This document shows positions 1 through 64,000 of a stretch of DNA of 64,000 nt, one piece after another. Location: positions 1-64,000 of the forward strand of contig JALHMI010000020.1 in the NCBI GenBank assembly GCA_022844125.1, written 5' to 3'. This stretch comes from Pirellulales bacterium (lineage in GTDB: Bacteria > Planctomycetota > Planctomycetia > Pirellulales > PALSA-1355). The first letter of the stretch is position 1; every line of letters begins with the position of its first letter. The notes under the pieces were generated by a model. The model made no database searches. It was not told where the DNA came from and was given only the letters and a program-made list of their open reading frames with translations. A program made the position numbers and the translations under genes.

Positions 1-120
1 GCTCTGGCCGAGGCCAATACGCCCACGACCCGCTCGCTGCTGCTGGCGGCCAATGAAGTAACGAACGCCCTGGATCTCGACGATTCGCTGCTGGAATCGC
101 TGATCGCGGGCCTGAACTAG
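1..120 (+). CDS. C-terminal fragment of an unidentified protein
   Basis: The first 39 codons of the window are open in frame 1 and stop at TAG 118-120; the gene begins outside the window. The visible tail ends in ...LLESLIAGLN and is mildly helical and acidic. I see no motif that identifies it. Its position next to an ATP-grasp gene, fae and mtdB suggests it could belong to the same C1 cluster, but that is inference from context only. Confidence 0.6.
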   Translation, partial: ALAEANTPTTRSLLLAANEVTNALDLDDSLLESLIAGLN

Positions 121-191
121 CTACTGAAAGCAGTTCAGTAGCAAGTAAACTCACAGAACGGCCGGTGGAGCGAGTTCCAGCGGCCGTTCTG
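121..191. terminator. Hairpins between convergent genes
   Basis: Two inverted repeats lie between the partial plus-strand gene and the minus-strand ATP-grasp gene. The first, 121-141, has 8-bp perfect arms. The second pairs 154-164 with 181-191 (11 bp, GC-rich) around a 16-base loop. The location between convergent stop codons fits a shared terminator, but neither side has a strong U run, so the call is tentative. Confidence 0.4.
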
Positions 192-203
192 CTGCGCGGG
201 GAC

Positions 204-1334
204 TTACACCCCAGGGCAACACTCTTGCAGCGCTGCGGCGCGACTTATCAACCGATCGGTGACCGAGTCGACGCATTCTGCGTCCGCGAGAACAGTTGCG
301 ATGGGCCCCCCCGCGTCGATCACGGTTCTGGCCGCGGGAATGTCCGCGAGCGTTACATTCGGGATATCGGCGAGCAGCTCGGAAGGGAGGTGGTTCGACC
401 CAGGGAAGAAACACTTTTGCCTGGCCCAGACAATCAGCTTTCCGGATTGCTGCCTGGGAACGGGAATCGGAAGAAGCGTGCCCTCGCGGCAAGCAGTCAC
501 ATGCGCGGCGACGGCTTCGAAGGCAGTCGCCCGCTCAATCACTTCAACCGACGCGGTGTAGCGTGGATTGACTTCCACGGGCCAGACCGTGTCGTCCTCC
601 ACGATAGCATCCACGCCAAACAGCCCGGTGAGAGCGAACGCTCGGTGAAGGGCTTCGCCGATCCGATGGAATTGATCAGTGATCGGCGGCGCGAACTGCC
701 GCGGTCCAATCGAACCACAGTATTGAAACTCAGCACCGCCGCCCCAGGCGGCACCGCAGAGCTGCTCTGTGACACCGAGAAGAATGAGATCGTGCGTTGT
801 GGCCAGGTAGACGGCGGCGACGGACTTCCCTGCGATTGCTTGCTGGAAGTAGTATTCGTCCGGTGTCGTCGATGGGTCGCGCCACTGCTCGTCGAGCCGG
901 GAAATGCGTGCTCCTCCGGCGGAGCGGCGCGGTTTTGCCAGCCAGGTGCCGTCGCGGGGCAGAGTCGCCCCTGCGGAGCGAACGGCCGGCGCCGCTAGAC
1001 CTGCGGTCCGCAGCGTTTGGCCAACCAGCTCGGGATCGCGAACACGCCGCAGCACTTCGGCCGGGTTCCCCAGCAGCGGACGCAAACGCTGCCAGCGATC
1101 GATCAACCCGGGGTGATTTTCCAAAGCCCCGGTGTACATCCAGCTTCCGGTTTGCGAACCGCCGACAGCCTGCTCCAGTCCGGCCGGATAGCCGTCAACC
1201 TGGCAAGCCTCGGCCACCTGCCGCAGGTCCGTGTCGGCGAACATGTCGGCGGCATGAATGCAAAAGCCCGAGCGCGCGGCTGATTGAACCGCGGCTCGGG
1301 CGCTACTGCCGACAATGGTGAGGACCGCAGACAC
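204..1334 (-). CDS. ATP-grasp protein of the H4MPT C1 cluster (COG2232-like)
   Basis: This 376-residue protein reads as an ATP-grasp ligase. It has an N-terminal Rossmann-like segment (TIVGSSARAAVQSAARSG), a central ATP-binding part and a C-terminal VWPVEVNPRYTASVE motif, where the N and R of the magnesium-binding loop are visible. ATP-grasp proteins of this kind occur in bacterial tetrahydromethanopterin C1 gene clusters and are thought to act in cofactor biosynthesis. The neighbouring fae and mtdB-like genes support that role. The start is GTG at 1332-1334; no in-frame ATG lies near the N-terminus. The exact substrate cannot be told from the sequence. Confidence 0.75.
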   Translation of the reverse strand: MSAVLTIVGSSARAAVQSAARSGFCIHAADMFADTDLRQVAEACQVDGYPAGLEQAVGGSQTGSWMYTGALENHPGLIDRWQRLRPLLGNPAEVLRRVRDPELVGQTLRTAGLAAPAVRSAGATLPRDGTWLAKPRRSAGGARISRLDEQWRDPSTTPDEYYFQQAIAGKSVAAVYLATTHDLILLGVTEQLCGAAWGGGAEFQYCGSIGPRQFAPPITDQFHRIGEALHRAFALTGLFGVDAIVEDDTVWPVEVNPRYTASVEVIERATAFEAVAAHVTACREGTLLPIPVPRQQSGKLIVWARQKCFFPGSNHLPSELLADIPNVTLADIPAARTVIDAGGPIATVLADAECVDSVTDRLISRAAALQECCPGV

Positions 1335-1421
1335 GGTTCACCGGGGGTGAGACTTCAGGTGCGGGGAATACCAACTGCCACAAGCGGGCAGCGGACGCCC
1401 ATGTTTAGGCGGTAAAACGTG

Positions 1422-1844
1422 TTACCGCAAGAACTGCTGACACCAGTAGATGGTGCCCCCCGGGGTGGTGTAGGCGGCGACGCCGATCCTGGTGTGACCC
1501 GGGTTCAGGATGTTGGCCCGGTGGCCGGACGAGTTCATCCAGGTATTGACCACTTCGGCGCTACTGCGCTGGCCCATGGCGATGTTCTCAGCCACGGCGG
1601 CCGAGGTGTGCTGCATCGAGCGATTGTTGGTCATCCAGGCCGCGTGGCGGCGGGCCGACTTAATCAGGCGATTGTCGACCTGCAGTGGCCTGAGGCCGTG
1701 ACGAACCCGCTGCGCGTTCGTCTTTTCGATGATCCGAGCTTCGATAGCATGCAGATCGGGGGTTTGCGCTGCGGGCTTGGCGTCTGCCGGCGGGGTCATG
1801 GCAGCCGCAGTGGCGGCGCAGATTACGATCAGGCTTCCGAGCAT
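1422..1844 (-). CDS. Secreted CAP/SCP-domain protein
   Basis: The 140-residue protein begins with a signal peptide (MLGSLIVICAATAAA) followed by a CAP (SCP/PR1) domain. The family motifs are visible: HTSAAVAENIA and SSGHRANILNP, ending with TIYWCQQFLR. Bacterial CAP proteins are extracytoplasmic and mostly of unknown function. I chose ATG 1842-1844 because an AAGGAG ribosome site sits just upstream. The reading frame stays open to 2006, but that extension has no ribosome site and would bury the signal peptide. It is divergent from fae. Confidence 0.8.
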   Translation of the reverse strand: MLGSLIVICAATAAAMTPPADAKPAAQTPDLHAIEARIIEKTNAQRVRHGLRPLQVDNRLIKSARRHAAWMTNNRSMQHTSAAVAENIAMGQRSSAEVVNTWMNSSGHRANILNPGHTRIGVAAYTTPGGTIYWCQQFLR

Positions 1845-2308
1845 GGTAGTGCGATCTCCTTGTTGCAAAACCAGAATGGTGGGAGCCGACTGGCCATCCG
1901 CGTTCCGTGGCGATGGCGAGCCTGGCGGCTGCGTTCTCGTGAGGGGACCCGAAGGTGGCTTTGGCCTACATGCCAGGAAGGAGCCGCCGACGGCGAGAGC
2001 GAGCACTTAGCTTTGTGGCTTGCCAGCATAGGGGCCGGCTTTGCAGGGTCGCAACCCTCCCGACCGGTAAAATTCGCGCAAAATACCCAGCCCAACAGGG
2101 GGTGCTTGCAAAGCGGTGCGCGTTTGCTATGGTTGGCAGTTTCGGCTGATGCCGAGTGCCCGGAGCAGTGCCACTTTTCCAGCGGTAAAAGTGCCACTTT
2201 TCCAGCGGTAAAGTCGGCTGCCGGCAAACCTAACGAGTATTTGCGACGGGCTCGATCGCGGTCCGTTCGCAGCAGCAATCCACTACGCAAGCGAGGGAGA
2301 AACTCAAG
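1845..2308. other. Intergenic region upstream of fae
   Basis: This 464-base divergent region between the CAP gene and fae holds no convincing gene. Its notable content is the tandem repeat at 2167-2212. Open frames crossing it are extensions of neighbouring frames without start signals. Confidence 0.7.
2167..2212 (+). repeat. Exact 23-bp tandem repeat upstream of fae
   Basis: Bases 2167-2189 and 2190-2212 are identical and directly adjacent. Each unit begins AGTGCCACTTTTCC. Across the junction the sequence also forms an imperfect inverted repeat, TGCCACTTTT against AAAAGTGCCA (9 of 10 pairs, 8-base spacer). It lies about 97 bases before the fae start. It could be a regulator site, a transcript hairpin or a dispersed genomic repeat. 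Confidence 0.85.
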
Positions 2309-2806
2309 ATGTCCATGTTCATTGGCGAAGCCTTGGTCGGCGAAGGCAACGAGATCGCCCATATCGACCTGTTGATCGGCAGCAAGGATGGTCCCGTCGG
2401 CGTCGCCTTCGCCAATGCCTTGGCCCGCCAGAGCGAAGGGCACACGAACCTGTTGGCCGTGCTCACGCCGAACCTGGCCGTGAAGCCCGCCACGGTGATG
2501 ATTACGAAGGTCACGATCAAGGGGATGAAGCAGGCCGTGCAAATGTTTGGCCCCGCCCAGGCAGCCGTGGCCAAGGCCGTGGCCGATTCGGTTGGCGATG
2601 GCGTGATTCCGCAGAAGGATGCCGAAGACCTGGTGATTGTGTGCGGCGTGTTCATTCACCCCGCCGCCGCCGACGACAAAAAAATCTACGAGTTCAACTA
2701 TCAGGCCACGAAGGAAGCCATTGCCGCGGCCATGCAGGGCAAGCCCAGCGTCAAGGAAATGCTGGACGGCAAGGACAAGGCCGCTCACCCGTTCCGCGGC
2801 TTCTAA
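2309..2806 (+). CDS. fae: Formaldehyde-activating enzyme
   Basis: This 165-residue cytoplasmic enzyme catalyses condensation of formaldehyde with tetrahydromethanopterin to methylene-H4MPT, the entry step of the H4MPT oxidation or detoxification pathway. The Fae family is unmistakable: MFIGEALVGEGNEIAHIDLLIG with the catalytic-region His near residue 19, then GHTNLLAVLTPNL, VMITKVTIKGMKQ and the C-terminal AAMQGKPSVKEML. Length matches stand-alone Fae. A purine-rich ribosome site (GAGGGAGAAA) precedes ATG 2309. A terminator at 2840-2876 separates it from the mtdB-like gene, so it may be expressed at a different level. Confidence 0.95.
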   Translation: MSMFIGEALVGEGNEIAHIDLLIGSKDGPVGVAFANALARQSEGHTNLLAVLTPNLAVKPATVMITKVTIKGMKQAVQMFGPAQAAVAKAVADSVGDGVIPQKDAEDLVIVCGVFIHPAAADDKKIYEFNYQATKEAIAAAMQGKPSVKEMLDGKDKAAHPFRGF

Positions 2807-2839
2807 GCCCAGGGCGAGAGTGCGATCGATATCGAGAGG

Positions 2840-2876
2840 GCTCACGGATCGAAAGTTTCGGTCCGTGAGCTTTTTT
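2840..2876 (+). terminator. Rho-independent terminator after fae
   Basis: GCTCACGGA (2840-2848) pairs with TCCGTGAGC (2862-2870) and is followed by six T residues (2871-2876). This is a classical intrinsic terminator on the plus strand, between fae and the next gene. Confidence 0.85.
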
Positions 2877-2916
2877 ACTGTTGGCCTGCAAGACGAATGA
2901 GAGGAAGTGAACCGCC

Positions 2917-3786
2917 ATGAGCAAACCGCGCATCCTCGTCCAGCTCGATTGCGATTCGCAGCCTAGCGTATTCGACGGCGTCGTGGCCGTCGATGCTGGC
3001 GTCGACCACCTGTTCCGGCACGCTGCCGTAGCGCCGGACCAGGTACGCGAGCTCGTATATGGCGCGATCTTCACCCGCGGCGGCGAGGACTTGCAATCGA
3101 CGGCGCTGTTTGTCGGCGGGTCGGACGTGGCCGCCAGCGAGAAGTTGTTCGAAGCGGTTAAGAAAATCTTCTTCGGTCCGATGCGAGTTTCCGTAATGCT
3201 CGATCCGAACGGCGCGAACACGACCGCCGCGGCGGCGGTGCTGTTGGCGGCGAAGCATCGCGAACTGAAGGGCGCCACGGCCCTCGTGCTGGGAGGCACT
3301 GGCCCCGTGGGATCGCGCGTGGCGCGGTTGTTCGCAATGGAAGGCGCAAATGTGCGCGTCGGCTCACGACGCAAGGATCGGGCGGAAGCCGTCTGCGAGG
3401 CGATCGGCAAGCGAACTCCCGCCGCCGCGCTGACGGCGCTTGAGCTAGATTCCGACGAAGTAGTAGTCGCGGCCCTGGCTGACGCCGAGATCGTGATCGC
3501 GGCAGGCGCGCCGGGGGTCGAACTGGCAAGCGAAGGAGCACGCCAAGCGAGCAAGTCGCTGGAGGTGGCCATCGACTTGAGCGCGGTACCGCCGCTGGGG
3601 CTCGCCGGGATCGATGCCATGGATCGTGCGAATGAGCGCGATGGCATGATCTGCTACGGCGCGATCGGCGTGGGCGGCACCAAAATGAAGATTCACAAGG
3701 AGTGCATCCGGCAATTGTTCACTGCCAATGATCTCGTTTTCGATGCCGAAGAGGTCTATCGCGTGGGGCAGCAGCTCGCCGGCTAG
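2917..3786 (+). CDS. mtdB: NAD(P)-dependent methylene-H4MPT dehydrogenase (MtdB-like)
   Basis: The 289-residue protein matches the MtdA/MtdB family, which oxidises methylene-H4MPT to methenyl-H4MPT with NAD(P)+. The N-terminal part has PRILVQLDCDSQPSVFDGVVAVDAGVD and FFGPMRVSVMLDPNGANTTAAAAV. The Rossmann nucleotide-binding loop LVLGGTGPVGSRVARLF follows near residues 125-145. It acts directly downstream of Fae, and its position 110 bases after fae fits that. A GAGAGGAAGTG ribosome site precedes ATG 2917. MtdB rather than MtdA is inferred from the fae context. Confidence 0.88.
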   Translation: MSKPRILVQLDCDSQPSVFDGVVAVDAGVDHLFRHAAVAPDQVRELVYGAIFTRGGEDLQSTALFVGGSDVAASEKLFEAVKKIFFGPMRVSVMLDPNGANTTAAAAVLLAAKHRELKGATALVLGGTGPVGSRVARLFAMEGANVRVGSRRKDRAEAVCEAIGKRTPAAALTALELDSDEVVVAALADAEIVIAAGAPGVELASEGARQASKSLEVAIDLSAVPPLGLAGIDAMDRANERDGMICYGAIGVGGTKMKIHKECIRQLFTANDLVFDAEEVYRVGQQLAG

Positions 3787-3794
3787 AGCCACGG

Positions 3795-3953
3795 CTATTG
3801 CTGTCCCAGCCAGATGGCCGTGGCGGCCAGCACCACCGTCCCCAGGATCATCAGCACCAGGCTGCGAATCTGTCGCTGCCGGTCGCGCTCCTGGCGGGTC
3901 AGGCGAGGGCGATCCGTTGTCGGAGGCGGTTGCGGCGCGCGAGAATCTTCCAT
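3795..3953 (-). CDS. Small single-pass membrane protein (52 aa)
   Basis: A 52-codon frame from ATG 3951-3953 to TAG 3795-3797 encodes a Pro/Arg-rich N-terminus (MEDSRAPQPPPTTDRPRLTR), a charged linker (QERDRQRQIR) and one transmembrane helix (SLVLMILGTVVLAATAIWLG). The positive charges before the helix and the short tail after it give a plausible N-in membrane topology. It is convergent with mtdB. There is no family I can name, and coding status rests on the coherent layout only. Confidence 0.55.
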   Translation of the reverse strand: MEDSRAPQPPPTTDRPRLTRQERDRQRQIRSLVLMILGTVVLAATAIWLGQQ

Positions 3954-4100
3954 TGTTCGGCTGATGAATTGGCGGGATGAACCCCGCGTCGCGAACGAGC
4001 TGAACCTGGTGATATATTACCGGGCTGTTGTTCGTCGTGGTACCGTCAAGCCGCGGTGGACGGAACGCAATTGAACTAGGCTCGATTGTCGCTTGACATC

Positions 4101-5147
4101 ATGGCAGCTTCGCCGAAAACTACGCTCCCCCCGGGCCAGCAACTGGTCGCACCGGGCAAGTGGCCACTGGTGGGTGAACGATTGCCCGCGGCTTCCGACG
4201 CTCCTTGGACGGTCGCGATCAATGGGCTGGGACAACAGGCGATCCGCTTAAATCTCGATGAATTGCGGTCCCTTCCGCAAGTGGAGCAGGCAGTCGACAT
4301 CCATTGCGTCACGCGGTGGTCGAAGCCAGGCGTTCGCTTTCGCGGCGTCAGCCTGGCACAGCTCTTGCAAAGGGTGGAGCCTTCCAGGGTGGCGAAATAC
4401 ATCTCGTTTGTCGCACGCAGTGATCGCCAACATAGCACCTCGCTCCTGCTCGATACCGCCCTGGGCCTCGAAACCCTGCTGGCACTGGAAGTTGACGGTA
4501 GTCCGCTGTCGGTCGAACACGGGGGCCCGGTCCGCGTGGTGGTCCCCGGGCGGTACTTCTACAAGAGCTTGAAATGGCTCACCGCAATCGAACTGCTGGC
4601 CGAAGATCGCCTTGGCTATTGGGAGGCGAATTCGGGCTATCACAACGAGGCCGACCCCTGGCGCCAGCAGCGTTACATCCCCGCGCGGCTCACGCCGGCG
4701 GATGCGAAGCGGCTACTGGCCACGCTCGACATTCAGGGGCAGGACCTGCTCGGACTACCGGCCTCCGGCCTCACGCTGGCCGGACTGCAGGCTAGAAACG
4801 CGCTGCTGCGCGATGCGGATTTTCGCGGCTGCAATCTCTCGGGCGCGAGCTTCGACGGCGCCAACCTGACGAACGCGCACTTCGAAGGAGCCAATCTGCG
4901 CGGCGCGAGTTTTCGCGATGCGGATCTCGAAGGTGCCGCTTTCCAAGGCGCCGACCTGCGGGGGGCCACGCTGCTGGCTGCCAGCATGGTCGCGACGTCG
5001 TTCTGCCCTGAGGGCGGCGAGCAGCCTTCGAGCGACGTCCAGATGGACGCGGCGACCACTGTCGATCGCGCGCTGATTGAACAGCTCACACCCACCCAGG
5101 CAGACTGGCTCCGGCACCAATTGTCCCGAATCGCGAGACCCACATGA
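4101..5147 (+). CDS. Sulfite-oxidase-like molybdopterin domain fused to pentapeptide repeats
   Basis: The 348-residue protein has two parts. Residues about 30-200 resemble the oxidoreductase molybdopterin-binding (SUOX) fold. They include VDIHCVTRWSKPGVRFRGVSL, where the Cys corresponds to the molybdenum-ligand Cys of this family, and GGPVRVVVPGRYFYKSLKW. Residues about 210-305 are pentapeptide repeats with the A-x-L/F-x pattern (ADFRGCNLSGASFDGANL, ADLEGAAFQGADLRG). No signal peptide is visible, so it appears cytoplasmic, unlike most sulfite oxidases. ATG 4101 is preferred over TTG 4086. The gene overlaps bshB1 by ATGA, implying coupled translation. Substrate unknown. Confidence 0.75.
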   Translation: MAASPKTTLPPGQQLVAPGKWPLVGERLPAASDAPWTVAINGLGQQAIRLNLDELRSLPQVEQAVDIHCVTRWSKPGVRFRGVSLAQLLQRVEPSRVAKYISFVARSDRQHSTSLLLDTALGLETLLALEVDGSPLSVEHGGPVRVVVPGRYFYKSLKWLTAIELLAEDRLGYWEANSGYHNEADPWRQQRYIPARLTPADAKRLLATLDIQGQDLLGLPASGLTLAGLQARNALLRDADFRGCNLSGASFDGANLTNAHFEGANLRGASFRDADLEGAAFQGADLRGATLLAASMVATSFCPEGGEQPSSDVQMDAATTVDRALIEQLTPTQADWLRHQLSRIARPT

Positions 5148-5863
5148 CCGCTGCTCTTTCGTTTCCGGCCGATCCGCTCGATGTGCTCGTGATCGCTCCG
5201 CATCCCGATGATGCCGAGTTGGGCATGGCCGGGGCCATCCTCCGTTACAAGGCGGATGGTTACCGCGTGGGGGTGCTGGACCTGACCAGTGGCGAACCCA
5301 CGCCGTTTGGCAGCCTCGAACTGAGGGCCCAGGAGACTGCCGAGGCTACCAAGATTCTCAAACTCGACTGGCGCGGCAACCTGGGCCTTCCGAATCGCAG
5401 CCTGCAGTCCACACTCGAAAACCGCGCGTTGCTGGCCGGCGTTTTTCGGCAGTTGCGGCCGCGGTTGCTGTTTTCGCCGTACTGGGTCGACGCACATCCC
5501 GACCATGTCGCGGCAGTGGACCTGATCGAGGCGGCACGGTTTTGGTCGAAACTGACCAAGACCGATATGCCGGGCGAGCCTCACCATCCCGCGCGGGTGC
5601 TGTACTACCACTGCGTTCACTTGCGGTTGGTGGAGAAACCAGCGTTTGTGTTGGACATCAGCCCCTTCTGGGAGCAGAAACTGGCGAGCATTCAATGCTA
5701 TCGCAGCCAGTTCGTCACCGGTCGGCCCCAGACGCCCCCCACGTTCGTCGATCGTCTGCGCGATCAAGCCGCGTATTGGGGGTGGTCGATTGGCACGACC
5801 TATGGCGAAGCGTTTCACAGTCGCGAACCGCTGGGCTTCTCCAGCTTGCGCGATCTCTTATAG
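5144..5863 (+). CDS. bshB1: Bacillithiol biosynthesis deacetylase-like (LmbE/PIG-L family)
   Basis: The 239-residue protein carries the LmbE metal-binding signatures PHPDDAELGMAG near residue 20 and AHPDHVAAVDLI further on. The ends PNRSLQS and FHSREPLGF are typical of the BshB1 subgroup, which deacetylates GlcNAc-malate in bacillithiol synthesis. This would be a cytosolic zinc hydrolase. No other bacillithiol gene is visible in the window, so the exact substrate is inferred from subgroup resemblance. It starts inside the stop codon of the molybdopterin gene (ATGA). Confidence 0.8.
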   Translation: MTAALSFPADPLDVLVIAPHPDDAELGMAGAILRYKADGYRVGVLDLTSGEPTPFGSLELRAQETAEATKILKLDWRGNLGLPNRSLQSTLENRALLAGVFRQLRPRLLFSPYWVDAHPDHVAAVDLIEAARFWSKLTKTDMPGEPHHPARVLYYHCVHLRLVEKPAFVLDISPFWEQKLASIQCYRSQFVTGRPQTPPTFVDRLRDQAAYWGWSIGTTYGEAFHSREPLGFSSLRDLL

Positions 5864-6284
5864 CGCGAACTGCCGGGCGCGCTCCGCACAACGCCGCCTT
5901 TGTGCACGATCGGAATAAGTCGACTCGTGGCCGGATGCGTCGTCGAACCAGAATCTCCGATGACTGCGGCGCGAGCGCCAGCGGCGCTGTCTAGTCCGCG
6001 GTGCAAAACTCGCCTGTTTGCCGGAAATCACGGCCAATCACACGAGCGTGTGGACTAAGGCGTCACCACGCGCCGACATAGTTCAAGCAGCGCGGCTTAC
6101 AGCCCCACTTCAGTGCTTGCCACCCGATGTGCCGCCTGCTGTCGGCGCCATGATTTTACGCGCTTTAGAAACGCGATTTGTGAAACGGGCACGCGCCGGC
6201 CGATAAGTAGGGTTGGAGTAACTGGGCGAAGACGGCAAACAGAGCCCTGCCGATCGCAGGATCCGGCGTCTAAGGAGCATCACG
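5864..6284. other. Intergenic region, no gene seen
   Basis: This 421-base gap between bshB1 and the small protein at 6285 has only short unsupported frames. I see no clear promoter, terminator or repeat. Confidence 0.6.
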
Positions 6285-6539
6285 GTGAATCAAGACATCA
6301 ACGTCCTGGCCCTGGTCAAAGGCGCAGAGCGGTACGTCTTCCTCTACGACGACTCCAGTCGGGCAGAGACCCTCCGGGTGCTCGGACGTTATGCCTCGAA
6401 TCCGGATCTGAGCTTCACCTGGTATGACGCGGCGGTGCTCAGCCAGAAGATTCGCCAGGAATCGCAGAAGGCGCCGACCCCCTCTCGCCGCTTTGACCTG
6501 CCGCTGCCCAGCGATGCCGACGCCGACGAGTGGATGTAG
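6285..6539 (+). CDS. Small conserved-looking protein upstream of xer
   Basis: This 84-residue cytosolic protein starts at GTG 6285 with a good TAAGGAG site at 6271-6277. The sequence is compact: MNQDINVLALVKGAERYVFLYDDSS, then TLRVLGRYASNPDLSFTWYDAAVLSQKIRQE and an acidic tail. No named domain is recognised. It ends 33 bases before the Xer recombinase and is probably cotranscribed with it. Confidence 0.65.
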   Translation: MNQDINVLALVKGAERYVFLYDDSSRAETLRVLGRYASNPDLSFTWYDAAVLSQKIRQESQKAPTPSRRFDLPLPSDADADEWM

Positions 6540-6572
6540 TTCTCCCAGTCTTGCTCGACCCGCACTAGCTCT

Positions 6573-7472
6573 ATGCAAGCAGCCGTCGACCGCTTTTTGA
6601 AGTACCTGCGCGTCGAGCGAAACGCTTCCGATCTGACGACCAAGAGCTACGGCGAGGATCTCGAAGCGCTGGTCGAGTACCTGCAGGAGCTCGAAGGCCG
6701 CGTTCCGCAACCCGGCGATGTCAGCACCGTCGTCCTTCGCGGCTATGTTGCGGCCATGCATGAGGCCGGTTACGCGAAGACCACGATCTCGCGGCGGTTA
6801 GCCTCGATGCGCAGCTTCTTCCGTTTCGGTCAGCGCGAAGGCTGGACCAAGAGCAATCCTGCCAAGCCGCTCCGCAACCCGCGCAAGGCGCGCTCGTTGC
6901 CGCATTTTCTTTCCGCCGACGAGATCCTGCGGCTGCTCGCCGCGCCGCCCGCCGGCGAATTGATGGGTCTGCGTGACCGGGCGATACTAGAAACCCTGTA
7001 CTCGGCCGGGCTGCGTGTGAGTGAACTGGCGGGGCTCAACGACGGCGACCTGGACCTCGCTGGGGGAGCCCTCCGCGTACGGGGCAAGGGACGTCGCGAG
7101 CGGATCGGTCCGGTGGGCTCTTACGCGATCGATGCACTCCGCAAGTGGCTGGCGGTTCGCCCGCTCTCACCGCGCGAGAAGCAGGGACCGCTGGCCCCGG
7201 TATTCGTCAACAAGTTTGGTCGCCGACTGACGACGCGCAGCGTGGGCCGCCTGCTGGAGAAACACCTGGCAACGGCCGGCCTCGACGGGCGCACGACACC
7301 GCATACGTTGCGCCACAGCTTTGCGACGCACCTGCTGGACGCCGGCGCGGACATTCGCAGCGTCCAGGAGCTTTTGGGGCACAAAAGCCTGGTGACGACG
7401 CAGATCTACACGCACGTCAGCACGGCCGGGCTGCGGGCCACCTACGAACGCGCTCACCCGCGCGCGAACTAG
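6573..7472 (+). CDS. xerC: XerC/XerD-type tyrosine recombinase
   Basis: The 299-residue protein has the usual Xer length and layout: an N-terminal SAM-like core-binding domain (1-95) and a C-terminal catalytic domain. All catalytic residues are present: Arg148 (GLRVSEL), Lys172 (GKGRRER), His244 and Arg247 ([12 protein letters not shown]), His270 (LLGHKSL) and nucleophile Tyr279 (TQIYTHVS). Xer recombinases resolve chromosome dimers at dif. Whether this is XerC or XerD cannot be decided by eye. No att or integrated-element signs are nearby, which argues for a housekeeping role. Confidence 0.9.
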
Positions 7473-7526
7473 AGCAACTGTTCGCACGCGGGTGATGGCG
7501 AGTTTCAGGTTCTTTCGAACGTGGGA

Positions 7527-8159
7527 CTAAACGAGTCCCTTGCGAACGGCCCAGACGGCGGCCTGCGTGCGATCGGTTACCGCGATCTTCCGCAGGATGT
7601 TCTGGACGTGCTCTTTAACCGTCTCGATGCTGATGGTGAGTGAGCGGCCGATTTCCTTGTTCGAGAGGCCGAGTGCTACGTGCCGCAGAACTTGCGTCTC
7701 GCGGTTGGTCAGCGGAATGTCTTCCTTGCTGCTGACCGGATTCTTGCTCATCGCGCCGGCAACGCGGCTCAGTTCGCCCTTGTTCGAGGGCGACTTGCCT
7801 GCCGCGGCGCCGGTGATCGTGGAGATCAGCTCGTGGCGACTGGCGCCTTTGAGCACGTAGTCGCTGGCCCCCAGGGCCACGGCTCGCGCAACGTAAGTCG
7901 GATTGTCATACGTCGACAGCATGACGACGCGCGTGTTGGGCAATTGGCGATGAATCTTGTCGAGCGCCTCCAGCCCGTCAGTCCCGGGCATGCGAATGTC
8001 CAGAAGCGCGACATCGGGTTTGTGCTTCATCGCCAGTTTAACCGCGTCAGCGCCATTGGCCGCTTCGGCGACGATCTTCACGTCTGATCCAGAGAGCAGG
8101 GTCGCAAGACCTGTCCGGACGACCTCATGATCGTCAGCCACTAATACTTTGACACTCAT
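7527..8159 (-). CDS. NarL/FixJ-type response regulator
   Basis: The 210-residue protein has a receiver domain with acidic DD residues at 9-10, phospho-acceptor Asp54 (ALLDIRMPG), a conserved Lys in YVLKGASR, and a C-terminal LuxR-type helix-turn-helix (LTNRETQVLRHVALGLSNKEIGR). Start ATG 8157-8159 follows GGAGACGTT; the upstream extension lacks a ribosome site and is not part of the receiver fold. It is divergent from a sigma-54 response regulator, and no histidine kinase lies beside either gene. Confidence 0.9.
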   Translation of the reverse strand: MSVKVLVADDHEVVRTGLATLLSGSDVKIVAEAANGADAVKLAMKHKPDVALLDIRMPGTDGLEALDKIHRQLPNTRVVMLSTYDNPTYVARAVALGASDYVLKGASRHELISTITGAAAGKSPSNKGELSRVAGAMSKNPVSSKEDIPLTNRETQVLRHVALGLSNKEIGRSLTISIETVKEHVQNILRKIAVTDRTQAAVWAVRKGLV

Positions 8160-8724
8160 AACGTCTCCAGGGAACGAGTAGCCGCCGACCTGGTTTGAGC
8201 TAGCGGAAACCAAGCGCCGCCGACCGACAAGAAAGAGAACTTACCCCAAAAAAACGACCGAGCCTGGGGGTTCTCGGCCAGCCCACGATTTATCTTACCC
8301 GCATCACGGATATGGAGAAGGCCCCCGTCCGCATGGTAATTCGTAGAACCGTCAAAATGCGCACGGGCGCACGTGTGACACTTCGCACACGCACAGGTGC
8401 CACCCGAATGGTTAGCCGCAAATACCCAATGATTATCAATTGTTGTTTGACGCATTATTGTGTTCGGGACCGGTTGAATAGCAGGGCGCGATCGTCCAAC
8501 TCGTTCATTACAAGTTAGGAAGTTGCCGGTGGCCTCGCTGCGATCGAGCACCTGGTGCGGACGAAACACCCCAACGTTGACCGCAGGCTACTCGTGACGT
8601 AGATATTTCACGACACCCCCTCTGTAGTTCCCAATTCGCCGCGAATTGGACGTAGGATGCGCATCCGATTGCACCGGCTATGCGGCTGGCGCGGTCGCGG
8701 CTTACGACGATTCGAGGTTTGAGA
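8160..8724. other. Divergent intergenic region between two response regulators
   Basis: This 565-base region has no convincing gene. It contains the perfect palindrome at 8631-8649 and a shorter inverted repeat, CGTGA/TCACG, around 8593-8613. Both lie on the side of the sigma-54 regulator. Confidence 0.65.
8631..8649. promoter_or_regulatory. Perfect 19-bp palindrome, candidate operator
   Basis: CCAATTCGC and GCGAATTGG are perfect 9-bp arms around a single central C, 75 bases upstream of the NtrC-type gene start. The dyad size fits a dimeric DNA-binding protein, possibly the regulator itself. There is no U run, so it is unlikely to be a terminator. Confidence 0.5.
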
Positions 8725-10110
8725 ATGACCAAGGGCTCAATTCTGCTGGTAGACGACGATCGGCTCGTACTCGAATCGATGGCCGATTGGCTCCGCGAGA
8801 AAGGCTACGCGCTCGATACGGCGAACAGTTTCGCGGCCGCTCGCGCCGCGATTGCCAGAAAACGCTACGACCTGGCGCTGCTCGATATTCGCCTCGGCGA
8901 TGGCGATGGCTACGAACTGCTGGCCGAGGTTCGCAAGCGGAACGCTGACACCACGGTGATTTTCATCACCGGTTACGCGGCGATCGACACGGCCGTTGAA
9001 GCCATTCGGGCTGGTGCCTTCGACGTGCTTACCAAGCCACTGATCGACGAAGAACTCGAAATGGCGATCGAGCGGGCGCTGGCTCAACGCGGCATCGCCG
9101 AGGAAAACAAGAGCCTCAAGGCTCAGCTCGATTTGCGGTTCGGCCTGGAAAACGTGATCGGCCACGACCACCGCATGCTGAAGATCTATGACATGATCGA
9201 CGCCGTGGCCGACACCAGGGCCACGGTCTTGATCACGGGCGAAAGCGGGACGGGCAAGTCGATGATCGCCCGCGCCGTTCATCGCCGCAGTAGCCGGCGC
9301 GACAAACCGTTCGTCGAGGTTGCGTGCGGAGCGCTGCCCGAGAATCTGCTCGAAAGCGAGCTGTTCGGACACGTTGCGGGTTCGTTCACGGGCTCCACGG
9401 GCGACAAGCAAGGGAAATTCCTGTTGGCCGATGGGGGCACGGTCTTCCTGGACGAGATCGGCACCGCCAGCCCGGCACTACAAGTCAAGCTGCTCCGTGT
9501 GTTGCAGGAGTTTGAGTTCGAGGCTGTCGGCGGAAACAAGACGCACCGGGTCGACGCGCGGGTGATCTTGGCCACGAACGAAGACCTGTCGAAGCTCGTC
9601 CGCGAGGGCCGATTCCGGCAGGACCTGTATTATCGCGTGAACGTGATCAACGTTGAACTGCCGCCGCTCCGTGAGCGCATCTCCGATATTCCTCTGTTGG
9701 CCAGACACTTTCTGGACGAAGTCTGTCGCGAAGCGGGAAGGCTATCGCGCGGCTTTTCGGAATCGGCAACCGTGGCCCTGCAGCGCTACGATTGGCCGGG
9801 CAACGTACGCGAACTCGAGAATGTCGTCGAGCGGGCCGTGCTGCTTGGAAAGTCCGACATCGTCGAGCTCGAAGACTTGCCCCGCGGGGTCATCGCCGCG
9901 GGACCCGCCAGTTTCGAGCCGGTCGCCGGGCGAACGCTGAAAGAGGCCCTGACCGGGCCTGAACGCCGGATTATTCTCGAAGTGCTCGAGAGTAACGGTT
10001 GGAACCGTTTTGCCACGGCCGAAACGCTGGGGATCAACCGGACCACACTCTACAAGAAGATGAAACGCCTGGGGCTGGACGAAAGCCGCCGTCCGATAAA
10101 GGCGGAATAA
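8725..10110 (+). CDS. NtrC-family sigma-54-dependent response regulator
   Basis: The 461-residue protein has a receiver domain (DDD at 10-12, phospho-acceptor Asp54 in ALLDIRLGD), a AAA+ sigma-54 interaction domain and a Fis-type HTH ([24 protein letters not shown]). The AAA+ domain shows Walker A GESGTGKS at 172-179, Walker B GTVFLDEI at 238-245 and [16 protein letters not shown]. The sigma-54 contact loop, normally GAFTGA, reads GSFTGS at 219-224. Start ATG 8725 is chosen because it begins the receiver fold directly. No partner kinase is adjacent. Confidence 0.92.
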
Positions 10111-10290
10111 GTCGTGCTAGCGGGCGTCAGCTGGCATCTGGCCGGCCAAATTGCCACTTCGCATTCGTCGCTCGGCCGTTGACCAGTCGAAGATACTTCC
10201 AATGGACGCCGTTGTGCCTCGTTTGCACCGGCAACGCGAAGTATGAACCTTCTCGGTTGAGCCCCTTCAGCCGCTGGGAGAATCCCTCTG

Positions 10291-10587
10291 ATGAAGCGTC
10301 TGTACCTTCAGTGGCTGCTGGTGGGCCTGGCAATCGTGATTAGTGGCAATGTGGCCGAGGCCGGACCGTTCTCTCGCAAAACTCGCGAACAGCGGCAGAT
10401 CCAGAAAGAGCAATACCCGCCCAAGTTCATCCGTGTGCCGAACGCCCAGAACTACGTGTTCAAGGACAAGAACGGCCAGGTGCAGGTCCGCAAAGTGCCA
10501 TCGGGCTATGCCGAAGGCTTCCCGACTCCGGCGCTGTTCTATTACGGTTACCCGCATAGCGGCGACGACACGGGCCTGGGCTTCTAA
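10291..10587 (+). CDS. Small secreted protein
   Basis: The 98-residue product starts with a clear signal peptide (MKRLYLQWLLVGLAIVISGN, likely cut after AEA). A basic, Gln-rich stretch (FSRKTREQRQIQKEQ) and a Pro/Gly/Tyr-rich tail (ALFYYGYPHSGDDTG) follow. No family is recognised. Its stop overlaps the stop of the convergent gene by 4 bases. Confidence 0.65.
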   Translation: MKRLYLQWLLVGLAIVISGNVAEAGPFSRKTREQRQIQKEQYPPKFIRVPNAQNYVFKDKNGQVQVRKVPSGYAEGFPTPALFYYGYPHSGDDTGLGF

Positions 10588-11522
10588 GCCTTGCCGAGTG
10601 CGGCGTTGAACGCGGTGCGCATCTCGTCGACATAGCGGCGACACGCTTCGCGCGGCGGATCCTGCTCCTCGTACTCGAGCACGACGTATCCGCGATAGCC
10701 GACATCCGCCATCATCCGCGCGAGCCGACCCATGTCGGCCGGGCCGCGTGTGCCGCCCGCCGGATGCAGGGATACTTTCACCTGCAGATTGACGGCATAC
10801 GGCGCGAGCTGCGCGAGATCGGCGTAGGGATCGGAGCCGTGGAAGTTGCCCGTGTCCAAATTGACACCGAACCAGGGGCTTTGCACGTCCTTGACCAGGG
10901 CCAGCAGCCCGGCCGGCGTTTCCGTCAGCCCGCCGTGGTTCTCAAGAGCGAGAATCACGCCATGCTGGCCGGCGTAGTCGCAGCATTCCTCGATCGCACT
11001 GACAGCCAGCTTGTGGGCCTCTTCGGTGCTGGTGCCGTGCGGATGTCCGGAGAAGATCCGGATCACTGGAGCGCCGAGAATCGCGGCATTGACCACCCAC
11101 TGTTTGACGCCGGCGATCTCGGCATCCCGCTTTTCGCCGGCCGGATGGCAGAAGTCATTGCCAACCGCCGTCCCCGAAACGTCGAGCCCCATCAGGAAGC
11201 AATGCCGGCGGAGCGAGCGCAGATAGTCTGGCGTGAGATCCTTGGGAAAGTAGTACGACGTGAGTTCGGTTCCTTGCAGCCCAAGTGCGGCGCAGTCGTT
11301 TACGAAGTCCTCGAGCGAAAGCTGCTGCGCCGGGTTCTTCGCTTGGAGCAGATCGCGATAGCTGTAGGCCGCGAGGCTGTACTTGAACGCCGGTTCGCCG
11401 TCGCGCTTGATCGGCTCAATCGCCTGGGCCGCAGTCGAAACGCTGAGCGCGCCTGCCGAGATCGCGGCGGTCGTGGCAATACCGTGACGCAGGAATTGGC
11501 GGCGCGTGGGCGTGGTGGTCAT
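10584..11522 (-). CDS. Tat-exported sugar isomerase/epimerase-like TIM barrel
   Basis: The 312-residue protein has a twin-arginine signal (TPTRRQFLRHGIATTAAISAG) and a xylose-isomerase-like TIM barrel. Typical barrel segments are visible: ALGLQGTELTSYYF, APVIRIFSGHPHG, GVILALENHGGLTETP, WFGVNLDTGNFHG and GYVVLEYEEQDP. The acidic and His residues in these strands are the usual metal ligands of the AP_endonuc_2 superfamily. Such exported sugar isomerase/epimerases are numerous in planctomycetes and probably act on sugars in the periplasm. Substrate unknown. Confidence 0.85.
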   Translation of the reverse strand: MTTTPTRRQFLRHGIATTAAISAGALSVSTAAQAIEPIKRDGEPAFKYSLAAYSYRDLLQAKNPAQQLSLEDFVNDCAALGLQGTELTSYYFPKDLTPDYLRSLRRHCFLMGLDVSGTAVGNDFCHPAGEKRDAEIAGVKQWVVNAAILGAPVIRIFSGHPHGTSTEEAHKLAVSAIEECCDYAGQHGVILALENHGGLTETPAGLLALVKDVQSPWFGVNLDTGNFHGSDPYADLAQLAPYAVNLQVKVSLHPAGGTRGPADMGRLARMMADVGYRGYVVLEYEEQDPPREACRRYVDEMRTAFNAALGKA

Positions 11523-11629
11523 CGGTGCTCACTCTGGCGGGCGGGCAGGTGGTCGGCGAGAGACGTGCCGACATTGTGAACGCCACGCGGGTGGCGTGCA
11601 ACCACCGTCCGCCGCGATCAGGTCCGGTC

Positions 11630-12574
11630 TCAGGCCGTTGCGACACGGGTCCGCCGAGATCGGGCCACATCCAGCACGGTTTCCGGCCCGACGAACGCCA
11701 GACTGGCAATCAGCATCGCGGCGGTGAACGTCAGATCGCCTGTGATCAATGCCAGCAATGACCAGACGAAGACACCGAGCGCCAGCATTAGGGGGCGAAA
11801 CAGTTTCGACCAGACCAGAATCGGAAACAGCAGCTCGAAACCGATCAACAGGTGGCTCAGAAAGTCGACCGCGAAGGGGGATGATTCCAGTCCGGTCAGG
11901 TCGATCAGCCGTGACTGCGGACGCGTGATCAAGAACCAGATGCCGTCGCCACTCCACCAGGCTTCGCCGCTGAGCTGCGAAAAGGCCATCATCAGCACGA
12001 GCAGGCAGAGATGAATCTGAATCAGCCGCGTCGAGATCGTGGCGGTCGTGAACATCTCGGCTTCGACGGGTCGCTTTCCCTTCCGCCCCGCCAGCCAGGC
12101 ATCGAGCGAGAAACGCCGGCCGCAGGGCGCCAGGCAGAGATACAGCAGCAGCATCGCCAGCACGACTTCCGTGCGGCCAGTAATCATCGGGGCGCGATGC
12201 ACGGTCGACAGGAACACCACCAGCGAGAGCACGCTGGTGACGCGCGTGAAGAACCCCGCGGCGAACGCGATCAGCACTGCCAGCCCGATTAAATGCACGG
12301 TCCACAACTCGGCCGGGCTGACCACGAAGTTCAGGTACGAGAACGTGTTGGCTTCCAGAATCGCGATCTCGCCCACCGGCAGCAGGCCGTCCGCGCCAAA
12401 AAACGCCTCCAGATCCAACATCAGCGTGGCGTGCATGTAGACCAGCAGCACGCCGGTCAACAAGCGAATCGCGGACACGGCCGCCGGATCGCCGGGCGTG
12501 AACCAGAACTTCGTCCAGCCTTCGCCGAAGCCCTGCGACAGTCGCGAGAAGTAGTCGGTGATGTGCCGCATCAT
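11630..12574 (-). CDS. HTTM-domain integral membrane protein
   Basis: The 314-residue protein has many transmembrane helices and looks like the HTTM family (related to vitamin K-dependent gamma-carboxylase membrane domains). Characteristic parts are AIRLLTGVLLVYMHATL, FFGADGLLP, MLLLYLCLAPCGRRFSLD and GEAWWSGDGIWFLI. It starts within the stop of the upstream gene (ATGA at 12574-12571), so the two are translationally coupled. Biological function is not known for the planctomycete versions. Confidence 0.8.
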   Translation of the reverse strand: MMRHITDYFSRLSQGFGEGWTKFWFTPGDPAAVSAIRLLTGVLLVYMHATLMLDLEAFFGADGLLPVGEIAILEANTFSYLNFVVSPAELWTVHLIGLAVLIAFAAGFFTRVTSVLSLVVFLSTVHRAPMITGRTEVVLAMLLLYLCLAPCGRRFSLDAWLAGRKGKRPVEAEMFTTATISTRLIQIHLCLLVLMMAFSQLSGEAWWSGDGIWFLITRPQSRLIDLTGLESSPFAVDFLSHLLIGFELLFPILVWSKLFRPLMLALGVFVWSLLALITGDLTFTAAMLIASLAFVGPETVLDVARSRRTRVATA

Positions 12575-13275
12575 GGCTGTTTGGCTCCCGCGGGCGCAGG
12601 CGCCGCATTTCGACCTGCGCCTTCAATGGGGGCAATTTCGAGCGTCGTCGCCTTACGCAGGAGCTCCACGCCGTTCGGTCCCAGGATGACCTGGGCCTCG
12701 TACACATTGTTCACGGTCTCTCGCGAGGCCCGTTCAATCGTGGTGAGGTTGTTGAGCTGGTCGAAATCGGGAGCCCCCAAAGCCTGAATGCGAATTTCTC
12801 CACCTTGCGCGCCTAACTGCCGCAGTGCATATGCGGCGATCGTTTTGGGGAGAATGCTGGGGACGGCATCTCCCAGTTCTCCAGAGCCGAGCGTGCCTGC
12901 GGCGTTGGCCAGAGCCTGGTAGCGACGCAGGCGAACCAGCGGCTGCAGCGGGGTGGCCGGGAGTTCGAACGCTGCTTCGGGGTCGTCCCCGCCACGCGGA
13001 GTTACTTCAACTCGAAAGTCGACGTCCGTCTCGCCGGCGTGACCGAGATGGAAACGGGCATACGGATAACTGTTCGGCAGTGCCGTCAGGTGCAGGTTTC
13101 GCAGATACGGTTGGAACACTCCGTGCAGTTGGCGCTGCAGGTTGCTGGGACGGGTGTACGACGTTACGGCCACGCCCACCGCAAACAAATGGGCGAACAG
13201 CAGCAGACTGACCCAGGTTCGTGTTTCCGGGCTCCACGCGATCGGCGGAGTCGAGTCTGATTCAGATACGGGCAT
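12571..13275 (-). CDS. Membrane-anchored protein coupled to the HTTM gene
   Basis: The 234-residue protein has one N-terminal transmembrane helix (TWVSLLLFAHLFAVGVAVTS) and an extracytoplasmic remainder with no family I recognise. Planctomycete HTTM genes often sit with a partner of this shape, so it may be a subunit or partner of the HTTM protein. That is inferred from the ATGA overlap. The C-terminus is Ala/Pro-rich. Confidence 0.75.
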   Translation of the reverse strand: MPVSESDSTPPIAWSPETRTWVSLLLFAHLFAVGVAVTSYTRPSNLQRQLHGVFQPYLRNLHLTALPNSYPYARFHLGHAGETDVDFRVEVTPRGGDDPEAAFELPATPLQPLVRLRRYQALANAAGTLGSGELGDAVPSILPKTIAAYALRQLGAQGGEIRIQALGAPDFDQLNNLTTIERASRETVNNVYEAQVILGPNGVELLRKATTLEIAPIEGAGRNAAPAPAGAKQP

Positions 13276-13661
13276 CAGCGGTGATGGAGCTTTCTTGAAG
13301 TCGGAGTGGCGTGGCTCAAAGGGCGGGTCGCGCGCGGGGAGTGCCTCTGTCGAACCAGAAGGCTCATCGACCCGGGCGGGTCTACGGCTTCAACCGCTCG
13401 GCCAAGCGCTGCTTGTCAGGCAGTTTCGGCGTACTGCACAGAATCGAGCGGTCGCGACCGACCGTCACGACCCGACAGCGATCTGGTCGGGGAACGAAAA
13501 AAAGCCGGACCTCAAATTGACTTGAGGTCCGGCTTTGGCAGCCAGTGGACTCTTCGGAGTCGATTCGCCTCGCTTCGTTGGCGCCTCTCAACTCTTCCGA
13601 GCTTGAGATGTCTCACGCGGGTGAGCGATCTCAGGCCAAACTTAACTCGAGCTCGACTGCA
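13276..13661. other. Intergenic region with terminator
   Basis: This 386-base gap contains the leftward terminator at 13493-13536 and the promoter side of the HTTM operon. No gene is supported. Confidence 0.6.
13493..13536 (-). terminator. Strong intrinsic terminator of the Cys-rich gene
   Basis: AAAGCCGGACCTCAA (13501-13515) pairs perfectly with TTGAGGTCCGGCTTT (13522-13536). The run of A residues just before it gives a U tract on minus-strand RNA. It terminates the gene ending at 13662. Confidence 0.88.
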
Positions 13662-14075
13662 TTAGGCACTGGGGGCCGGAGCAGCCGGGGCTTCGGGAGC
13701 AGCCGGAGCGGCGGGCTCGGCCGGAGCTTCGGCAGCGGGAGCAGCCGAACCACAGCACGAGGGAGCCGGAGCGGGTTCGCAGCAAGCCGGAGCGACTTCG
13801 CCAGCGCAACCGCAGCAGCGGTTCTTGCGATGGTGCTTACGACCGTGGCAGCGGTGCTTGCCGAAGCAGCCGTGGCAACGCTTGCGGGCGTGGCGTCCGC
13901 CACAGTCCGAACCACCGCAGGCGCCGCCGTCACAAGCCGGGGCGCCGCCGCAATCACAACCGCCACAACCGTGGTGACGGAACAGACCGGCCGAAGCCGA
14001 CTTCTCGCTGCCGACAAGCGACAGGCCGACGATCGCGAAGAACAGCGCGATCCCAAAAACCAACGTGCGATTCAT
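13662..14075 (-). CDS. Secreted Cys/His-rich protein
   Basis: The 137-residue protein has a signal peptide (LVFGIALFFAIVGLSLVG...SASA), a Cys/Gly/His-rich middle (HHGCGGCDCGG, RKRCHGCFGKHRCHGRK) and an Ala/Pro/Glu-rich tail. The dense CxxC-like pairs and His could bind metal or form disulfides in the periplasm. A textbook TAGGAGGATT ribosome site and a strong terminator suggest high expression. It is similar in style to the second Cys-rich protein at 25138-25632. No function can be assigned. Confidence 0.75.
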   Translation of the reverse strand: MNRTLVFGIALFFAIVGLSLVGSEKSASAGLFRHHGCGGCDCGGAPACDGGACGGSDCGGRHARKRCHGCFGKHRCHGRKHHRKNRCCGCAGEVAPACCEPAPAPSCCGSAAPAAEAPAEPAAPAAPEAPAAPAPSA

Positions 14076-14602
14076 CAGAATCCTCCTACAGGTATACCGG
14101 AACGTACAGGGTCCGTAATTAAGACAACGGTTGCCGTCGCTTGTTCAGCTCCCAACCGAGACGGCAAATCGGCTGGGCGGCACCTTCGAGACTTTTACCC
14201 GACCGCCGCCCCGCTTCCATCGAGAAAGCACTGCGAGCAGTCGTCGTTTTCCCGTGTTTCGTAAGCTTTACTGGTTAGCAAAGGTCTTCCGGATGCACAG
14301 TCTAGGATAACCAAGGTATCACGGTGGGTCCTGCTGTCAAGCGGCAACAGGATAATGTGCGAGCCTTGCGGTGTGTCGGAGTTCTGGGCAGCGATTGACG
14401 CCTTTGGCTGTGCACAACCATAGGGCAGCATTTGCGCGTGTCCACCCGACTGAAGCGCAAAAAACAAGGGAACTTCGAGCCAACGGCTCGAAGCTCCCTT
14501 GATGATTTCCGCTAACTTACTGACGAGCCACGGCTTAGGCCGCTCCCAGCATGACCGCTATAGAGGTTATCATCTGAAATTCTGCTATTAACCGGCCGCG
14601 AC
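14076..14602. other. Intergenic region, no supported gene
   Basis: This 527-base stretch contains the minus-strand terminator at 14459-14500. A 90-codon frame at 14195-14467 has no ribosome site and no coherent protein character, so I do not call it. Confidence 0.6.
14459..14500 (-). terminator. Intrinsic terminator of the lipoprotein gene
   Basis: A 16-bp stem with one mismatch pairs 14466-14481 with 14485-14500. An A run at 14459-14464 provides the U tract on minus-strand RNA. It is about 100 bases downstream of the lipoprotein stop at 14603. Confidence 0.8.
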
Positions 14603-15169
14603 CTAGCGGACCGTTGCGTCGGGGACTGCCGCAGATTCAGGGTTTTCGGCTGTCATCGCGCCTTGCTCACCAAGTCGACGAGCAATCTCCTCCTCGGCCG
14701 CCTGCTGCTTCCGCATCATGTCCTCCGGATCCTCAAAGTTCAGGATCACCGGCGGCATGTCCGGAAACACGCGGGTTGCCATGCCCGAGATCCGCCACTC
14801 GCTCCCCTGCTTCTTGAGCATCCAGACCACGCGGTCCGTACGGGGTCGGCCGTCGCCATCCAGATCGGTCCAATCGGTGCCCACTTGGGCAGCTTCGCCT
14901 TCGATCTCCGACTCCAGTACCTTGTAGCTCGCCGTTTCACTGCCTGGCGGAGCCACCACGATCTCCATTTCCGTCGTCTTCTGTCGAGCCAGATCTGTCA
15001 GCAGCAAAGCGGCTTGCTTATCGTCGCCATTCTTGACGGCTGCCAGGAACTGGCTGATCGCAGCCTCGGGTCCGCCGTCGGCGCTCGCGCCACCGTCGCT
15101 TGAGCCGCACCCCGACAACATCAATCCCGCGATCAACAGCGCGGCCCAACCGAACTTACGCACCACCAT
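14603..15169 (-). CDS. Putative lipoprotein
   Basis: The 188-residue protein has a lipoprotein signal with lipobox LMLSGCGSS near residue 20. The mature part (AISQFLAAVKNGDDKQAALLLTDLARQK, then VVWMLKKQGSEWRISGMATRV) resembles the fold of DUF4878/NTF2-like lipoproteins by layout only. The C-terminal segment is charged and helical. ATG 15167-15169 follows a strong AAGGAGG site; the longer frame to 15286 is rejected because it would bury the signal. Confidence 0.8.
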   Translation of the reverse strand: MVVRKFGWAALLIAGLMLSGCGSSDGGASADGGPEAAISQFLAAVKNGDDKQAALLLTDLARQKTTEMEIVVAPPGSETASYKVLESEIEGEAAQVGTDWTDLDGDGRPRTDRVVWMLKKQGSEWRISGMATRVFPDMPPVILNFEDPEDMMRKQQAAEEEIARRLGEQGAMTAENPESAAVPDATVR

Positions 15170-15331
15170 TTCCTGCCTCCTTGCACGGATCGCGGGGTCA
15201 ATTGCGAGATGAACTGAGTCTGGAACATGCGCACGAGCTTCCCCGAGCGCGGGGCGGAGTCTCCCAGGATCGCCGGCAGCCGTCAAGATGAACTCGGCGC
15301 GGCAGCTAGCAGTCGATATGCCAGCGGTGGA

Positions 15332-16825
15332 TCAGCCGGCACGCAGACCGCGATCGAAAGCATCCTGATCGCGGCTGTACAGAGCCAGCACCGATTCAAA
15401 CCGTTCGCCGGAGATCGTCCAGCTCGGCTCTTCATCGGTGTAGGCGTTGCAGTGCGCGACCATCAGGCGGTACATGAACTTGAACAGGTGCCGCGGCACG
15501 CGCAGGCCGCGGAAGGCGTCGACCAGTCGCCGATCGCTGATCGCCGGATCGAACAGGTCGCGCAGCGAGGGCGAACTGCCCGGCGCCGCGCAAGCCTTCA
15601 GCCGGGCCGATGCCACGTCGTACAGCGCTTCGCCGGTCCATTCCAGCGAGGGCACCATGTTCTGCTTGTCGAGTCGAGCCCGCTGATAGAAATCGCGATC
15701 TTCCCGATCGATGTACTGCGAAAGCTCGATCGGCAGCAGCAGCTTGAAGCCCATTCCCGGGTGCTTGAGAAACTTGTTGTCCAGCATCGGCCACAGCAGG
15801 GCCCGCATCTGATCCACCGATCCGTTGATCAGATGCGGCTCATCGACGCGGTCGACCAGGACGACGATCCCCTGGAAACCGAGCGACTTGAGAATTCCCT
15901 GGAACTTGGCGAGTAGTTCGTAGCGATCATCGGTGCGCTGCTTTCGCGGCAACGGCTGACCAGCCAGGTCGACCGAGCGCATGCGGCCCAGGATGCGCCG
16001 TAACTGGTTAGCTGTGTGCTTGCCGACGCGGACGTTTCGAGTGATCTGCGACGCCTGCCAGAACCGGTGGACGAACCGAAACAGCCAAGGGAGCCAGACC
16101 GCGGCCACGGCCAGGTAAATCCAGGGAGACTCGAGCCATGTCCAGCGGCCGAGATACGCCATCAGGCCCACGGCGGTAGCGGTGCCGACGAGGCCCAGGG
16201 CCAGATCCCATTGCGAAAGCCAGGCATGGTAACGCAGCTTCCGGCGAAGCCGATGCCAGCGGCCGCGCTTCGTTTCCGAGGTGGACTGGTCGTAGCAAGC
16301 CGCCAGCAGCAGCAAGTCGCGAGCCTGATGGCGGTCAAGCGATTTGAGCTCGGCAATCTCGAATTCATTGGTCGGCGGATCGGCCGTCTGCTTTGACTCG
16401 AGCACGCGATCCACCAGGCCGGTGACGCCCAGCGAGAGGATCGCATCCATGTGATCCCACAGTTTCCAGTCGGCCAGCACTTTATCGGCGCGGCGACGAC
16501 GCGCTCCGAACCGATCGCGAAAGCGGTCCAGAAACGGATTGAAGTCGTCGTACTCGATCACGAACACCCGGGCGTGCGGATGGGTGCGGTTGTGGTCGGC
16601 CAGGTGCCGGACGATCTGCAATCGCATGGCCGTTTTGCCGGCCCCTTTTTCGCCGAACACGATGGAGGTGGCCGGTTCATTGGGGTCGCCGTAGATCTTG
16701 TCCCACGTCGGATGATGCGTGCTTGCGATACAATGGTCCTTGAAGACCGGATCGGTCTGCGCATCTTCCTCGGCGAAGGGATTAGTGCGAATGCCGTGAT
16801 GTTCGAGAAACTGCTGGGTCTTCAT
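15332..16825 (-). CDS. P-loop ATPase with internal membrane segment (KAP-like)
   Basis: The 497-residue protein has Walker A FGEKGAGKT near residue 60 and a Walker-B-like strand GIVVLVDRVDE near residues 320-330. Between them lies a hydrophobic pair (LALGLVGTATAVGLMAYLG and SPWIYLAVAAVWLPWLFRFV, about 215-260). Insertion of two transmembrane helices between the Walker motifs is the hallmark of KAP-type P-loop NTPases. The start MKTQQFLEHHGIRTNPFAEEDA resembles ExeA/MSHA-type AAA proteins. It may be a membrane-tethered signalling or assembly ATPase; role unknown. It lies 9 bases downstream of the gene at 16835. Confidence 0.7.
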   Translation of the reverse strand: MKTQQFLEHHGIRTNPFAEEDAQTDPVFKDHCIASTHHPTWDKIYGDPNEPATSIVFGEKGAGKTAMRLQIVRHLADHNRTHPHARVFVIEYDDFNPFLDRFRDRFGARRRRADKVLADWKLWDHMDAILSLGVTGLVDRVLESKQTADPPTNEFEIAELKSLDRHQARDLLLLAACYDQSTSETKRGRWHRLRRKLRYHAWLSQWDLALGLVGTATAVGLMAYLGRWTWLESPWIYLAVAAVWLPWLFRFVHRFWQASQITRNVRVGKHTANQLRRILGRMRSVDLAGQPLPRKQRTDDRYELLAKFQGILKSLGFQGIVVLVDRVDEPHLINGSVDQMRALLWPMLDNKFLKHPGMGFKLLLPIELSQYIDREDRDFYQRARLDKQNMVPSLEWTGEALYDVASARLKACAAPGSSPSLRDLFDPAISDRRLVDAFRGLRVPRHLFKFMYRLMVAHCNAYTDEEPSWTISGERFESVLALYSRDQDAFDRGLRAG

Positions 16826-16834
16826 AGTGGTCGA

Positions 16835-17386
16835 TTACTTCTTTTGAAGTCCCTCGACCATCTCGACAAAGGCTTTCTCGTTGGCCGCCACGGTTTTTTC
16901 GGGACCATAGAATTTCAGGAAGTAGTTGCCCGCGCCGCCAGTTTCGATAATTGCGGCGAGCATCCGGTAGTTGGGCCGTTCGACGGCCGGGGCAACAGGT
17001 CCGCGCTGATCCTTATACGTGCCGGACATGTCAACCACATGCACGTTGAGGCCGCTGGCCGTGGTTTTCTTGACCGTGGCCTTGTCTTTGGTGCTGCCGC
17101 CATCGGGCTGTGAGAATTGGGCGTACCAGCGATCGATGTTGGCGTCGACGCTGCCGCCGGCGGCCATAATTGTGAAGCGACCGTCGGCCTTGTCCCCTGC
17201 GGCCGCGGGAATGGCGAATTCGTGCTCGACGATCCGCGTCTGGGGCGCCTTGCGGACCCACGACTCGGGAGCCTTGAGTTCGAGCTTTCCGCCCGCCAAT
17301 TCAATCTGAGCCGGGTTGTCTTGAGCGAGAGCCGAACCGGCAAAAACCAGTGCCAGTGCGGCGGCGAGTGATGTGTGTACATGCAT
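16835..17386 (-). CDS. Secreted protein of unknown function
   Basis: The 183-residue protein begins with a signal peptide (MHVHTSLAAALALVFAGSALA, cut before QDN). The mature part, KLELKAPESWVRKAPQTRIVEHEFAIPA with a later NYFLKFYGPEKTV and a short C-terminal helix, resembles proteins with a PsbP/DUF1795-like beta fold. No certain family is visible. ATG 17384-17386 has a GAGG upstream; the longer frame to 17458 is rejected. Confidence 0.75.
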   Translation of the reverse strand: MHVHTSLAAALALVFAGSALAQDNPAQIELAGGKLELKAPESWVRKAPQTRIVEHEFAIPAAAGDKADGRFTIMAAGGSVDANIDRWYAQFSQPDGGSTKDKATVKKTTASGLNVHVVDMSGTYKDQRGPVAPAVERPNYRMLAAIIETGGAGNYFLKFYGPEKTVAANEKAFVEMVEGLQKK

Positions 17387-17511
17387 CGCGAGGTCCCTCG
17401 ATGGGGTGCGTAAACAATGTGGAGCGTGAGAAAATGCCGCGGCGGCAAGTGTCCCCAACTTATCCGCCTCGGCATCCGCGTCAAATCACTTGGCCAACTT
17501 ACTGGGCCAAC

Positions 17512-18288
17512 TTACTGGGCCGCGGCAGGCGGATCGTCCGACTCGGTCGTCGGGCTTGTTTCCGTCGATGTCATCTGCGACCTAAACACCAGCAGCAGAA
17601 CGATGATCAGGATCACCGCGATCGCCAGCAGCACGCCGCTGGTCATCAAACTTACTTCATTTCGTCGCCGACGCTTACGAATTGCCTGCGGCAAGGGAGA
17701 GGCCGACCCATCGGTGGCCTGAGGGGGGGACGTCGGAGCGACATGCTGCACGGCGAGTCCTTGAGGCAGGCTGGGCATCGTCTCGGCTGGTGAGCCTGCG
17801 GGCGTTGGTACCAGCGGCGCGGTCAACAGACCACGAAGCTCGGAAAAGACGTCTGCCGCACTTCGCCATTCCTCCCAGCCCGCCCTCCACACGAGTGAAC
17901 TGGCACCCACTCGGCCGTCGCGCACCCAGTTCCGCATGATCTCGCCCGATGCGGGGCCAAACTGCCCACCGGTGGCTGGCCGCACGTACCAGACCGCGGA
18001 TGGCGATTCGGCGATCGGATCCGGCTTCGGGCCGGGAGTCGTGGACGGCGCGTCCGCTGGCCCGCCGCCGGCGGCCTGACTGCGAACGGAAATGGCCAGA
18101 GATTCGGCGGGCTTTTCGGGCAAAGTCGCGATTTCGATACTGACGGTCCCCACGTCGGTCGTGTTGGACGCGTCCTCAGCAGGAACGACGACACGTTCGC
18201 CACACTGAGGGCAAATCGCACGTTTACCGGCGAGAAAGCTTTTGACGTGAAGTTTGTGCCCGTTGGGACACAAGAATTTAATGCCCAT
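17512..18288 (-). CDS. Zinc-ribbon and GYF_2 domain membrane protein
   Basis: The 258-residue protein has three parts. A zinc ribbon lies at 1-40 (CPNGHKLHVK...AICPQCGERV). A GYF_2 domain follows near 100-155 (VWYVRPATGGQFGP, IMRNWVRDGRVGASSLVWRAGWEEW). One transmembrane helix sits near the C-terminus (LMTSGVLLAIAVILIIVLLLVF). GYF_2 proteins are expanded in planctomycetes and are thought to mediate protein contacts at the membrane. Start ATG 18286-18288 begins the zinc ribbon. Confidence 0.82.
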   Translation of the reverse strand: MGIKFLCPNGHKLHVKSFLAGKRAICPQCGERVVVPAEDASNTTDVGTVSIEIATLPEKPAESLAISVRSQAAGGGPADAPSTTPGPKPDPIAESPSAVWYVRPATGGQFGPASGEIMRNWVRDGRVGASSLVWRAGWEEWRSAADVFSELRGLLTAPLVPTPAGSPAETMPSLPQGLAVQHVAPTSPPQATDGSASPLPQAIRKRRRRNEVSLMTSGVLLAIAVILIIVLLLVFRSQMTSTETSPTTESDDPPAAAQ

Positions 18289-18625
18289 CCGTCCGTCCGA
18301 AGTGATTAAGTCCGCTCTGCCAGCCAAGATTAGGCTCCGAGCTACTGGTGAGGCCGAGAATCCCGGCCAGAATGCCCATTATATACCGCGAGTGGCTGCT
18401 TCCGAGAGCGGCAAGGTCAATCCGCATGTGCTCGATGCCCCGGCCTAACCGCCACAGCCCTACCAGGGGGCCCACCGGTCGCACGTTGTAACCTAGAAAA
18501 ATGCAGTATTTTTGAAGAGGAACTTGATTGTTCCTGCGAGCTAGTCAAACTACATACCAGGGTACCGCGCGGCCTTGGTGCACATAGCCGCACGAACGTG
18601 CAAGTATTTTTGGGGACATCAGGTG
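18289..18625. other. Divergent intergenic region
   Basis: This 337-base gap lies between the GYF_2 and ClpP-like genes. It includes a small AT-rich inverted repeat (AAAAAT at 18497-18502 against ATTTTT at 18508-18513). No gene is seen. Confidence 0.5.
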
Positions 18626-19252
18626 ATGCAGCACCACGACGATGAAGGTCCGCTGGAAATTGCGCTGGTCGGCGATCTGACCGACAACGAAGTCGAACTC
18701 ACCGACAAGCTTCTGTCCGTCGAGCCTGGCGGACAATGCACCCTGTTTATCGATTCGCCTGGCGGCAGTCCTTACTGCGCCATGTCGCTGATGACACTGA
18801 TGCTCGTCCGCGGCGTGCGGGCCACGGGCATCGTCACGGGTGAATGTTCGTCAGCCGCCCTGTGGCCGTTTGCCGCCTGCGTCCGCCGGCTGGTGACGCC
18901 CTACAGCGTGCTACTCTTCCATCCCATGAAGTGGCAGAGCGAAGAGCACGTGGGCCTGGCCGAGGCCGCGGAATGGGCTCGCCATTTCGGCAACCTGGAA
19001 ACCGACATGGATGCCCTGCTCGCTGAGCTCTTCGGCCTGCCGCGGGCTGAAATGGAAAAGTGGATCAAACCGGGCCGATACGTCTCGGGGCGCGAGCTGG
19101 CCGACGCCGGTCTGGCGGAGTTGATCGATCTGCACAAGTTCCGGATGAAGCCGACGAACATTCCGGTTGCGGCGCGTCCGAAGCGGAAACGCGTGCCAGC
19201 GACGACGTCGGAGCTGATTCGTCCGGCGGCCCAGCGTCGCGAACGCAGCTAG
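18626..19252 (+). CDS. ClpP-like serine protease
   Basis: The 208-residue protein follows the ClpP/crotonase-like fold: VGDLTDNEVE, LFIDSPGGSPYCAMSL, then the nucleophile region GECSSAALWPFA with likely catalytic Ser75, and His99 in LLFHPM. The later segment MEKWIKPGRYVSGRELADAGLAELI corresponds to the ClpP region carrying the third catalytic residue. Compared with housekeeping ClpP, the nucleophile motif departs from G-x-A-S-M, and a basic C-terminal tail (PKRKRVPATT) is added. It may be a divergent or specialised ClpP paralogue. ATG 18626 is preferred; TTG 18575 would add 17 residues. Confidence 0.75.
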   Translation: MQHHDDEGPLEIALVGDLTDNEVELTDKLLSVEPGGQCTLFIDSPGGSPYCAMSLMTLMLVRGVRATGIVTGECSSAALWPFAACVRRLVTPYSVLLFHPMKWQSEEHVGLAEAAEWARHFGNLETDMDALLAELFGLPRAEMEKWIKPGRYVSGRELADAGLAELIDLHKFRMKPTNIPVAARPKRKRVPATTSELIRPAAQRRERS

Positions 19253-19255
19253 GCA

Positions 19256-20215
19256 TTAGCTGCGATATCCCTCGTGACACGTCGTGCACGACTGGCCAAT
19301 TTCAGTCGCGCTTGTTCGTGCGCGATCGTACGAGCCGTCCAGCGTTGAGGCGCGCAACGAACCGGCGTGCTGTTGCATCGCTTTGGCGTATTCGAGATAC
19401 GTCTCATCGTCAGCAAACTCGTATCCGGCGCGAGTGATGATCTCGGCCAGTGCCGCGACGATTTCGGCCTCGTGGAGCACGGTGGTCGAGCTTTCCGCGA
19501 AGGTCTTCTCGTTGGCGATGCCCGGCGTGATGTGCTGCTCTTGAGCTTCTTCGATCCGTTGCATGAGCAGTGTGCGGTCGGCGATTTGGGGCCAATTGGC
19601 TTCGACGGACTTTGCGGCCGGGGCCTGTGATCCACCGCGCACAAGAAGTTGCAACTCCTCCGCCCTGGCGCGAGCGTCATTCAAAGCCGCATCCGAAGCC
19701 ACTTTGCAATTGTTGCTCGCGCGACCGAGCTGATCGCGCAAATCTGCGGCCTCTGCCTTCCAGCGCACGCGGCCATCGTACTCGGCGACGATCCCCAGCA
19801 TCGCCGCTAAAACTCCCAACTCGCGCCGAGCCGTCTGATACTCACCGCTCTTGAAACGCGTGGGATTCTCGATCGCGGCAGCCAGCTTGGGCAGCCGGGC
19901 TTTGATCTCATCTTCGAGCGCCTCGGCGGTGATCAACTTCGACCACGTGCCGGAGCTGGTCGGCAAGGCAGCGGCTGGAAGTGCCGGTTGCGGATTTTCC
20001 ACAGCCGTGGAACGCGGCCCAGGCCGCGCGCCGTTCAGCTTTTCGCGGGCGTCAGAAAAGAATGTGTCGACGGTGCTCGGCGCGAACTCGGGACGCTTGG
20101 CTCGGCGGCCCGCTGGCGGTGCGGCCATGAGCGTCCCCAGCGCGAGTGCAAGTGCAAACAGCGCCAGCAGGAGGGGCAATGTCGCGCGTCGACGTTTCGT
20201 CTGCATGGGTGGCAT
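19256..20215 (-). CDS. Exported cytochrome c'-like protein
   Basis: The 319-residue protein has an N-terminal signal anchor (RRATLPLLLALFALALALGTLMAAP), a long helical middle, and a single C-terminal haem-binding motif CTTCH (IGQSCTTCHEGYRS). A CxxCH at the extreme C-terminus of a four-helix segment is typical of cytochromes c' and c556. The repeated helical stretches (EIVAALAEIITRAGYEFAD and EYAKAMQQHAGSLRA) fit that. The start is ATG 20213-20215; ATG 20206 is an alternative. The frame stays open far upstream to 21364, but that part is antisense to apbE. Confidence 0.75.
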   Translation of the reverse strand: MPPMQTKRRRATLPLLLALFALALALGTLMAAPPAGRRAKRPEFAPSTVDTFFSDAREKLNGARPGPRSTAVENPQPALPAAALPTSSGTWSKLITAEALEDEIKARLPKLAAAIENPTRFKSGEYQTARRELGVLAAMLGIVAEYDGRVRWKAEAADLRDQLGRASNNCKVASDAALNDARARAEELQLLVRGGSQAPAAKSVEANWPQIADRTLLMQRIEEAQEQHITPGIANEKTFAESSTTVLHEAEIVAALAEIITRAGYEFADDETYLEYAKAMQQHAGSLRASTLDGSYDRARTSATEIGQSCTTCHEGYRS

Positions 20216-20286
20216 CCAGGCAATTATGGTTTGCGGCGCCCCGGGTGACAAACGAGCGGTGCGCGGCGGGGCGGCGGCCGGCAACG

Positions 20287-20292
20287 TATAAT
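20287..20292 (+). promoter_or_regulatory. TATAAT box immediately upstream of apbE
   Basis: A perfect TATAAT lies 7 bases before ATG 20300, and no Shine-Dalgarno sequence is present. If used, transcription would begin at or next to the start codon, giving a leaderless mRNA. No good -35 is visible. Confidence 0.4.
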
Positions 20293-20299
20293 TGCAGAC

Positions 20300-21409
20300 A
20301 TGCACGCCACTCCGCGATCCACTCGCCGCGCGTTCCTCACCGGCCAGGCTGCGGCCGATGCGCTCGTGCAGTTCGATGTGGGGGGTGGGCCGCCGCTCGC
20401 CAATCCCGATTCCGAACGCTATCTCGTGCATGTGTCGCGCCGCGCAATGGCCTGCACATTCGAAGTGTTCCTGAATGCCGGGCAGTATCCCGCCGGCAAT
20501 GCGGCTGCCCTCGCAGCACTCGACCTGGTGGACCGACTCGAAGACCAGCTTTCGATCTATCGAGAATCCAGCGAAATCAGCGAACTGAATCGCAGAGCCG
20601 CGTTCACGCCGGTCGAACTCGAACCTCGACTTTTCAGCCTGCTGCAACTGGCCGAACAGTTGCACTCGCAGACCGGTGGCGCGTTCGACGTGACTGCGGG
20701 GCGACTGTCGCAAGTCTGGGGGTTCACGCGCCGCCGCGGCCAAGTCCCCCCCGCCGAGGTGCTCGCCGAAGTTCTGGCCTGCGTCGGCAGTCAACATCTT
20801 GGGTTCGATCGCGAGCGGAGCACCCTTCGTTTTTTGCAACCCGGCTTGGAGATTAACCTCGGCAGCATTGGCAAGGGTTACGCACTCGATCGCTGTGCAC
20901 AACTTCTCGACGCGGCCGGCATCAATGATTATCTGCTCCATGGCGGCAACAGCAGCGTACTGGCGCGGGGCTCGCATGCCGGCCGCACGGACCCCGGCTG
21001 GTGCGTGGGGGTGCGCAATCCGCTCCGACCCGACCGCCGCCTCGGGCACCTCATTCTGCATGACAAAGCGCTGGGAACCTCCGGCTCGGGAACGCAGTTC
21101 TTCCTGCACGAGGGGCGGCGACTGGGACACATTCTCGACCCGCGCACCGGCTGGCCGGCCGAAGGCGTGCTCTCGGTCAGCGTGGTTGCCGCTACGGCTG
21201 CGGAAGCGGACGCCCTGGCCACGGCGTTTTACGTGATGGGTCCGGAAGCGGCCCGGTCTTACTGTGAGCGACACGCGGAAGTGGGATTCGTGATGACTTG
21301 CCCTGGCGAGCGGGCTGGTTCGCTTGAGGTCCAGGCGATGGGCCTCGCCGATGGCTGCTGGCAACCGTTCGAGGAAGCCGCCGAGACCGGCTCGGATCGG
21401 CCAGTTTGA
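20300..21409 (+). CDS. apbE: FAD:protein FMN transferase
   Basis: The 369-residue protein matches ApbE, which transfers FMN from FAD to Thr or Ser of flavoproteins and often acts in the periplasm. Visible signatures are LINLGSIGKGYALD-type (EINLGSIGKGYALDRC), YLLHGGNSSVLARG, ALGTSGSGTQFF and HILDPRTGWPAEGVLSVSVVA, followed by EADALATAFYVMG. The N-terminus contains STRRAFLTG, a twin-arginine-like pattern, but a hydrophobic stretch is weak. It is divergent from the cytochrome c'-like gene, hinting at a shared redox context. No target flavoprotein (such as an Nqr or Rnf subunit) is in the window. Confidence 0.9.
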   Translation: MHATPRSTRRAFLTGQAAADALVQFDVGGGPPLANPDSERYLVHVSRRAMACTFEVFLNAGQYPAGNAAALAALDLVDRLEDQLSIYRESSEISELNRRAAFTPVELEPRLFSLLQLAEQLHSQTGGAFDVTAGRLSQVWGFTRRRGQVPPAEVLAEVLACVGSQHLGFDRERSTLRFLQPGLEINLGSIGKGYALDRCAQLLDAAGINDYLLHGGNSSVLARGSHAGRTDPGWCVGVRNPLRPDRRLGHLILHDKALGTSGSGTQFFLHEGRRLGHILDPRTGWPAEGVLSVSVVAATAAEADALATAFYVMGPEAARSYCERHAEVGFVMTCPGERAGSLEVQAMGLADGCWQPFEEAAETGSDRPV

Positions 21410-21491
21410 CGTATTCCAAGGCCTATCCGCCCCGGTAGAATGCCAGCGTCAAGAGGCGGGCCGCTCGATAACGCGCTGACCAGGCAAGATT

Positions 21492-22154
21492 TTGTTCCAG
21501 TTTCTGTTTGATCATCTGTCGTACTTCGGAATCATTGCATTCCTGGCCCTTACCGGGTTTGGCTTGCCAGTGCCCGAGGAAGTGCCGATCGTGGCTGCGG
21601 GCATCATGAGCTCCAACGGCCAGCTCGATCCCTGGTGGGCCTTTCTGTCGTGCGTGATCGGCTCGGTCCTGGGTGACCACATCCTCTATGCAATCGGCTA
21701 TCACTTCGGCCATTCGCTGATCTACCGGCATCCGCGCGTGGCGGCCCTGCTGCACGCGGAACGCGAAGCAAAAATCGAGCAGATGGTCCGCAAGCACCAG
21801 GTAAAGGTCCTCGTTTTGAGCCGCTTCATGGTCGGAGTTCGGGCGCCGGTTTACCTGGCCGCGGGAGTCCTGCGCGTACCTTTCGCCAAGTTTTTCTTCA
21901 TCGACATTATCAGCGCTTCGATCGTCGTCGGCATCTTCTTTGGATTAAGCTATGCCTATGGCGAGCGGCTGACACGGTTCATCAAGCAGTCGGAAATCGG
22001 TCTGACCGTGATCGTTGTGGTCGCGGTCATTTCGGTGCTGACATTCTTGCTGTGGCGCAGACGGCAACGCCGCAAGTTGGACGAAGTTGTGCTTCTGGAG
22101 GCTCCCAATGACGAGGTCTGCGCCGTTGGAGCTCGCGAAACCAAGGACCTGTAG
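21492..22154 (+). CDS. DedA-family membrane protein
   Basis: The 220-residue protein has the DedA/SNARE-associated layout. It opens with FQFLFDHLSYFGIIAFLALTG, and then shows GLPVPEEVPIVAAGIMSSNGQL, GSVLGDHILYAIGYHFG and the signature SRFMVGVRAPVYLAAGVLRVPFAKFF. These inner-membrane proteins belong to the family implicated in lipid-carrier flipping. It starts at TTG 21492, as no in-frame ATG lies nearby. Its 3' end overlaps the next gene by 47 bases. Confidence 0.85.
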   Translation: MFQFLFDHLSYFGIIAFLALTGFGLPVPEEVPIVAAGIMSSNGQLDPWWAFLSCVIGSVLGDHILYAIGYHFGHSLIYRHPRVAALLHAEREAKIEQMVRKHQVKVLVLSRFMVGVRAPVYLAAGVLRVPFAKFFFIDIISASIVVGIFFGLSYAYGERLTRFIKQSEIGLTVIVVVAVISVLTFLLWRRRQRRKLDEVVLLEAPNDEVCAVGARETKDL

Positions 22155-23214
22155 GATTCGCTGTCAGCTTGTCGCGTTCGTGACGGCCGGACTGTTGCTT
22201 TTCCCCGCGATCACGTTGCACGCTCAGCAGGCCGAGCGCATCGGGCCCAGCCGCATCAATGCCGCCCGGCTGCGGTGGTTTCAGTACAAACTCGTGGCCG
22301 GTCGCATCCTGGCCACCAGCGCGTACCCCGAGGGGATGAACATCTCGTTCGGCCCATCGACGACCGATACCAAGCGGCGCGAGCACTTGCAGTTGTTGAT
22401 CCTGGAAGATCGGGCCAGCATCCGTTACGAGTTGGCTGGCGACGGTGAACAACTCTCGATTCAGCTGGCCGAATCGGGCGAATTCTCGATTCGACGCACC
22501 CGTCGGGAACCGCCATTCACGTTGCGTTTCACGCAGCCTCCGGAAAAGCCGATGTCGCTGGTGGTGCAGCAGGACGGAACGACCCAAGAGGTCATTGGCC
22601 CCAGCTTCTGGCATCTGTACCTCGCCGCGCCCGACCTGGTCAGCCAGGAGCTGGCGCCATATCTCGAAACGCTCCGACCTGCCTGGCAACTGGTGGCCTC
22701 TGGCGAACAGCTCGAGCGCAACCTGATCCAACGAGCACAGCAGCCCCTCGCGCACCGAGGCGAACAGTGGCGATCGCTCGTGCAGCGGCTGGGCAGCACG
22801 AATTTCGCCGAACGCGAGGCCGCCCAACGCGACCTGGCGGCCAGCGGGCAGGTCGTGCTGCCGTTCCTGGAGGACCTGGAGCGGGGACAGCTCGACGCCG
22901 AGCAAGCGGCCAGAATTGAGACGCTGATCACGAACCTTCGCGTCAACTACGAAGACACGGCGGACCGGGTGGCGAACTGGCTGATCGGCGACATTTCGAT
23001 CTGGCTGTCGCTGGCCGAGCGTCCGGAACTTGCCAAGCGAGTGGCTGCCAGACGCCAGCTGTTGGCGCTGACGGGCGAGGCGATCGAGTTCGATCCGGAC
23101 GGAGACGATGCCACGCGCACCCAACAGCTTGCCGCGTTGCGCCGGCGGCTTTTACCGCTGCATCCGGTCCCCCTGCCGGACTCGTCAGTCCCACCACCAG
23201 CGCTCGAGCGGTAA
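22108..23214 (+). CDS. Secreted protein of unknown function
   Basis: The 368-residue protein has a signal peptide (CQLVAFVTAGLLLFPAITLHAQQ). A beta-rich first half follows (LRWFQYKLVAGRILATSAYPEGM, RASIRYELAGDGEQLSIQLAESGEF). The second half is helical and contains LVQRLGSTNFAEREAAQRDLAASGQVVLPFL, which looks like a HEAT-like repeat seen in planctomycete secreted proteins. Start ATG 22108 has a CTGGAGG site. It overlaps DedA upstream and the convergent DUF1598 gene by 30 bases at 23185-23214. Confidence 0.75.
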   Translation: MTRSAPLELAKPRTCRIRCQLVAFVTAGLLLFPAITLHAQQAERIGPSRINAARLRWFQYKLVAGRILATSAYPEGMNISFGPSTTDTKRREHLQLLILEDRASIRYELAGDGEQLSIQLAESGEFSIRRTRREPPFTLRFTQPPEKPMSLVVQQDGTTQEVIGPSFWHLYLAAPDLVSQELAPYLETLRPAWQLVASGEQLERNLIQRAQQPLAHRGEQWRSLVQRLGSTNFAEREAAQRDLAASGQVVLPFLEDLERGQLDAEQAARIETLITNLRVNYEDTADRVANWLIGDISIWLSLAERPELAKRVAARRQLLALTGEAIEFDPDGDDATRTQQLAALRRRLLPLHPVPLPDSSVPPPALER

Positions 23215-24930
23215 ATTTGCGGGAGCGCCGAAGCTCGCACGCTGAGCCGCGAGCGTGCCTTGCTTGTCGGTCCGCAGCTTGTCGGCGCTCACCTGGCGCC
23301 AAGCCTCGCCGCGGACGCCGCCGCTGACGCCGACCACTAAATGCCGGCCGCCGATCTTGCGATGATTGATCACGGTTTCCACTTGTCGCGGCGCGGGGTC
23401 GAGTGCGACCGCGTATTGCTGCGGATCATCAAAGCAGGTCAGGTGCCAGCCGACTCGCTCGGCGAGGCCTTCCTGTTGAATGAGGGCCGACACCAAGGCC
23501 AGATCGAAGATGTTCTGCAGGTCGGCGTAGACCGGGTACTTCTGGGCAAGCGCTGCGAAATGCGCGGTGAAGTTGCCGGCGAACTGCTGGTTCGTCAGGC
23601 TCGAAGCGCCGGTATGCACGCGCTTGCCAAGCTGCGTCAGGAATTCGTTCTCGCTGAGAACTTGCACGCCCTGACCGCGAATTTCGAACGCGTCGCGATT
23701 GGTCGAGGTTGCCACCGCTTCATAGTTCATGGTGAACCACCACCGCAGCACGTCGAGCGCCGGTGGCGTTTCGCCCGGCTTTACCCGCACCAGATCGAGA
23801 TAACCGGGTACCTCCGCGATGCCGGGTTCGAGCCCCATCCCGATCAGTTTCATGTGGTAGTCGGCCGCCACGATCACCCTGGCAACGCGCGTCCGCTCGT
23901 CGAGGCCGCGGATCACGATGTCCTGCAAGCCCATCGCGTCGCGGAGCTCTTGCAGCCAGGCTCCACGCTGGCTCGGCTTGAGCGGAGTGTCGCGCGTGCG
24001 ATCGGCAACGGCTCGCGTGCGGGCAAGACCCTGCTCGGTTGGATCGATTGAGCAGGTGAACGTCGCCTGGGGCGAGGTGCGGGCGTGTCGCAAGAGCACA
24101 ACCAAATCATCGAGTTGCACGACCGGCCGCCCAGACTTGGCGCTCACGCAGCGACCTTCGCTATCGACCAGCCACGGTCCCGCGGGCCCTGCAATGACGA
24201 TTTCACCCGACTCGGGATAAACGAGCACGAACTGGATGCGCTCGAGTCCGGCGAGATTGCGCATGGTGTCGTCAGGCGCGCGTCCGGCAGCGAGCGCGAG
24301 TTGGACGTGCTTCTCCAGCCGCGTGAGCGAAACCTTGCGGAGGCCGCTCGTCAGGCGAGGATCAAGATTTCCCGGGCGCTCTCGCGCGGCCAGCCGCGCG
24401 GTGGCGAGACCTTGCGGTCGCTGGACCTTGACGGCGCGGCGCAACACGCCGGCTGCGTCGACGTAGACACCGTTCTGAAACTCGGAGATCGAGCCTGGCC
24501 CACCGACTTCATCCCAGGTTTGCGGTCGGACCGTGGAAACAATCAAGTCGATGAGCGAATCGAAGTCTGCCTGTGAGCCGCCGCCGGCTACAATGCCCGA
24601 AGGCTCGCGGATGCGGCTGATGACAGCCGTTCGGGTACGGTCGTCGCTGACGGCCAACAGCGAATGGAGCGATTGATCGCGCCCGCCGGCTGCGGCCTGG
24701 GCCTCGGAAAGGCGAGTGAGCCAGGCATCACGCGTGGCCGGATCAGCAATTGAATGTGCGGTTTGTAAAGCGGGAGCGAATTCACCCGTGGCAAGCTGGG
24801 CGGTGAAAAGTTGTTCGTCGGGCGGCGCCGCAAGGCACGCACCTGGCCCAATGGCAAGGGCGGCGATCAGCGGAGCCAGGCAAAACCAGAAGGAAGTCCG
24901 CTGCAGTTGGCGCGCGGTCAGCGTCAGCAT
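23185..24930 (-). CDS. Secreted DUF1598-type protein
   Basis: The 581-residue protein has a signal peptide (FWFCLAPLIAALAIGPGACLA) and reads as the planctomycete DUF1598 type. Key stretches are NGVYVDAAGVLRRAV, GLRKVSLTRLEKHVQLALAAGR, IQFVLVYPESGEIVIAGPAG, ARVIVAADYHMKLIGMGLEP and the Trp-rich end LPLERWWWD. Function is unknown; an exported role is inferred from the signal peptide. Start ATG 24928-24930 follows GGGGAG. The family assignment is from memory of sequence style. Confidence 0.7.
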   Translation of the reverse strand: MLTLTARQLQRTSFWFCLAPLIAALAIGPGACLAAPPDEQLFTAQLATGEFAPALQTAHSIADPATRDAWLTRLSEAQAAAGGRDQSLHSLLAVSDDRTRTAVISRIREPSGIVAGGGSQADFDSLIDLIVSTVRPQTWDEVGGPGSISEFQNGVYVDAAGVLRRAVKVQRPQGLATARLAARERPGNLDPRLTSGLRKVSLTRLEKHVQLALAAGRAPDDTMRNLAGLERIQFVLVYPESGEIVIAGPAGPWLVDSEGRCVSAKSGRPVVQLDDLVVLLRHARTSPQATFTCSIDPTEQGLARTRAVADRTRDTPLKPSQRGAWLQELRDAMGLQDIVIRGLDERTRVARVIVAADYHMKLIGMGLEPGIAEVPGYLDLVRVKPGETPPALDVLRWWFTMNYEAVATSTNRDAFEIRGQGVQVLSENEFLTQLGKRVHTGASSLTNQQFAGNFTAHFAALAQKYPVYADLQNIFDLALVSALIQQEGLAERVGWHLTCFDDPQQYAVALDPAPRQVETVINHRKIGGRHLVVGVSGGVRGEAWRQVSADKLRTDKQGTLAAQRASFGAPANLPLERWWWD

Positions 24931-25035
24931 GAGAAGTAACTCCCCGTTCCGAGGGTGAGAACCGCCGGGCAATGATGCGGCCGGAGTTCAAGCTCTCACA
25001 GCCGCGAAGGGAAGTCAAGAAAAAGGCGCGTCACC

Positions 25036-25078
25036 AAGAAAACAACGGCCCGCCCAAGCTTCTGCTCAGGCGGGCCGT
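25036..25078 (-). terminator. Intrinsic terminator of the Cys-rich gene
   Basis: ACGGCCCGCC (25045-25054) pairs with GGCGGGCCGT (25069-25078). The preceding A-rich stretch AAGAAAACAA gives a U-rich tail on the minus strand. Confidence 0.8.
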
Positions 25079-25137
25079 CGTAATCTGCACTGTCAAGGAG
25101 ACCGCTTCAATACTTCGCGGATGCTCCGCTGTGGCAA

Positions 25138-25632
25138 TTAGCCACCGCAACCGCAGCTCGGTTCGACCGGGGCACCGCAGCTCGGCTCGCAAGCCGGAGC
25201 ACAGCAGGTGGGCTCACAGCAGCTCTTCTTGCAGCAGCCGTGACGGTGGAACAGGCGGCAACGGTGACGGCAGCACTTGGGAGCGCAGCACTTGGGAGCG
25301 GCACAGCACGAGGGTTCCGGAGCACAGCAAGTCGGTTCCGGAGCACAGCAGGTCGGCTCACAAGCCGGAGCACAGCAGCTCTTCTTGCAGCAGTGACGGT
25401 GGAACAGGTGGCAACGGTGACGCTTGCACTTCGGCGCACAGCACGAAGGCTCCGCACAGCAGCTCGGTTCGGGCGCACAGCAGGTGGGCTCGGCCGGGGC
25501 ACAGCACGACGGTTCGGGCGCACAACACGAAGGCTCACAACAGCCGCCGAACAGGCGGGCTTCCGCTTGCGAAGCGGAAAGCACAAACAGGCCGGCGAGC
25601 AGCAGGGCCGGCAACACGATCCGGGATTTCAT
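25138..25632 (-). CDS. Secreted Cys-rich repeat protein
   Basis: The 164-residue protein has a signal peptide ([22 protein letters not shown]) followed by a very Cys-rich mature part. About 40 Cys occur, mostly as CC pairs in units such as CCAPEPS or CCAPEPT. Two copies of a basic block are visible ([17 protein letters not shown] and [18 protein letters not shown]). The pattern suggests either a disulfide-crosslinked structural protein or a metal binder. An AGGAG site precedes ATG 25630-25632 and a terminator follows. The GC-rich repeats have no named family I recognise. Confidence 0.75.
25221..25269. repeat. Internal direct repeat copy 1 in the Cys-rich gene
   Basis: This 49-base segment recurs nearly unchanged at 25377-25422, with one codon missing there. 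It encodes the duplicated [11 protein letters not shown] block and shows recent internal duplication. Confidence 0.7.
25377..25422. repeat. Internal direct repeat copy 2 in the Cys-rich gene
   Basis: This 46-base copy matches 25221-25269 apart from a 3-base gap and a C/T change. The reading frame is preserved. Confidence 0.7.
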
Positions 25633-26160
25633 CGACGGAACTCCTAAACAGATACTTACAGGGGATGTCACATCTTCCGTGAGCCGCACGGCAAACTAGG
25701 GCCTCTGGCGCAGTATGTCGCGATTGATTCAGGCCAGGCCGTTACAGCTTTACGAGGATCCCTCAGCGGGATAGCCTCGCTGATGGTTATCGTCGACCCA
25801 AGTGACAGCACTTAGTTCGTCTTCGCATTTCTCCTAAACTTCCGGGGCAAAAACGTGCGAGCAGGCGGGATCTAGCGGATATGCCGCACCTGAGCATTGG
25901 GGCTGCCAAGCGGCCACAAACTACCATCATCAGAGGACTTGCGCTATTTGGCGTCGGCAGATTCGCCACGCGCGGCAAAACCCCAACCATGCCATCGAGA
26001 AGTCGGGACTGGTTCCAGCCGTTGGCAGAATTGAAATGCCCGTTGCGGCCTAGAGTTTCAGGACGTGACGGGGGTTCCACGTGCGCCACTGCCCACAGCG
26101 ACGATGCGCGCCCCCGGTTTCTGCTCATTAGCAGGCGCAAAAGAGATGGGGTAAGGGGCG
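25633..26160. other. Divergent intergenic region, no gene seen
   Basis: This 528-base region lies between the Cys-rich gene and the Hpt gene. Short frames cross it but have no ribosome sites or coherent protein content, and I recognise no repeat or hairpin. Confidence 0.55.
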
Positions 26161-26499
26161 ATGTCGCGTAATCAGCTCGAGCTACCGGCCATCTATTCCA
26201 AGCTGGCCGGCGATCCCGTGCTAGTAAATCTCATCGCGGAGTTCGTCGCGGAGCTCCCCACCCGGGCGATCCGCTTGCGACGGCAACTGGCCGACCAGGA
26301 CTGGTCCGCCCTCATGCGCACCGCCCACCAGCTAAAGGGCGCCGCCGGCAGCTATGGATTCGACGCGATAACTCCGGTGGCTTTGAAACTTGAGCTACAG
26401 ATCAGCCACGGTGTCGACCCCAAGGTTGTGGCAGAGACCGTCCAGGAACTCGCGACGCTCTGCCAGCGGGCCACGGCCGGTGTGCCCGTCGATGCTTAA
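26161..26499 (+). CDS. Stand-alone Hpt phosphotransfer protein
   Basis: The 112-residue protein is a single histidine phosphotransfer domain. The phospho-accepting His56 sits in TAHQLKGAAGSYGFDAI, the classical HxLKGxxxxxG motif. Such proteins shuttle phosphate between hybrid kinases and response regulators. A GGGGTAAGGGG site precedes ATG 26161. There is no kinase or regulator beside it; the nearest regulators are at 7.5-10.1 kb. Confidence 0.88.
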   Translation: MSRNQLELPAIYSKLAGDPVLVNLIAEFVAELPTRAIRLRRQLADQDWSALMRTAHQLKGAAGSYGFDAITPVALKLELQISHGVDPKVVAETVQELATLCQRATAGVPVDA

Positions 26500-26540
26500 A
26501 CGGGGGAGAGTTCACCGGCTCAGGGATTCGCTTGCTGTGA

Positions 26541-27941
26541 CTACCTTTTCCGCTCTTGGTCCGCCGCCATCGCCAGCGCCACCAGGTACGGCACCGGCTC
26601 GCTCCCGAGGGCATTCAGCACGGTACCGCCGGCCGTGAAGACATGCGTCACGTCCGATGCCTGGCCGTACTGTTCGAGCGCCGCCCCCCCTTCGCCACCG
26701 CCGACATATACGGCAATGCGGGCGTCCTTCAGTCGCTTGAGCTCTGCGATGAACTTGCGCGTGCCTTCGGCAAACTGCGGCTCCTCGAACTTACCGAACA
26801 CTCCGTTATAGAAGGCGGCGGCCGGCTGGCCTCGGTGAGCGCTGATGAACTCGCCGACTTTGGCCGAAAACAGCTCGCTGGTTATGGGACCGATATCGAG
26901 TTGGGCATCGTTGGGGCCAATCTTTTCGCTCGCACGGCCGTCCTGCAGGATGAAATCGACCGGCAGGACGAACTCGATGCCCTTGGCCCGGCCTTCGCTG
27001 ATCATCCGCCGAGCTTGTTCAATCCGCTCGGGAGCGATGTAAAACGGTTTGTCCGCACTTGCGGGATCTTCGGCGAGTCCCAGCGAGAAGTGCTCGCCGT
27101 CGAGCTCCGCGGCGGCTTTCTTCAGCGCCATCGCCAGCGAGCCCGCGGTGAAGACAATCTTGACCTTGCCGCGGCCGATCATTGCTTCCAGGTCGTCGAG
27201 CTTGTCAGTTTTCAAACCGCTGAAGACGACCAGTTCGCTTTCCAGGCACTTGAGCATCGGGCCGTCAAACTCGCTGGCCACGTATTTGCCGAGTGCCACA
27301 CGATCCATCGCGGCCGGAACCACCGTCGTCGACGTGTCGAGACTGCCGGCCGAAAGGGCTTCGTTCACGTACACGCTGGCGACCTTCGTCGCGATTTCAT
27401 TCGTAAACTTGGCGAGCGGCTCGGCCAACTTCGCGAGATCGACCGGCTTTGCTTTCCAAAGTACGCGTTCGATGTCGTACTTGCGTGTGTTTTCCAGCAT
27501 CAGAATGCTGCCGGGTGCGCTCGACTTGATCTGCTCAATAACCGCAGCGGGAATCGTGAGTGATTCGGCGTCGAGCCAGTCGGTAACGAGCGGTACTTCG
27601 CACTTCAGCAGCTCGCCGAGACGTGCCGCGACTTTGGCCAGCGACTCCTCCGGCTTGCGACCGCGGTGCCCGAAGACGATCATCTTCCAGCCCTGCCGGC
27701 GTCCGTACTCAAGCGTCTCGACCATCGATCGCAAGCGGATATCGCCTTCGCCAATCTGGGCGCCCGGCTTGGCGTCGACATCTCCGCGGATCAGCACCGG
27801 GGTGCCGCTGGGAACATTCGACAGCGAATCGAGCCGCGGGATGGCCGCCAGATACTCGCGCAGGGTTCGTTCCGGCCTTTTGCCGTTTGCGTTCAGGAGG
27901 GTTTCCAGCCAGTTGAGCATCGATTCGGCGGTCACTTGCAT
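26541..27941 (-). CDS. Divergent phosphoglycerate-kinase-like protein
   Basis: The 466-residue protein aligns by eye along the whole PGK fold but with changed motifs. RADLNVP of typical PGK reads RGDVDAKP; SHLGRP reads GHRGRKP; ENVRF reads ENTRKY; GSKVSTK reads GLKTDKL; and WNGPVGVFE reads YNGVFGKFE. The HRA segment binding 3-phosphoglycerate is replaced by ALSAGSLDTST, and GGGDT is replaced by GGGEGG. About 35 extra residues precede the fold. It could be a PGK with altered substrate or a non-glycolytic paralogue. ATG 27939-27941 follows GAGGAAG; GTG 27944 is an alternative. Confidence 0.75.
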   Translation of the reverse strand: MQVTAESMLNWLETLLNANGKRPERTLREYLAAIPRLDSLSNVPSGTPVLIRGDVDAKPGAQIGEGDIRLRSMVETLEYGRRQGWKMIVFGHRGRKPEESLAKVAARLGELLKCEVPLVTDWLDAESLTIPAAVIEQIKSSAPGSILMLENTRKYDIERVLWKAKPVDLAKLAEPLAKFTNEIATKVASVYVNEALSAGSLDTSTTVVPAAMDRVALGKYVASEFDGPMLKCLESELVVFSGLKTDKLDDLEAMIGRGKVKIVFTAGSLAMALKKAAAELDGEHFSLGLAEDPASADKPFYIAPERIEQARRMISEGRAKGIEFVLPVDFILQDGRASEKIGPNDAQLDIGPITSELFSAKVGEFISAHRGQPAAAFYNGVFGKFEEPQFAEGTRKFIAELKRLKDARIAVYVGGGEGGAALEQYGQASDVTHVFTAGGTVLNALGSEPVPYLVALAMAADQERKR

Positions 27942-28100
27942 CACGTAACTTCCTCACACACAGGGAAATCGCGCCCGTCGAGCGCGCACGGCAACATCGG
28001 CCCACCAATGTACCGGGCTGGGAACGAATTGACTATCGGCGGCCACAGAGTGTGCGCACGCCGACATGGCGATGGAGAGAGTTCCGTAGAAGCGTGGCTA

Positions 28101-29528
28101 CTATTCGAAGCTCGGGCCGGCTTCGCTGGCCACTGTTGCCGGCTCCGCAGGCTCGCGGGGCGGAGCCGCCGCCGAGTCTGCCGCCGGCTGCTCGGGTTCG
28201 ATCAGCACTTCCGACAGCCGGGCCTCGAATTCCTGCTTCTGCAGCTCGTAGGCTTCGAGTTCAGCTTTTGCCAGGTTCTCACCGGTCAGCAGCTTCTCCA
28301 GTTTAGCCGGCAGCGTCTGGGCCAGATTCGGATCGTAGCCTACATGATAGTCCTGGATCGTGCCGTCGCGGCCAATCACGATCGTGGTCGGCAATCCCTC
28401 GACCTGGAACACGCGATCCGTCACCTGCTCGTGATCGCGCACAATGGGCAGCGCCAGGTCATGCTTCTGAAAAGCCTCTTTCACGGCGGCATTGGTCACC
28501 GTCGAGTCGTCCTTACTTACGGCCAGGAATGCGATCTGGTCGTTCTCGGCATACTGTCCGTAGACTTTATTGAGCAACGGCAGTCCCTCGAAACACCACC
28601 CGCACCAGGTGGCCCACATGTCGAGCACGACCACCTTCCCGGCGAGTGACTGGTTGCCGAGCGCCGTTCCATCCAGCGTCAGGAACGAGTAGCCCTCGAC
28701 GGGCTTGCCGAGCATTGGGTGCGGTTCGTTTGGCGGCGGCATGATCAACTTGCTGACGAGCTTCACTTCCTCGGGCAGTTCCGTTTGAAAAGCCACAGCA
28801 TTGATGGAGTCGTTGATCTTTGCGCCGCGGAACTCAGCCCAGAGCCGGGCCAGCGGGAATCGCTTGCGGATCTCCTCCAGCGGAAATTCGTACTTCACCA
28901 AGAGACCACTGGTCTGATCGATCCACATCACGCTTCTGCCTGCCGGTCCATCAAGCGCGATCCGCCAGCACTTGCTTCCCAGAAACTCGGAGTCCGAGAG
29001 TTGCGTGGGAGTCGACTCGCGGGCGAGCGTGGCCAGACCATCGGCACTGGTCAGCAATTGCAATTGCGGCAACTCGACTTGCAATTGGCCCCGCATGGCA
29101 TCACGCAGCATCTCGTCGGACATGAGCGACTCGAGCGTCAGCTTTTTGGGACAATCGCGTACGAGCACCTGGCCGGGCAGCGACTGGACGACGCTCGTCA
29201 ACCGTTTGCCATCGGCCACACTGGTTGTGTCCAGCGCGTGAATGCGAACCCGATTCGGCTGCTCAAAGGCCACCGAGAAAGGCAGCGAGCGAAACTCTTC
29301 TTCGGGCGCGCCGTCGACCAGGAAGCGCAATTCGCCGGCATCCTGGTAGCTTTTGGCCTCCCCGTAGCGAGCGGCCAGTTCGTCCAGCCGCTGGCGAGGG
29401 GCCTTCCCGGCGCTGGCGATGGAAAGCTTGGGGGCAGCGCCGCTGTCGCCGCAGCCGACGAGCATGGAACTGGCCAGAGCGACTACGAGAGAAAGCAAGG
29501 CCGGGAAGCTGGCGGCGGGACGAGACAT
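28101..29528 (-). CDS. Lipoprotein with TlpA-like thioredoxin domain
   Basis: The 475-residue protein has a lipoprotein signal (LLSLVVALASSMLVGCGDS). A middle domain, about residues 40-270, resembles DUF2092/LolA-like outer-membrane lipoprotein carriers in layout (LRFLVDGAP, WRIALDGPAGRSVMWIDQTSGLLVKYEF). A C-terminal TlpA/ResA-type domain carries the redox motif WATWCGWCFEG near residue 310, followed by VEGLPTTIVIGRDG. The function is probably periplasmic thiol reduction. Start ATG 29526-29528 has an AAGGA site. It is divergent from the LarA-like gene. Confidence 0.82.
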   Translation of the reverse strand: MSRPAASFPALLSLVVALASSMLVGCGDSGAAPKLSIASAGKAPRQRLDELAARYGEAKSYQDAGELRFLVDGAPEEEFRSLPFSVAFEQPNRVRIHALDTTSVADGKRLTSVVQSLPGQVLVRDCPKKLTLESLMSDEMLRDAMRGQLQVELPQLQLLTSADGLATLARESTPTQLSDSEFLGSKCWRIALDGPAGRSVMWIDQTSGLLVKYEFPLEEIRKRFPLARLWAEFRGAKINDSINAVAFQTELPEEVKLVSKLIMPPPNEPHPMLGKPVEGYSFLTLDGTALGNQSLAGKVVVLDMWATWCGWCFEGLPLLNKVYGQYAENDQIAFLAVSKDDSTVTNAAVKEAFQKHDLALPIVRDHEQVTDRVFQVEGLPTTIVIGRDGTIQDYHVGYDPNLAQTLPAKLEKLLTGENLAKAELEAYELQKQEFEARLSEVLIEPEQPAADSAAAPPREPAEPATVASEAGPSFE

Positions 29529-29746
29529 GGCGAGTATCCTTACAAGTGTTCGACGGGCAATCATTGACCGCGCGGGGCAATGCCAGCGGGGGCACGCTAA
29601 GCCGCGATTATTTGCTTTCACGCGATGCGCGTAAAGCTCGCTTCTTGACCATTTTGAATGGGGCCCCCTATGATGCGCTAGCACTTCGCCTGCGCATGCC
29701 GCCAGGCAAATTACCTGTATCACGGCGCTTCGCTCAGTTAACTGCC

Positions 29747-31009
29747 ATGCCAGCATTTCGCTACGGAACCGGTAACAGCCTCGAACTGGAATTCGACAGC
29801 GATGCACGCGTGACCATCTGCGATGCCCCACGGGGAAAACCGCTCGACGACGTGGCCGAGGCAACGCGGAAGGCACTTAACCAGCCGCTGGCATTTCCGG
29901 CACTCGCGCAGTCTGTTTTGCCAGGCGACCGGGTCGTGGTAGCCGTGCCCGGAAATGTGCCTCAAGCTGCAACGCTGGTGACGGTAGTCGTCAACAAGTT
30001 GCTCGAGGGTGGCGTGGATCCGGCAAACATTACCGTGCTGACTACGGCTGTGTCTGGCGCCCGCACTGGCGATGAGCCGCTCGATTTGCTGGCAGACTTG
30101 CCGGACGAAGTGCGTAGCGGCCTGACCATCAAACGACATGACCCGCGCGACCGTGATTCGCTTTCGTACCTGGCGGCCACGGAAGACGCGACTGCGGTGT
30201 ACTTGCACCGCGCATTGCATGAGGCTGACTTTGTCGTCTCGATCGGAGTCTTGCGAGCCGCCGAGGCGAGCGGCTATTTCGGCATCTATTCGAGCATCTA
30301 CCCCACGTTCTCGGACGCCGCCACGCTGGCACGCTTTCGCGCGACGGCCGTGGCCCAACCGGCTGAGCAGCGACGCCTGGCCCAACAGGCAGGCGAAGTC
30401 GGTTGGCTGCTCGGCACCCGGTTCACCCTGCAAGTCGTCCCGGGCGCGGAAGACGAAGTGCTGGCCGTGCTGGCGGGCGATGTCGACGCGGTACTGGCCG
30501 CGGGCCAGCAAGCGGTTCAAGACGCCTGGCATTGCGAAGTGTCATCGCGTGCCGGGCTGGTTGTGGTTGGCATCGGGGGCAATGCGTCGCAGCAATCCTG
30601 GGAGAATGTGGGCCGGGCCCTGCAGGTCGCCGGTCGCGTGGCCGCCGGCAATGGCGACGTCATCATCTGTAGCGACCTGGCCGAACCGCTCGGAGTGGGG
30701 TTGGATATTCTAACCGGCGCAGAAAACATCATGGTTGCTTTGCGCGAGATCGACCGCGCTAAGCCCGCAGATAGTCTCGCCGCGACGCAGGTGGGCGCAG
30801 CGCTCGAGCGCGGACGTATCTATCTCGTGAGCGACGCCCCCCGCGGGCAACTCGAAGACCTGGGCATTCACCCGATCGACGCTGACGATGTGTCGCGCGT
30901 TACTGCTCGCTACGATTCGTGCATCGTGCTGTCGAATGCGCAATATGTCGATGCGAGTTACGCTGGCGAATCGAGCGGTAAGCCCAAGCCGCGCAGGTCG
31001 CGAACATGA
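29747..31009 (+). CDS. LarA-like (lactate racemase fold) protein
   Basis: The 420-residue protein has the LarA/DUF2088 N-terminus (FRYGTGNSLELEFDSDARVTICDAPRG is typical in style) and later GVGLDILTGAENIM. LarA enzymes bind a nickel-pincer cofactor through a His-Tyr-Phe-Ala-Gly-x7-Lys region. Here the equivalent segment reads AAEASGYFGIYSSIYPTFS, with no corresponding His or Lys, so Ni-dependent racemase activity is doubtful. The gene overlaps ygfZ by ATGA. Start ATG 29747 is clear of the divergent gene; no ribosome site is seen. Confidence 0.7.
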   Translation: MPAFRYGTGNSLELEFDSDARVTICDAPRGKPLDDVAEATRKALNQPLAFPALAQSVLPGDRVVVAVPGNVPQAATLVTVVVNKLLEGGVDPANITVLTTAVSGARTGDEPLDLLADLPDEVRSGLTIKRHDPRDRDSLSYLAATEDATAVYLHRALHEADFVVSIGVLRAAEASGYFGIYSSIYPTFSDAATLARFRATAVAQPAEQRRLAQQAGEVGWLLGTRFTLQVVPGAEDEVLAVLAGDVDAVLAAGQQAVQDAWHCEVSSRAGLVVVGIGGNASQQSWENVGRALQVAGRVAAGNGDVIICSDLAEPLGVGLDILTGAENIMVALREIDRAKPADSLAATQVGAALERGRIYLVSDAPRGQLEDLGIHPIDADDVSRVTARYDSCIVLSNAQYVDASYAGESSGKPKPRRSRT

Positions 31010-31989
31010 GTAATGCCCGAAAAACAGCAACCGCCTGGCTCGAGGATTATTTCGCCCTGTCGGGAGACGCCGGTTTCGTTCCGCTGGCGCGCACCCGGAT
31101 CGAGATTGCCGGACCCGATCGAGCGGCGTGGCTGCACAATCTGTGCACTAACGAGATCAAGAAGCTGGCGCCGGGGCGCGGCTGCGAGGCCTTCTTCACG
31201 ACGGTACAAGGCAAAACGCTGGGGCATGGATTCATCTTTGCCGAGGCGGACGTGCTGGTGCTCGACACGGTCGCTGGTCAGGGTGAAACGCTGCTCAAGC
31301 ATCTCGATCGCTACCTGGTTTGCGAGCAAGTCACACTCGCGGATTGCAGCGGCGACGGTTTCGAAGTCGTGCTTGCCGGACCCAAGTCGGCGGCCATCGT
31401 GGCGGAGGTTTTTGGGACCGCTGTGCCGACCGAGCGTTTGGCTCACAGCGAGGTCGAAGTCAACGGCAAAGCGATGCGGATTCGCCGCGTCGATCTGGGC
31501 ACCGCCAGTTTCTTCGTCGAAGTGCCACGAGTCGATGGGCCCTGGCTGGCCGGGAAACTGCGCGCGGCAGGCGCGCGGCAATGTTTGCTCGAAGCACTCG
31601 ATGCCCTGCGCATCGAGCAGGGCTTTCCGCTCTTCGGCCGCGATATTACCGACAAGAACCTGCCCCAGGAACTGGCTCGCGATGAGCTGGCGATCAGTTT
31701 CGTCAAGGGCTGCTACCTGGGCCAGGAGACGGTTGCCCGGATCGACGCGCTGGGGCACGTCAACAAGCTGCTGGTGGGAGTCCAATTCGACGGGCAAGAG
31801 ATCCCCGCAGACGGCGCGGAGCTCCAGGCGGAAGGACAGCCGGTCGGCGCGGTGACTTCGGCGACGTACAGTCCGCGACTGGAGCGGCCTCTGGCGCTCG
31901 CGTACGTCCGTCACGGCCTGGCCAAGCCAGGCGCAAAGCTCACGTCGCCGAGCGGCGCTGCGGAAGTCGTTCGCTTGCCGCTTGTTTAG
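31006..31989 (+). CDS. ygfZ: YgfZ/GcvT-family folate-binding protein
   Basis: The 327-residue protein has the YgfZ signature KGCYLGQETVARI near residue 235, plus LHNLCTNEIKKLAPGRGCEAFFTT and LEALRIEQG-like LDALRIEQGFP. YgfZ (IbaG/GcvT-like) uses tetrahydrofolate and helps assemble or repair certain Fe-S proteins. It overlaps the LarA-like gene by 4 bases, so the two are translated together. No Fe-S assembly genes are adjacent. Confidence 0.88.
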   Translation: MSNARKTATAWLEDYFALSGDAGFVPLARTRIEIAGPDRAAWLHNLCTNEIKKLAPGRGCEAFFTTVQGKTLGHGFIFAEADVLVLDTVAGQGETLLKHLDRYLVCEQVTLADCSGDGFEVVLAGPKSAAIVAEVFGTAVPTERLAHSEVEVNGKAMRIRRVDLGTASFFVEVPRVDGPWLAGKLRAAGARQCLLEALDALRIEQGFPLFGRDITDKNLPQELARDELAISFVKGCYLGQETVARIDALGHVNKLLVGVQFDGQEIPADGAELQAEGQPVGAVTSATYSPRLERPLALAYVRHGLAKPGAKLTSPSGAAEVVRLPLV

Positions 31990-31998
31990 ACCCGCTGT

Positions 31999-32490
31999 CT
32001 ATGCCGAGCGCGGCGAGCGGGCAATTGTGACGCTTGCGGCATGAGCGGCGAGCCAGTCGAGTACGCGCTCAACGACGCGTCCTTCGGCGGGCACTTGCCC
32101 TAACAGCGTGTACGCGCGGCCTTCGATTGCGCGCTGCAGTTGCCCCAGAATCCTCAGCATTTGCTGCAAGAACGCGTTTGTCGTGGTCTCATCAAGCGGA
32201 ACGCTCACGAGGTTGACAGCCTCGGACGTGCGCTCGCGGCGCATCGAGATCAGCGAGCCCGCCTGAGCCTTGTAGAGCAAACCGTCGACGTAAGCCCGTC
32301 GCAGTTCGCCGGCCGAGGTGAATTGATAGACGCGCTGCTGACCGAAGAAAATCGCCAGGCTGCCGTCGCGTCGGAAACCGGCCATCATCTCCTCGGCTAG
32401 CAGCGGCGGCGCGAACTGCAGGCTGACCCTCTCGACGAGGTTCTTCGCCTCGGCCAGCAGATCTTCACGCGGTTGCTCCTCACGGGCCAT
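31999..32490 (-). CDS. Conserved-looking protein of unknown function
   Basis: The 163-residue protein is cytosolic (no signal). It is rich in helices with a short beta-turn section (AIFFGQQRVYQFTSAGELRRAYVDGLLYKAQ). No domain is recognised. It lies between convergent ygfZ and the uronate-isomerase-like gene, 21 bases downstream of the latter, and may be cotranscribed with it. Confidence 0.6.
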   Translation of the reverse strand: MAREEQPREDLLAEAKNLVERVSLQFAPPLLAEEMMAGFRRDGSLAIFFGQQRVYQFTSAGELRRAYVDGLLYKAQAGSLISMRRERTSEAVNLVSVPLDETTTNAFLQQMLRILGQLQRAIEGRAYTLLGQVPAEGRVVERVLDWLAAHAASVTIARSPRSA

Positions 32491-32511
32491 GGCACAAACT
32501 CGGGGGTCGCC

Positions 32512-33798
32512 TTAGAAGGGCCCGAATACGTCGTCGACATTCCCGCGCAAAACCTGCCGGCCCAGATCGATGGCTTGCTCTTCGGTCCAGCCGCGGTCGA
32601 TGACGAATCGCTGGGCCAGGATCTTGGCCAGAATGCGTTTATACATCGCGAACTTCGGCAGCGCAAATTCGAGTTTGTACATATCGCTGTAATAGCCGAT
32701 CTGCTTGGTGCGCGGCACCGCTTCCAGCCGGGCCGCGACGTCGTGTTCGATGTAAGTCGGCGTGTTCGAATACCACCAGTGGCCATTGCACAGCACGTTC
32801 GGAAAAATCCAGCTATAGCTGACCAACTCCTGATTCGTGACGCTGGCCAACACCGAGATCGGAAACTTCACCTGTGGAAAGGCATTGAACAGCTCGCGGT
32901 ATTGAATCAGCGAAACACGGCTGTCGTAGAGGTCGCGCCCCTGATAGACGCCGGCGGCATACACTCCCCGGTTCACGCCGATCATCAGGTCGAACGGCAA
33001 CTCGTGCTCGGCGCAGAACTCGGTGAGCGTCCAGAACACGAAATGCCCCAGGTCGCGGCGCTGGGCCTCCGACGCGGCAGCTCCGTGGCGAAACACTTCG
33101 GCAATGGCAGCACCGGCCGCGGCGTCCGAGACTTTCGTGGGCGAGAAATCCGGCGGCAGCGAGATGGCGCAGGCGCGCGCCCCACGGCTGGTAAAGCGGT
33201 CGAACAAAGCGCCAATCGCCGTGCGGAGCGTGGTCGCGTCGTGCACGGTTACGCCGGTCGACTTTTCGAGCCGCGTACGCACGCTCGGCTGGCCGAGGTG
33301 AAATACCAGATCATCCGTGCGCAGGCAGGGGATGTATTTTCGTGTGTCAAAGCCTTCCAGCGGATCGTCGAACTCATTGGTCAGAAACACGGCCGAGATC
33401 CGGCTCTGCTTAAGCACCTGGTCGGCCCAGTCCGGCTCGCGCATCTTGATGAGTGCGCTGTCATAGAGCGATTCCCAGTTCGCTGGCGTCACCGTTTCGC
33501 CTGGAAAGCCGAAGAACTTCTGCGACATCTCGACGAGCCAGCTTGACTGGATCGTGTTTTCCAGCAGCGGCAGGTACTCGACCAGCCGGCCGACCTTCTC
33601 TTTCGGCGAAATGCCCTCCTCTTCGATCCGCGACTTGGGCATGCCGGCCGAGTGGGCCAGTTCCGTGTAGTAGTGATAGCCGAGGATGTCCGCCAGCGTT
33701 TCCGCGGCCGGATTCAGCGCGTTGATGTGCGTGTGCGGATCGACAAGCACCAGGCTGTCGAGAACTTCGTAGATCCGGGCGCGGAGTTGTTCGGACAT
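32512..33798 (-). CDS. Uronate-isomerase-like amidohydrolase
   Basis: The 428-residue protein belongs to the metal-dependent amidohydrolase superfamily and resembles glucuronate isomerase (UxaC). It has the HxH metal motif in LVDPHTHINALNP near residue 23. Near the C-terminus, VLCNGHWWYSNTP and IGYYSDMYKLEFALPKFAMYKRIL match the UxaC layout. The predicted reaction is interconversion of uronates and ketouronates, relevant to polysaccharide use. Start ATG 33796-33798 is chosen over the longer frame to 33861. No other uronate-pathway gene is adjacent. Confidence 0.75.
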   Translation of the reverse strand: MSEQLRARIYEVLDSLVLVDPHTHINALNPAAETLADILGYHYYTELAHSAGMPKSRIEEEGISPKEKVGRLVEYLPLLENTIQSSWLVEMSQKFFGFPGETVTPANWESLYDSALIKMREPDWADQVLKQSRISAVFLTNEFDDPLEGFDTRKYIPCLRTDDLVFHLGQPSVRTRLEKSTGVTVHDATTLRTAIGALFDRFTSRGARACAISLPPDFSPTKVSDAAAGAAIAEVFRHGAAASEAQRRDLGHFVFWTLTEFCAEHELPFDLMIGVNRGVYAAGVYQGRDLYDSRVSLIQYRELFNAFPQVKFPISVLASVTNQELVSYSWIFPNVLCNGHWWYSNTPTYIEHDVAARLEAVPRTKQIGYYSDMYKLEFALPKFAMYKRILAKILAQRFVIDRGWTEEQAIDLGRQVLRGNVDDVFGPF

Positions 33799-33897
33799 CG
33801 GTAGGCCATGGATTGAGGGAGACGGACGTTGCAGCGGGGACCTGCGTTCCCAATCTGGCAACTGGGGCGGGATGTTGCAAGCGGTTGCCGGCGCTCG

Positions 33898-34656
33898 CTA
33901 CGTGGTCAGCGGCAACTCGTCCGTTAGAAATCGCTGCCAGTGCCGCAGCGCAGCCGCCTTGTCGTCGCGCCGGTCCACCATCACCCCTAGCACACGGGCC
34001 CGCAGAATCACGCCTTTTTCCAAGCGGTCGACGAACAGTTCATGCCGCAGTTGCAGCCGGTAATGGGCCCCGTGTAGCCAGCCGTCCCAGCTTGAGCATT
34101 GCACATCGGCCGGGTGAATCATCTCGATGTAGCTGTATTGTCGGCCCGGCAGACGGAACACGTAGCAGTGCGGTGCGCCGGCAATACTGTCAGGATCGGC
34201 CTCGGCCGAAGGCGGAACCACGCTCGTGAAAGAGCCACTTTGGGAGTCCGTCATCCGCAGGGCTTCGCTGGCATGCAGGTGACTGGCAAACGCGAGTTTG
34301 GGGCAACTGTCGAGCAGCGCGGTCTGCACGGAGACCACGAGTTCGATCGCGGCAATGGCGCCGTCGGGCGGGTGTGTGCCGGCACGCCAGTAGACTTGCG
34401 TGCGCAACCCTTCGGCCGGACGGTTGGGATACGTGGCCACCAGGTCGCCGCCGCGCACGTAGTGCTCAGTCGCGGCAATCTCGGCAGGTCCGACGGCAAC
34501 GAGTTCCGGACCGAGGGGATGAAAATCGCTCAGGACCTGGCCATCGAGTCGAGCTTCACTTAGGCCGTTTCGCGGATCGTGCCAGTCGACGCTGAAGGCG
34601 CAGCGTTCGAGTTGCATGCGTGCGAGATGGCCTGCGACGTCCTGCCACACTTGCAT
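33898..34656 (-). CDS. Conserved-looking protein of unknown function
   Basis: The 252-residue protein lacks a signal peptide. It contains many beta strands (FSVDWHDPRNGLSEARLDGQVL, YSYIEMIHPADVQCSSWDG, RLQLRHELFVDRLEKGVILRARV) and resembles no family I can name. The frame is open to 34848, but ATG 34656 is the first reasonable start; the extension lies over the candidate RNA at 34709-34860. It may be controlled by that upstream terminator. Function unknown. Confidence 0.65.
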   Translation of the reverse strand: MQVWQDVAGHLARMQLERCAFSVDWHDPRNGLSEARLDGQVLSDFHPLGPELVAVGPAEIAATEHYVRGGDLVATYPNRPAEGLRTQVYWRAGTHPPDGAIAAIELVVSVQTALLDSCPKLAFASHLHASEALRMTDSQSGSFTSVVPPSAEADPDSIAGAPHCYVFRLPGRQYSYIEMIHPADVQCSSWDGWLHGAHYRLQLRHELFVDRLEKGVILRARVLGVMVDRRDDKAAALRHWQRFLTDELPLTT

Positions 34657-34708
34657 GAAAAGTCGACACGCTCGAGCGCGGTTACGAGTTCTGGTTGCGA
34701 AGGCAAAT

Positions 34709-34746
34709 AAAAAACCCCGCCGCTCGCGCGAGGCGAAACGGCGGGG
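34709..34746 (-). terminator. Intrinsic terminator upstream of an unrelated gene
   Basis: CCCCGCCG (34715-34722) pairs with CGGCGGGG (34739-34746), with an inner CTCG/CGAG hairpin. An A run at 34709-34714 supplies the U tract on minus-strand RNA. It lies 53 bases before the start of the gene at 34656, not after a coding gene, so it should end a small RNA or attenuate the downstream gene. Confidence 0.85.
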
Positions 34747-34860
34747 CCGGAACAGAGAAGAGGCCGTTGTGCTTGAAGCTGAGTATGAAGTTGGATAAGG
34801 CCGACCGCGTAAGCCGGGATCTTTGCTTCGAGCCGTGGATTCGATCATCCTCTCTGCTCG
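34709..34860 (-). ncRNA. Candidate structured small RNA or leader attenuator
   Basis: A roughly 150-base minus-strand transcript is bounded by a promoter (34867-34894) and the terminator at 34709-34746. It folds into a closed rod. The 5' segment AGCAGAGAGGA pairs with UCUUCUCUGUU (11 bp with two G.U pairs). An internal bubble of about 14 and 9 bases follows, then GCUCGAAGC against GCUUCAAGC with one mismatch, and an apical G/C-rich hairpin. That shape resembles 6S RNA, but the sequence alone cannot identify it. It could instead be a leader of the gene at 34656. Confidence 0.45.
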
Positions 34861-34866
34861 TCGTCG

Positions 34867-34894
34867 ATCTTACCATACCGAAGTGCGCAAGCAA
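34867..34894 (-). promoter_or_regulatory. Promoter of the candidate small RNA
   Basis: On the minus strand, TTGCTT (34889-34894) and TAAGAT (34867-34872) are separated by 16 bases. TG one base before the -10 makes an extended -10, and an A/T-rich tract (about 34905-34915) lies upstream like an UP element. Confidence 0.6.
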
Positions 34895-34958
34895 TAGTTT
34901 GCCGAAAATTTTTCCGTCTCTTTTTGCGCCGACTTGCCCAACGCTCCTATCGGGTGCT

Positions 34959-34986
34959 TTGCGGGCTCGGGCGGGACTTTTATAAT
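34959..34986 (+). promoter_or_regulatory. Promoter of the inositol-monophosphatase-like gene
   Basis: TTGCGG (34959-34964) and a perfect TATAAT (34981-34986) are separated by 16 bases, about 66 bases upstream of the TTG start at 35053. Confidence 0.65.
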
Positions 34987-35052
34987 CGCGTCGGGCCGGG
35001 CGGCTAAGTCGAACCGGTAGTCCCCCCAATCCCCCGTGCAGGATGCCATCCT

Positions 35053-35841
35053 TTGCCTGATTTTCTCGAGGTTTGTGAACAAGCTGCCCGCGAGGGGGGC
35101 GCCGTCCTGCAGAGTTGGGTGGGGCGATTCAAAGCCCGGGAGAAAGGGCCCCGGGACTTGGTGACCGAGGCCGATCTGGCCTCTCAAGAGGCTGTCCGGG
35201 CCAGGTTGCTGGGGGCTTTTCCCGACCATGACTTTGTCAGCGAAGAGGGTGAGCAGGAGGGTCGCCTCGATGGTCGCTACTGCTGGGTCGTCGATCCGCT
35301 GGACGGCACGCTCAACTACGTGCATCAAATTCCGCATTACGCGGTTTCGATCGCCCTACTCGAAAACGGAAAGCCAATCGTCGGCGTCATTTATGACCCC
35401 GTCAGCGATGAGTGCTTCCGCACTCGCCGGGGTGAGGGAGCCTGGCTCAATTCCTCCCGCATCACGACCAGCGGTGTGGCCACGTTATCCGAGGCGGTGA
35501 TTGCCGCCAGCTTTGCCGCCAGGGTCCAGTTTCCCGCCCGGGAGATTGACCAATTCGTGGCCGCCGTGCAGCAGAGTCAGGGGGTACGACGGACCGGCTC
35601 CGCGGCCTTAAACCTGTGTTATGTCGCGTCAGGACGCTTTGATGCGTTCTGGGCGCTAAGCACGAAGGCCTGGGACGTCGCGGCGGGCGTGCTGCTGGTC
35701 GAGGAGGCTGGCGGGGCTGTCAGCGGTCCGACCGGGACGGCATTTTCGCTCGAGGAGCCCCATCCCGTGGCATGCGCCAGCCAGCCGCTGCTCGATGCCT
35801 TTTGCGCAATGTTGAATTCGGCCGCAGAACTGCAGCACTAG
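35053..35841 (+). CDS. Inositol-monophosphatase-family enzyme
   Basis: The 262-residue protein has the FIG/IMPase metal-binding motifs: LVTEADLASQE, VSEEG near residue 63, WVVDPLDGTLNYVHQIPHYAVSIAL and, near the C-terminus, KAWDVAAGVLLVEEAGG. It dephosphorylates inositol phosphate or related sugar phosphates (some members act on PAP or on fructose bisphosphate). The start is TTG 35053 with a GCAGGA site; no ATG is in frame. The substrate is not clear from the sequence. Confidence 0.9.
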   Translation: MPDFLEVCEQAAREGGAVLQSWVGRFKAREKGPRDLVTEADLASQEAVRARLLGAFPDHDFVSEEGEQEGRLDGRYCWVVDPLDGTLNYVHQIPHYAVSIALLENGKPIVGVIYDPVSDECFRTRRGEGAWLNSSRITTSGVATLSEAVIAASFAARVQFPAREIDQFVAAVQQSQGVRRTGSAALNLCYVASGRFDAFWALSTKAWDVAAGVLLVEEAGGAVSGPTGTAFSLEEPHPVACASQPLLDAFCAMLNSAAELQH

Positions 35842-36063
35842 GGGAGCCCCTAAGTGACCAGCTGTTAACGACTTGGTTGAGGTGCCACGAAACCGGGCCG
35901 CAACCGGGCTGCGACGCAGATTATCAAGCAACTCCAGAGGGCAATAGTTTTGGTCCCTCGGGCGAATCCAATTAGACTGGAGGTTGCATCCTCGCATCTC
36001 CCTTCTTGCGCAATCGGCCAAAGCGCATTCGCCGCGCGGTCGACGCTCCAGAGACTATTCGCC

Positions 36064-39000
36064 ATGCGTCACCCTCTCCGCCGACCATTGGATCTGTTGC
36101 TGGCGGTCTGGTTGTATGGCTGTTTGCTATTGGGACCAACTTCACTGGCCCAGGAGCTGGACAAACCAGCGCCGGCTGCACCGGCCGACTTGTCGGCCGC
36201 TGATCAAGACCATGCGCCCGCGCCGGCCATGGTTCCGGCGCCGCTACCGTTTGAAGTGATGCCGCAGATCTTTCATGTTCGCGATCGTGACGGCAAGCTG
36301 CAGGCGGTGCCCGGAATGAGCTACGAGGAGCTGATGCGACTGTGGAAGCAGCAGCATCAACTGGCGGTCGCCGAAGAGAAGCCGCCCTACACGCTCGAAA
36401 GTCTGGAACTGAGTGGGATCGCAGCCGGCACGAGCGCAGAGCTGATCGCGCGCTTCAAGATCATCGTGCACGACGAGGGCTGGGTCGGCATTCCGCTTAA
36501 GTTGGGGGAAGCCGTGCCGCGCGAAGTCGGCACTTACGAAGGGCCGGGCGAGCACGTCCTGGAGCGCGCGCCTAATGGCGAAGGGTTGATCGCCTGGATC
36601 CGCGGTAAATCCGACGAGAAGCATGAGCTCTCGCTGAAGCTGGTCGTGAACGTCGCACAGGTCGGTCCGCAATCGCGAATGAAGTTGACGGTCCCGCCAG
36701 CGGCCGTCTCCCAATTGCAACTTCAGGTTCCGCTTGCCCGGGCCGTGGCTCGCTCCAGCGAAGGCAGCACACTGGATTCCGTCCGACCGCTGGCAGGCGG
36801 AAAGACGGAGATCAAAGCTCTCGGTTTGACGGGCGAGTTCGAGCTCTCCTGGCATCCTGCTGAAACCAAGGTGGCGGGACTGCCCGCAATTCTGGAAGCC
36901 AGCAGCCAACAGCTGATCCGGATCAACGGGCGCAGCGCAAACACCTATGCGAAACTGACGGTCAGAAGCCTGGGCAGTGAGTTCGATCACTTTCAGGTGC
37001 GGCTGCCTCCCGGGGCGGACTACATCGGCACACCCGAGAACGGCGTGAGCCTGGTGGCGGTGGATGCATCGGCGCCGGGGGGAAAGCTGTACGACGTGCG
37101 GCTAGCCGAAAAAACCGCCGGTCCGGTCGAGGTGCCACTGGTAACCGAACGGGTGCACGACGCCGCGCAGGACGACAGTTCGTTGGAACTGGCGGGTTTC
37201 GAAGTGATTGGCGCCGTGCGGCAATGGGGCACGATTGCCGTGCAGGTCGAAGGCAACTGGCAGGTTGTCTGGGGAGAATCGAATCACGTGCGGAGCGTCG
37301 ACGATGTCGCGGCCGAGCGCGGCGACGAGCTAGCCGCCGGGTTCGAGTATTTCGTGCAGCCCTATTCGCTCGCCGCCCGAGTGATTCCGCAGAAAACACG
37401 GATCCGCGTCGAGCCTCAGTATACGCTGCTGGTGGGCAGCGACGACGTACGATTGGAAGCTCGGCTGAAGTACACCATTCGCGGAGCGAAAGTCCGCACG
37501 CTGACGCTCGACGCGGCGGGTTGGGAGTTTGACGCCATCGAGCCCGCCAATCTGGTGAACGTCGATGCGGCGCTGGCGGCGGCCGATCGCCAACTCACCA
37601 TCCCGCTCCTGGAAGCGACCAGCGGCGAGGTGGAACTCAAGCTCACCGCCCGGCGGCGGGTGGACTCGGCGCAGCAGGAACTTCGCATCGAACTTCCCCG
37701 ACCCCAGGGCGACACGTTGCCCGCGGACGTCGCGATCGTGAGCGATGATCCGATCGAGCTCTTGCCCCGACTTGATCAATGCGTCGGGCTGACACCGCAG
37801 GCGGGGCGAGCGGAACTACCGCTGCCGGTTCGTCAGCAGGAACCGCTGTTCTATCGCACCAGTGGTGAGAACTCGCTCTTCGTGGCTGACCGCAGAGTTC
37901 ACGCTCAGGCGATTGCCACGGCGATGAGCACACGACTTGAAGTTCGCGAAGATGAAACCAGAGTCGACCAGATTTTCGTATTTCAAGTTGCCTATCAGCC
38001 GGCCGAGCATCTGACCCTCATCGTGCCGCAGGGGCTGTCTCCGCAGCGCGTCTCCGTGGTACATGAAGGCGTACGCATCACACCGACGCCACTGCGCGAC
38101 GGGACGATGGCCGACGGGTCCGCGACGCCCGTGCGCATCAAATTGCCATCGCCAGTCATTGGCCGCTGTGAATTGCGAACCAGCTACGCGCGTTCGCACG
38201 CCAAGCCGCCGACGAAAGCGAGCGCCTTGGTGACGGTGCCGCTTGTCGTTCCGGGCGAAGGCCAACTTTCCGACAATCAGGTGCAGATTCTCGCCGCCGA
38301 GGGTCTGACCGCCAGCTATCCGCAAGGGCCCTGGAGCCGTGAAGGACGCGGGGGAGATTCCGAAAACAACCCGGGACTCATCCTGGCGGCTTCACGGGCA
38401 ATCGGTGAAATCACCCTCGCGATCAGTTCCGAACAGGAACAGGCGGAAGCAGCCACCACGATCGAGCGTGCACTGCTGGAGACCGATCTGACCTCGAACA
38501 TTCGCCTCGATCGGGCCATCTTTCGCATCGCCACGACGCGCCGTCGCATCGAGATCGTGTTGCCTGAACAGGCCGACCGGGGATCGCTTGCGCTGTCCGT
38601 CAACGGTGTGCTTGTGGCACCCGAGGGACAGCGGCAACGCACGATCACGGTTCCGCTGGATTCCGCCGCTGGCGAACACTTGATCGAGTTGCGCTACCGT
38701 TTTAGCGGTCGCGATCCGCAGGGATCGCAGCAGTTCGCCAGCCCTGAAATTCCAGCCGCTCGATGGGTGCAGCAGGTTTACTGGCAGGTCGTGTTGCCTC
38801 CCACCGAGCACCTGCTCTTCGGGCCTCAGGGCTATACCAGCGAGCAGCAATGGGTCTGGTCCAACGGCCTGTACTCTCGCCAGGCGACACTGGGGCCCGC
38901 GGACCTCCAGCGCTGGATCAGTGAGCAGAGTGCGCTGGCCGGCCCCGCAGCCTTGCCGCTGCGTGCGGGCGGCGAAGCAGGAAATCGTTACCTGTTCAGC

Positions 39001-39423
39001 ACCTCTGGTCGCATTTTTCCTCTGGAATTGGTTTCCATCAGCCGCTCGCGGCTGGTGCTGCTGGCGTCTCTACCATTGCTCGCTGTGGGATTAGGCCTGA
39101 TCTACATTCCCTGGATGCGACATCCGGCCGTGTTGTTGATCGTGGCGCTCCTTGTTGCCGGGATCGCATTTGTCGAGCCGCACCTTTCCATCCTGCTAGC
39201 ACAGGCGGCCGTTGTTGGTGTGTTGCTGGTCATCGTCGCCTGGCTGCTCGCTCGATTGTCGCCCCCGCCCCAGACCGCGACCTCAGCCCCTTCACGCGGC
39301 AGTTCGTACGCCGCTCTTGAGCGCAGTGTGACCGAGCTCTACCACCGCTCGCCATCCAAGAGCCATCCGCCCTCAACGGCCACGAACCCCCTGATTCCTG
39401 CCGGCCCGGAAGTAAATCCATGA
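36064..39423 (+). CDS. Giant envelope protein 1 (1119 aa)
   Basis: The 1119-residue protein has a signal peptide (LLLAVWLYGCLLLGPTSLAQ), about 960 residues of beta-rich extracytoplasmic sequence, a C-terminal cluster of about three transmembrane helices (residues about 995-1065, LVLLASLPLLAVGLGLIY...VGVLLVIVAWLLARL) and a short cytoplasmic tail. No named domain is evident. It overlaps the next giant gene by ATGA, and its layout resembles each half of that protein. It may form part of a large surface or wall complex. Start ATG 36064 is favoured because it opens the signal peptide; the frame is open to 35950. Confidence 0.85.
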   Translation: MRHPLRRPLDLLLAVWLYGCLLLGPTSLAQELDKPAPAAPADLSAADQDHAPAPAMVPAPLPFEVMPQIFHVRDRDGKLQAVPGMSYEELMRLWKQQHQLAVAEEKPPYTLESLELSGIAAGTSAELIARFKIIVHDEGWVGIPLKLGEAVPREVGTYEGPGEHVLERAPNGEGLIAWIRGKSDEKHELSLKLVVNVAQVGPQSRMKLTVPPAAVSQLQLQVPLARAVARSSEGSTLDSVRPLAGGKTEIKALGLTGEFELSWHPAETKVAGLPAILEASSQQLIRINGRSANTYAKLTVRSLGSEFDHFQVRLPPGADYIGTPENGVSLVAVDASAPGGKLYDVRLAEKTAGPVEVPLVTERVHDAAQDDSSLELAGFEVIGAVRQWGTIAVQVEGNWQVVWGESNHVRSVDDVAAERGDELAAGFEYFVQPYSLAARVIPQKTRIRVEPQYTLLVGSDDVRLEARLKYTIRGAKVRTLTLDAAGWEFDAIEPANLVNVDAALAAADRQLTIPLLEATSGEVELKLTARRRVDSAQQELRIELPRPQGDTLPADVAIVSDDPIELLPRLDQCVGLTPQAGRAELPLPVRQQEPLFYRTSGENSLFVADRRVHAQAIATAMSTRLEVREDETRVDQIFVFQVAYQPAEHLTLIVPQGLSPQRVSVVHEGVRITPTPLRDGTMADGSATPVRIKLPSPVIGRCELRTSYARSHAKPPTKASALVTVPLVVPGEGQLSDNQVQILAAEGLTASYPQGPWSREGRGGDSENNPGLILAASRAIGEITLAISSEQEQAEAATTIERALLETDLTSNIRLDRAIFRIATTRRRIEIVLPEQADRGSLALSVNGVLVAPEGQRQRTITVPLDSAAGEHLIELRYRFSGRDPQGSQQFASPEIPAARWVQQVYWQVVLPPTEHLLFGPQGYTSEQQWVWSNGLYSRQATLGPADLQRWISEQSALAGPAALPLRAGGEAGNRYLFSTSGRIFPLELVSISRSRLVLLASLPLLAVGLGLIYIPWMRHPAVLLIVALLVAGIAFVEPHLSILLAQAAVVGVLLVIVAWLLARLSPPPQTATSAPSRGSSYAALERSVTELYHRSPSKSHPPSTATNPLIPAGPEVNP

Positions 39424-42400
39424 GCCGGATCGGTGCAACTCTTGCGTTGTGTCTGCTCTTGCAGGGAGCGAGCCAGGCGATGGCCGAAGTGCCTGGTTCG
39501 GCCGCTGACTCGCCGGAGCCTCTGCCGACCTTTCACCGCCTGTTTCTGCCTGATAGTGAAATCGAACGTCGCGACTGGAAACATCGATACTTGCCGGTAG
39601 ACGCGGCCGAGTTCGAGCGCGATCTGAAGGTGGTGGCCGATCATCACCGGGGCGCGCCTTCCGCGGATAAGCCACGCCTGGTAAAGGCGACGTACTTTGC
39701 ACAACTGATCGGTGAAGACCTGTTGGTGGGCACCGCTCAACTCACCGTGGCCGGCGACCTGAAACTGCCGACGATGTTGCCCCTTGGGGTCTGCAGCCTC
39801 GCGATCGAATCGGCACATTGGCCCGGAGCGGACCAGCCGGCCACGCTCGCCTTGGACGCGTCGGGAAAACTACAGTTGCTGGTTGAGGACAAACGCCTCG
39901 ATTTGCGGTGGTCTCAACGGGGGCAGCGCACCGCGTCTGGCGCCGTGCAGTTCGAGTTGAAGTTGCCTCCCAGCCTGGTGGGGAACTTGGAACTGACGGT
40001 CCCGGTGGGAGCCGAGATCGTTGCCGAGGGGGGCATCGTGACGCGCCAGGTCGAGCCGTCGGGAGAGAATTCCCCAAGTGCGGCTCGTTGGGGCATCGAA
40101 CTTGGCGGCACGGGGGCGCTCCGTTTGCGCGTGGTTCCCAAGGAGTCCGCCGGCCAGCGACGCCCGCTCACGCTGCTCCGGCAGTCCACAACCTATGAGT
40201 TCTCCGCACGCGGCATCAACGTGGCCACGCAGTTGCGGCTCGATGTGCATGGAGAACCGCTGGAGCGGCTTAAAATCGACCTCGATCCGACCTTGCACTT
40301 GATCTCGGCAAAGACCGGCGATCTGCCCATTCCTTGGTCGAGCGCTACGGACGTCGACTCCGGCGAAACACACGTAATCTTGGAGTTTCAGGAGCCTCTT
40401 TCAGGTACTGGCCGCGTGATTCAATTGGCCAGCGTCTCGCCGCTCGTTACGGGCGAAAGTGCTCCCTTGCCACGGGTGCTTCCCCGTCAGGTGGCCTGGC
40501 AGGAAGGCACTGCCAATCTGCTGGTTCCGGCGGCGCTCGTGCTCGAGCGTCTCAAAACCAGCGGTTGTCGCCAATCGCGTGTCACGACGCTCCCGGCGCC
40601 CCTCACAGGTGAATCGATCGAGATTCAGTTCTATGAATCCGAAGGACGCATCGAGACACGCGTTGCCGAGCCCCAGCAGAGGTTAAGTCTGCGCTGCGCA
40701 CATCAGGTCGAGATCGCGCCAGACTCAATCAGCACATCGTCCGTGTTCGACCTGGGCAGCGATCACCGGTCCGCGAAAGTCCTGGAGTTGCGGCCGCGTG
40801 CGGGGTGGATCGTCGACTCGGTGCAAAGCGTGAAGGGAACCGAGAACCTGACGTGGGACATCGAAGAGAAAGACTCCAGAAGTATCCTGCGTATTCATCC
40901 AGCAGCGGCGCAGCGAATTATCGTCCGCGCGCATGCTCCCTTAGGTGACGAGCGACCGCTTCCGGCTGCCGCGGTGCGGGCGTTCGACCCGGATTCCTTC
41001 AACGTCGCTTCAGAGATCCTCAGTGTGCAAGGAACCGGCGGACTCGAAGTGCGTTGGCAGAGTGAGTTCTTGCATGGCCGTGCCCCGAATGCTCTAAGTG
41101 CTGAAGAATTGCAGCTATTCGTGCAGGCCCCCGCGCAAACCGTGGTGCTCGTGGACGATCGCGTGGACGACGCCCGTCTTTCGATTGAACAACAACGACC
41201 CGAGTTTACCGCCGATCTGCACGTTGACGTGGCGGTTCAAGGGCCAACCTTGACCGAGACGTTGACGATTCTCTGTACGCCGGCGGCGTCACGTGTCGAC
41301 CGCTTGCTGGTGCACCTCTCTGAGAAGCACGACGAGAACGTCAAATGGAGCCTGGCAGGCGGCAATTCGGGGGACTTTTCCGCGCGCCGGCTTTCCGCAG
41401 GGGAACAAACGAAATTGGGACTTCCCAATGGCGAAGTGTGGGAACTGCTGCTCAAGCTGACGCGACTCGGCACGTTCGAAGTCCGTGGGCAACGCCGAGT
41501 GCCTTTCACCGCGGAATCTCCCGTCAGCTTGGCCTGCGTACCTGGCGCCGCCAATCAGCATGGCACCGTCGCAATTCGGGCGCTCGGTGAAACAGGGCTA
41601 GCGATACAAAATCGCAGCCTGACGTCCGTTCCCGCGGAGGCACTCGATGACGAGAACTATCAGACGGCGCGAGCTGCCTTTCACTATCCACCGGCGGCGG
41701 ACGATTTTGCCTCTCAGCCTGCCCTGGTACTTGTGCCTGGCGCGCCACTGCAGGCCTCGACTGGCGCCTGGATCTGGTCTTTGAAACTGGTTTCGCGTTT
41801 TGATTCCGAAGCGCGGATGTCGCACCAGGCTGTGGCCGAAATTCAAACAGCCGGTCGTCGACACGTCGAACTCAAGTTGCCCCTTGAGGCTTCGTTGAAT
41901 GGCGTCTGGCTTGACGATCTGCCCGTCGCCCAAGTCGAATTCGGCAAGCTCAGTGCGCCGCTGAAGATCCAACTTCCGCCGGGCAAAAGCCGGGGGAAAT
42001 TGGCAATTCACTATTCGACCTCCGCCGAGTTGCCGGTGCTCGCAAGGAAGTTCGCACCCCCATTTCCGACTCTGGACGCACCGGTCGTGCACCGTTGCTG
42101 GCAGCTTTGGTTGCCGCCCGGGCACGTGGTCGGCGATGCAACGGGCTGGATGTCGCCAACGCAATTGGTACCGCTCACATGGTCCGAGCGGTTGTTCGGG
42201 ATTCTGGGCCGTAGTGCCGGCCAGAATCTCTTCAATCCGCTGGTTGCGTCCGACTGGCGCGATAACTTCGCGAGCGGCGCCGACGTCGGCCTGGCACGCG
42301 ATCGTGCTCTTCAGTTCCTCGCGACTGTCGGTGACTTACTGACTGAATACCGCGACGCTGAGGAACTGGCCTGGGGACAACTGCTGGCATCCGTCGGGGA

Positions 42401-45400
42401 ACGACAAGGGATGGCCGGTGCTCAGATCCTCGTTGATTCAGAGGCTCTTGCGGCTGCGGGCATCGGTCCGCTAACCAGGATGCCCGTCCTGCATGACGAC
42501 ACCGAGACCGATCGGGCAAGTTTGCTGCTCAAAAATGCCGGCCTGGTCATCCTTGTCACGCCAGAGCAGGCATTGCTTACCAGCTCTGCGACGGCGGCCG
42601 GTTTTGATCCGCGACGCTTCACAACTCTCGGTACGATGCCGGCCGCGGTTGCACGCGGCGCCCTCAGCGGTCAACTGCGCAGCATTTCGGGCCAAGAGGG
42701 GACGGTCTTATCGGTCGCTTCATGGCTGGCGAACTCGGATCCGACGCTGGTCGGGGGCGAGGGACCGCTCTTGAGCTCGGCTCACCCTGTCGGATGGCGA
42801 CGCTACGACTTGCAATGTCACGAGAATCGTCTGGGCGATGTTCGAATCGTCCACTCTTCGCGAATGCAGTCGCTCGCCTGGGCGATTTTTCTGGGGGCCG
42901 CTGGCCTGTGCCTGTGGCGACCGGTGCTGCCCGGCAGCCTCCTCATCATCCTAGCCAGCCTCCTGGTCGCCGTCGCGCTGGTTGTTCCAGCCAGTTTCAC
43001 GCCACTGGCTGCCGCTTCGCTACTCGGGGTGTTGATCGGCCTTCTCGCCCGGATGACCGCAATCTCGCATCCTGGCCAACCGGATCCGAGTGACGCAGCA
43101 TCTCGAGGTTCGCAGAGCAAGTACGTTCAGCCAGTCGTGAGCGCCCTGATCCTGGCTGCGATTGTTAACGGCGCGGCCGCGCTCGACGCTGCCGAACCGA
43201 ACGGTGCGCCCAGCTCGACACCCGAAGCAGAGCCGCTCTACACCGTGCTGTTTCCCATCGACGAAGAGCGTCAACCGACAGGCTCCAAGGTGTTCGTTCC
43301 GGAACCTCTCTACGAAAAACTGCTGAAGGAGGCGGCCGCCGCGAGCGGTCGCCCACAAGGCTGGCTGATCTCACGCGCCGAGTACGAGGGGAGTGTTTCA
43401 CGAGATGGCGCGTCCGCGGGAAATGCGATCACGGCCTTCAAGGCGCGATTCGATATCAACGTGTTCCAATCCAACGCGCCAGTGCGACTACCATTCGCCC
43501 ACGATGGCTGGCAGCAGGCCGTGGGTTCGGCCCGACTCGACGGTAAATCGCTCACCCTAAATTGGCAGGATGAAGATGGCGTGCTCGTGGGACCACTCTC
43601 TGTCGGACGCCATGTGCTCGAAGTCGACCTGCGGCCGACTTTAGTCGGCGATACACGTTCGACGGGCGTAGATCTGCCTATTCCTCGTGTCGCCCAGGCG
43701 ATTCTGCGGCTAAGCGGCGCTGTGGATCTCGAAAACATCAAAATCATCTCCGCCCGGGGACGTGTGACGCTGGATGCCCAGCGCGATTCACTGGTCGCGC
43801 AGCTGGGAGCAGCCGACCGGTTGGCGATCCGCTGGCCCACGGCGCAGTCCAACTCGAACCCGGCTGCGGTCGCGAATCTTCAAGTCGATGAACTCGTTTG
43901 GGTCCGCGTGCGGCCCGGGACCACGGTACTGGACGCCCGTCTGAAGTTTCAGATCAATTCGGGCGAATTGCGCACGGTGCGACTTGCCACGGATCCGAGG
44001 TTGAGGTTGCTGACTTCCCCGGTGAACGGCTCATTGCTGGCTGCCGTCCGTACGTTTCCGGGCAGTCCTCAAATCATCGAGTTGGATCTGATACAACCCG
44101 CTCGCGATTCGGTCACGCTCGATGTCTCGTTCCTCGTCGCCGACGCGTCGGGGGTGGGCAATCTGCGATTGCCGCAGTTGGAGTCGATCGATGCCAAGCC
44201 TTTACGGCGTTGGTTGGGAGTTTCGGTTGACCCCGCTTTGCAATATCGCATACAAGCGGGTGAGGACTCTCCCAGCGTCGATATCGCCAAGTTTCTCGAA
44301 AGTTGGGGAATCGGCGATGCAAAGCCTCTTGCCGCGTTCGCCATCTCACGCGGTGAACCGATCTGGTTCTTGGCAACCCAGCCGGCGGAACCCAAAGTTT
44401 CCGTGCAGCAGAAGACCGTCCTCAGCGTGGGCCGACGTTTCGCTCAAGTTCGCATTGAGTCCTCGCTCGACATAACCGCCGGAGTCCTGGCGCAGCTCAC
44501 GATGGCGTCTCATCCTGACTTCCAACCGGATCGAATCTCGATGCTTGATCAAGACGTCGAACGCGTCGCGCGGTGGTCGGTGAGCGACGAAGGAGAACTC
44601 AATATTTTTCTGACCACTCCGATCGCAGGGCGACAACAATTGGTCGTCACCGGCCGCTGGCCGTTGCCGGCAAGCGCCGGCTTCGAAGCGCCCCGCTGGA
44701 GCCTGCAATCGGCAACGGTCAACCGAGGTCAATGGGAGTTCTATCGCCAGAATGAAGTCCTATTGACGATCAGCCCACCGGCTGAAGCGCGTCCGCCTGA
44801 ACTTCCCTCGGAGCCTCTCCGTAGTGGCTTGGGCTCGCTGGCTGCCGTGTTTCAAGCAGACACGGGCGATTTAGCCTTTGGCTTGCAAGTGGCGGAGAAT
44901 GATCCGCGTGTGAACGGAGCGACCGTCACGTCCGTGCGTCGCGAGGGCGATCGTTTCCTGGCGAACATCGACTATCAGGTCGAAGTCGCGGAGGGGATTC
45001 TTGATTCGCTACAGTTCGAGATCCCCGCCCAACTCGTCGGACCCTTTCGAACCGAACCGGCTGCAATAGTCACGTTAGGTACCGCGGCCGCAACTCAGCG
45101 GCGAGTTCTGACTCTGACTCCAACCACGCCACTGACCGGCAAACACGCATTTCGGATCCAAGGCCGGATTGCGCCCTCGCCAGGTGATCGACTAAGAGTG
45201 CCGGACGTGCAACCGCTGGCGGTCGAGTCGCTAGATCGCTTCGTGCTGCTGCCCAAACAGCTCGATTCTCAGCCCGTCTCTTGGGAGACGTCGCGCTTGA
45301 CCGCGGCCAAGTTACCGGCGGAACTGTTGCCCCGCGGCTGGAATCCGGAGGCCGTTTCCAGCTACAAGGTACACGATGACGGCTTTCACGCCGTGCTCAA

Positions 45401-46436
45401 AAGCGTGGATCGCGCTGACGCCGCTGCCGTCGTGCAACTCGCCGACATTCACCTGGCCTGGTCGCCAACGGGCGACTGGCAGGCCGCAGCGACTTATGAC
45501 CTTCAGCCGGGGGGCGCCACGGAATGTGAGCTTCAATTGCCGCCCGGCTGTGAATTGATCCATGCGACCGTGGAGCACTTGCCAGCCTCGCTCGTGGAGC
45601 TTGGTCAAGGCAAGTTCCGACTCACACTCGGCCCGCAGAATCTGCCGCAGCGGGTCGAGGTACTCTACACCACGCGGCCCGAGTACTCTGCCCAACAAAC
45701 GGTTCTGACCGCGCCTCGCTTGGGTAGTGGAGAGCCGCTGCAAACGCTCTGGACGATCTACCACTTGCCGGCCGATCGCGTGGAACCGCTCGAACAGCGC
45801 ATAATCGTATCCGCCTCGGATCAACAACTCGTCCGACTCACAAGCGCTTCACGCCTCGTCGATCTATCGGCCGATGTGCTGGGCGAGCACCTGCCGGAAG
45901 AGATTTCCCGTTGGTATGGAAACTGGCGGCAGCGCTATTGGAAGGACCGCCTCACTCTCCGCCGCTCACTGATCGCTGCCGGGCGGGATCCGACGAACTC
46001 TGAAGAGGCCGCTGAAGCACGCAGCCTGGACCAGAAGATGATCGCCCTGGACGATCGATTGGGGGCCAATAACTCCGCCGCTCAATCGGCTTCGACGCAC
46101 GATTTCGTGCAGGCGTTTGTTGAAACGGCCGGCGCCGGTCTGGCTCGAAGGCATTACTCGCTCAAGGCGACGGACGGTGCGCCGGTGGTGCGCTACCAGA
46201 GCTATGCACGAGGGTCACAGTGGCGCTGGATGTCCGCAACCGGTTTGATGATTTTCGGATGCGTTGTCGGCTGGCGTTTCCGAGGGCGCGAGCTGCCGCA
46301 GTTTCCGCCGGTCGTGCTTGCCACGTGCGTGGCGGCGTTCTGGTGGCTCTTTCTGGGGACCAGCATGTGGGGACTCTTGGCCGTCGTTTTAATTCTGCTC
46401 ACTTGGCTCTGGAAACGTAATCCTGCCGATGCGTGA
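39420..46436 (+). CDS. Giant envelope protein 2 (2338 aa)
   Basis: The 2338-residue protein starts at ATG 39420, inside the stop of the preceding gene. It has a signal peptide (GATLALCLLLQGASQAMA). A first beta-rich region is followed by transmembrane helices near residues 1150-1213. A second signal-like hydrophobic segment (SALILAAIVNGAAA, about 1240) leads into a second beta-rich region, and transmembrane helices lie near 2265-2335. It looks like two giant-protein-1-like units fused in one frame. No domain I can name is present. This is one of the longest ORFs here, with no frameshift visible. Confidence 0.85.
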   Translation: MSRIGATLALCLLLQGASQAMAEVPGSAADSPEPLPTFHRLFLPDSEIERRDWKHRYLPVDAAEFERDLKVVADHHRGAPSADKPRLVKATYFAQLIGEDLLVGTAQLTVAGDLKLPTMLPLGVCSLAIESAHWPGADQPATLALDASGKLQLLVEDKRLDLRWSQRGQRTASGAVQFELKLPPSLVGNLELTVPVGAEIVAEGGIVTRQVEPSGENSPSAARWGIELGGTGALRLRVVPKESAGQRRPLTLLRQSTTYEFSARGINVATQLRLDVHGEPLERLKIDLDPTLHLISAKTGDLPIPWSSATDVDSGETHVILEFQEPLSGTGRVIQLASVSPLVTGESAPLPRVLPRQVAWQEGTANLLVPAALVLERLKTSGCRQSRVTTLPAPLTGESIEIQFYESEGRIETRVAEPQQRLSLRCAHQVEIAPDSISTSSVFDLGSDHRSAKVLELRPRAGWIVDSVQSVKGTENLTWDIEEKDSRSILRIHPAAAQRIIVRAHAPLGDERPLPAAAVRAFDPDSFNVASEILSVQGTGGLEVRWQSEFLHGRAPNALSAEELQLFVQAPAQTVVLVDDRVDDARLSIEQQRPEFTADLHVDVAVQGPTLTETLTILCTPAASRVDRLLVHLSEKHDENVKWSLAGGNSGDFSARRLSAGEQTKLGLPNGEVWELLLKLTRLGTFEVRGQRRVPFTAESPVSLACVPGAANQHGTVAIRALGETGLAIQNRSLTSVPAEALDDENYQTARAAFHYPPAADDFASQPALVLVPGAPLQASTGAWIWSLKLVSRFDSEARMSHQAVAEIQTAGRRHVELKLPLEASLNGVWLDDLPVAQVEFGKLSAPLKIQLPPGKSRGKLAIHYSTSAELPVLARKFAPPFPTLDAPVVHRCWQLWLPPGHVVGDATGWMSPTQLVPLTWSERLFGILGRSAGQNLFNPLVASDWRDNFASGADVGLARDRALQFLATVGDLLTEYRDAEELAWGQLLASVGERQGMAGAQILVDSEALAAAGIGPLTRMPVLHDDTETDRASLLLKNAGLVILVTPEQALLTSSATAAGFDPRRFTTLGTMPAAVARGALSGQLRSISGQEGTVLSVASWLANSDPTLVGGEGPLLSSAHPVGWRRYDLQCHENRLGDVRIVHSSRMQSLAWAIFLGAAGLCLWRPVLPGSLLIILASLLVAVALVVPASFTPLAAASLLGVLIGLLARMTAISHPGQPDPSDAASRGSQSKYVQPVVSALILAAIVNGAAALDAAEPNGAPSSTPEAEPLYTVLFPIDEERQPTGSKVFVPEPLYEKLLKEAAAASGRPQGWLISRAEYEGSVSRDGASAGNAITAFKARFDINVFQSNAPVRLPFAHDGWQQAVGSARLDGKSLTLNWQDEDGVLVGPLSVGRHVLEVDLRPTLVGDTRSTGVDLPIPRVAQAILRLSGAVDLENIKIISARGRVTLDAQRDSLVAQLGAADRLAIRWPTAQSNSNPAAVANLQVDELVWVRVRPGTTVLDARLKFQINSGELRTVRLATDPRLRLLTSPVNGSLLAAVRTFPGSPQIIELDLIQPARDSVTLDVSFLVADASGVGNLRLPQLESIDAKPLRRWLGVSVDPALQYRIQAGEDSPSVDIAKFLESWGIGDAKPLAAFAISRGEPIWFLATQPAEPKVSVQQKTVLSVGRRFAQVRIESSLDITAGVLAQLTMASHPDFQPDRISMLDQDVERVARWSVSDEGELNIFLTTPIAGRQQLVVTGRWPLPASAGFEAPRWSLQSATVNRGQWEFYRQNEVLLTISPPAEARPPELPSEPLRSGLGSLAAVFQADTGDLAFGLQVAENDPRVNGATVTSVRREGDRFLANIDYQVEVAEGILDSLQFEIPAQLVGPFRTEPAAIVTLGTAAATQRRVLTLTPTTPLTGKHAFRIQGRIAPSPGDRLRVPDVQPLAVESLDRFVLLPKQLDSQPVSWETSRLTAAKLPAELLPRGWNPEAVSSYKVHDDGFHAVLKSVDRADAAAVVQLADIHLAWSPTGDWQAAATYDLQPGGATECELQLPPGCELIHATVEHLPASLVELGQGKFRLTLGPQNLPQRVEVLYTTRPEYSAQQTVLTAPRLGSGEPLQTLWTIYHLPADRVEPLEQRIIVSASDQQLVRLTSASRLVDLSADVLGEHLPEEISRWYGNWRQRYWKDRLTLRRSLIAAGRDPTNSEEAAEARSLDQKMIALDDRLGANNSAAQSASTHDFVQAFVETAGAGLARRHYSLKATDGAPVVRYQSYARGSQWRWMSATGLMIFGCVVGWRFRGRELPQFPPVVLATCVAAFWWLFLGTSMWGLLAVVLILLTWLWKRNPADA

Positions 46437-46473
46437 CTTTAAGCCAGCGACCGCACTTTCGTGATCCTCAGAA

Positions 46474-46857
46474 TTACCGCGTGCCGAAGTAGTGCGAGTA
46501 GTGCATGAAGCGGACGGCGGAAGCTCCGCGCCCGCGCGTCGGATTGCGATGCTGGTCCCCCGGACCGACTTCGCCCGGCGCTCCGCCGAGCCGTTGATTG
46601 AGTTGATCCAGGCGCGCCCATTGCCGATTAAGCTCCTCGCGTTCGTCGATAATCGGGCGCACCAGTGTCTGGTAACTTGCCAGATTGGTGTTCCCAGCCA
46701 TGTTGAGATAGGGGCTAACCGTGGAACGTCCATCAGGTGCCGAGTACTTCGCCGGTTGCGCCCGCGCGTATCCTGGATTCTGAGCCACGGTCGCCGCGGG
46801 GACGATCACCAGAATGACGAAGGCAAGCTGTCCGCCGACGCAAATGCGGTTAATCAT
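46474..46857 (-). CDS. Small secreted protein
   Basis: The 127-residue product has a signal peptide (LAFVILVIVPAATVAQ) and a mature part with SPYLNMAGNTNLASYQTLVRPIIDEREELNRQ and a Gly/Arg-rich tail (GRGASAVRFMHY). A strong AGGAGGG site precedes ATG 46855-46857. Its layout is like other short secreted planctomycete proteins; no function is known. It lies between giant protein 2 and the Wza-like gene. Confidence 0.7.
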   Translation of the reverse strand: MINRICVGGQLAFVILVIVPAATVAQNPGYARAQPAKYSAPDGRSTVSPYLNMAGNTNLASYQTLVRPIIDEREELNRQWARLDQLNQRLGGAPGEVGPGDQHRNPTRGRGASAVRFMHYSHYFGTR

Positions 46858-46903
46858 CGCTGGAGATCCCTCCTGAGTTGAACCTGGTCGAACGGGTATC
46901 CGC

Positions 46904-48007
46904 TTAGAAGCCGGCGCCTTGCTGGCCGAAGCCGAGCGGGCTGCGGTTGATGGTTTGGACGGCCTGGGTGCCGAGCAGGGTCACGCCGAAGATGCGTTCC
47001 ATCGGGGCGATGAAGCGGTTGAGCATCGAGTCGAGCGCGATCAGCGGATCCTGAGCGATGAAGATCCGGTCGCCCGGCAGGACCTGGTAGTTGCTGGCCG
47101 TGGCGCCCCCGGCGGTGATCTCTTTCCAGTCGACCGGCAGGATCACGTCGCAGCCGGCGCCCCCCTCGACGGGCCGGGCGATCCAGATCCGCTTGCTCGA
47201 GACCCGCGTCAGGCCGTTGACCTGCGAGAGCGCGTCGAGCACGGTTTCGTTGCCGGTGATCGGGAACCGGGCCAGGGTGTCGCCCAGTCCGGCGCCTTCG
47301 GTCACAACGTAATACACCTTGCTGTTGTAGGCGAACACGCTCAGCGAGACCTGCGGATTGTCCAGGTACTCGGACAGGTGCTGGTTGATCGCCGCGGTGG
47401 CTTCTTCGACCGTCATGCCGGCCACGTACACCGAGCCATAACTGCCCAGGTTCACCGTGCCGTCGGGTCCGACCAGGTGCTCGCCGGTGATCGGCTGCAT
47501 GCCGGCCGACATCACCAGTTGGACCGAGACCTGCGGGGCCTTGAGCACCTGGCGGAGCGACTCCTCGATCGCTTCCTGGGCTTCTTCTTCGGTCAGGCCG
47601 CTGATCTTGACCCGCCCGGCGTCCCCGTAGACGGGGCCCAGATCGATCTTGCCTGCCGGGCTGACGACGTACTGGTCGCCGGCCGGTCCGCCGCCGGTAG
47701 GCGCCGTGGGGAAGCCGCCCACAAGCTGGATACTGACGATGTCCGAGCCCTGGATGTGATAAGGGGGCTTGGGCACCACGCGAATGGCTTCAATGAACAG
47801 GATGTCCGGCGGCTCGACCGTGTAGGGCGGGAGCGTGGTCTTGTCCTTCTCGGTCGGGACGGCCAGGCCCGTGTGGTCGGGCGCTTGTCCGCCGACCAGG
47901 CGGGGCTGGGGCCGGGTGACCAGCGAATAGCAGCCGCTGCTGGTCGAAACCAGGCAGAGCACCACCAAAAGCGCGGTCCGTCGCAGGTGAGACGTCGAAG
48001 CGACCAT
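46904..48007 (-). CDS. Outer-membrane polysaccharide export lipoprotein (Wza-like)
   Basis: The 367-residue protein has a lipoprotein signal (TALLVVLCLVSTSSGC), a Poly_export domain (YVVSPAGKIDLGPVYGDAGRVKISGLTEEEAQEAI, then HLVGPDGTVNLGSYGSVYVAGMTVEEA) and a soluble-ligand-binding beta-grasp segment (VYYVVTEGAGLGDTLARFPITGNETVLDAL, NYQVLPGDRIFIAQDP). It forms the periplasmic/outer-membrane channel for exopolysaccharide. Start ATG 48005-48007 begins the signal. It is divergent from the exosortase gene. Confidence 0.88.
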   Translation of the reverse strand: MVASTSHLRRTALLVVLCLVSTSSGCYSLVTRPQPRLVGGQAPDHTGLAVPTEKDKTTLPPYTVEPPDILFIEAIRVVPKPPYHIQGSDIVSIQLVGGFPTAPTGGGPAGDQYVVSPAGKIDLGPVYGDAGRVKISGLTEEEAQEAIEESLRQVLKAPQVSVQLVMSAGMQPITGEHLVGPDGTVNLGSYGSVYVAGMTVEEATAAINQHLSEYLDNPQVSLSVFAYNSKVYYVVTEGAGLGDTLARFPITGNETVLDALSQVNGLTRVSSKRIWIARPVEGGAGCDVILPVDWKEITAGGATASNYQVLPGDRIFIAQDPLIALDSMLNRFIAPMERIFGVTLLGTQAVQTINRSPLGFGQQGAGF

Positions 48008-48769
48008 GTGTCCCGTGTCACCGATTGGGGCCCTGGGCGGAAGCACTGCTGGCAACAGGCGCACGTACCGCCCGCACCGTCCTCCCGACCGTTACAGCCC
48101 TACTAATCGGCAAACTCCCCCCAACTCTTTGCTTCGATCGCAGGCCGGTAGAAAAAAGACTAATAACTTTGGTCCGCGGGACGTCTTAAATGATGCAATC
48201 CTCGCAGAGCTCCGCAGCCGGCAAGAGAGCGGAGGCGATGCTTCAGCCACAATCGTTAAATCACTAAGCACAGAGGAGATAGGAAGTTTTCAAAAGACAG
48301 TAAAGCATTTGACAACCCTAGCCGGGACACTTATCGTGAAATTCTGAGCCCCTGGCCCAGCGACTTGACTGGTGGTCCTGGCGGCGGGGAATGAAATCAG
48401 GCGGTTCAAGCGACTTATCTAAGGCGACCGTTGCCAAGCACGGCAGTGGGCAGGCAGCCCCGAGGTTCGCCACAATTCAGCCGTTGTGCCCGTTCGGGGT
48501 TGAACAACACACCGGCCCGATCAGGAGAGTTTTCGCCCCTCGACCGTTTTGCCCCTCGACGTAGTCAACCAAGCCAGTCCTTCGGCGTCGTCAGCGTTCG
48601 CTGGGCGCCGCGGTGCAAGCGAGGAGTGCAGGCTCAAACCCAGCGGCAGGGTCGCCGGCGCGTCCGGCGTTTTGCGCGTGGTTCGTCCGGCACCGGCAAC
48701 CGTACAGACTTTAAGTAGCCCGCAGCAAAAAGATCAGCACCTTTTGATTCAATCGGGAGACGTTTTCAG
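48008..48769. other. Long divergent intergenic region of the exopolysaccharide locus
   Basis: This 762-base region between the Wza-like gene and the exosortase contains a promoter-like sequence at 48309-48337 and two imperfect copies of GTTTTCGCCCCTCGAC near 48530-48560. No gene is supported; the 113-codon frame at 48006-48347 has no ribosome site and unlikely composition. Confidence 0.6.
48309..48337 (+). promoter_or_regulatory. Candidate sigma-70 promoter for the exosortase operon
   Basis: TTGACA (48309-48314), a 17-base spacer and TATCGT (48332-48337) fit a sigma-70 promoter. The implied transcript would have a leader of about 425 bases before the exosortase ATG. Confidence 0.4.
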
Positions 48770-49684
48770 ATGGCCGAAGCGGTAGCAACTCGCAAGAACG
48801 TGGCCGAGACGCTCAAAGGCAATAACGATCAAGTTGTACCCTGGGCAATGCTGGTCGGCTTGATGGGTGTCTTGCTCTATGTGTTCTGGAATGCGCTCGA
48901 CAGCCGAGGCGCCATGAAATACTGGGACAACCCCAAGTACTCGCACGGTTGGCTGGTGCCCGTGTTCACCGTCATCCTGCTGTGGATGCGGTACGAGCCG
49001 TTCAAGCCCGTCAAAGCCTGGGAACGCTGGGCCGGTTTCGGGCTGCTGGCCGCGGGAATCGCGATTCGGATGGTCGCCACGTATCTGACGATTCCCACCA
49101 TCGAGATGATGTCGTTCGTGCCCAGTGCGGTCGGCGTGTTCCTGATGGTTGGCGGGGTGCACATGCTCCGCTGGGCAGGACCTGCCGTGGCGTTCCTGAT
49201 CTTCATGTTTCCGCTCCCCAGCTTCCTCGACTCGGGACTGCTGGCGCCGATGCAAAAGATCGCCACCCGGGCCAGCACCTACGTGCTGCAAACCATGGGC
49301 ATCGCAAGCTACGCGGAAGGTAACGTCATCTATATCGGCGAAATGCAGTTGGGCGTGGTCGAGGCCTGCAGCGGTTTGCGGATGCTGACGATCTTCATGG
49401 CCTTGTCCTTTGCGATCGTGCTCGTAACGGATCGCCCCCTTTGGGAGCGTATCGTGATCGTGCTCTCGTCAATCCCAATCGCACTAGTTTCAAACATCGT
49501 TCGCATCGTGGTGACCGCGCTGCTCTACATCGCCGTCGGCGCAGAATGGGTCGACCGCGTATTCCACGATCTCGACGGCTGGCTGATGATGCCCTTCGCC
49601 CTGGGCCTGCTGTACGTCGAGTTCCAGGTCCTCTCGCACCTGATCATCGAGGAAGATCAAACCGGGCCGCTGCAGGTGACTTGA
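48770..49684 (+). CDS. Exosortase (exosortase/archaeosortase family)
   Basis: The 304-residue protein is a multi-pass membrane protease-transpeptidase of the exosortase type. The catalytic triad is visible: Cys200 in VEACSGLRMLT, Arg245 in ALVSNIVRIVV and His266 in VFHDLDGWLMMP. Exosortases cut PEP-CTERM-like sorting signals, and their loci usually include exopolysaccharide genes. This one is followed by a Wzz/BY-kinase gene and an EpsI gene and is divergent from a Wza-like gene. A GGGAGA site precedes ATG 48770. No PEP-CTERM target is seen in the window. Confidence 0.93.
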   Translation: MAEAVATRKNVAETLKGNNDQVVPWAMLVGLMGVLLYVFWNALDSRGAMKYWDNPKYSHGWLVPVFTVILLWMRYEPFKPVKAWERWAGFGLLAAGIAIRMVATYLTIPTIEMMSFVPSAVGVFLMVGGVHMLRWAGPAVAFLIFMFPLPSFLDSGLLAPMQKIATRASTYVLQTMGIASYAEGNVIYIGEMQLGVVEACSGLRMLTIFMALSFAIVLVTDRPLWERIVIVLSSIPIALVSNIVRIVVTALLYIAVGAEWVDRVFHDLDGWLMMPFALGLLYVEFQVLSHLIIEEDQTGPLQVT

Positions 49685-49932
49685 GAGTGAGGCTTCGAGG
49701 CGCGTTGCAGTCTGGCCACATGGACGGCAGCAAGAGGTTGATAAAACGCAACATCTCGGCCTGTTAACCAGGCCGGAACATCGCAGAATTGCCCGCATCT
49801 GCGAGGGAAACAGAGTCTGACGGAACGACCGGTCCGCCGCTTGCAAGGTGAACCCGGGACCATTGACCGCCGGATCGCAGGGCGCCGGCGAACATCCTGG
49901 CAACTACGGAATCGAAGGAAGGCACCACACGC

Positions 49933-52287
49933 ATGGCTCCCACGGATCCGATTTCCGATTCGGGTGACTCGCACTACGATCCGCATCACTCGGGCATGCA
50001 CGAAGACTCGTCCAATGGCGCTGGCGGCAATGGCGCCGTTTCCGGCGGCGGCATGCTTTCCCGGCTGACGGCGCAGGTGCCCAGCACGCAGACGCTGAAC
50101 TGGAACTATGGCCCGCCGGCTCGTCCCGAAATCCTGTCCTCGAAGCCCAACCCGGTGGAGCTACTGCATGCCGTGCGGCGCCGCTGGCCGCTGGCCGTCG
50201 GACTAGGGCTACTCGTCAGCGGTGTGTTGTGCGGCTTGATGTGGTATTTGATCCCCGTCCGCTACGAGTCTTTCGCCACAATCAAAGTTGCGGCCAGCGA
50301 GGCCCGGGTGTTCGGTCAAACCGCCGTCAACTCTGAAGACTTCAAGCTCTTCAAAGCCACGCAACAGCAGTTGGTAACCAGTATCCCTGTCATCACGAAT
50401 GTCGTGCGCGATCGGGCGATCAATCAATTGCCTTCCGTCCGCGCCGAGGATGACCCGATCGCCTGGTTGCAGAACCGTTTGGTTGTGGAGTATCCGGGCG
50501 ACACGGAGATCATGCGGATCTCAATTCGCACCGAGAGCAAGAAGGACTCGGAGCTAATCGTCAACAAGGTGGTCGAAATTTATTTGCGTGAGATCGTCGG
50601 CGCGGAAAAAACCAAGCAGGCCGAGAACGAGGCGCTGCTGGAAAGAACCGCCGAACAGTTGGATGCCGACTATGCCCGTGAAAGCCAGGCTTTGGCGTCG
50701 CTGGAAAAACAGAACAACACGAACGGCTCGGAAGAGGCCATGATGCGGAAGCAACTCGCGATCGACGAGCTGCGGATCCTGATGGCCCAGAAGAATCAGA
50801 TGCAGACCGAGCTCAACAACAACAAAATGGTCACCAAGCTGATGGAGGCCAAAGCCAAGACCACCGAGGTCGCTCCGCCGGAAGTCTTGATCGACATCGA
50901 ACTTGAGAAAGACCCCGAGGTCGCGCAGCTCCGCCAGCAACTGGGGGCCTACCAGCAGCACCTGGCCTCCATTCGCAGCAGTGCCACCGGCCCCAATGCC
51001 ACACCGCATGTCACCCAGGTGCAGCAGCAGATTCTGCAGCTCGAAGAGCAGATCGAGGAAATCAAGCATCAACGCATGCCGCGGCTGCACGAGCTCTTTC
51101 GACTGAATGCCGCGGGGCCGGATGCTCGCTATCCGCTCTCTGTCGAACAATTGGCCGAGCAACGCAGCTATCTTGAAACGCAAATGGCCGCCGCCACGCA
51201 GGAAGTCGAGGCTAAGAAGAAAGAGGTTGCGGCCATGCACGACTTCTCGGCCAATGTGGCCGCCGCCGTCGAAAGAATCGCGATCCTGAAAGAGCATAAG
51301 ACCATGGTTGCACTCGAGGTTCGCCGCATTCAAACCGAACGTCTCGCCCCCGAACGTATCTTCAAATTGACCGACGCAAATCCACACGGCAACGGTGACG
51401 CGGTGCGCAAGTACATGGCAATCGTCTTCACCGGTCTGCTGAGCTTCGTCGGTGTGGCCCTCGTAGTGGCCGTTCTCGAGTTCCAAGCCCGCAAAGTCAA
51501 CAACGTGCGGGAGGTTAACGACGGGCTCGGAATCCGCGTCGTCGGCGAATTGCCCAACGTTCGCGGCCGCGCATTCCGCCGGGTCCGCGGCGGAAAGGGA
51601 CAAAACGTGCTCAAGGCCCTCATGGCCGAACGCATCGACGGCACCCGCACCGCCTTGATTCACACCACTGCCATCGACCCGCCGCGGGTGGTCATGATCA
51701 CCAGTTCCGATCCGCACGAAGGTAAGACCACCACCTCGACCCAGCTGGCCGCCAGCCTCGCCCGCAGCGGTCGGCGGACCCTGCTCATCGACGCCGACAT
51801 CCGCAATCCGGGGGTCCATCGCGTGTTCGAGATGCCGCAGGATCCGGGCCTCTGCGAACTGCTGCGGGGCGAAGCCGATCGCGACGCAGTCATCCATCCC
51901 ACGCGAACCGCGAACCTGTGGCTGATGCCCGCCGGTCGCTGCGACCTGCGAAGCGTTCAGGCTCTTTCGGGCGCGTACCTGGGTTCAACGATCGCGGCTC
52001 TCAGCGTGCAGTTCGATTACCTCATTATCGACGCCGGTCCGGTGCTCAAGGTGGCCGACCCGTTGCTCGTTGGCCAGCACGTCGATGCGGTGATTATCTC
52101 CGTGCTCAAGGACGTCAGCCGCGTGCCGCGCGTTTACGAAGCGGTCGAGCGGCTCCGCTCGGTTGGTATTACCGTGCTGGGTTCAGTCGTCAATGGTGTG
52201 AAGGACGACGTGGCCCGCCACGGCGTCGAACTGCTGATGGCCGAGAGGCCGCGCCAACCAGAGCCGGAAGAAGCGGAAATCACCTAG
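49933..52287 (+). CDS. Wzz-type chain-length regulator fused to a BY-kinase-like ATPase
   Basis: The 784-residue protein has an N-terminal Wzz domain with a transmembrane helix (LAVGLGLLVSGVLCGLMWYLIP). A long coiled-coil periplasmic part follows. A second helix near residue 500 (AIVFTGLLSFVGVALVVAVL) leads to a cytoplasmic BY-kinase domain with Walker A SSDPHEGKTTT, Walker A' LLIDADIRNPG and a Walker-B-like LIIDAGPV. The C-terminus (ERPRQPEPEEAEIT) has no tyrosine cluster. It should control polysaccharide polymer length. Confidence 0.88.
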   Translation: MAPTDPISDSGDSHYDPHHSGMHEDSSNGAGGNGAVSGGGMLSRLTAQVPSTQTLNWNYGPPARPEILSSKPNPVELLHAVRRRWPLAVGLGLLVSGVLCGLMWYLIPVRYESFATIKVAASEARVFGQTAVNSEDFKLFKATQQQLVTSIPVITNVVRDRAINQLPSVRAEDDPIAWLQNRLVVEYPGDTEIMRISIRTESKKDSELIVNKVVEIYLREIVGAEKTKQAENEALLERTAEQLDADYARESQALASLEKQNNTNGSEEAMMRKQLAIDELRILMAQKNQMQTELNNNKMVTKLMEAKAKTTEVAPPEVLIDIELEKDPEVAQLRQQLGAYQQHLASIRSSATGPNATPHVTQVQQQILQLEEQIEEIKHQRMPRLHELFRLNAAGPDARYPLSVEQLAEQRSYLETQMAAATQEVEAKKKEVAAMHDFSANVAAAVERIAILKEHKTMVALEVRRIQTERLAPERIFKLTDANPHGNGDAVRKYMAIVFTGLLSFVGVALVVAVLEFQARKVNNVREVNDGLGIRVVGELPNVRGRAFRRVRGGKGQNVLKALMAERIDGTRTALIHTTAIDPPRVVMITSSDPHEGKTTTSTQLAASLARSGRRTLLIDADIRNPGVHRVFEMPQDPGLCELLRGEADRDAVIHPTRTANLWLMPAGRCDLRSVQALSGAYLGSTIAALSVQFDYLIIDAGPVLKVADPLLVGQHVDAVIISVLKDVSRVPRVYEAVERLRSVGITVLGSVVNGVKDDVARHGVELLMAERPRQPEPEEAEIT

Positions 52288-52312
52288 TTCGTTGAATCCC
52301 CACCGGCACAGT

Positions 52313-52358
52313 CCTAGAATAACGGCCCAATCCTAAAATAACGAACCAGCCCTAGAAT
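52313..52358 (+). repeat. Three direct repeats at 19-bp period
   Basis: CCTAGAAT occurs at 52313-52320 and 52351-52358, and CCTAAAAT at 52332-52339, each exactly 19 bases after the last. They lie in the gap between the Wzz/BY-kinase gene and the EpsI gene, about 70-110 bases upstream of the latter. The regular spacing on one helix face pattern suggests a protein-binding array or promoter element. Confidence 0.7.
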
Positions 52359-52425
52359 AGTGCGTCCGCCGACGAGCGGCTCGCATCCACCAACTTCGCA
52401 TCCGCAACTTGCACCAGGTGCATCC

Positions 52426-53217
52426 ATGGAAAAGTCGAACTTTCTGAAGCCTGCCACCCTGCTGCCGATCGCCGCGGCGGTGCTCCTGATGGGCGTCTCC
52501 TGCTACTACCAGGGCATGTGGTCCGAGCGTTGGGGAACCAGCCCCGAAATGATGATCTATCCCCGGCAAATCCACGAAGTGCCGCTGACAATTGGCGAGT
52601 GGGAAGGCCGCGACATTGGCGAGAGCGATGACCGGACCAAAGAGATCTCGGGTTCGCGCGGAGAGTTCAATCGCGTCTACAAGAATGCGGCCGGTGAGGA
52701 AGTGAACGTGATGCTGATGTGCGCTCACTTTCGCGACATCTTCTCGCACACACCCGAGATCTGCTATCCGGCCGCCGGCTTCGAGATCCTCAACCCGCCC
52801 GAACAAGTCGTGATCGACGATTCCGAGTTCTTCACCACGACGTTCCGCAAGTCCGACAACGTGAGCGGCACGCGTGACGAGCGCGGCTACTGGAGCTGGT
52901 CGGCCGACGGCAAGTGGTACGCACCCGAAGACGAACGCGGCCGGTTTGCCGGCGAGCGAGCCCTGTACAAGCTCTATGTCTTCACCACGGTGCCCACGCG
53001 CGAAGGCGCCCGCAGCGACAAGGACATCAGCAGCGACTTCATTCGGGCGTTCATGCCGGCTGTGCAAACGGCTCTGCGGCCAGGCTTTGAACGGGTCGAG
53101 CGAATCCGCAAGGGGGAGGAAGTGGCCGAACTAGAGCCGGCGCCGGCTGCTCCTGCGACTTCCGCACCAGCAGCGACCCCCGCCGCCGGGAGCGAAGCAG
53201 CCAAACCGGCAGCCTAA
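52426..53217 (+). CDS. epsI: EpsI-type exosortase-associated protein
   Basis: The 263-residue protein has one N-terminal membrane helix (PATLLPIAAAVLLMGVSCYYQG) and the EpsI (DUF3485) domain: IGEWEGRDIGES and CAHFRDIFSHTPEICYPAAGFEIL with HTPEICYP as the signature. In other loci EpsI domains are found next to or fused to exosortases. It probably helps in surface-protein or polysaccharide processing. The C-terminus is Ala/Pro-rich. Start ATG 52426 has a GGTG nearby. Confidence 0.88.
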   Translation: MEKSNFLKPATLLPIAAAVLLMGVSCYYQGMWSERWGTSPEMMIYPRQIHEVPLTIGEWEGRDIGESDDRTKEISGSRGEFNRVYKNAAGEEVNVMLMCAHFRDIFSHTPEICYPAAGFEILNPPEQVVIDDSEFFTTTFRKSDNVSGTRDERGYWSWSADGKWYAPEDERGRFAGERALYKLYVFTTVPTREGARSDKDISSDFIRAFMPAVQTALRPGFERVERIRKGEEVAELEPAPAAPATSAPAATPAAGSEAAKPAA

Positions 53218-53255
53218 GCCGGGTCGTTGAGACTCTGTTCAACGTACCAAACACA

Positions 53256-53298
53256 AACAGGGCTGGTCGAACGATGGGTTCGACCAGCCCTGTTGTTG
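53256..53298. terminator. Bidirectional terminator between EpsI and pseudopilin genes
   Basis: AACAGGGCTGGTCGAAC (53256-53272) pairs perfectly with its complement at 53278-53294, a 17-bp stem. U-rich flanks lie on both strands, suited to the two convergent genes. Confidence 0.88.
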
Positions 53299-53319
53299 TT
53301 TTCGAATTAGCCAATTGAG

Positions 53320-54486
53320 CTAAAAGACGTCAGCTTCGGTGAGCGTCAGCAGAGGCAAGTTCGTATTACGATCTTGGTGCCAATCCCTCGGATAAACAAT
53401 CTTAACGCCCGGCGCGGCCGTTGTTTGGTTTCCCAATTGATTTGTTCCACCGGAATACTTGGCGTTTGAGCTATCGGGGGACATAAGCAGACAGTAGACG
53501 CGGTACTCAACGTCATTGCTCATGAACTGAGCCCCGCCATCCGCAAAGGCAACGTGGAAACCGCTCCCTGAGTGTTCACTAAGTGGACGACCGTTCAGCT
53601 TATCAGATGAAGGAACCGATCCGATATCAGGGGCCCTACCGAGCAAGTTGTTCGTGCTTGAATCACTCTTGGTACCCCAGTTGTCGGGCGCGTTTTCAGG
53701 TTGCATCCAAGTGATCGCGTTCCACCAAGTTTGACCCCCTGATGGGATGCCCGGTTGCTTTGGCTGTACACTGCTCGGATTTAGGACCGGAGGATACCAA
53801 TCTAAGGCCTCCGTGTTCTCTGATAAGAGAATCGTCTTCCCTGTCCCATCGTGCGAACTTAAATACGACAAGTCGACCGGTGCGGTGCTTTTCATATTGC
53901 CGAAGGTTTTGGGAGTGTACTCGTCGAAAAAGAGGCCATTTTCGATAAAGTCCATCTGCTTGTTAGGGGTGACTAAGCCATCCGATACACCGCCGTTAAC
54001 CACATAGGCGAGCGGAGCCTTAGCAAGCGGATCTGTTGCTCGCGATGGACAATTGAGTACTTCGACTTCGAGCATACTCGCAGGATCGGTTGAAAGCGGC
54101 GGAAGTTGAAATTTCAACTGATCGCTTTTGTACAGTCGGTAGTACTCATTCTGTTCGATTGTCGACAAAATCTCGGGCACCCAGCCCACCGCCGGAACCG
54201 TGCCGCCGCCGGTCCAATTCGGCTGAGCCACAAACATCGGCGGAAACTTCTGCTTCGTCGTCGCATAGTTCACAATGCCCAGCGCCAACTGCTTTTCGTT
54301 GTTCAAGCACTGCGTCTTACGGGCTGCTTCGCGGGCCATCTGCACGGCCGGAATCAGCAGCGCCACGAGCATTGCCAGGATCGTGATTACGACCAGCAGT
54401 TCAACAAGCGTGAAACCGCGCTCGCCGCCTGGCTGACGCCACGGGCTGGTCGAGCGCACAAAAAGAGCGGGCGATTGGCGGTTCAT
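53320..54486 (-). CDS. DUF1559 prepilin-like protein
   Basis: The 388-residue protein has a type IV prepilin N-terminus ([26 protein letters not shown]) cleaved before FTLVE, then a DUF1559 body. The H-X9-DG motif family signature appears as [14 protein letters not shown], with 10 residues between H and DG instead of the usual 9. Planctomycetes carry large DUF1559 families. Start ATG 54484-54486 with a GAGGAAC site is chosen; longer in-frame starts exist. The first two-thirds of the gene (53320-54100) is visibly less GC-rich than its neighbours. Confidence 0.85.
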
Positions 54487-54800
54487 GCCGGTGTTCCTCA
54501 AACGCATTGCAGATGTGATGCCCCTCGGCTGCCCCGCGGTTTGCGATTGATTCGCACGCGGCGGCTCTCCAGTCTTCATTCTCTCAGGAATTGAATCTAT
54601 TTCCAGAGCGAAATCGATTGAATCCCCAGTCCCTCCCGCAGCCGACAGCCACCCCTGCCCCGTCCCAAACCGGCGTCGCTCGGAATGTCGGCGCAGGATC
54701 GCGGCCTGACTTCATGGTTACTCCGTCCGAAAGGCGGCTATAATGCCAGGGTGGCAAATCTTGGCAGACCGCCGTGGGAATTGCTCGGAGGTTAGTGGCC
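54487..54800. other. Divergent intergenic region
   Basis: This 314-base gap lies between the pseudopilin gene and the coiled-coil protein. It contains a TATAAT at 54739-54744, about 56 bases before the GTG start at 54801, with no convincing -35. No gene is seen. Confidence 0.5.
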
Positions 54801-56477
54801 GTGGAAACACTAAAGCGGCAAGTGCAACGGGCGCGGCGCAGACTCCTCGCCGAAGCGTTTTTGCGCAAACTCACGTGGTGCTGGTTCGCGGCCCTGGTCG
54901 TCGCGGCCCTGGCGATCGCCGCCGGAAAACTCTGGCCACCGGCCGCCACGCAACAAGCCTGGGCGCTCGGCTGGATCGCCGGGTGCCTGGTCGCCGGGAC
55001 GCTGGCCGCCGCCGTCTGGACCTATCTTCGCCGGCAATCAGCCCTGGCAGCCGCCGTGGAGATCGATCGCCGCTTCGGCCTCAAGGAACGCGTGTCCACG
55101 ACGTTCGCGCTGGCCGCGGGCGATCGCGATTCGGCTGCCGGTCAGGCGCTGGTCCAAGACGCCGAGCAACGCTTGCGCGGGATTGACGTGGGCGAGAAAT
55201 TCCGGCCGAAGCTGGATCGCAAGGCCATGCTGCCGCTGCTGCCCGCGGCGATTGCGTTTTTGATCGCGACGCTCGAACCCGTCGCACCGACGCCCGCTCC
55301 TGCCAAGTCGACTGCCGCTCTCAAGACCCCCGCTCCGGTCAAGCACGCGACCAAGGCGCTCGCCAAGCGGCTCGAAGACCGCAAAAAAGAACTGGCCGAA
55401 CAAGGTCTCGAAGAGGCCGAGGCCATCTCGAAGCTCGAAGAGGGCGTCAAGAAACTGGCCGAGAAGCCCAAGGGAACACAGAAGGAAACGTTGCTCGCGC
55501 TGAACGAGCTGGTGAAGGACGCCGAACGCCGCCGCGAAGAGATCGCAAACTCGGCCGACCTGAAGAAGCAGCTCGCCGGACTCAAGAATCTTGAGCAGGG
55601 CGCCGGCGATAAGATGGCCGAGGCCCTCAAGCAAGGTGAACTCGATAAGGCCGTCGAGGAATTAGAGAAGCTCAAAGAGGAGCTGGCAGCCGGCAAGCTC
55701 GATGCCGAGGCGCAAAAGCAATTGGCCAAACAACTCGCACAGCTCAAGGACCAACTGGCCAAGCAGGCCGAAGCTCAAGACGCGCAGGCCGAGAAGCTCA
55801 AAGAGCAGCTCGAAGCGCATCGCCGCGAAGGAAATCGCGAGGCGGCCGAGCAGGTCCAGCAACAGCTCGAGAAGCTGGCCGCCCAAAAACATCATGGCAA
55901 TCTGTCGGAGATGGCGGCCAAGCTCGGGCAGGCTGCCCAAAGCCTGGGCGAAGGCGACGCCGAGGCGGCCGCTGAAGCGCTCGGGGGCCTTGGCGACCAG
56001 CTCGCCGGCTTGGAACAGAATCTCCAAGAGATGGAAGGCCTCGAAGCAGCGCTCGAGGGCGTTGCCGATTGCAAGAAGGCCATGGCTTGCGGCCAGTGTC
56101 AGGGCGAAGGCTGCGCCCATTGCCAAGGCGGCGACGGGGGCAACTGGGAGAAACGCTTCGGCAAACTTGGCCTCGAGCGCCGGCGCGGCGGCGGCAAAGG
56201 CATTGGCGTCGGTCTCGGTCCCGGGCTGGGTGAAGAAACCAACCCTGACGGCAAGTTCTACGACTCGGCCGTCAAACAGCAGCCCGGCGTGGGCGCGGCC
56301 AAAGTCATTGGCGAGGCGGGCGGTCCCAATCGCAAAGGTGTCGTTCGTCAGGAGATCCAGACCGAATTCGCCGAGGCCGAACAGAACACGGCCGAAGCCT
56401 TGAGCGATCAGCGGCTGCCGCACGACTACCGCGATCACGCTCAGGATTATTTCGATTCGCTCCGAGAAGGGCCCTAG
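54801..56477 (+). CDS. Membrane-anchored coiled-coil protein
   Basis: The 558-residue protein has two N-terminal transmembrane helices (about 20-75, LTWCWFAALVVAALAIAAG and AWALGWIAGCLVAGTLAAAV) and possibly a third near 150. A very long charged coiled coil follows (residues about 190-400, rich in E, K, L, A and Q). Then come a CGQCQGEGCAHCQ stretch and a Gly-rich C-terminus. It could be a scaffold linking the envelope to the cytoplasm. The start is GTG 54801 with GGAGG at 54787-54791. Confidence 0.75.
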   Translation: METLKRQVQRARRRLLAEAFLRKLTWCWFAALVVAALAIAAGKLWPPAATQQAWALGWIAGCLVAGTLAAAVWTYLRRQSALAAAVEIDRRFGLKERVSTTFALAAGDRDSAAGQALVQDAEQRLRGIDVGEKFRPKLDRKAMLPLLPAAIAFLIATLEPVAPTPAPAKSTAALKTPAPVKHATKALAKRLEDRKKELAEQGLEEAEAISKLEEGVKKLAEKPKGTQKETLLALNELVKDAERRREEIANSADLKKQLAGLKNLEQGAGDKMAEALKQGELDKAVEELEKLKEELAAGKLDAEAQKQLAKQLAQLKDQLAKQAEAQDAQAEKLKEQLEAHRREGNREAAEQVQQQLEKLAAQKHHGNLSEMAAKLGQAAQSLGEGDAEAAAEALGGLGDQLAGLEQNLQEMEGLEAALEGVADCKKAMACGQCQGEGCAHCQGGDGGNWEKRFGKLGLERRRGGGKGIGVGLGPGLGEETNPDGKFYDSAVKQQPGVGAAKVIGEAGGPNRKGVVRQEIQTEFAEAEQNTAEALSDQRLPHDYRDHAQDYFDSLREGP

Positions 56478-56722
56478 CAGCGCACAGGGTAGCTCGTGCG
56501 TCTCGCCACGCCGAGCACGTCAAACAGAACCACCCGACGGGGCACGCCCCCCCCTAAAACCCCTACATCGCGCAAAACATTACGCAATGTGGATTTAAGC
56601 CGCCCCTGGCGTGGAAACTCGTTCTCCCGCCAGCTTGGATTGGCTATAGTTACAGTATCAACGCAATTTAGCCATTAGGTTTTGGGCGCGCGGCTGATCC
56701 ACCGAGCCGCCGTTTTCGTTTA

Positions 56723-57673
56723 ATGTCCGAAGCCACGATTCCGCTGGCGGATTCAAAGACTCTCCTCACGCTGTTCGGCACCCGCGACCAGCATCTGCGC
56801 AAGATTCGCGACTCGCTCGGCGTTAGCGTGTCGGGTCGCGACGACCGCATCCACATCGAGGGGCCGGACGAGGCCGTCGCCCGAGCCACCGAAGTCTTTG
56901 AAAAGCTCAAGCAGGTCGTCGACCGCTACGGACTGGTTTCGCCAGAGGAGGTCTCCCAGATTCTGGGGCTGGTCTCCGGTCAAGCGCCGGGCGAGGAATC
57001 CTCGGCCATCGAGTTGCAGCATGCGGGCAAGGCCATTCGGCCCCGCACGGCCGGCCAGTCGCGTTACGTGTCAGCGATTCGCGATCACGATCTGGTCTTT
57101 TGCGTCGGACCGGCCGGCACGGGCAAGACCTACCTCGCTGTGGCGATGGCGGTGCAGGCCCTGCGCCGCGAACAGATTCGCAAGATCGTGCTGGTGCGTC
57201 CGGCCGTCGAAGCCGGCGAAAGCCTGGGCTTCCTGCCTGGCGACTTGCAGGCCAAGATCAACCCCTACTTGCGGCCGCTGCTCGACGCCCTGCGCGAGAT
57301 GATGGACTACGAGCAGATCAAGCGGTATACCGAGCAGGATCTGATCGAAATGATCCCGCTCGCCTACATGCGCGGCCGCACGCTCAACGACGCCTTTGTG
57401 ATTCTGGACGAGGCTCAGAATACGACCGTCCCCCAGATGAAGATGTTTTTGACCCGCATGGGCTTGGGGACGAAGATGGTTGTGTCCGGCGATACGACCC
57501 AGGTCGACCTGCCGGGGCACACCCAAAGCGGCCTGATCGATGCCATCCATCGGCTGTCGGGCATTCAGGGTTTCTACCAGGTGACGCTCCACAACGAGGA
57601 CATCGTGCGTCACCGGCTGGTACAGGAGATTGTCCGGGCCTACGAGGAAGAGGAGCCTCGCCGCCGGCGTTAA
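56723..57673 (+). CDS. phoH: PhoH-like ATPase
   Basis: The 316-residue protein has a KH-like N-terminal segment (LRKIRDSLGVSVSGRDDRIHIEG) and a PhoH ATPase domain with Walker A GPAGTGKT at 129-136. FVILDEAQNTTVPQMKMFLTRMG and KMVVSGDTTQVDLPG are classical PhoH motifs. It is the first gene of a phoH-pgpH-ybeY order that is widely conserved, in which YbeZ/PhoH partners YbeY in ribosome and RNA maturation. Confidence 0.93.
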   Translation: MSEATIPLADSKTLLTLFGTRDQHLRKIRDSLGVSVSGRDDRIHIEGPDEAVARATEVFEKLKQVVDRYGLVSPEEVSQILGLVSGQAPGEESSAIELQHAGKAIRPRTAGQSRYVSAIRDHDLVFCVGPAGTGKTYLAVAMAVQALRREQIRKIVLVRPAVEAGESLGFLPGDLQAKINPYLRPLLDALREMMDYEQIKRYTEQDLIEMIPLAYMRGRTLNDAFVILDEAQNTTVPQMKMFLTRMGLGTKMVVSGDTTQVDLPGHTQSGLIDAIHRLSGIQGFYQVTLHNEDIVRHRLVQEIVRAYEEEEPRRRR

Positions 57674-57695
57674 ACCGCTCGGCAGCACGCGCGAA

Positions 57696-59939
57696 ATGGC
57701 AAGTGGCATCCAGAAACGCAAGCGTTCGGAACGGGTGGCGGCGCTCGAATTGCCGCCCGGCTCTTTCGAACGCGCGATGCTGTACTGCAAGCGTGGCGAC
57801 GTGCTCTTGCGCTTGGGCCTGTGCGTGCTCACCGTGCTTGCGCTGTGGTGCGTCACGCTTTCCTGGTCCGTTCCGCTTGAGTACCAGAGCGGATACGTGC
57901 CTCCGCGGAACATCGTGGCCAAAGTTCCTTTCCAGCAGCTCGATCCGGAAAAGACGCGCGAAGCGGAGATGATCGCGCGGAACAAAGTCGCCTTTGTCTA
58001 CGATCACGATCTCGACAAGCTCGTGCAACTGCGAGCCGCGCTGCAAAACCGCGCCACCGAACTCGGCGGCGCCAAGTCACTCGCCGATCTCTCGACCAGC
58101 GTGTGGGACGAATTCTTCCCGCCCCCCGGCTCGGGCGCGCCAACCTTAACGGACGAAGAGAAGGAACAGCGGTTTCAACTGTTGCGCGGTGCGCTGTCGA
58201 CGCCTGAAAGCCTGGCAAAACTGGAAGGGGCCGTCGCAGAAGTGCTCGCCCCTTACGAGCGGCGCGGCCTGTTGGACAAGTTGCCGCAGGAACCTAACGA
58301 GGGCAATCAGCAGGAGATCGTCGTCATCCCCAAGGGAAATCCCTCCCAGCGGCAAACCGTCAAAGTCGCCGACGTTCTGATCGGCGATGCGGACTGGCTG
58401 AAAAAGGGACTCGCCGAACGGCTCGATTCGCCCGAGCTGGCGACGCGCGTTTATACCTGGCTGCAAAGCCGCCTGCCGACGACCCTCAAGCGCAATGAGA
58501 CCGAGATTCGGCTCGCCCAGCAGCGGGCCGAGGAGGCGGTTCCGCCGGAGTATCGCAAGATCCTGCCGGGCGATGTGTTGGCTCCGGCCGACAAGCCGCT
58601 GGAGGACCTCTCGACGCTGGAGTTGGAACATCGGGCCTACCAGTCCAGCCGCACCTTGCAGCAAAAGATTGCGTATTCCTTGGCTTCGCTCGGCATGTTC
58701 CTGGCGCTTTCGATTCTGTGCGGCGTGTACGTCTTGCACTACGAACCAAAGCTGGTCGACAACCTGCGGCTGTTCGCCACCACGCTGGCCACGATCGTGG
58801 TCACGGTGGGCATCGCCACGATCGCCTCGCGTGACAACTTCCGCGCGGAGCTCGCGCCGCTCGTCGTCTTCGGCATGACCTTTTCCATCGCCTTCCACCG
58901 CGAATTCGCCCTGCTGTTTTCGGCCGTCGTGACCGTGATTGTCGTCGTGGCCACCGGCCAGGGGCTCGGCGAGTTCATGATCCTGTACTCGGCCGTCGCT
59001 TCGGCGATTCTGCTCGTCGGCGGTGTCCGCAATCGGCGGAAGCTGATCTATGTCGGCCTCGCCGTGGGAGTTGTCGCCACGCTCACTACAATCGGCGTGG
59101 AAACGCTGGCTGCCCAGCCGTTCTCCGCCATCTGGCAGGACGCCCTTCGCAACGGCATGCTTTCCATTTTTGCCGGCTTGTTGATGCTCGGCTTGCTGCC
59201 GTTCATCGAAAGCCTGTTCGGCGTGCAAACCGAGCTCAGCCTGCTCGAACTCGGCGATGTCGCTCACCCGCTCTTGCAGGAGCTCGTGCGCCGGGCGCCG
59301 GGCACCTACAACCATTCGATCAATGTGGCCTCGATCGCCGAGGCCGCGGCCGAAAGTATCGGCGCCCAGGGCCTGCTCGTCCGCGTCGGAGCCTACTTCC
59401 ACGACATCGGCAAGATGCTCAAGCCGGGCTACTTCGTCGAGAACCAGGGGCACGACGCCAATCGCCACGAATCGCTCGTCCCTGCCATGAGCACGCTGAT
59501 CATCATCGCCCACATCAAAGACGGCGCGGACCTTGCACGCCAGCACCGGCTCCCCAAGCCGATCATTGACTTCATCGAACAGCACCACGGTACCACGCTG
59601 GTCGAGTACTTCTTTCGCCGCGCGGCTGAAGCCAACGGCGGAGCCGAAGTCGACGAAAGCAACTTCCGTTATCCCGGCCCGAAGCCGCAAACCAAGGAAG
59701 CGGCCGTGCTCATGCTGGCCGATGCGGTGGAGGGCGCCTGCCGCACGCTCGTCGAACCGACCCCCGCCCGCATCGAAAGTCTGGTGCACGACATCGCCAT
59801 GAAGCGGCTCCTCGACGGCCAGTTCGATTCCTGCGGTTTGACGCTTCAGGAACTCGCCACGATCGAAGACAGCCTGGTCAAATCGCTCACCGCCGTCTAT
59901 CACGGCCGCGTCAAGTATCCCGACCAGCGCACGGCTTGA
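57696..59939 (+). CDS. pgpH: Membrane HD-domain phosphohydrolase (PgpH-like, 7TMR-HD)
   Basis: The 747-residue protein has a first membrane helix (DVLLRLGLCVLTVLALWCVTL), an extracytoplasmic N-terminal domain (about 70-340), seven membrane helices (about 350-530), and a C-terminal HD domain with YFHDIGKMLKPGYF near residue 570 and FIEQHHGTTLV further on. Family members in Firmicutes hydrolyse cyclic-di-AMP. Start ATG 57696 follows the phoH stop by 22 bases. It ends within the start of ybeY. Confidence 0.9.
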   Translation: MASGIQKRKRSERVAALELPPGSFERAMLYCKRGDVLLRLGLCVLTVLALWCVTLSWSVPLEYQSGYVPPRNIVAKVPFQQLDPEKTREAEMIARNKVAFVYDHDLDKLVQLRAALQNRATELGGAKSLADLSTSVWDEFFPPPGSGAPTLTDEEKEQRFQLLRGALSTPESLAKLEGAVAEVLAPYERRGLLDKLPQEPNEGNQQEIVVIPKGNPSQRQTVKVADVLIGDADWLKKGLAERLDSPELATRVYTWLQSRLPTTLKRNETEIRLAQQRAEEAVPPEYRKILPGDVLAPADKPLEDLSTLELEHRAYQSSRTLQQKIAYSLASLGMFLALSILCGVYVLHYEPKLVDNLRLFATTLATIVVTVGIATIASRDNFRAELAPLVVFGMTFSIAFHREFALLFSAVVTVIVVVATGQGLGEFMILYSAVASAILLVGGVRNRRKLIYVGLAVGVVATLTTIGVETLAAQPFSAIWQDALRNGMLSIFAGLLMLGLLPFIESLFGVQTELSLLELGDVAHPLLQELVRRAPGTYNHSINVASIAEAAAESIGAQGLLVRVGAYFHDIGKMLKPGYFVENQGHDANRHESLVPAMSTLIIIAHIKDGADLARQHRLPKPIIDFIEQHHGTTLVEYFFRRAAEANGGAEVDESNFRYPGPKPQTKEAAVLMLADAVEGACRTLVEPTPARIESLVHDIAMKRLLDGQFDSCGLTLQELATIEDSLVKSLTAVYHGRVKYPDQRTA

Positions 59940-59956
59940 GCACCCGCGTGAACGCC

Positions 59957-60397
59957 ATGCTCAGCATCGAGTTGTCGAATGAGCAAGACTCTCTGCAGTT
60001 CGACGCCTCGCGGATCTCACGCCTGGCCGAACAGATCCTGCTCGACGCCGGCATCCGGAGCGGCGCGCTGAGCATCGCCGTCGTGGATGACCCCACGATT
60101 CACGAGCTCAATCGGCAGTACCTTCAGCACGACTATCCGACCGACGCGCTGAGTTTTCTGCTCGAGCGCGAGGGCGATCATCTCGAGGGGGAAGTCGTCG
60201 TCGGAGCGGATACCGCCATCCGCGTCGCTGCCGAGCTCGACTGGCCGGCTGAGGACGAACTGCTGCTGTATGTCGTGCATGCCACGCTGCATCTGGTGGG
60301 CCACGACGACTCGACCGATGAACTACGCGGGGCAATGCGTGAGCAGGAACGACGTTACCTCGCCCAACTCGGAATTCAGCGTCGCGACCATTCGTAA
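59957..60397 (+). CDS. ybeY: Endoribonuclease YbeY
   Basis: The 146-residue protein has the YbeY zinc motif HATLHLVGHD in VVHATLHLVGHDDSTDELRGAMREQE and an earlier NRQYLQHDYPTDALSFLLE. It is required for 16S rRNA 3' end maturation and ribosome quality control. Its neighbours phoH and pgpH support the role. ATG 59957 is preferred; GTG 59948 or TTG 59936 would overlap the pgpH stop and are alternatives. Confidence 0.93.
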   Translation: MLSIELSNEQDSLQFDASRISRLAEQILLDAGIRSGALSIAVVDDPTIHELNRQYLQHDYPTDALSFLLEREGDHLEGEVVVGADTAIRVAAELDWPAEDELLLYVVHATLHLVGHDDSTDELRGAMREQERRYLAQLGIQRRDHS

Positions 60398-60503
60398 GCC
60401 GAACGCCGGGTGCGATCACAACCCGACGCGTCAGCGAGGAGGCCCTTTTCAACCGCCTCGCTCACGCTTCGGGTTAAGATGATGCTTCGCTCGAATACCT
60501 GGC

Positions 60504-60509
60504 TATTCT
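60504..60509 (+). promoter_or_regulatory. Candidate -10 box close to the PE-like gene
   Basis: TATTCT ends 6 bases before ATG 60516, and no ribosome site is present. As for apbE, this could give a leaderless transcript. A -35 is not clear. Confidence 0.3.
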
Positions 60510-60515
60510 GAAACC

Positions 60516-60959
60516 ATGCCGCGCTACGTCATCCTGCTGCACGAAATTCCCCCAGGGCACAAAGTTGCCGGCGGCCGCGGCACGCACTGGGATCTGATGC
60601 TCGAGCAGAATGGCGTGCTCAGGACCTGGGCCCTGGCCGCTGAGCCCGGCGGCGAGTTAAGAACCAAGGCCGAACCGCTACCCGACCACCGTCTCGCGTA
60701 CCTCGACTATGAAGGACCGGTCTCGGGCAAGCGGGGGATCGTCAGCCAGTGGGACGCCGGCGAGTACGAAATTCTCGCGCAGTCGGCCGAGCGGCTGGAG
60801 TTGCGCCTGGTCGGCAGCTCAGCAGCGCGATACTTGTCGCTCACGGCCGATGCCGGCCGAGACGGTCATTTCTGGAGCGCGTCGTTCTCTCTCGCGCCAA
60901 TCCGCGGCTCGTCATCGCCGGGCCCTTCCCGTCCCGATTCGTCGTCCAGTTCCAGCTGA
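60516..60959 (+). CDS. Stand-alone LigD 3'-phosphoesterase-like protein
   Basis: The 147-residue protein resembles the 3'-phosphoesterase (PE) domain of LigD: THWDLMLEQNGVLRTWAL parallels the H-Y-D-x-R-L-E...G-x-L-x-S-W-A motif, and LDYEGPVSGKRGIVSQWDAGEYEIL parallels the later FEG...WD.G.YE block. LigD PE removes 3' blocks during double-strand break repair. No ligase, primase or Ku gene is beside it. The C-terminal 20 residues are Ser/Pro-rich and lie in the overlap with the convergent gene. Confidence 0.72.
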   Translation: MPRYVILLHEIPPGHKVAGGRGTHWDLMLEQNGVLRTWALAAEPGGELRTKAEPLPDHRLAYLDYEGPVSGKRGIVSQWDAGEYEILAQSAERLELRLVGSSAARYLSLTADAGRDGHFWSASFSLAPIRGSSSPGPSRPDSSSSSS

Positions 60960-61678
60960 GCGGTCGGCACCCGCAGCGGTTCCGGCAGCACGGGGGCAGA
61001 GTCCAAGGGCGGCAGCCCTACGGTGCCGGCCACGTACAGCTCGCCTTCGCGCAGCTCGATCGATTCCAGCCGCAGCGACTCGTCGGGGCGATCGCCCAGC
61101 CTTGGCAGCGTGACGAGCGCCACGGGGTCGCCGCGCGACTTGCGCCATTCCAGCCGCAAGTTCAACTCCCGAGCCACGTGCGACAGGCCATCCAGAATCG
61201 GTCCCAGCGGCACTGGCAGCGAACCGGCTCGCACGCTGCGAATCCGAATGGCCACGACGTGCGGACTTTGCAGATAGGCCTCGAACAAGACCGAGACGAC
61301 CGTATCGATTTCGCCGGTGCGGTAATGACAACCCAGCGCCGCGCCATCGGCCGTGATCGAGACGCGCGGGTCGCGAATCTCGTCAGGCAGCAGATGCGCA
61401 TAGTTGGTGGCCAGTTCGAGCGCCAACCAGGCGTTGATCTCGTCGGCCGTGAACAGGCTCGACCAGTTTCCCCGGTTGTGCAGATCGCTGGCCAGGGCCG
61501 AGGCCCTGGCCACGAACGAATCGCGTTCGTCCACCTGCGAGGCGGCCTCGACCGCCACGGCCTTCTGATAGAAGATCGGCACCGCTTGCGATGCCTGGTA
61601 CAGCAACAGAACGGCTATACCCGCCACCAGCAGTAGCGAGACTGACGCAAGCGCGGCGATCTTGACCGCACGAGGCAC
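60866..61678 (-). CDS. Membrane-anchored protein of unknown function
   Basis: The 270-residue protein has one N-terminal membrane helix (KIAALASVSLLLVAGIAVLLLY) and an extracytoplasmic domain (SLFTADEINAWLALELATNYAHLLPDEIRDP, LRLESIELREGELYVAGTV) with an acidic C-terminus. It has no family I recognise. The start is GTG 61676-61678, with AGGGACG upstream; TTG 61759 is an alternative. It overlaps the convergent PE-like gene by 94 bases. Confidence 0.7.
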   Translation of the reverse strand: MPRAVKIAALASVSLLLVAGIAVLLLYQASQAVPIFYQKAVAVEAASQVDERDSFVARASALASDLHNRGNWSSLFTADEINAWLALELATNYAHLLPDEIRDPRVSITADGAALGCHYRTGEIDTVVSVLFEAYLQSPHVVAIRIRSVRAGSLPVPLGPILDGLSHVARELNLRLEWRKSRGDPVALVTLPRLGDRPDESLRLESIELREGELYVAGTVGLPPLDSAPVLPEPLRVPTAQLELDDESGREGPGDDEPRIGARENDALQK

Positions 61679-61878
61679 GGCGGACGTCCCTGTCTGGATT
61701 ATCGAGTGGCCCAGAACTGGCCGGGGCGAAAAGGTCGCGAATAGTAGGCCGCCGCACAATACGCGTCAATCCCGCCAAGTTGGGCGGCCGGCCGCTGGAC
61801 TGCTAGCAAGGCCAAGCTCCCGGGACCCAACGCTGGAAGCCGCGGAAACCTCGTGATTTCCCGGAGAATATGCACAAA

Positions 61879-61891
61879 TTCGGCTGTCAGT
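61879..61891 (+). repeat. 13-bp direct repeat copy 1 upstream of the ArsR gene
   Basis: TTCGGCTGTCAGT is exactly repeated at 62030-62042. The two copies are 151 bases apart upstream of a HTH regulator and could be binding sites, or chance. Confidence 0.45.
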
Positions 61892-62029
61892 GATTCCCCA
61901 ATTGGCCAGATCGGGTTACAATGTCGCCGGAGTCAACGGTTCGACGATTTTCGCCGCCCAGCGTTTTCCAATCCGCGTTCTGCGGAGCTGTGTGGCAGGG
62001 ACTGCTCGACCTTAACCATTTCGGCTGTC

Positions 62030-62042
62030 AGTCAGACAACGC
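62030..62042 (+). repeat. 13-bp direct repeat copy 2 upstream of the ArsR gene
   Basis: Second exact copy of TTCGGCTGTCAGT, 143 bases before the ArsR start codon. Confidence 0.45.
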
Positions 62043-62184
62043 GTAATTCAAGGGACACGTTTGCCGGCGCGCGTCGCCAGGCAGGCCTGAACTCTCGTTT
62101 GAGTCACATCCTCTTTCATCGTGCGTCGCTCGTCGCGCTCTTCTGCTCGACTGCGTTCGCGCTCTGCAACAGAAAAGGGCGAAC

Positions 62185-62595
62185 ATGGTGAACGCTCTTC
62201 ACACTCAGCCTCCCGGTAGTTCCGCCGATGTCGGCACCAACAATCAGCCGCAGCCGGCCGTGTCGGATGCCCTGGTGAATAACCTCGTCAAGCTCTTCAA
62301 GCTCCTCTCCGATGAGACTCGCTTGCGGATTCTCTATTACCTCACCGAACGCAGCGAGCTGCACGTGCGGGCACTCTGCGAATTGCTCGGCGAAAGCCAG
62401 CCCGCGGTCAGCCATCACCTGGCCCTGCTGCGGGTGGCCGGCCTCATCGAGCGCCGCCGCGAAGGCAAGCACAATTTTTACGGTCTCAAGACCCGTCAGT
62501 TCTCGACGTTGCTCGACATGCTCTTCGAGACTATGCCCGAGGGGGACCGCAAGATTCGCTTCGACGATTACATGCTGTCGCAGGTGCCGGAATAA
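62185..62595 (+). CDS. ArsR-family transcriptional regulator
   Basis: The 136-residue protein is a winged helix of the ArsR type: LVKLFKLLSDETRLRILYYLTERSELHVRALCELLGESQPAVSHHLALLRVAGLIERRREGKHNFYGL, which covers the HTH near residues 60-85 and the wing. No Cys metal-site pair is visible in the alpha-3 helix (only CELLG), so it may not be a metal sensor. A 40-residue polar N-terminal leader precedes the fold. Confidence 0.88.
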   Translation: MVNALHTQPPGSSADVGTNNQPQPAVSDALVNNLVKLFKLLSDETRLRILYYLTERSELHVRALCELLGESQPAVSHHLALLRVAGLIERRREGKHNFYGLKTRQFSTLLDMLFETMPEGDRKIRFDDYMLSQVPE

Positions 62596-62675
62596 CTAGC
62601 TAACCGATGCCATGGGTCGCCGCGTCGCGGCTCACCCATACTCGAGCGCGTGCCGGCCACCGGCCAGGCCCCGTA

Positions 62676-63296
62676 CTATTCAACGACTTCGCCGGGAGAC
62701 TCGGTAGCATCACTTGCTGCCGCCGGCTCCTTCACGAGTTCCGCAACCAGGGCTCGAACCTTCTCGTACGCGCCTTCGCTCTCAAACCGCTCGCGCAGCT
62801 TGCCCGTGCGGTCATAGACGAACACGGCCGGCACGGCGTTCAGCTTGAACTTCCGGTACAAGACGTCGCTCTCTTCATTTGACATGAAGTTGTCGAACGT
62901 TGCGGCTTGTGATTTCAGGAACTCCAGCACAGGAAGTTCTGCGTCCTCCGGCGTGCCAAGTCCCTCGAAGTCAAAGCTCAGCGAGACGCAAGCCACATCC
63001 TCGCCCGGGTACGCCTTCTGCAGATCGACCAGGTTGTGGAAGTCCTTCATGCACGGCGGACACGATGTGCTCCAACAGTCCATCACGACCACTCGGCCCT
63101 GCTTCGCGGCCAGCCGCTGCTGAATCTCGTCAAAGCTGAGGATCTCCAGCTTCACGTCGGCCGCGCTCGCTTCGCCTGCGGTCTCAACTGCCGCCGTCGA
63201 ATTGGCATCTGGAGCCGACGATTGCGGTTTATTGCAGCCGGAGCATAGCAGACAGATTACGAAGCACCACGAAAGCAAAGGAACTAGTCTGCGCAT
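62676..63296 (-). CDS. TlpA-like thioredoxin-fold lipoprotein
   Basis: The 206-residue protein has a lipoprotein signal (LLSWCFVICLLCSGCNKP). It also has a thioredoxin-like domain with CWSTSCPPCMKDFHNL as its redox motif and LNAVPAVFVYDRTGKL carrying the cis-Pro region. It is probably a membrane-tethered thiol oxidoreductase. It is the second TlpA-like protein in the window (see 28101-29528). Start ATG 63294-63296 begins the signal. Confidence 0.88.
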   Translation of the reverse strand: MRRLVPLLSWCFVICLLCSGCNKPQSSAPDANSTAAVETAGEASAADVKLEILSFDEIQQRLAAKQGRVVVMDCWSTSCPPCMKDFHNLVDLQKAYPGEDVACVSLSFDFEGLGTPEDAELPVLEFLKSQAATFDNFMSNEESDVLYRKFKLNAVPAVFVYDRTGKLRERFESEGAYEKVRALVAELVKEPAAASDATESPGEVVE

Positions 63297-63414
63297 GGCT
63301 GGCCTTCAGGTGGGAGATTGGCATGGCGGGTTCGCTTGACGCACAAGCCATTGTAGCGCCCCTCCCGCCGCCGCGTCAAAACGTGGTTTGCAGCGCGCCA
63401 GGCACTTATCTACC

Positions 63415-63924
63415 ATGCCCTCTATGAACGAGTTCATCCACGAGCGTCACAAGCCCCTCTCGCCGCTCGACCGCCCCCGCGAGCTCGTCATCGCCTGTGC
63501 GCCGCTGCGCAGCAACATCAACCTCTCGCGCATCGTACGGCTTGCCGGTTGCTCGGGCGTCAATCGCGTGATCGCCTGCGGCACCGCCAAGGTGATCGGC
63601 AAGATCGCCCGCGACGGAGCCGACACCGTCGAGATCGAAGTCCATCGCACGCTTCCGCCGGTCCTCAAGGACCTCCGCCGCGAGGGCTATCAGCTCGTCG
63701 GCCTCGAGCAGACCACGAGCTCGCAGAACTTGCACACGTTCAAGTTCCAGCGCCGGACGGCACTTGTCATCGGCAACGAACGTGCCGGCATCACCGACGA
63801 GATCCTCGCCCTGCTCGACAGCGTGGTCGAGATTCCCGTCTGGGGACTCCCCTACAGCTACAACGTCGCCACCGCCACCACCATGGCCATGTACGAATAC
63901 TGCAAACAGTTTCCGACCGGGTGA
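63415..63924 (+). CDS. SpoU-family RNA 2'-O-methyltransferase
   Basis: The 169-residue protein has the SPOUT knot signatures: NINLSRIVRLAGCSGVNRVIAC, TALVIGNERAGITDEIL and EIPVWGLPYSYNVATATTMAMYEYC. It methylates a ribose 2'-OH of rRNA or tRNA; the target is unclear because no extra N-terminal substrate-binding domain is present. ATG 63415 is selected; ATG 63424 is also possible, and the frame stays open to TTG 63388. Confidence 0.88.
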   Translation: MPSMNEFIHERHKPLSPLDRPRELVIACAPLRSNINLSRIVRLAGCSGVNRVIACGTAKVIGKIARDGADTVEIEVHRTLPPVLKDLRREGYQLVGLEQTTSSQNLHTFKFQRRTALVIGNERAGITDEILALLDSVVEIPVWGLPYSYNVATATTMAMYEYCKQFPTG

Positions 63925-63933
63925 GCGCAACAA

Positions 63934-63970
63934 TAAAGGCCGCGGGCTCGCATTGCAAACCCGCGACCTT
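63934..63970. terminator. Hairpin after the SpoU gene
   Basis: AAGGCCGCGGG and CCCGCGACCTT pair with one G.U, a few bases after the SpoU stop. There is no clear U run on the plus strand, so it is only a possible terminator. Confidence 0.4.
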
Positions 63971-64000
63971 GATGTTGTCAATTAAGTCGGCCTATTTCTT

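Follow-up and report, generated by a model that had tools for sequence, protein, structure and literature searches.

The beta-sandwich domain that concerns us here is best known from two sources, the M1 aminopeptidases and ribophorin I/Ost1. Ost1 consists of tandem sandwiches followed by a membrane helix, and ribophorin I is thought to keep substrates near a membrane enzyme. ECF sigma factors are gene switches of the kind that answers envelope signals, and in planctomycetes the cell surface is known for its pits, its fibres and a wide periplasm. According to a survey of the non-catalytic OST subunits, Ost1 among them (PMC4973528), BLASTp detected nothing similar in bacteria or archaea, and profile searches with the same subunits turned up no promising candidate, returning a few sequences whose functions are unrelated.

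We analysed a stretch of 64,000 nucleotides from a Pirellulales bacterium (the window), in which one apparently undescribed protein family takes up about 10 kb of coding sequence; the family is present in most sampled genomes of the order. The family is laid out in three units, U1, U2 and U3. Each unit contains five tandem beta-sandwich modules of about 170 aa, which all belong to one family, 15 modules in all.

The gene pair and its three units

Gene 1 (36064..39423, + strand) encodes U1, a protein of 1119 aa composed of a signal-like segment (residues 11-29 by hydropathy), a short N-terminal segment, five beta modules and three predicted membrane helices, which hydropathy places in a cluster at residues 995-1069 (39046..39270, +). 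By eye, a Ser/Thr-rich tail follows the helices. The ATG of this gene is at 36064, and its longest frame begins with a TTG at 35950. Gene 2 (39420..46436, +) encodes 2338 aa in a single frame, in which U2 (residues 1-1225) is fused to U3 (1226-2338); its start overlaps the stop of gene 1 in an ATGA (39420-39423). In U2, a stretch that runs from module 5 to the membrane cluster (926-1140; 42195..42839, +) is followed by the predicted cluster itself (1152-1216; 42873..43067, +). An internal signal-like or membrane segment marks the U2-U3 junction (1235-1258; 43122..43193, +), and one or more membrane segments are predicted at the end of U3 (2294-2331; 46299..46412, +), all by hydropathy. The N-terminus of gene 2 itself falls below the hydropathy threshold used and is hydrophobic by eye. 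The initial annotation had described two ATGA-coupled genes of these lengths and, in the larger protein, two successive blocks; both frames were found where it had placed them, and the membrane clusters, together with the second signal-like segment at 1235-1258, reproduce the blocks.

The three units are homologous. Profile-profile alignment with hhalign (profiles of 30, 22 and 22 sequences for U1, U2 and U3, respectively) gave scores of 245 for U1/U2 (E 4e-26), 256 for U1/U3 (E 1e-27) and 298 for U2/U3 (E 1e-31). All three alignments are colinear over 798-829 columns, and nine reversed-profile controls scored at most 44.4. Both halves of the 2338-aa protein are homologous to the 1119-aa protein, and the idea of a duplicated and fused family, first formed by eye, stands at the level of profiles. 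In addition, cross-matches between the unit HMMs occur in 20 loci, one of them (L109) from the order and the others from different orders and classes. Comparison of single sequences is only suggestive, with best BLAST pairs between units at E 2e-5 to 4e-3 (composition adjustment off). A motif pattern for the N-terminus was matched in only 5 of 66 units; in the aligned view a similar short N-terminal segment can be seen in many units, not all.

In a tree of 39 units, made with a slower alignment from 13 of the 22 loci, hand-chosen for spread, a branch sets each of U1, U2 and U3 apart from the rest (support 80, 61 and 94). This tree has 2 changes, which is the minimum, and none of 200 shuffles was as low. 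A tree of 66 units from all 22 loci, for which a fast alignment was used, failed to set the three units apart and has 15 changes (shuffles averaged 31.8, 0/200 being as low as 15); this result was taken as misalignment, because the slower alignment of 39 units gave 2 changes. For both trees gene 2 was cut at 51.5% of its length, which in the window is residue 1225. Since the 39-unit tree separates the units, the triplication looks older than the sampled diversity of the phylum, which, judging from these sequences, it most likely predates.

At an E-value of 0.001, gene 1 was matched in 132 of 146 genomes of Pirellulales and gene 2 in 117 of 146, and many of the gene-2 matches listed are single open frames of 2,100-2,700 aa. 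Because matches are so frequent, and many of them lie in single long frames, gene 2 is not the product of a frame error, an outcome for which the initial annotation had left room. In samples of the whole phylum, gene 1 as query was found in 27/199 genomes and a distant relative of gene 1 (from locus L116) in 115/392; both figures are minimum values, as either query found genomes that the other did not. The host assembly comprises 6.44 Mb in 27 contigs, and a single copy of the gene pair was found in it. In all six genomes of family f21 that were sampled at two places, two gene pairs are present, although some of the second genes are truncated where the stretch ends. A scan for relatives in viral contigs found none.

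The row of genes was surveyed in 83 loci. The Pirellulales set supplied 23 of them, the window being one, and 14 come from elsewhere in the class; of the remaining 46, 3 belong to the order as well and 43 lie outside the class. In 79 of the 79 loci with more than one U gene, the U genes share one strand. Their longest frames overlap as in the window in 14 of the 23 Pirellulales loci, the others having longer nominal starts or short gaps. U1 followed by a fused U2-U3 is the layout of most other loci that hold enough DNA. Three separate genes, for which the initial annotation had suggested a survey of relatives, are present in locus L159 (genome G206), where the three U genes encode 1128, 1237 and 1138 aa; by eye, each of them has a signal-like start. 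Another apparent three-gene locus, L117, was not counted, an in-frame stop splitting the gene. The layouts of L118 and L184 differ from both the U1 plus U2-U3 form and the three-gene form.

The absence of a known domain name, also noted initially, holds for both proteins, which stay under every Pfam and NCBIfam cut-off. When the members of the gene-1 alignment (n=29) were compared to Pfam, a weak DUF5693 match was seen in 7 (best E 0.0044), TgpA_N in one (E 4.7e-5) and seven other families in one member each; CsgH of NCBIfam was matched in one (E 0.003), and the gene-2 members (n=16) gave two weak Pfam matches. These scattered weak matches were taken as chance or membrane-helix likeness. A profile search of PDB sequences returned nothing convincing (11 chains, most of them fucosidases, none better than E 0.96), further searches of this kind gave zero matches, and PADLOC gave none either. 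Among the open-access papers listed, no title or abstract opening points to the family.

The modules and their fold

All modules lie on the + strand. In U1, module 1 covers approximately residues 105-272 (36376..36879), module 2 residues 272-440 (36877..37383), module 3 residues 440-612 (37381..37899), module 4, which carries the LTA4H match described below, residues 612-795 (37897..38448) and module 5 residues 795-935 (38446..38868). The modules of U2 are found at residues 80-247 (39657..40160), 247-415 (40158..40664), 415-592 (40662..41195), 592-780 (41193..41759) and 780-920 (41757..42179), the second and third of them matching M1_N domains. In U3, modules 1 and 2 span residues 1318-1482 (43371..43865) and 1482-1653 (43863..44378), module 3, which was modelled and matches ERAP1, residues 1653-1825 (44376..44894), module 4, modelled in tandem with module 3 and aligned as a pair with ribophorin I/Ost1, residues 1825-2002 (44892..45425), and module 5 residues 2002-2140 (45423..45839). 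The first description of the locus did not contain this five-module repeat inside each unit.

Several comparisons bring out the repeat. Secondary structure in the U1 model starts anew near residues 109, 277, 445, 617 and 802. A period of about 170 residues shows up when profiles restricted to the order are compared with themselves; the signal peaks in U3, where 426-601 pairs with 598-770 at P 96.8% (E 2e-10), and is weaker in U1 (P up to 83%); in U2, this order-only comparison did not detect the repeat. Module profiles, 15 in number, were then made from phylum-wide rows, of which those in one stretch and nearly full were kept (73, 39 and 34). With these profiles, the 15 pairs of modules at the same position in different units all reached P of at least 96.6 (median 98.8), and among the 90 pairs at different positions 62 were above 50% and 37 above 90%, the 105 reversed controls peaking at 14.2%. 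A looser set of rows gave the same picture. Modules 2-4 are the clearest, and modules 1 and 5 are unevenly tied to the others, some pairs staying below 5%. The simplest reading of these sequence comparisons would be an old array of five modules that was afterwards tripled.

The predicted structures are of unequal quality. The model of the whole of U1, made from four rows, is poor (pLDDT 48.8, pTM 0.28), and that of U3 modules 3-4, made from 11 rows, has a pLDDT of 86.4 and a pTM of 0.77. Aligned with VIA-align, the predicted U3 module 3 resembles the N-terminal domain of ERAP1 with a Z of 12.6 and an rmsd of 3.3 over 158 residues; U1 module 4 (residues 612-789), taken from the low-confidence model, resembles that of LTA4H with a Z of 11.9 and an rmsd of 4.5 over 169 residues. 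The saddle-like beta sandwich of M1 type is present in these predicted models of 2 of the 15 modules, and on their evidence the module folds like the N-terminal domain of M1 aminopeptidases. A link at the level of sequence was provided by hhalign comparison with 13 planctomycete M1_N domains, which were cut by rule of thumb (15 loci were found and 2 left out): U2 module 3 reached a P of 93.3% (E 2.6e-7) and U2 module 2 a P of 79.6%, with reversed controls at 0.3% or less, and the other 13 modules all stayed below 30%.

In Foldseek, the best PDB match of U3 modules 3-4 is ribophorin I/Ost1 (E 2e-10), with TM-scores of 0.30-0.33 of the query. VIA-align gave this pair a Z of 13.0 against Ost1 over 309 residues; the rmsd is 18.8, and therefore the angle between the two modules appears to differ. 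Residues 275-799 of the low-confidence U1 model align with the tandem sandwiches of Ost1 at a Z of 12.3 and an rmsd of 17.4. In both models, then (Z 12-13, rmsd 17-19), the arrangement of the pair either differs from that of Ost1 or is mis-modelled. As the TM-scores for Ost1 are low, weight was put on its Z and on the single-module matches to M1 domains. Foldseek matches to integrin alpha, mu-homology and COPI proteins (TM-scores 0.07-0.27, rmsd about 11-39) were set aside.

Neighbouring genes in the window and in distant relatives

The upstream neighbour of gene 1 is a gene of the inositol monophosphatase family (35053..35841, +). Such a gene lies upstream in 18 of the 23 Pirellulales-set loci, counting the window, and in 5 of the 14 drawn from elsewhere in the class; it was seen in none of the other 46 (3 of the order and 43 outside the class). 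Beyond it, a divergent gene without a Pfam match (33898..34848, -) has relatives in 15 of the 82 other loci.

A different row is met in distant planctomycetes. A VWA/YfbK gene precedes U1 in 11 of the 43 loci from outside the class, a count that is not a frequency, because many of these loci entered the sample as top hits of a protein from such a row; at least 1.1 kb of upstream DNA before the first U gene is available in 35 of the 43. In 9 of the 11, an ECF sigma gene stands before the VWA gene, and in the other two (L155 and L157) the contig ends there. The order of genes in these rows is sigma, VWA, U1, U2(-U3), and in L116 and L151 every step of the sigma-VWA-U1-U2 row overlaps. Three of the seven loci that were picked with the window's own gene have the sigma/VWA row. 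Among the 40 loci drawn from the order and from elsewhere in the class, none showed a VWA gene before U1.

Three of the VWA proteins were scanned: vWF_A, VWA and YfbK_C are matched in all three and a zf-HC2 start is present in two. By eye, a membrane helix appears to follow the zinc finger. The three sigma proteins scanned all match Sigma70 regions 2 and 4, and HMMs made from these proteins served to call the VWA and sigma genes at the other loci. No sigma or anti-sigma family is matched in the U proteins themselves. In the window genome, the sole YfbK_C match is on another contig.

Possible functions and comparison with known systems

Our preferred reading, held tentatively, is that the U proteins may form a non-catalytic, membrane-anchored periplasmic scaffold or sensor of three paralogous subunits. 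From hydropathy, we infer a location in the cytoplasmic membrane, which is preferred to a surface structure because the helix clusters are conserved. U1 and U2-U3, the latter as one chain, would sit together in this membrane with about 15 modules outside, and would constitute one three-armed, non-catalytic periplasmic complex. The putative complex would bind an envelope ligand (a protein, a glycan or the wall) and act as scaffold and sensor at once. Since the U genes are coupled to ECF sigma and VWA/YfbK genes in some species, the complex is probably tied to the sigma circuit there: it would probably control this envelope-responsive circuit or be made on demand by it, and the VWA domain would be the likely contact between the two. 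The gene row of these species suggests communication with an anti-sigma protein.

A rather unlikely alternative is that the 15-module array is a structural part of the envelope, load-bearing or adhesive and connected, for example, with the pits, the fibres or the wide periplasm. It would have no part in signalling, and the sigma and VWA genes would only adjust its amount. That the proteins are huge, repetitive, membrane-anchored and devoid of catalytic motifs is consistent with such a role, as is the fact that the majority of sampled genomes in the order, and many in the phylum, have kept them. However, neither protein matches an adhesin, sortase or outer-membrane family in Pfam or NCBIfam, and the conserved clusters of helices argue for the cytoplasmic membrane.

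The scaffold and sensor reading could be carried further, to an unlikely extreme. The U proteins would then be an ancient machine, a 15-module complex that senses or builds the planctomycete envelope and reports through a VWA anti-sigma and an ECF sigma factor, and Ost1, with its tandem-sandwich design, would have in them a counterpart from bacteria. For this design, the 2016 survey reports no promising prokaryotic candidate.

The resemblance to Ost1 could also mean, by analogy with ribophorin I, that the U proteins help to assemble exported or glycosylated proteins or to control their quality. The tandem module pair does align best with Ost1, which likewise joins tandem sandwiches to a membrane helix; we nevertheless find this role distinctly unlikely, because the arrangement of the pair differs, or is mis-modelled, in both models (rmsd 17-19), Pfam Ribophorin_I is matched over cut-off in 0/97 genomes (the 4 weak matches are not at a U locus), and no glycosyltransferase stood out in the scanned set of recurrent neighbours.

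Alternatively, the U proteins might be degenerate M1 aminopeptidases, in which the N-terminal domain was multiplied and the catalytic domain lost. The fold match to the M1 N-terminal domain and the profile similarity of U2 modules 2 and 3 to M1_N domains of planctomycetes both speak for it. On the other side, a pattern search in 32 U proteins from 16 loci found HExxH in one and GxMEN (G[AG]MEN) in none; no M1 family is matched in the U proteins, Peptidase_M1_N (PF17900) having no match over the Pfam cut-off in gene 1 or gene 2; and Peptidase_M1_N matches, present in 16 of 57 genomes, never lie at a U locus and number 0 in the window genome. We regard this reading as highly doubtful; it gives no function, though the module may have originated in this way. 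Since the fold is matched and the M1 motifs and the M1 and Ribophorin_I family matches are missing, the U proteins have a known fold and are, by these tests, neither M1 enzymes nor ribophorins.

It is very improbable that the pair belongs to the adjoining exopolysaccharide/exosortase machinery, to which the initial annotation had linked it. The window does carry Poly_export, exosortase, chain-length/kinase-like and DUF3485 (EpsI-like) genes at 46904-53217, the exosortase gene lying 2.3-3.3 kb after gene 2, but the link is not conserved in the DNA available from other loci. At least 3.3 kb of downstream DNA is covered in 27 of the 82 other loci (including 21 of the 22 others of the Pirellulales set), and no exosortase relative was found in any of the 27; the Poly_export gene recurs in 1/82 (L065) and the kinase-like gene in 1/82; the EpsI place is covered by DNA in two loci only. 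Finally, an artefact, whether a frame error joining unrelated genes or a likeness common to beta-rich proteins, deserves practically no credence: single-sequence similarity is weak, but the recurrent long frames of gene 2 and the three-way profile homology exclude the former, the negative reversed-profile controls exclude the latter, and the 39-unit tree speaks against both.

The family, its layout of 3 x 5 modules and its link with sigma and VWA genes are nameless in Pfam, NCBIfam, PADLOC and PDB sequences and apparently undescribed. The U system appears to be new as a system, made of a building block whose fold is already known. Besides its hold on the order, the U family occurs in many genomes across a phylum known for its unusual envelope. 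Triplicated arrays of a known fold, together with the ECF sigma row of some relatives, turn giant proteins into testable subunits. They also suggest that the domain shared with M1 enzymes and Ost1 is usable alone, as a long repeat, and such a use bears on the origin of the Ost1 design.

Compared to the M1 aminopeptidases (LTA4H, ERAP1, APN), the U arrays lack the pair of catalytic motifs and differ in having five modules in tandem, in each of three arrays, with predicted membrane anchors. Unlike ribophorin I/Ost1, the U units have five modules instead of two, and the relative orientation of the Ost1 sandwiches is not reproduced in the models. With the ECF sigma circuits that have a VWA/YfbK (zf-HC2) partner, the relation is one of position: the U genes stand in the same row in 9 of the 43 outside-class loci, many of which were picked through a protein of such a row. 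The lineage of the window is unlike these rows, the gene link not being seen in its 40 loci of the order and class.

Doubled and split gene pairs

Six genomes of one family, f21, each carry two pairs of a U1 gene and a fused U2-U3 gene (loci L101-L108 and L110-L113), some of these pairs being incomplete where they are cut at the end of a stretch. Since an inositol monophosphatase gene adjoins one of the two pairs in five of the six genomes, two subtypes of the gene pair may coexist. At another relative's locus, L117, gene 2 is split by an in-frame stop (L117:15777-15838), close to the predicted membrane cluster of U2; the stop may be an error of the assembly, a recoded codon or the result of a nonsense change.

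Genes around the pair

Beside the pair, a divergent gene (window 33898-34848, minus strand) that has no Pfam match recurs, through its relatives, at 15 of 82 other loci, and is a possible partner of the pair. Directly 3' of the pair, one gene was seen again in 12 of 43 loci (L067:15153-15833, L074:14809-15435 and ten further loci); it is absent from the window. The L074 copy, the only one scanned, is a GNAT acetyltransferase.

Elsewhere in the window, a minus-strand frame of 183 aa (25138-25689) is built of repeated Cys-Cys motifs and looks like a cysteine-rich secreted repeat protein.

Long linker and additional U2 segment

In the VWA row of locus L120, the VWA protein (L120:11200-16890, 1897 aa) has a very long low-complexity linker separating its N-terminal part from its VWA part.

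In a 16-member alignment, the best conserved stretch of gene 2 lies at residue 924, directly ahead of a segment of about 200 residues (window 42195-42839) that separates module 5 of U2 from the unit's membrane cluster and has no counterpart in U1.
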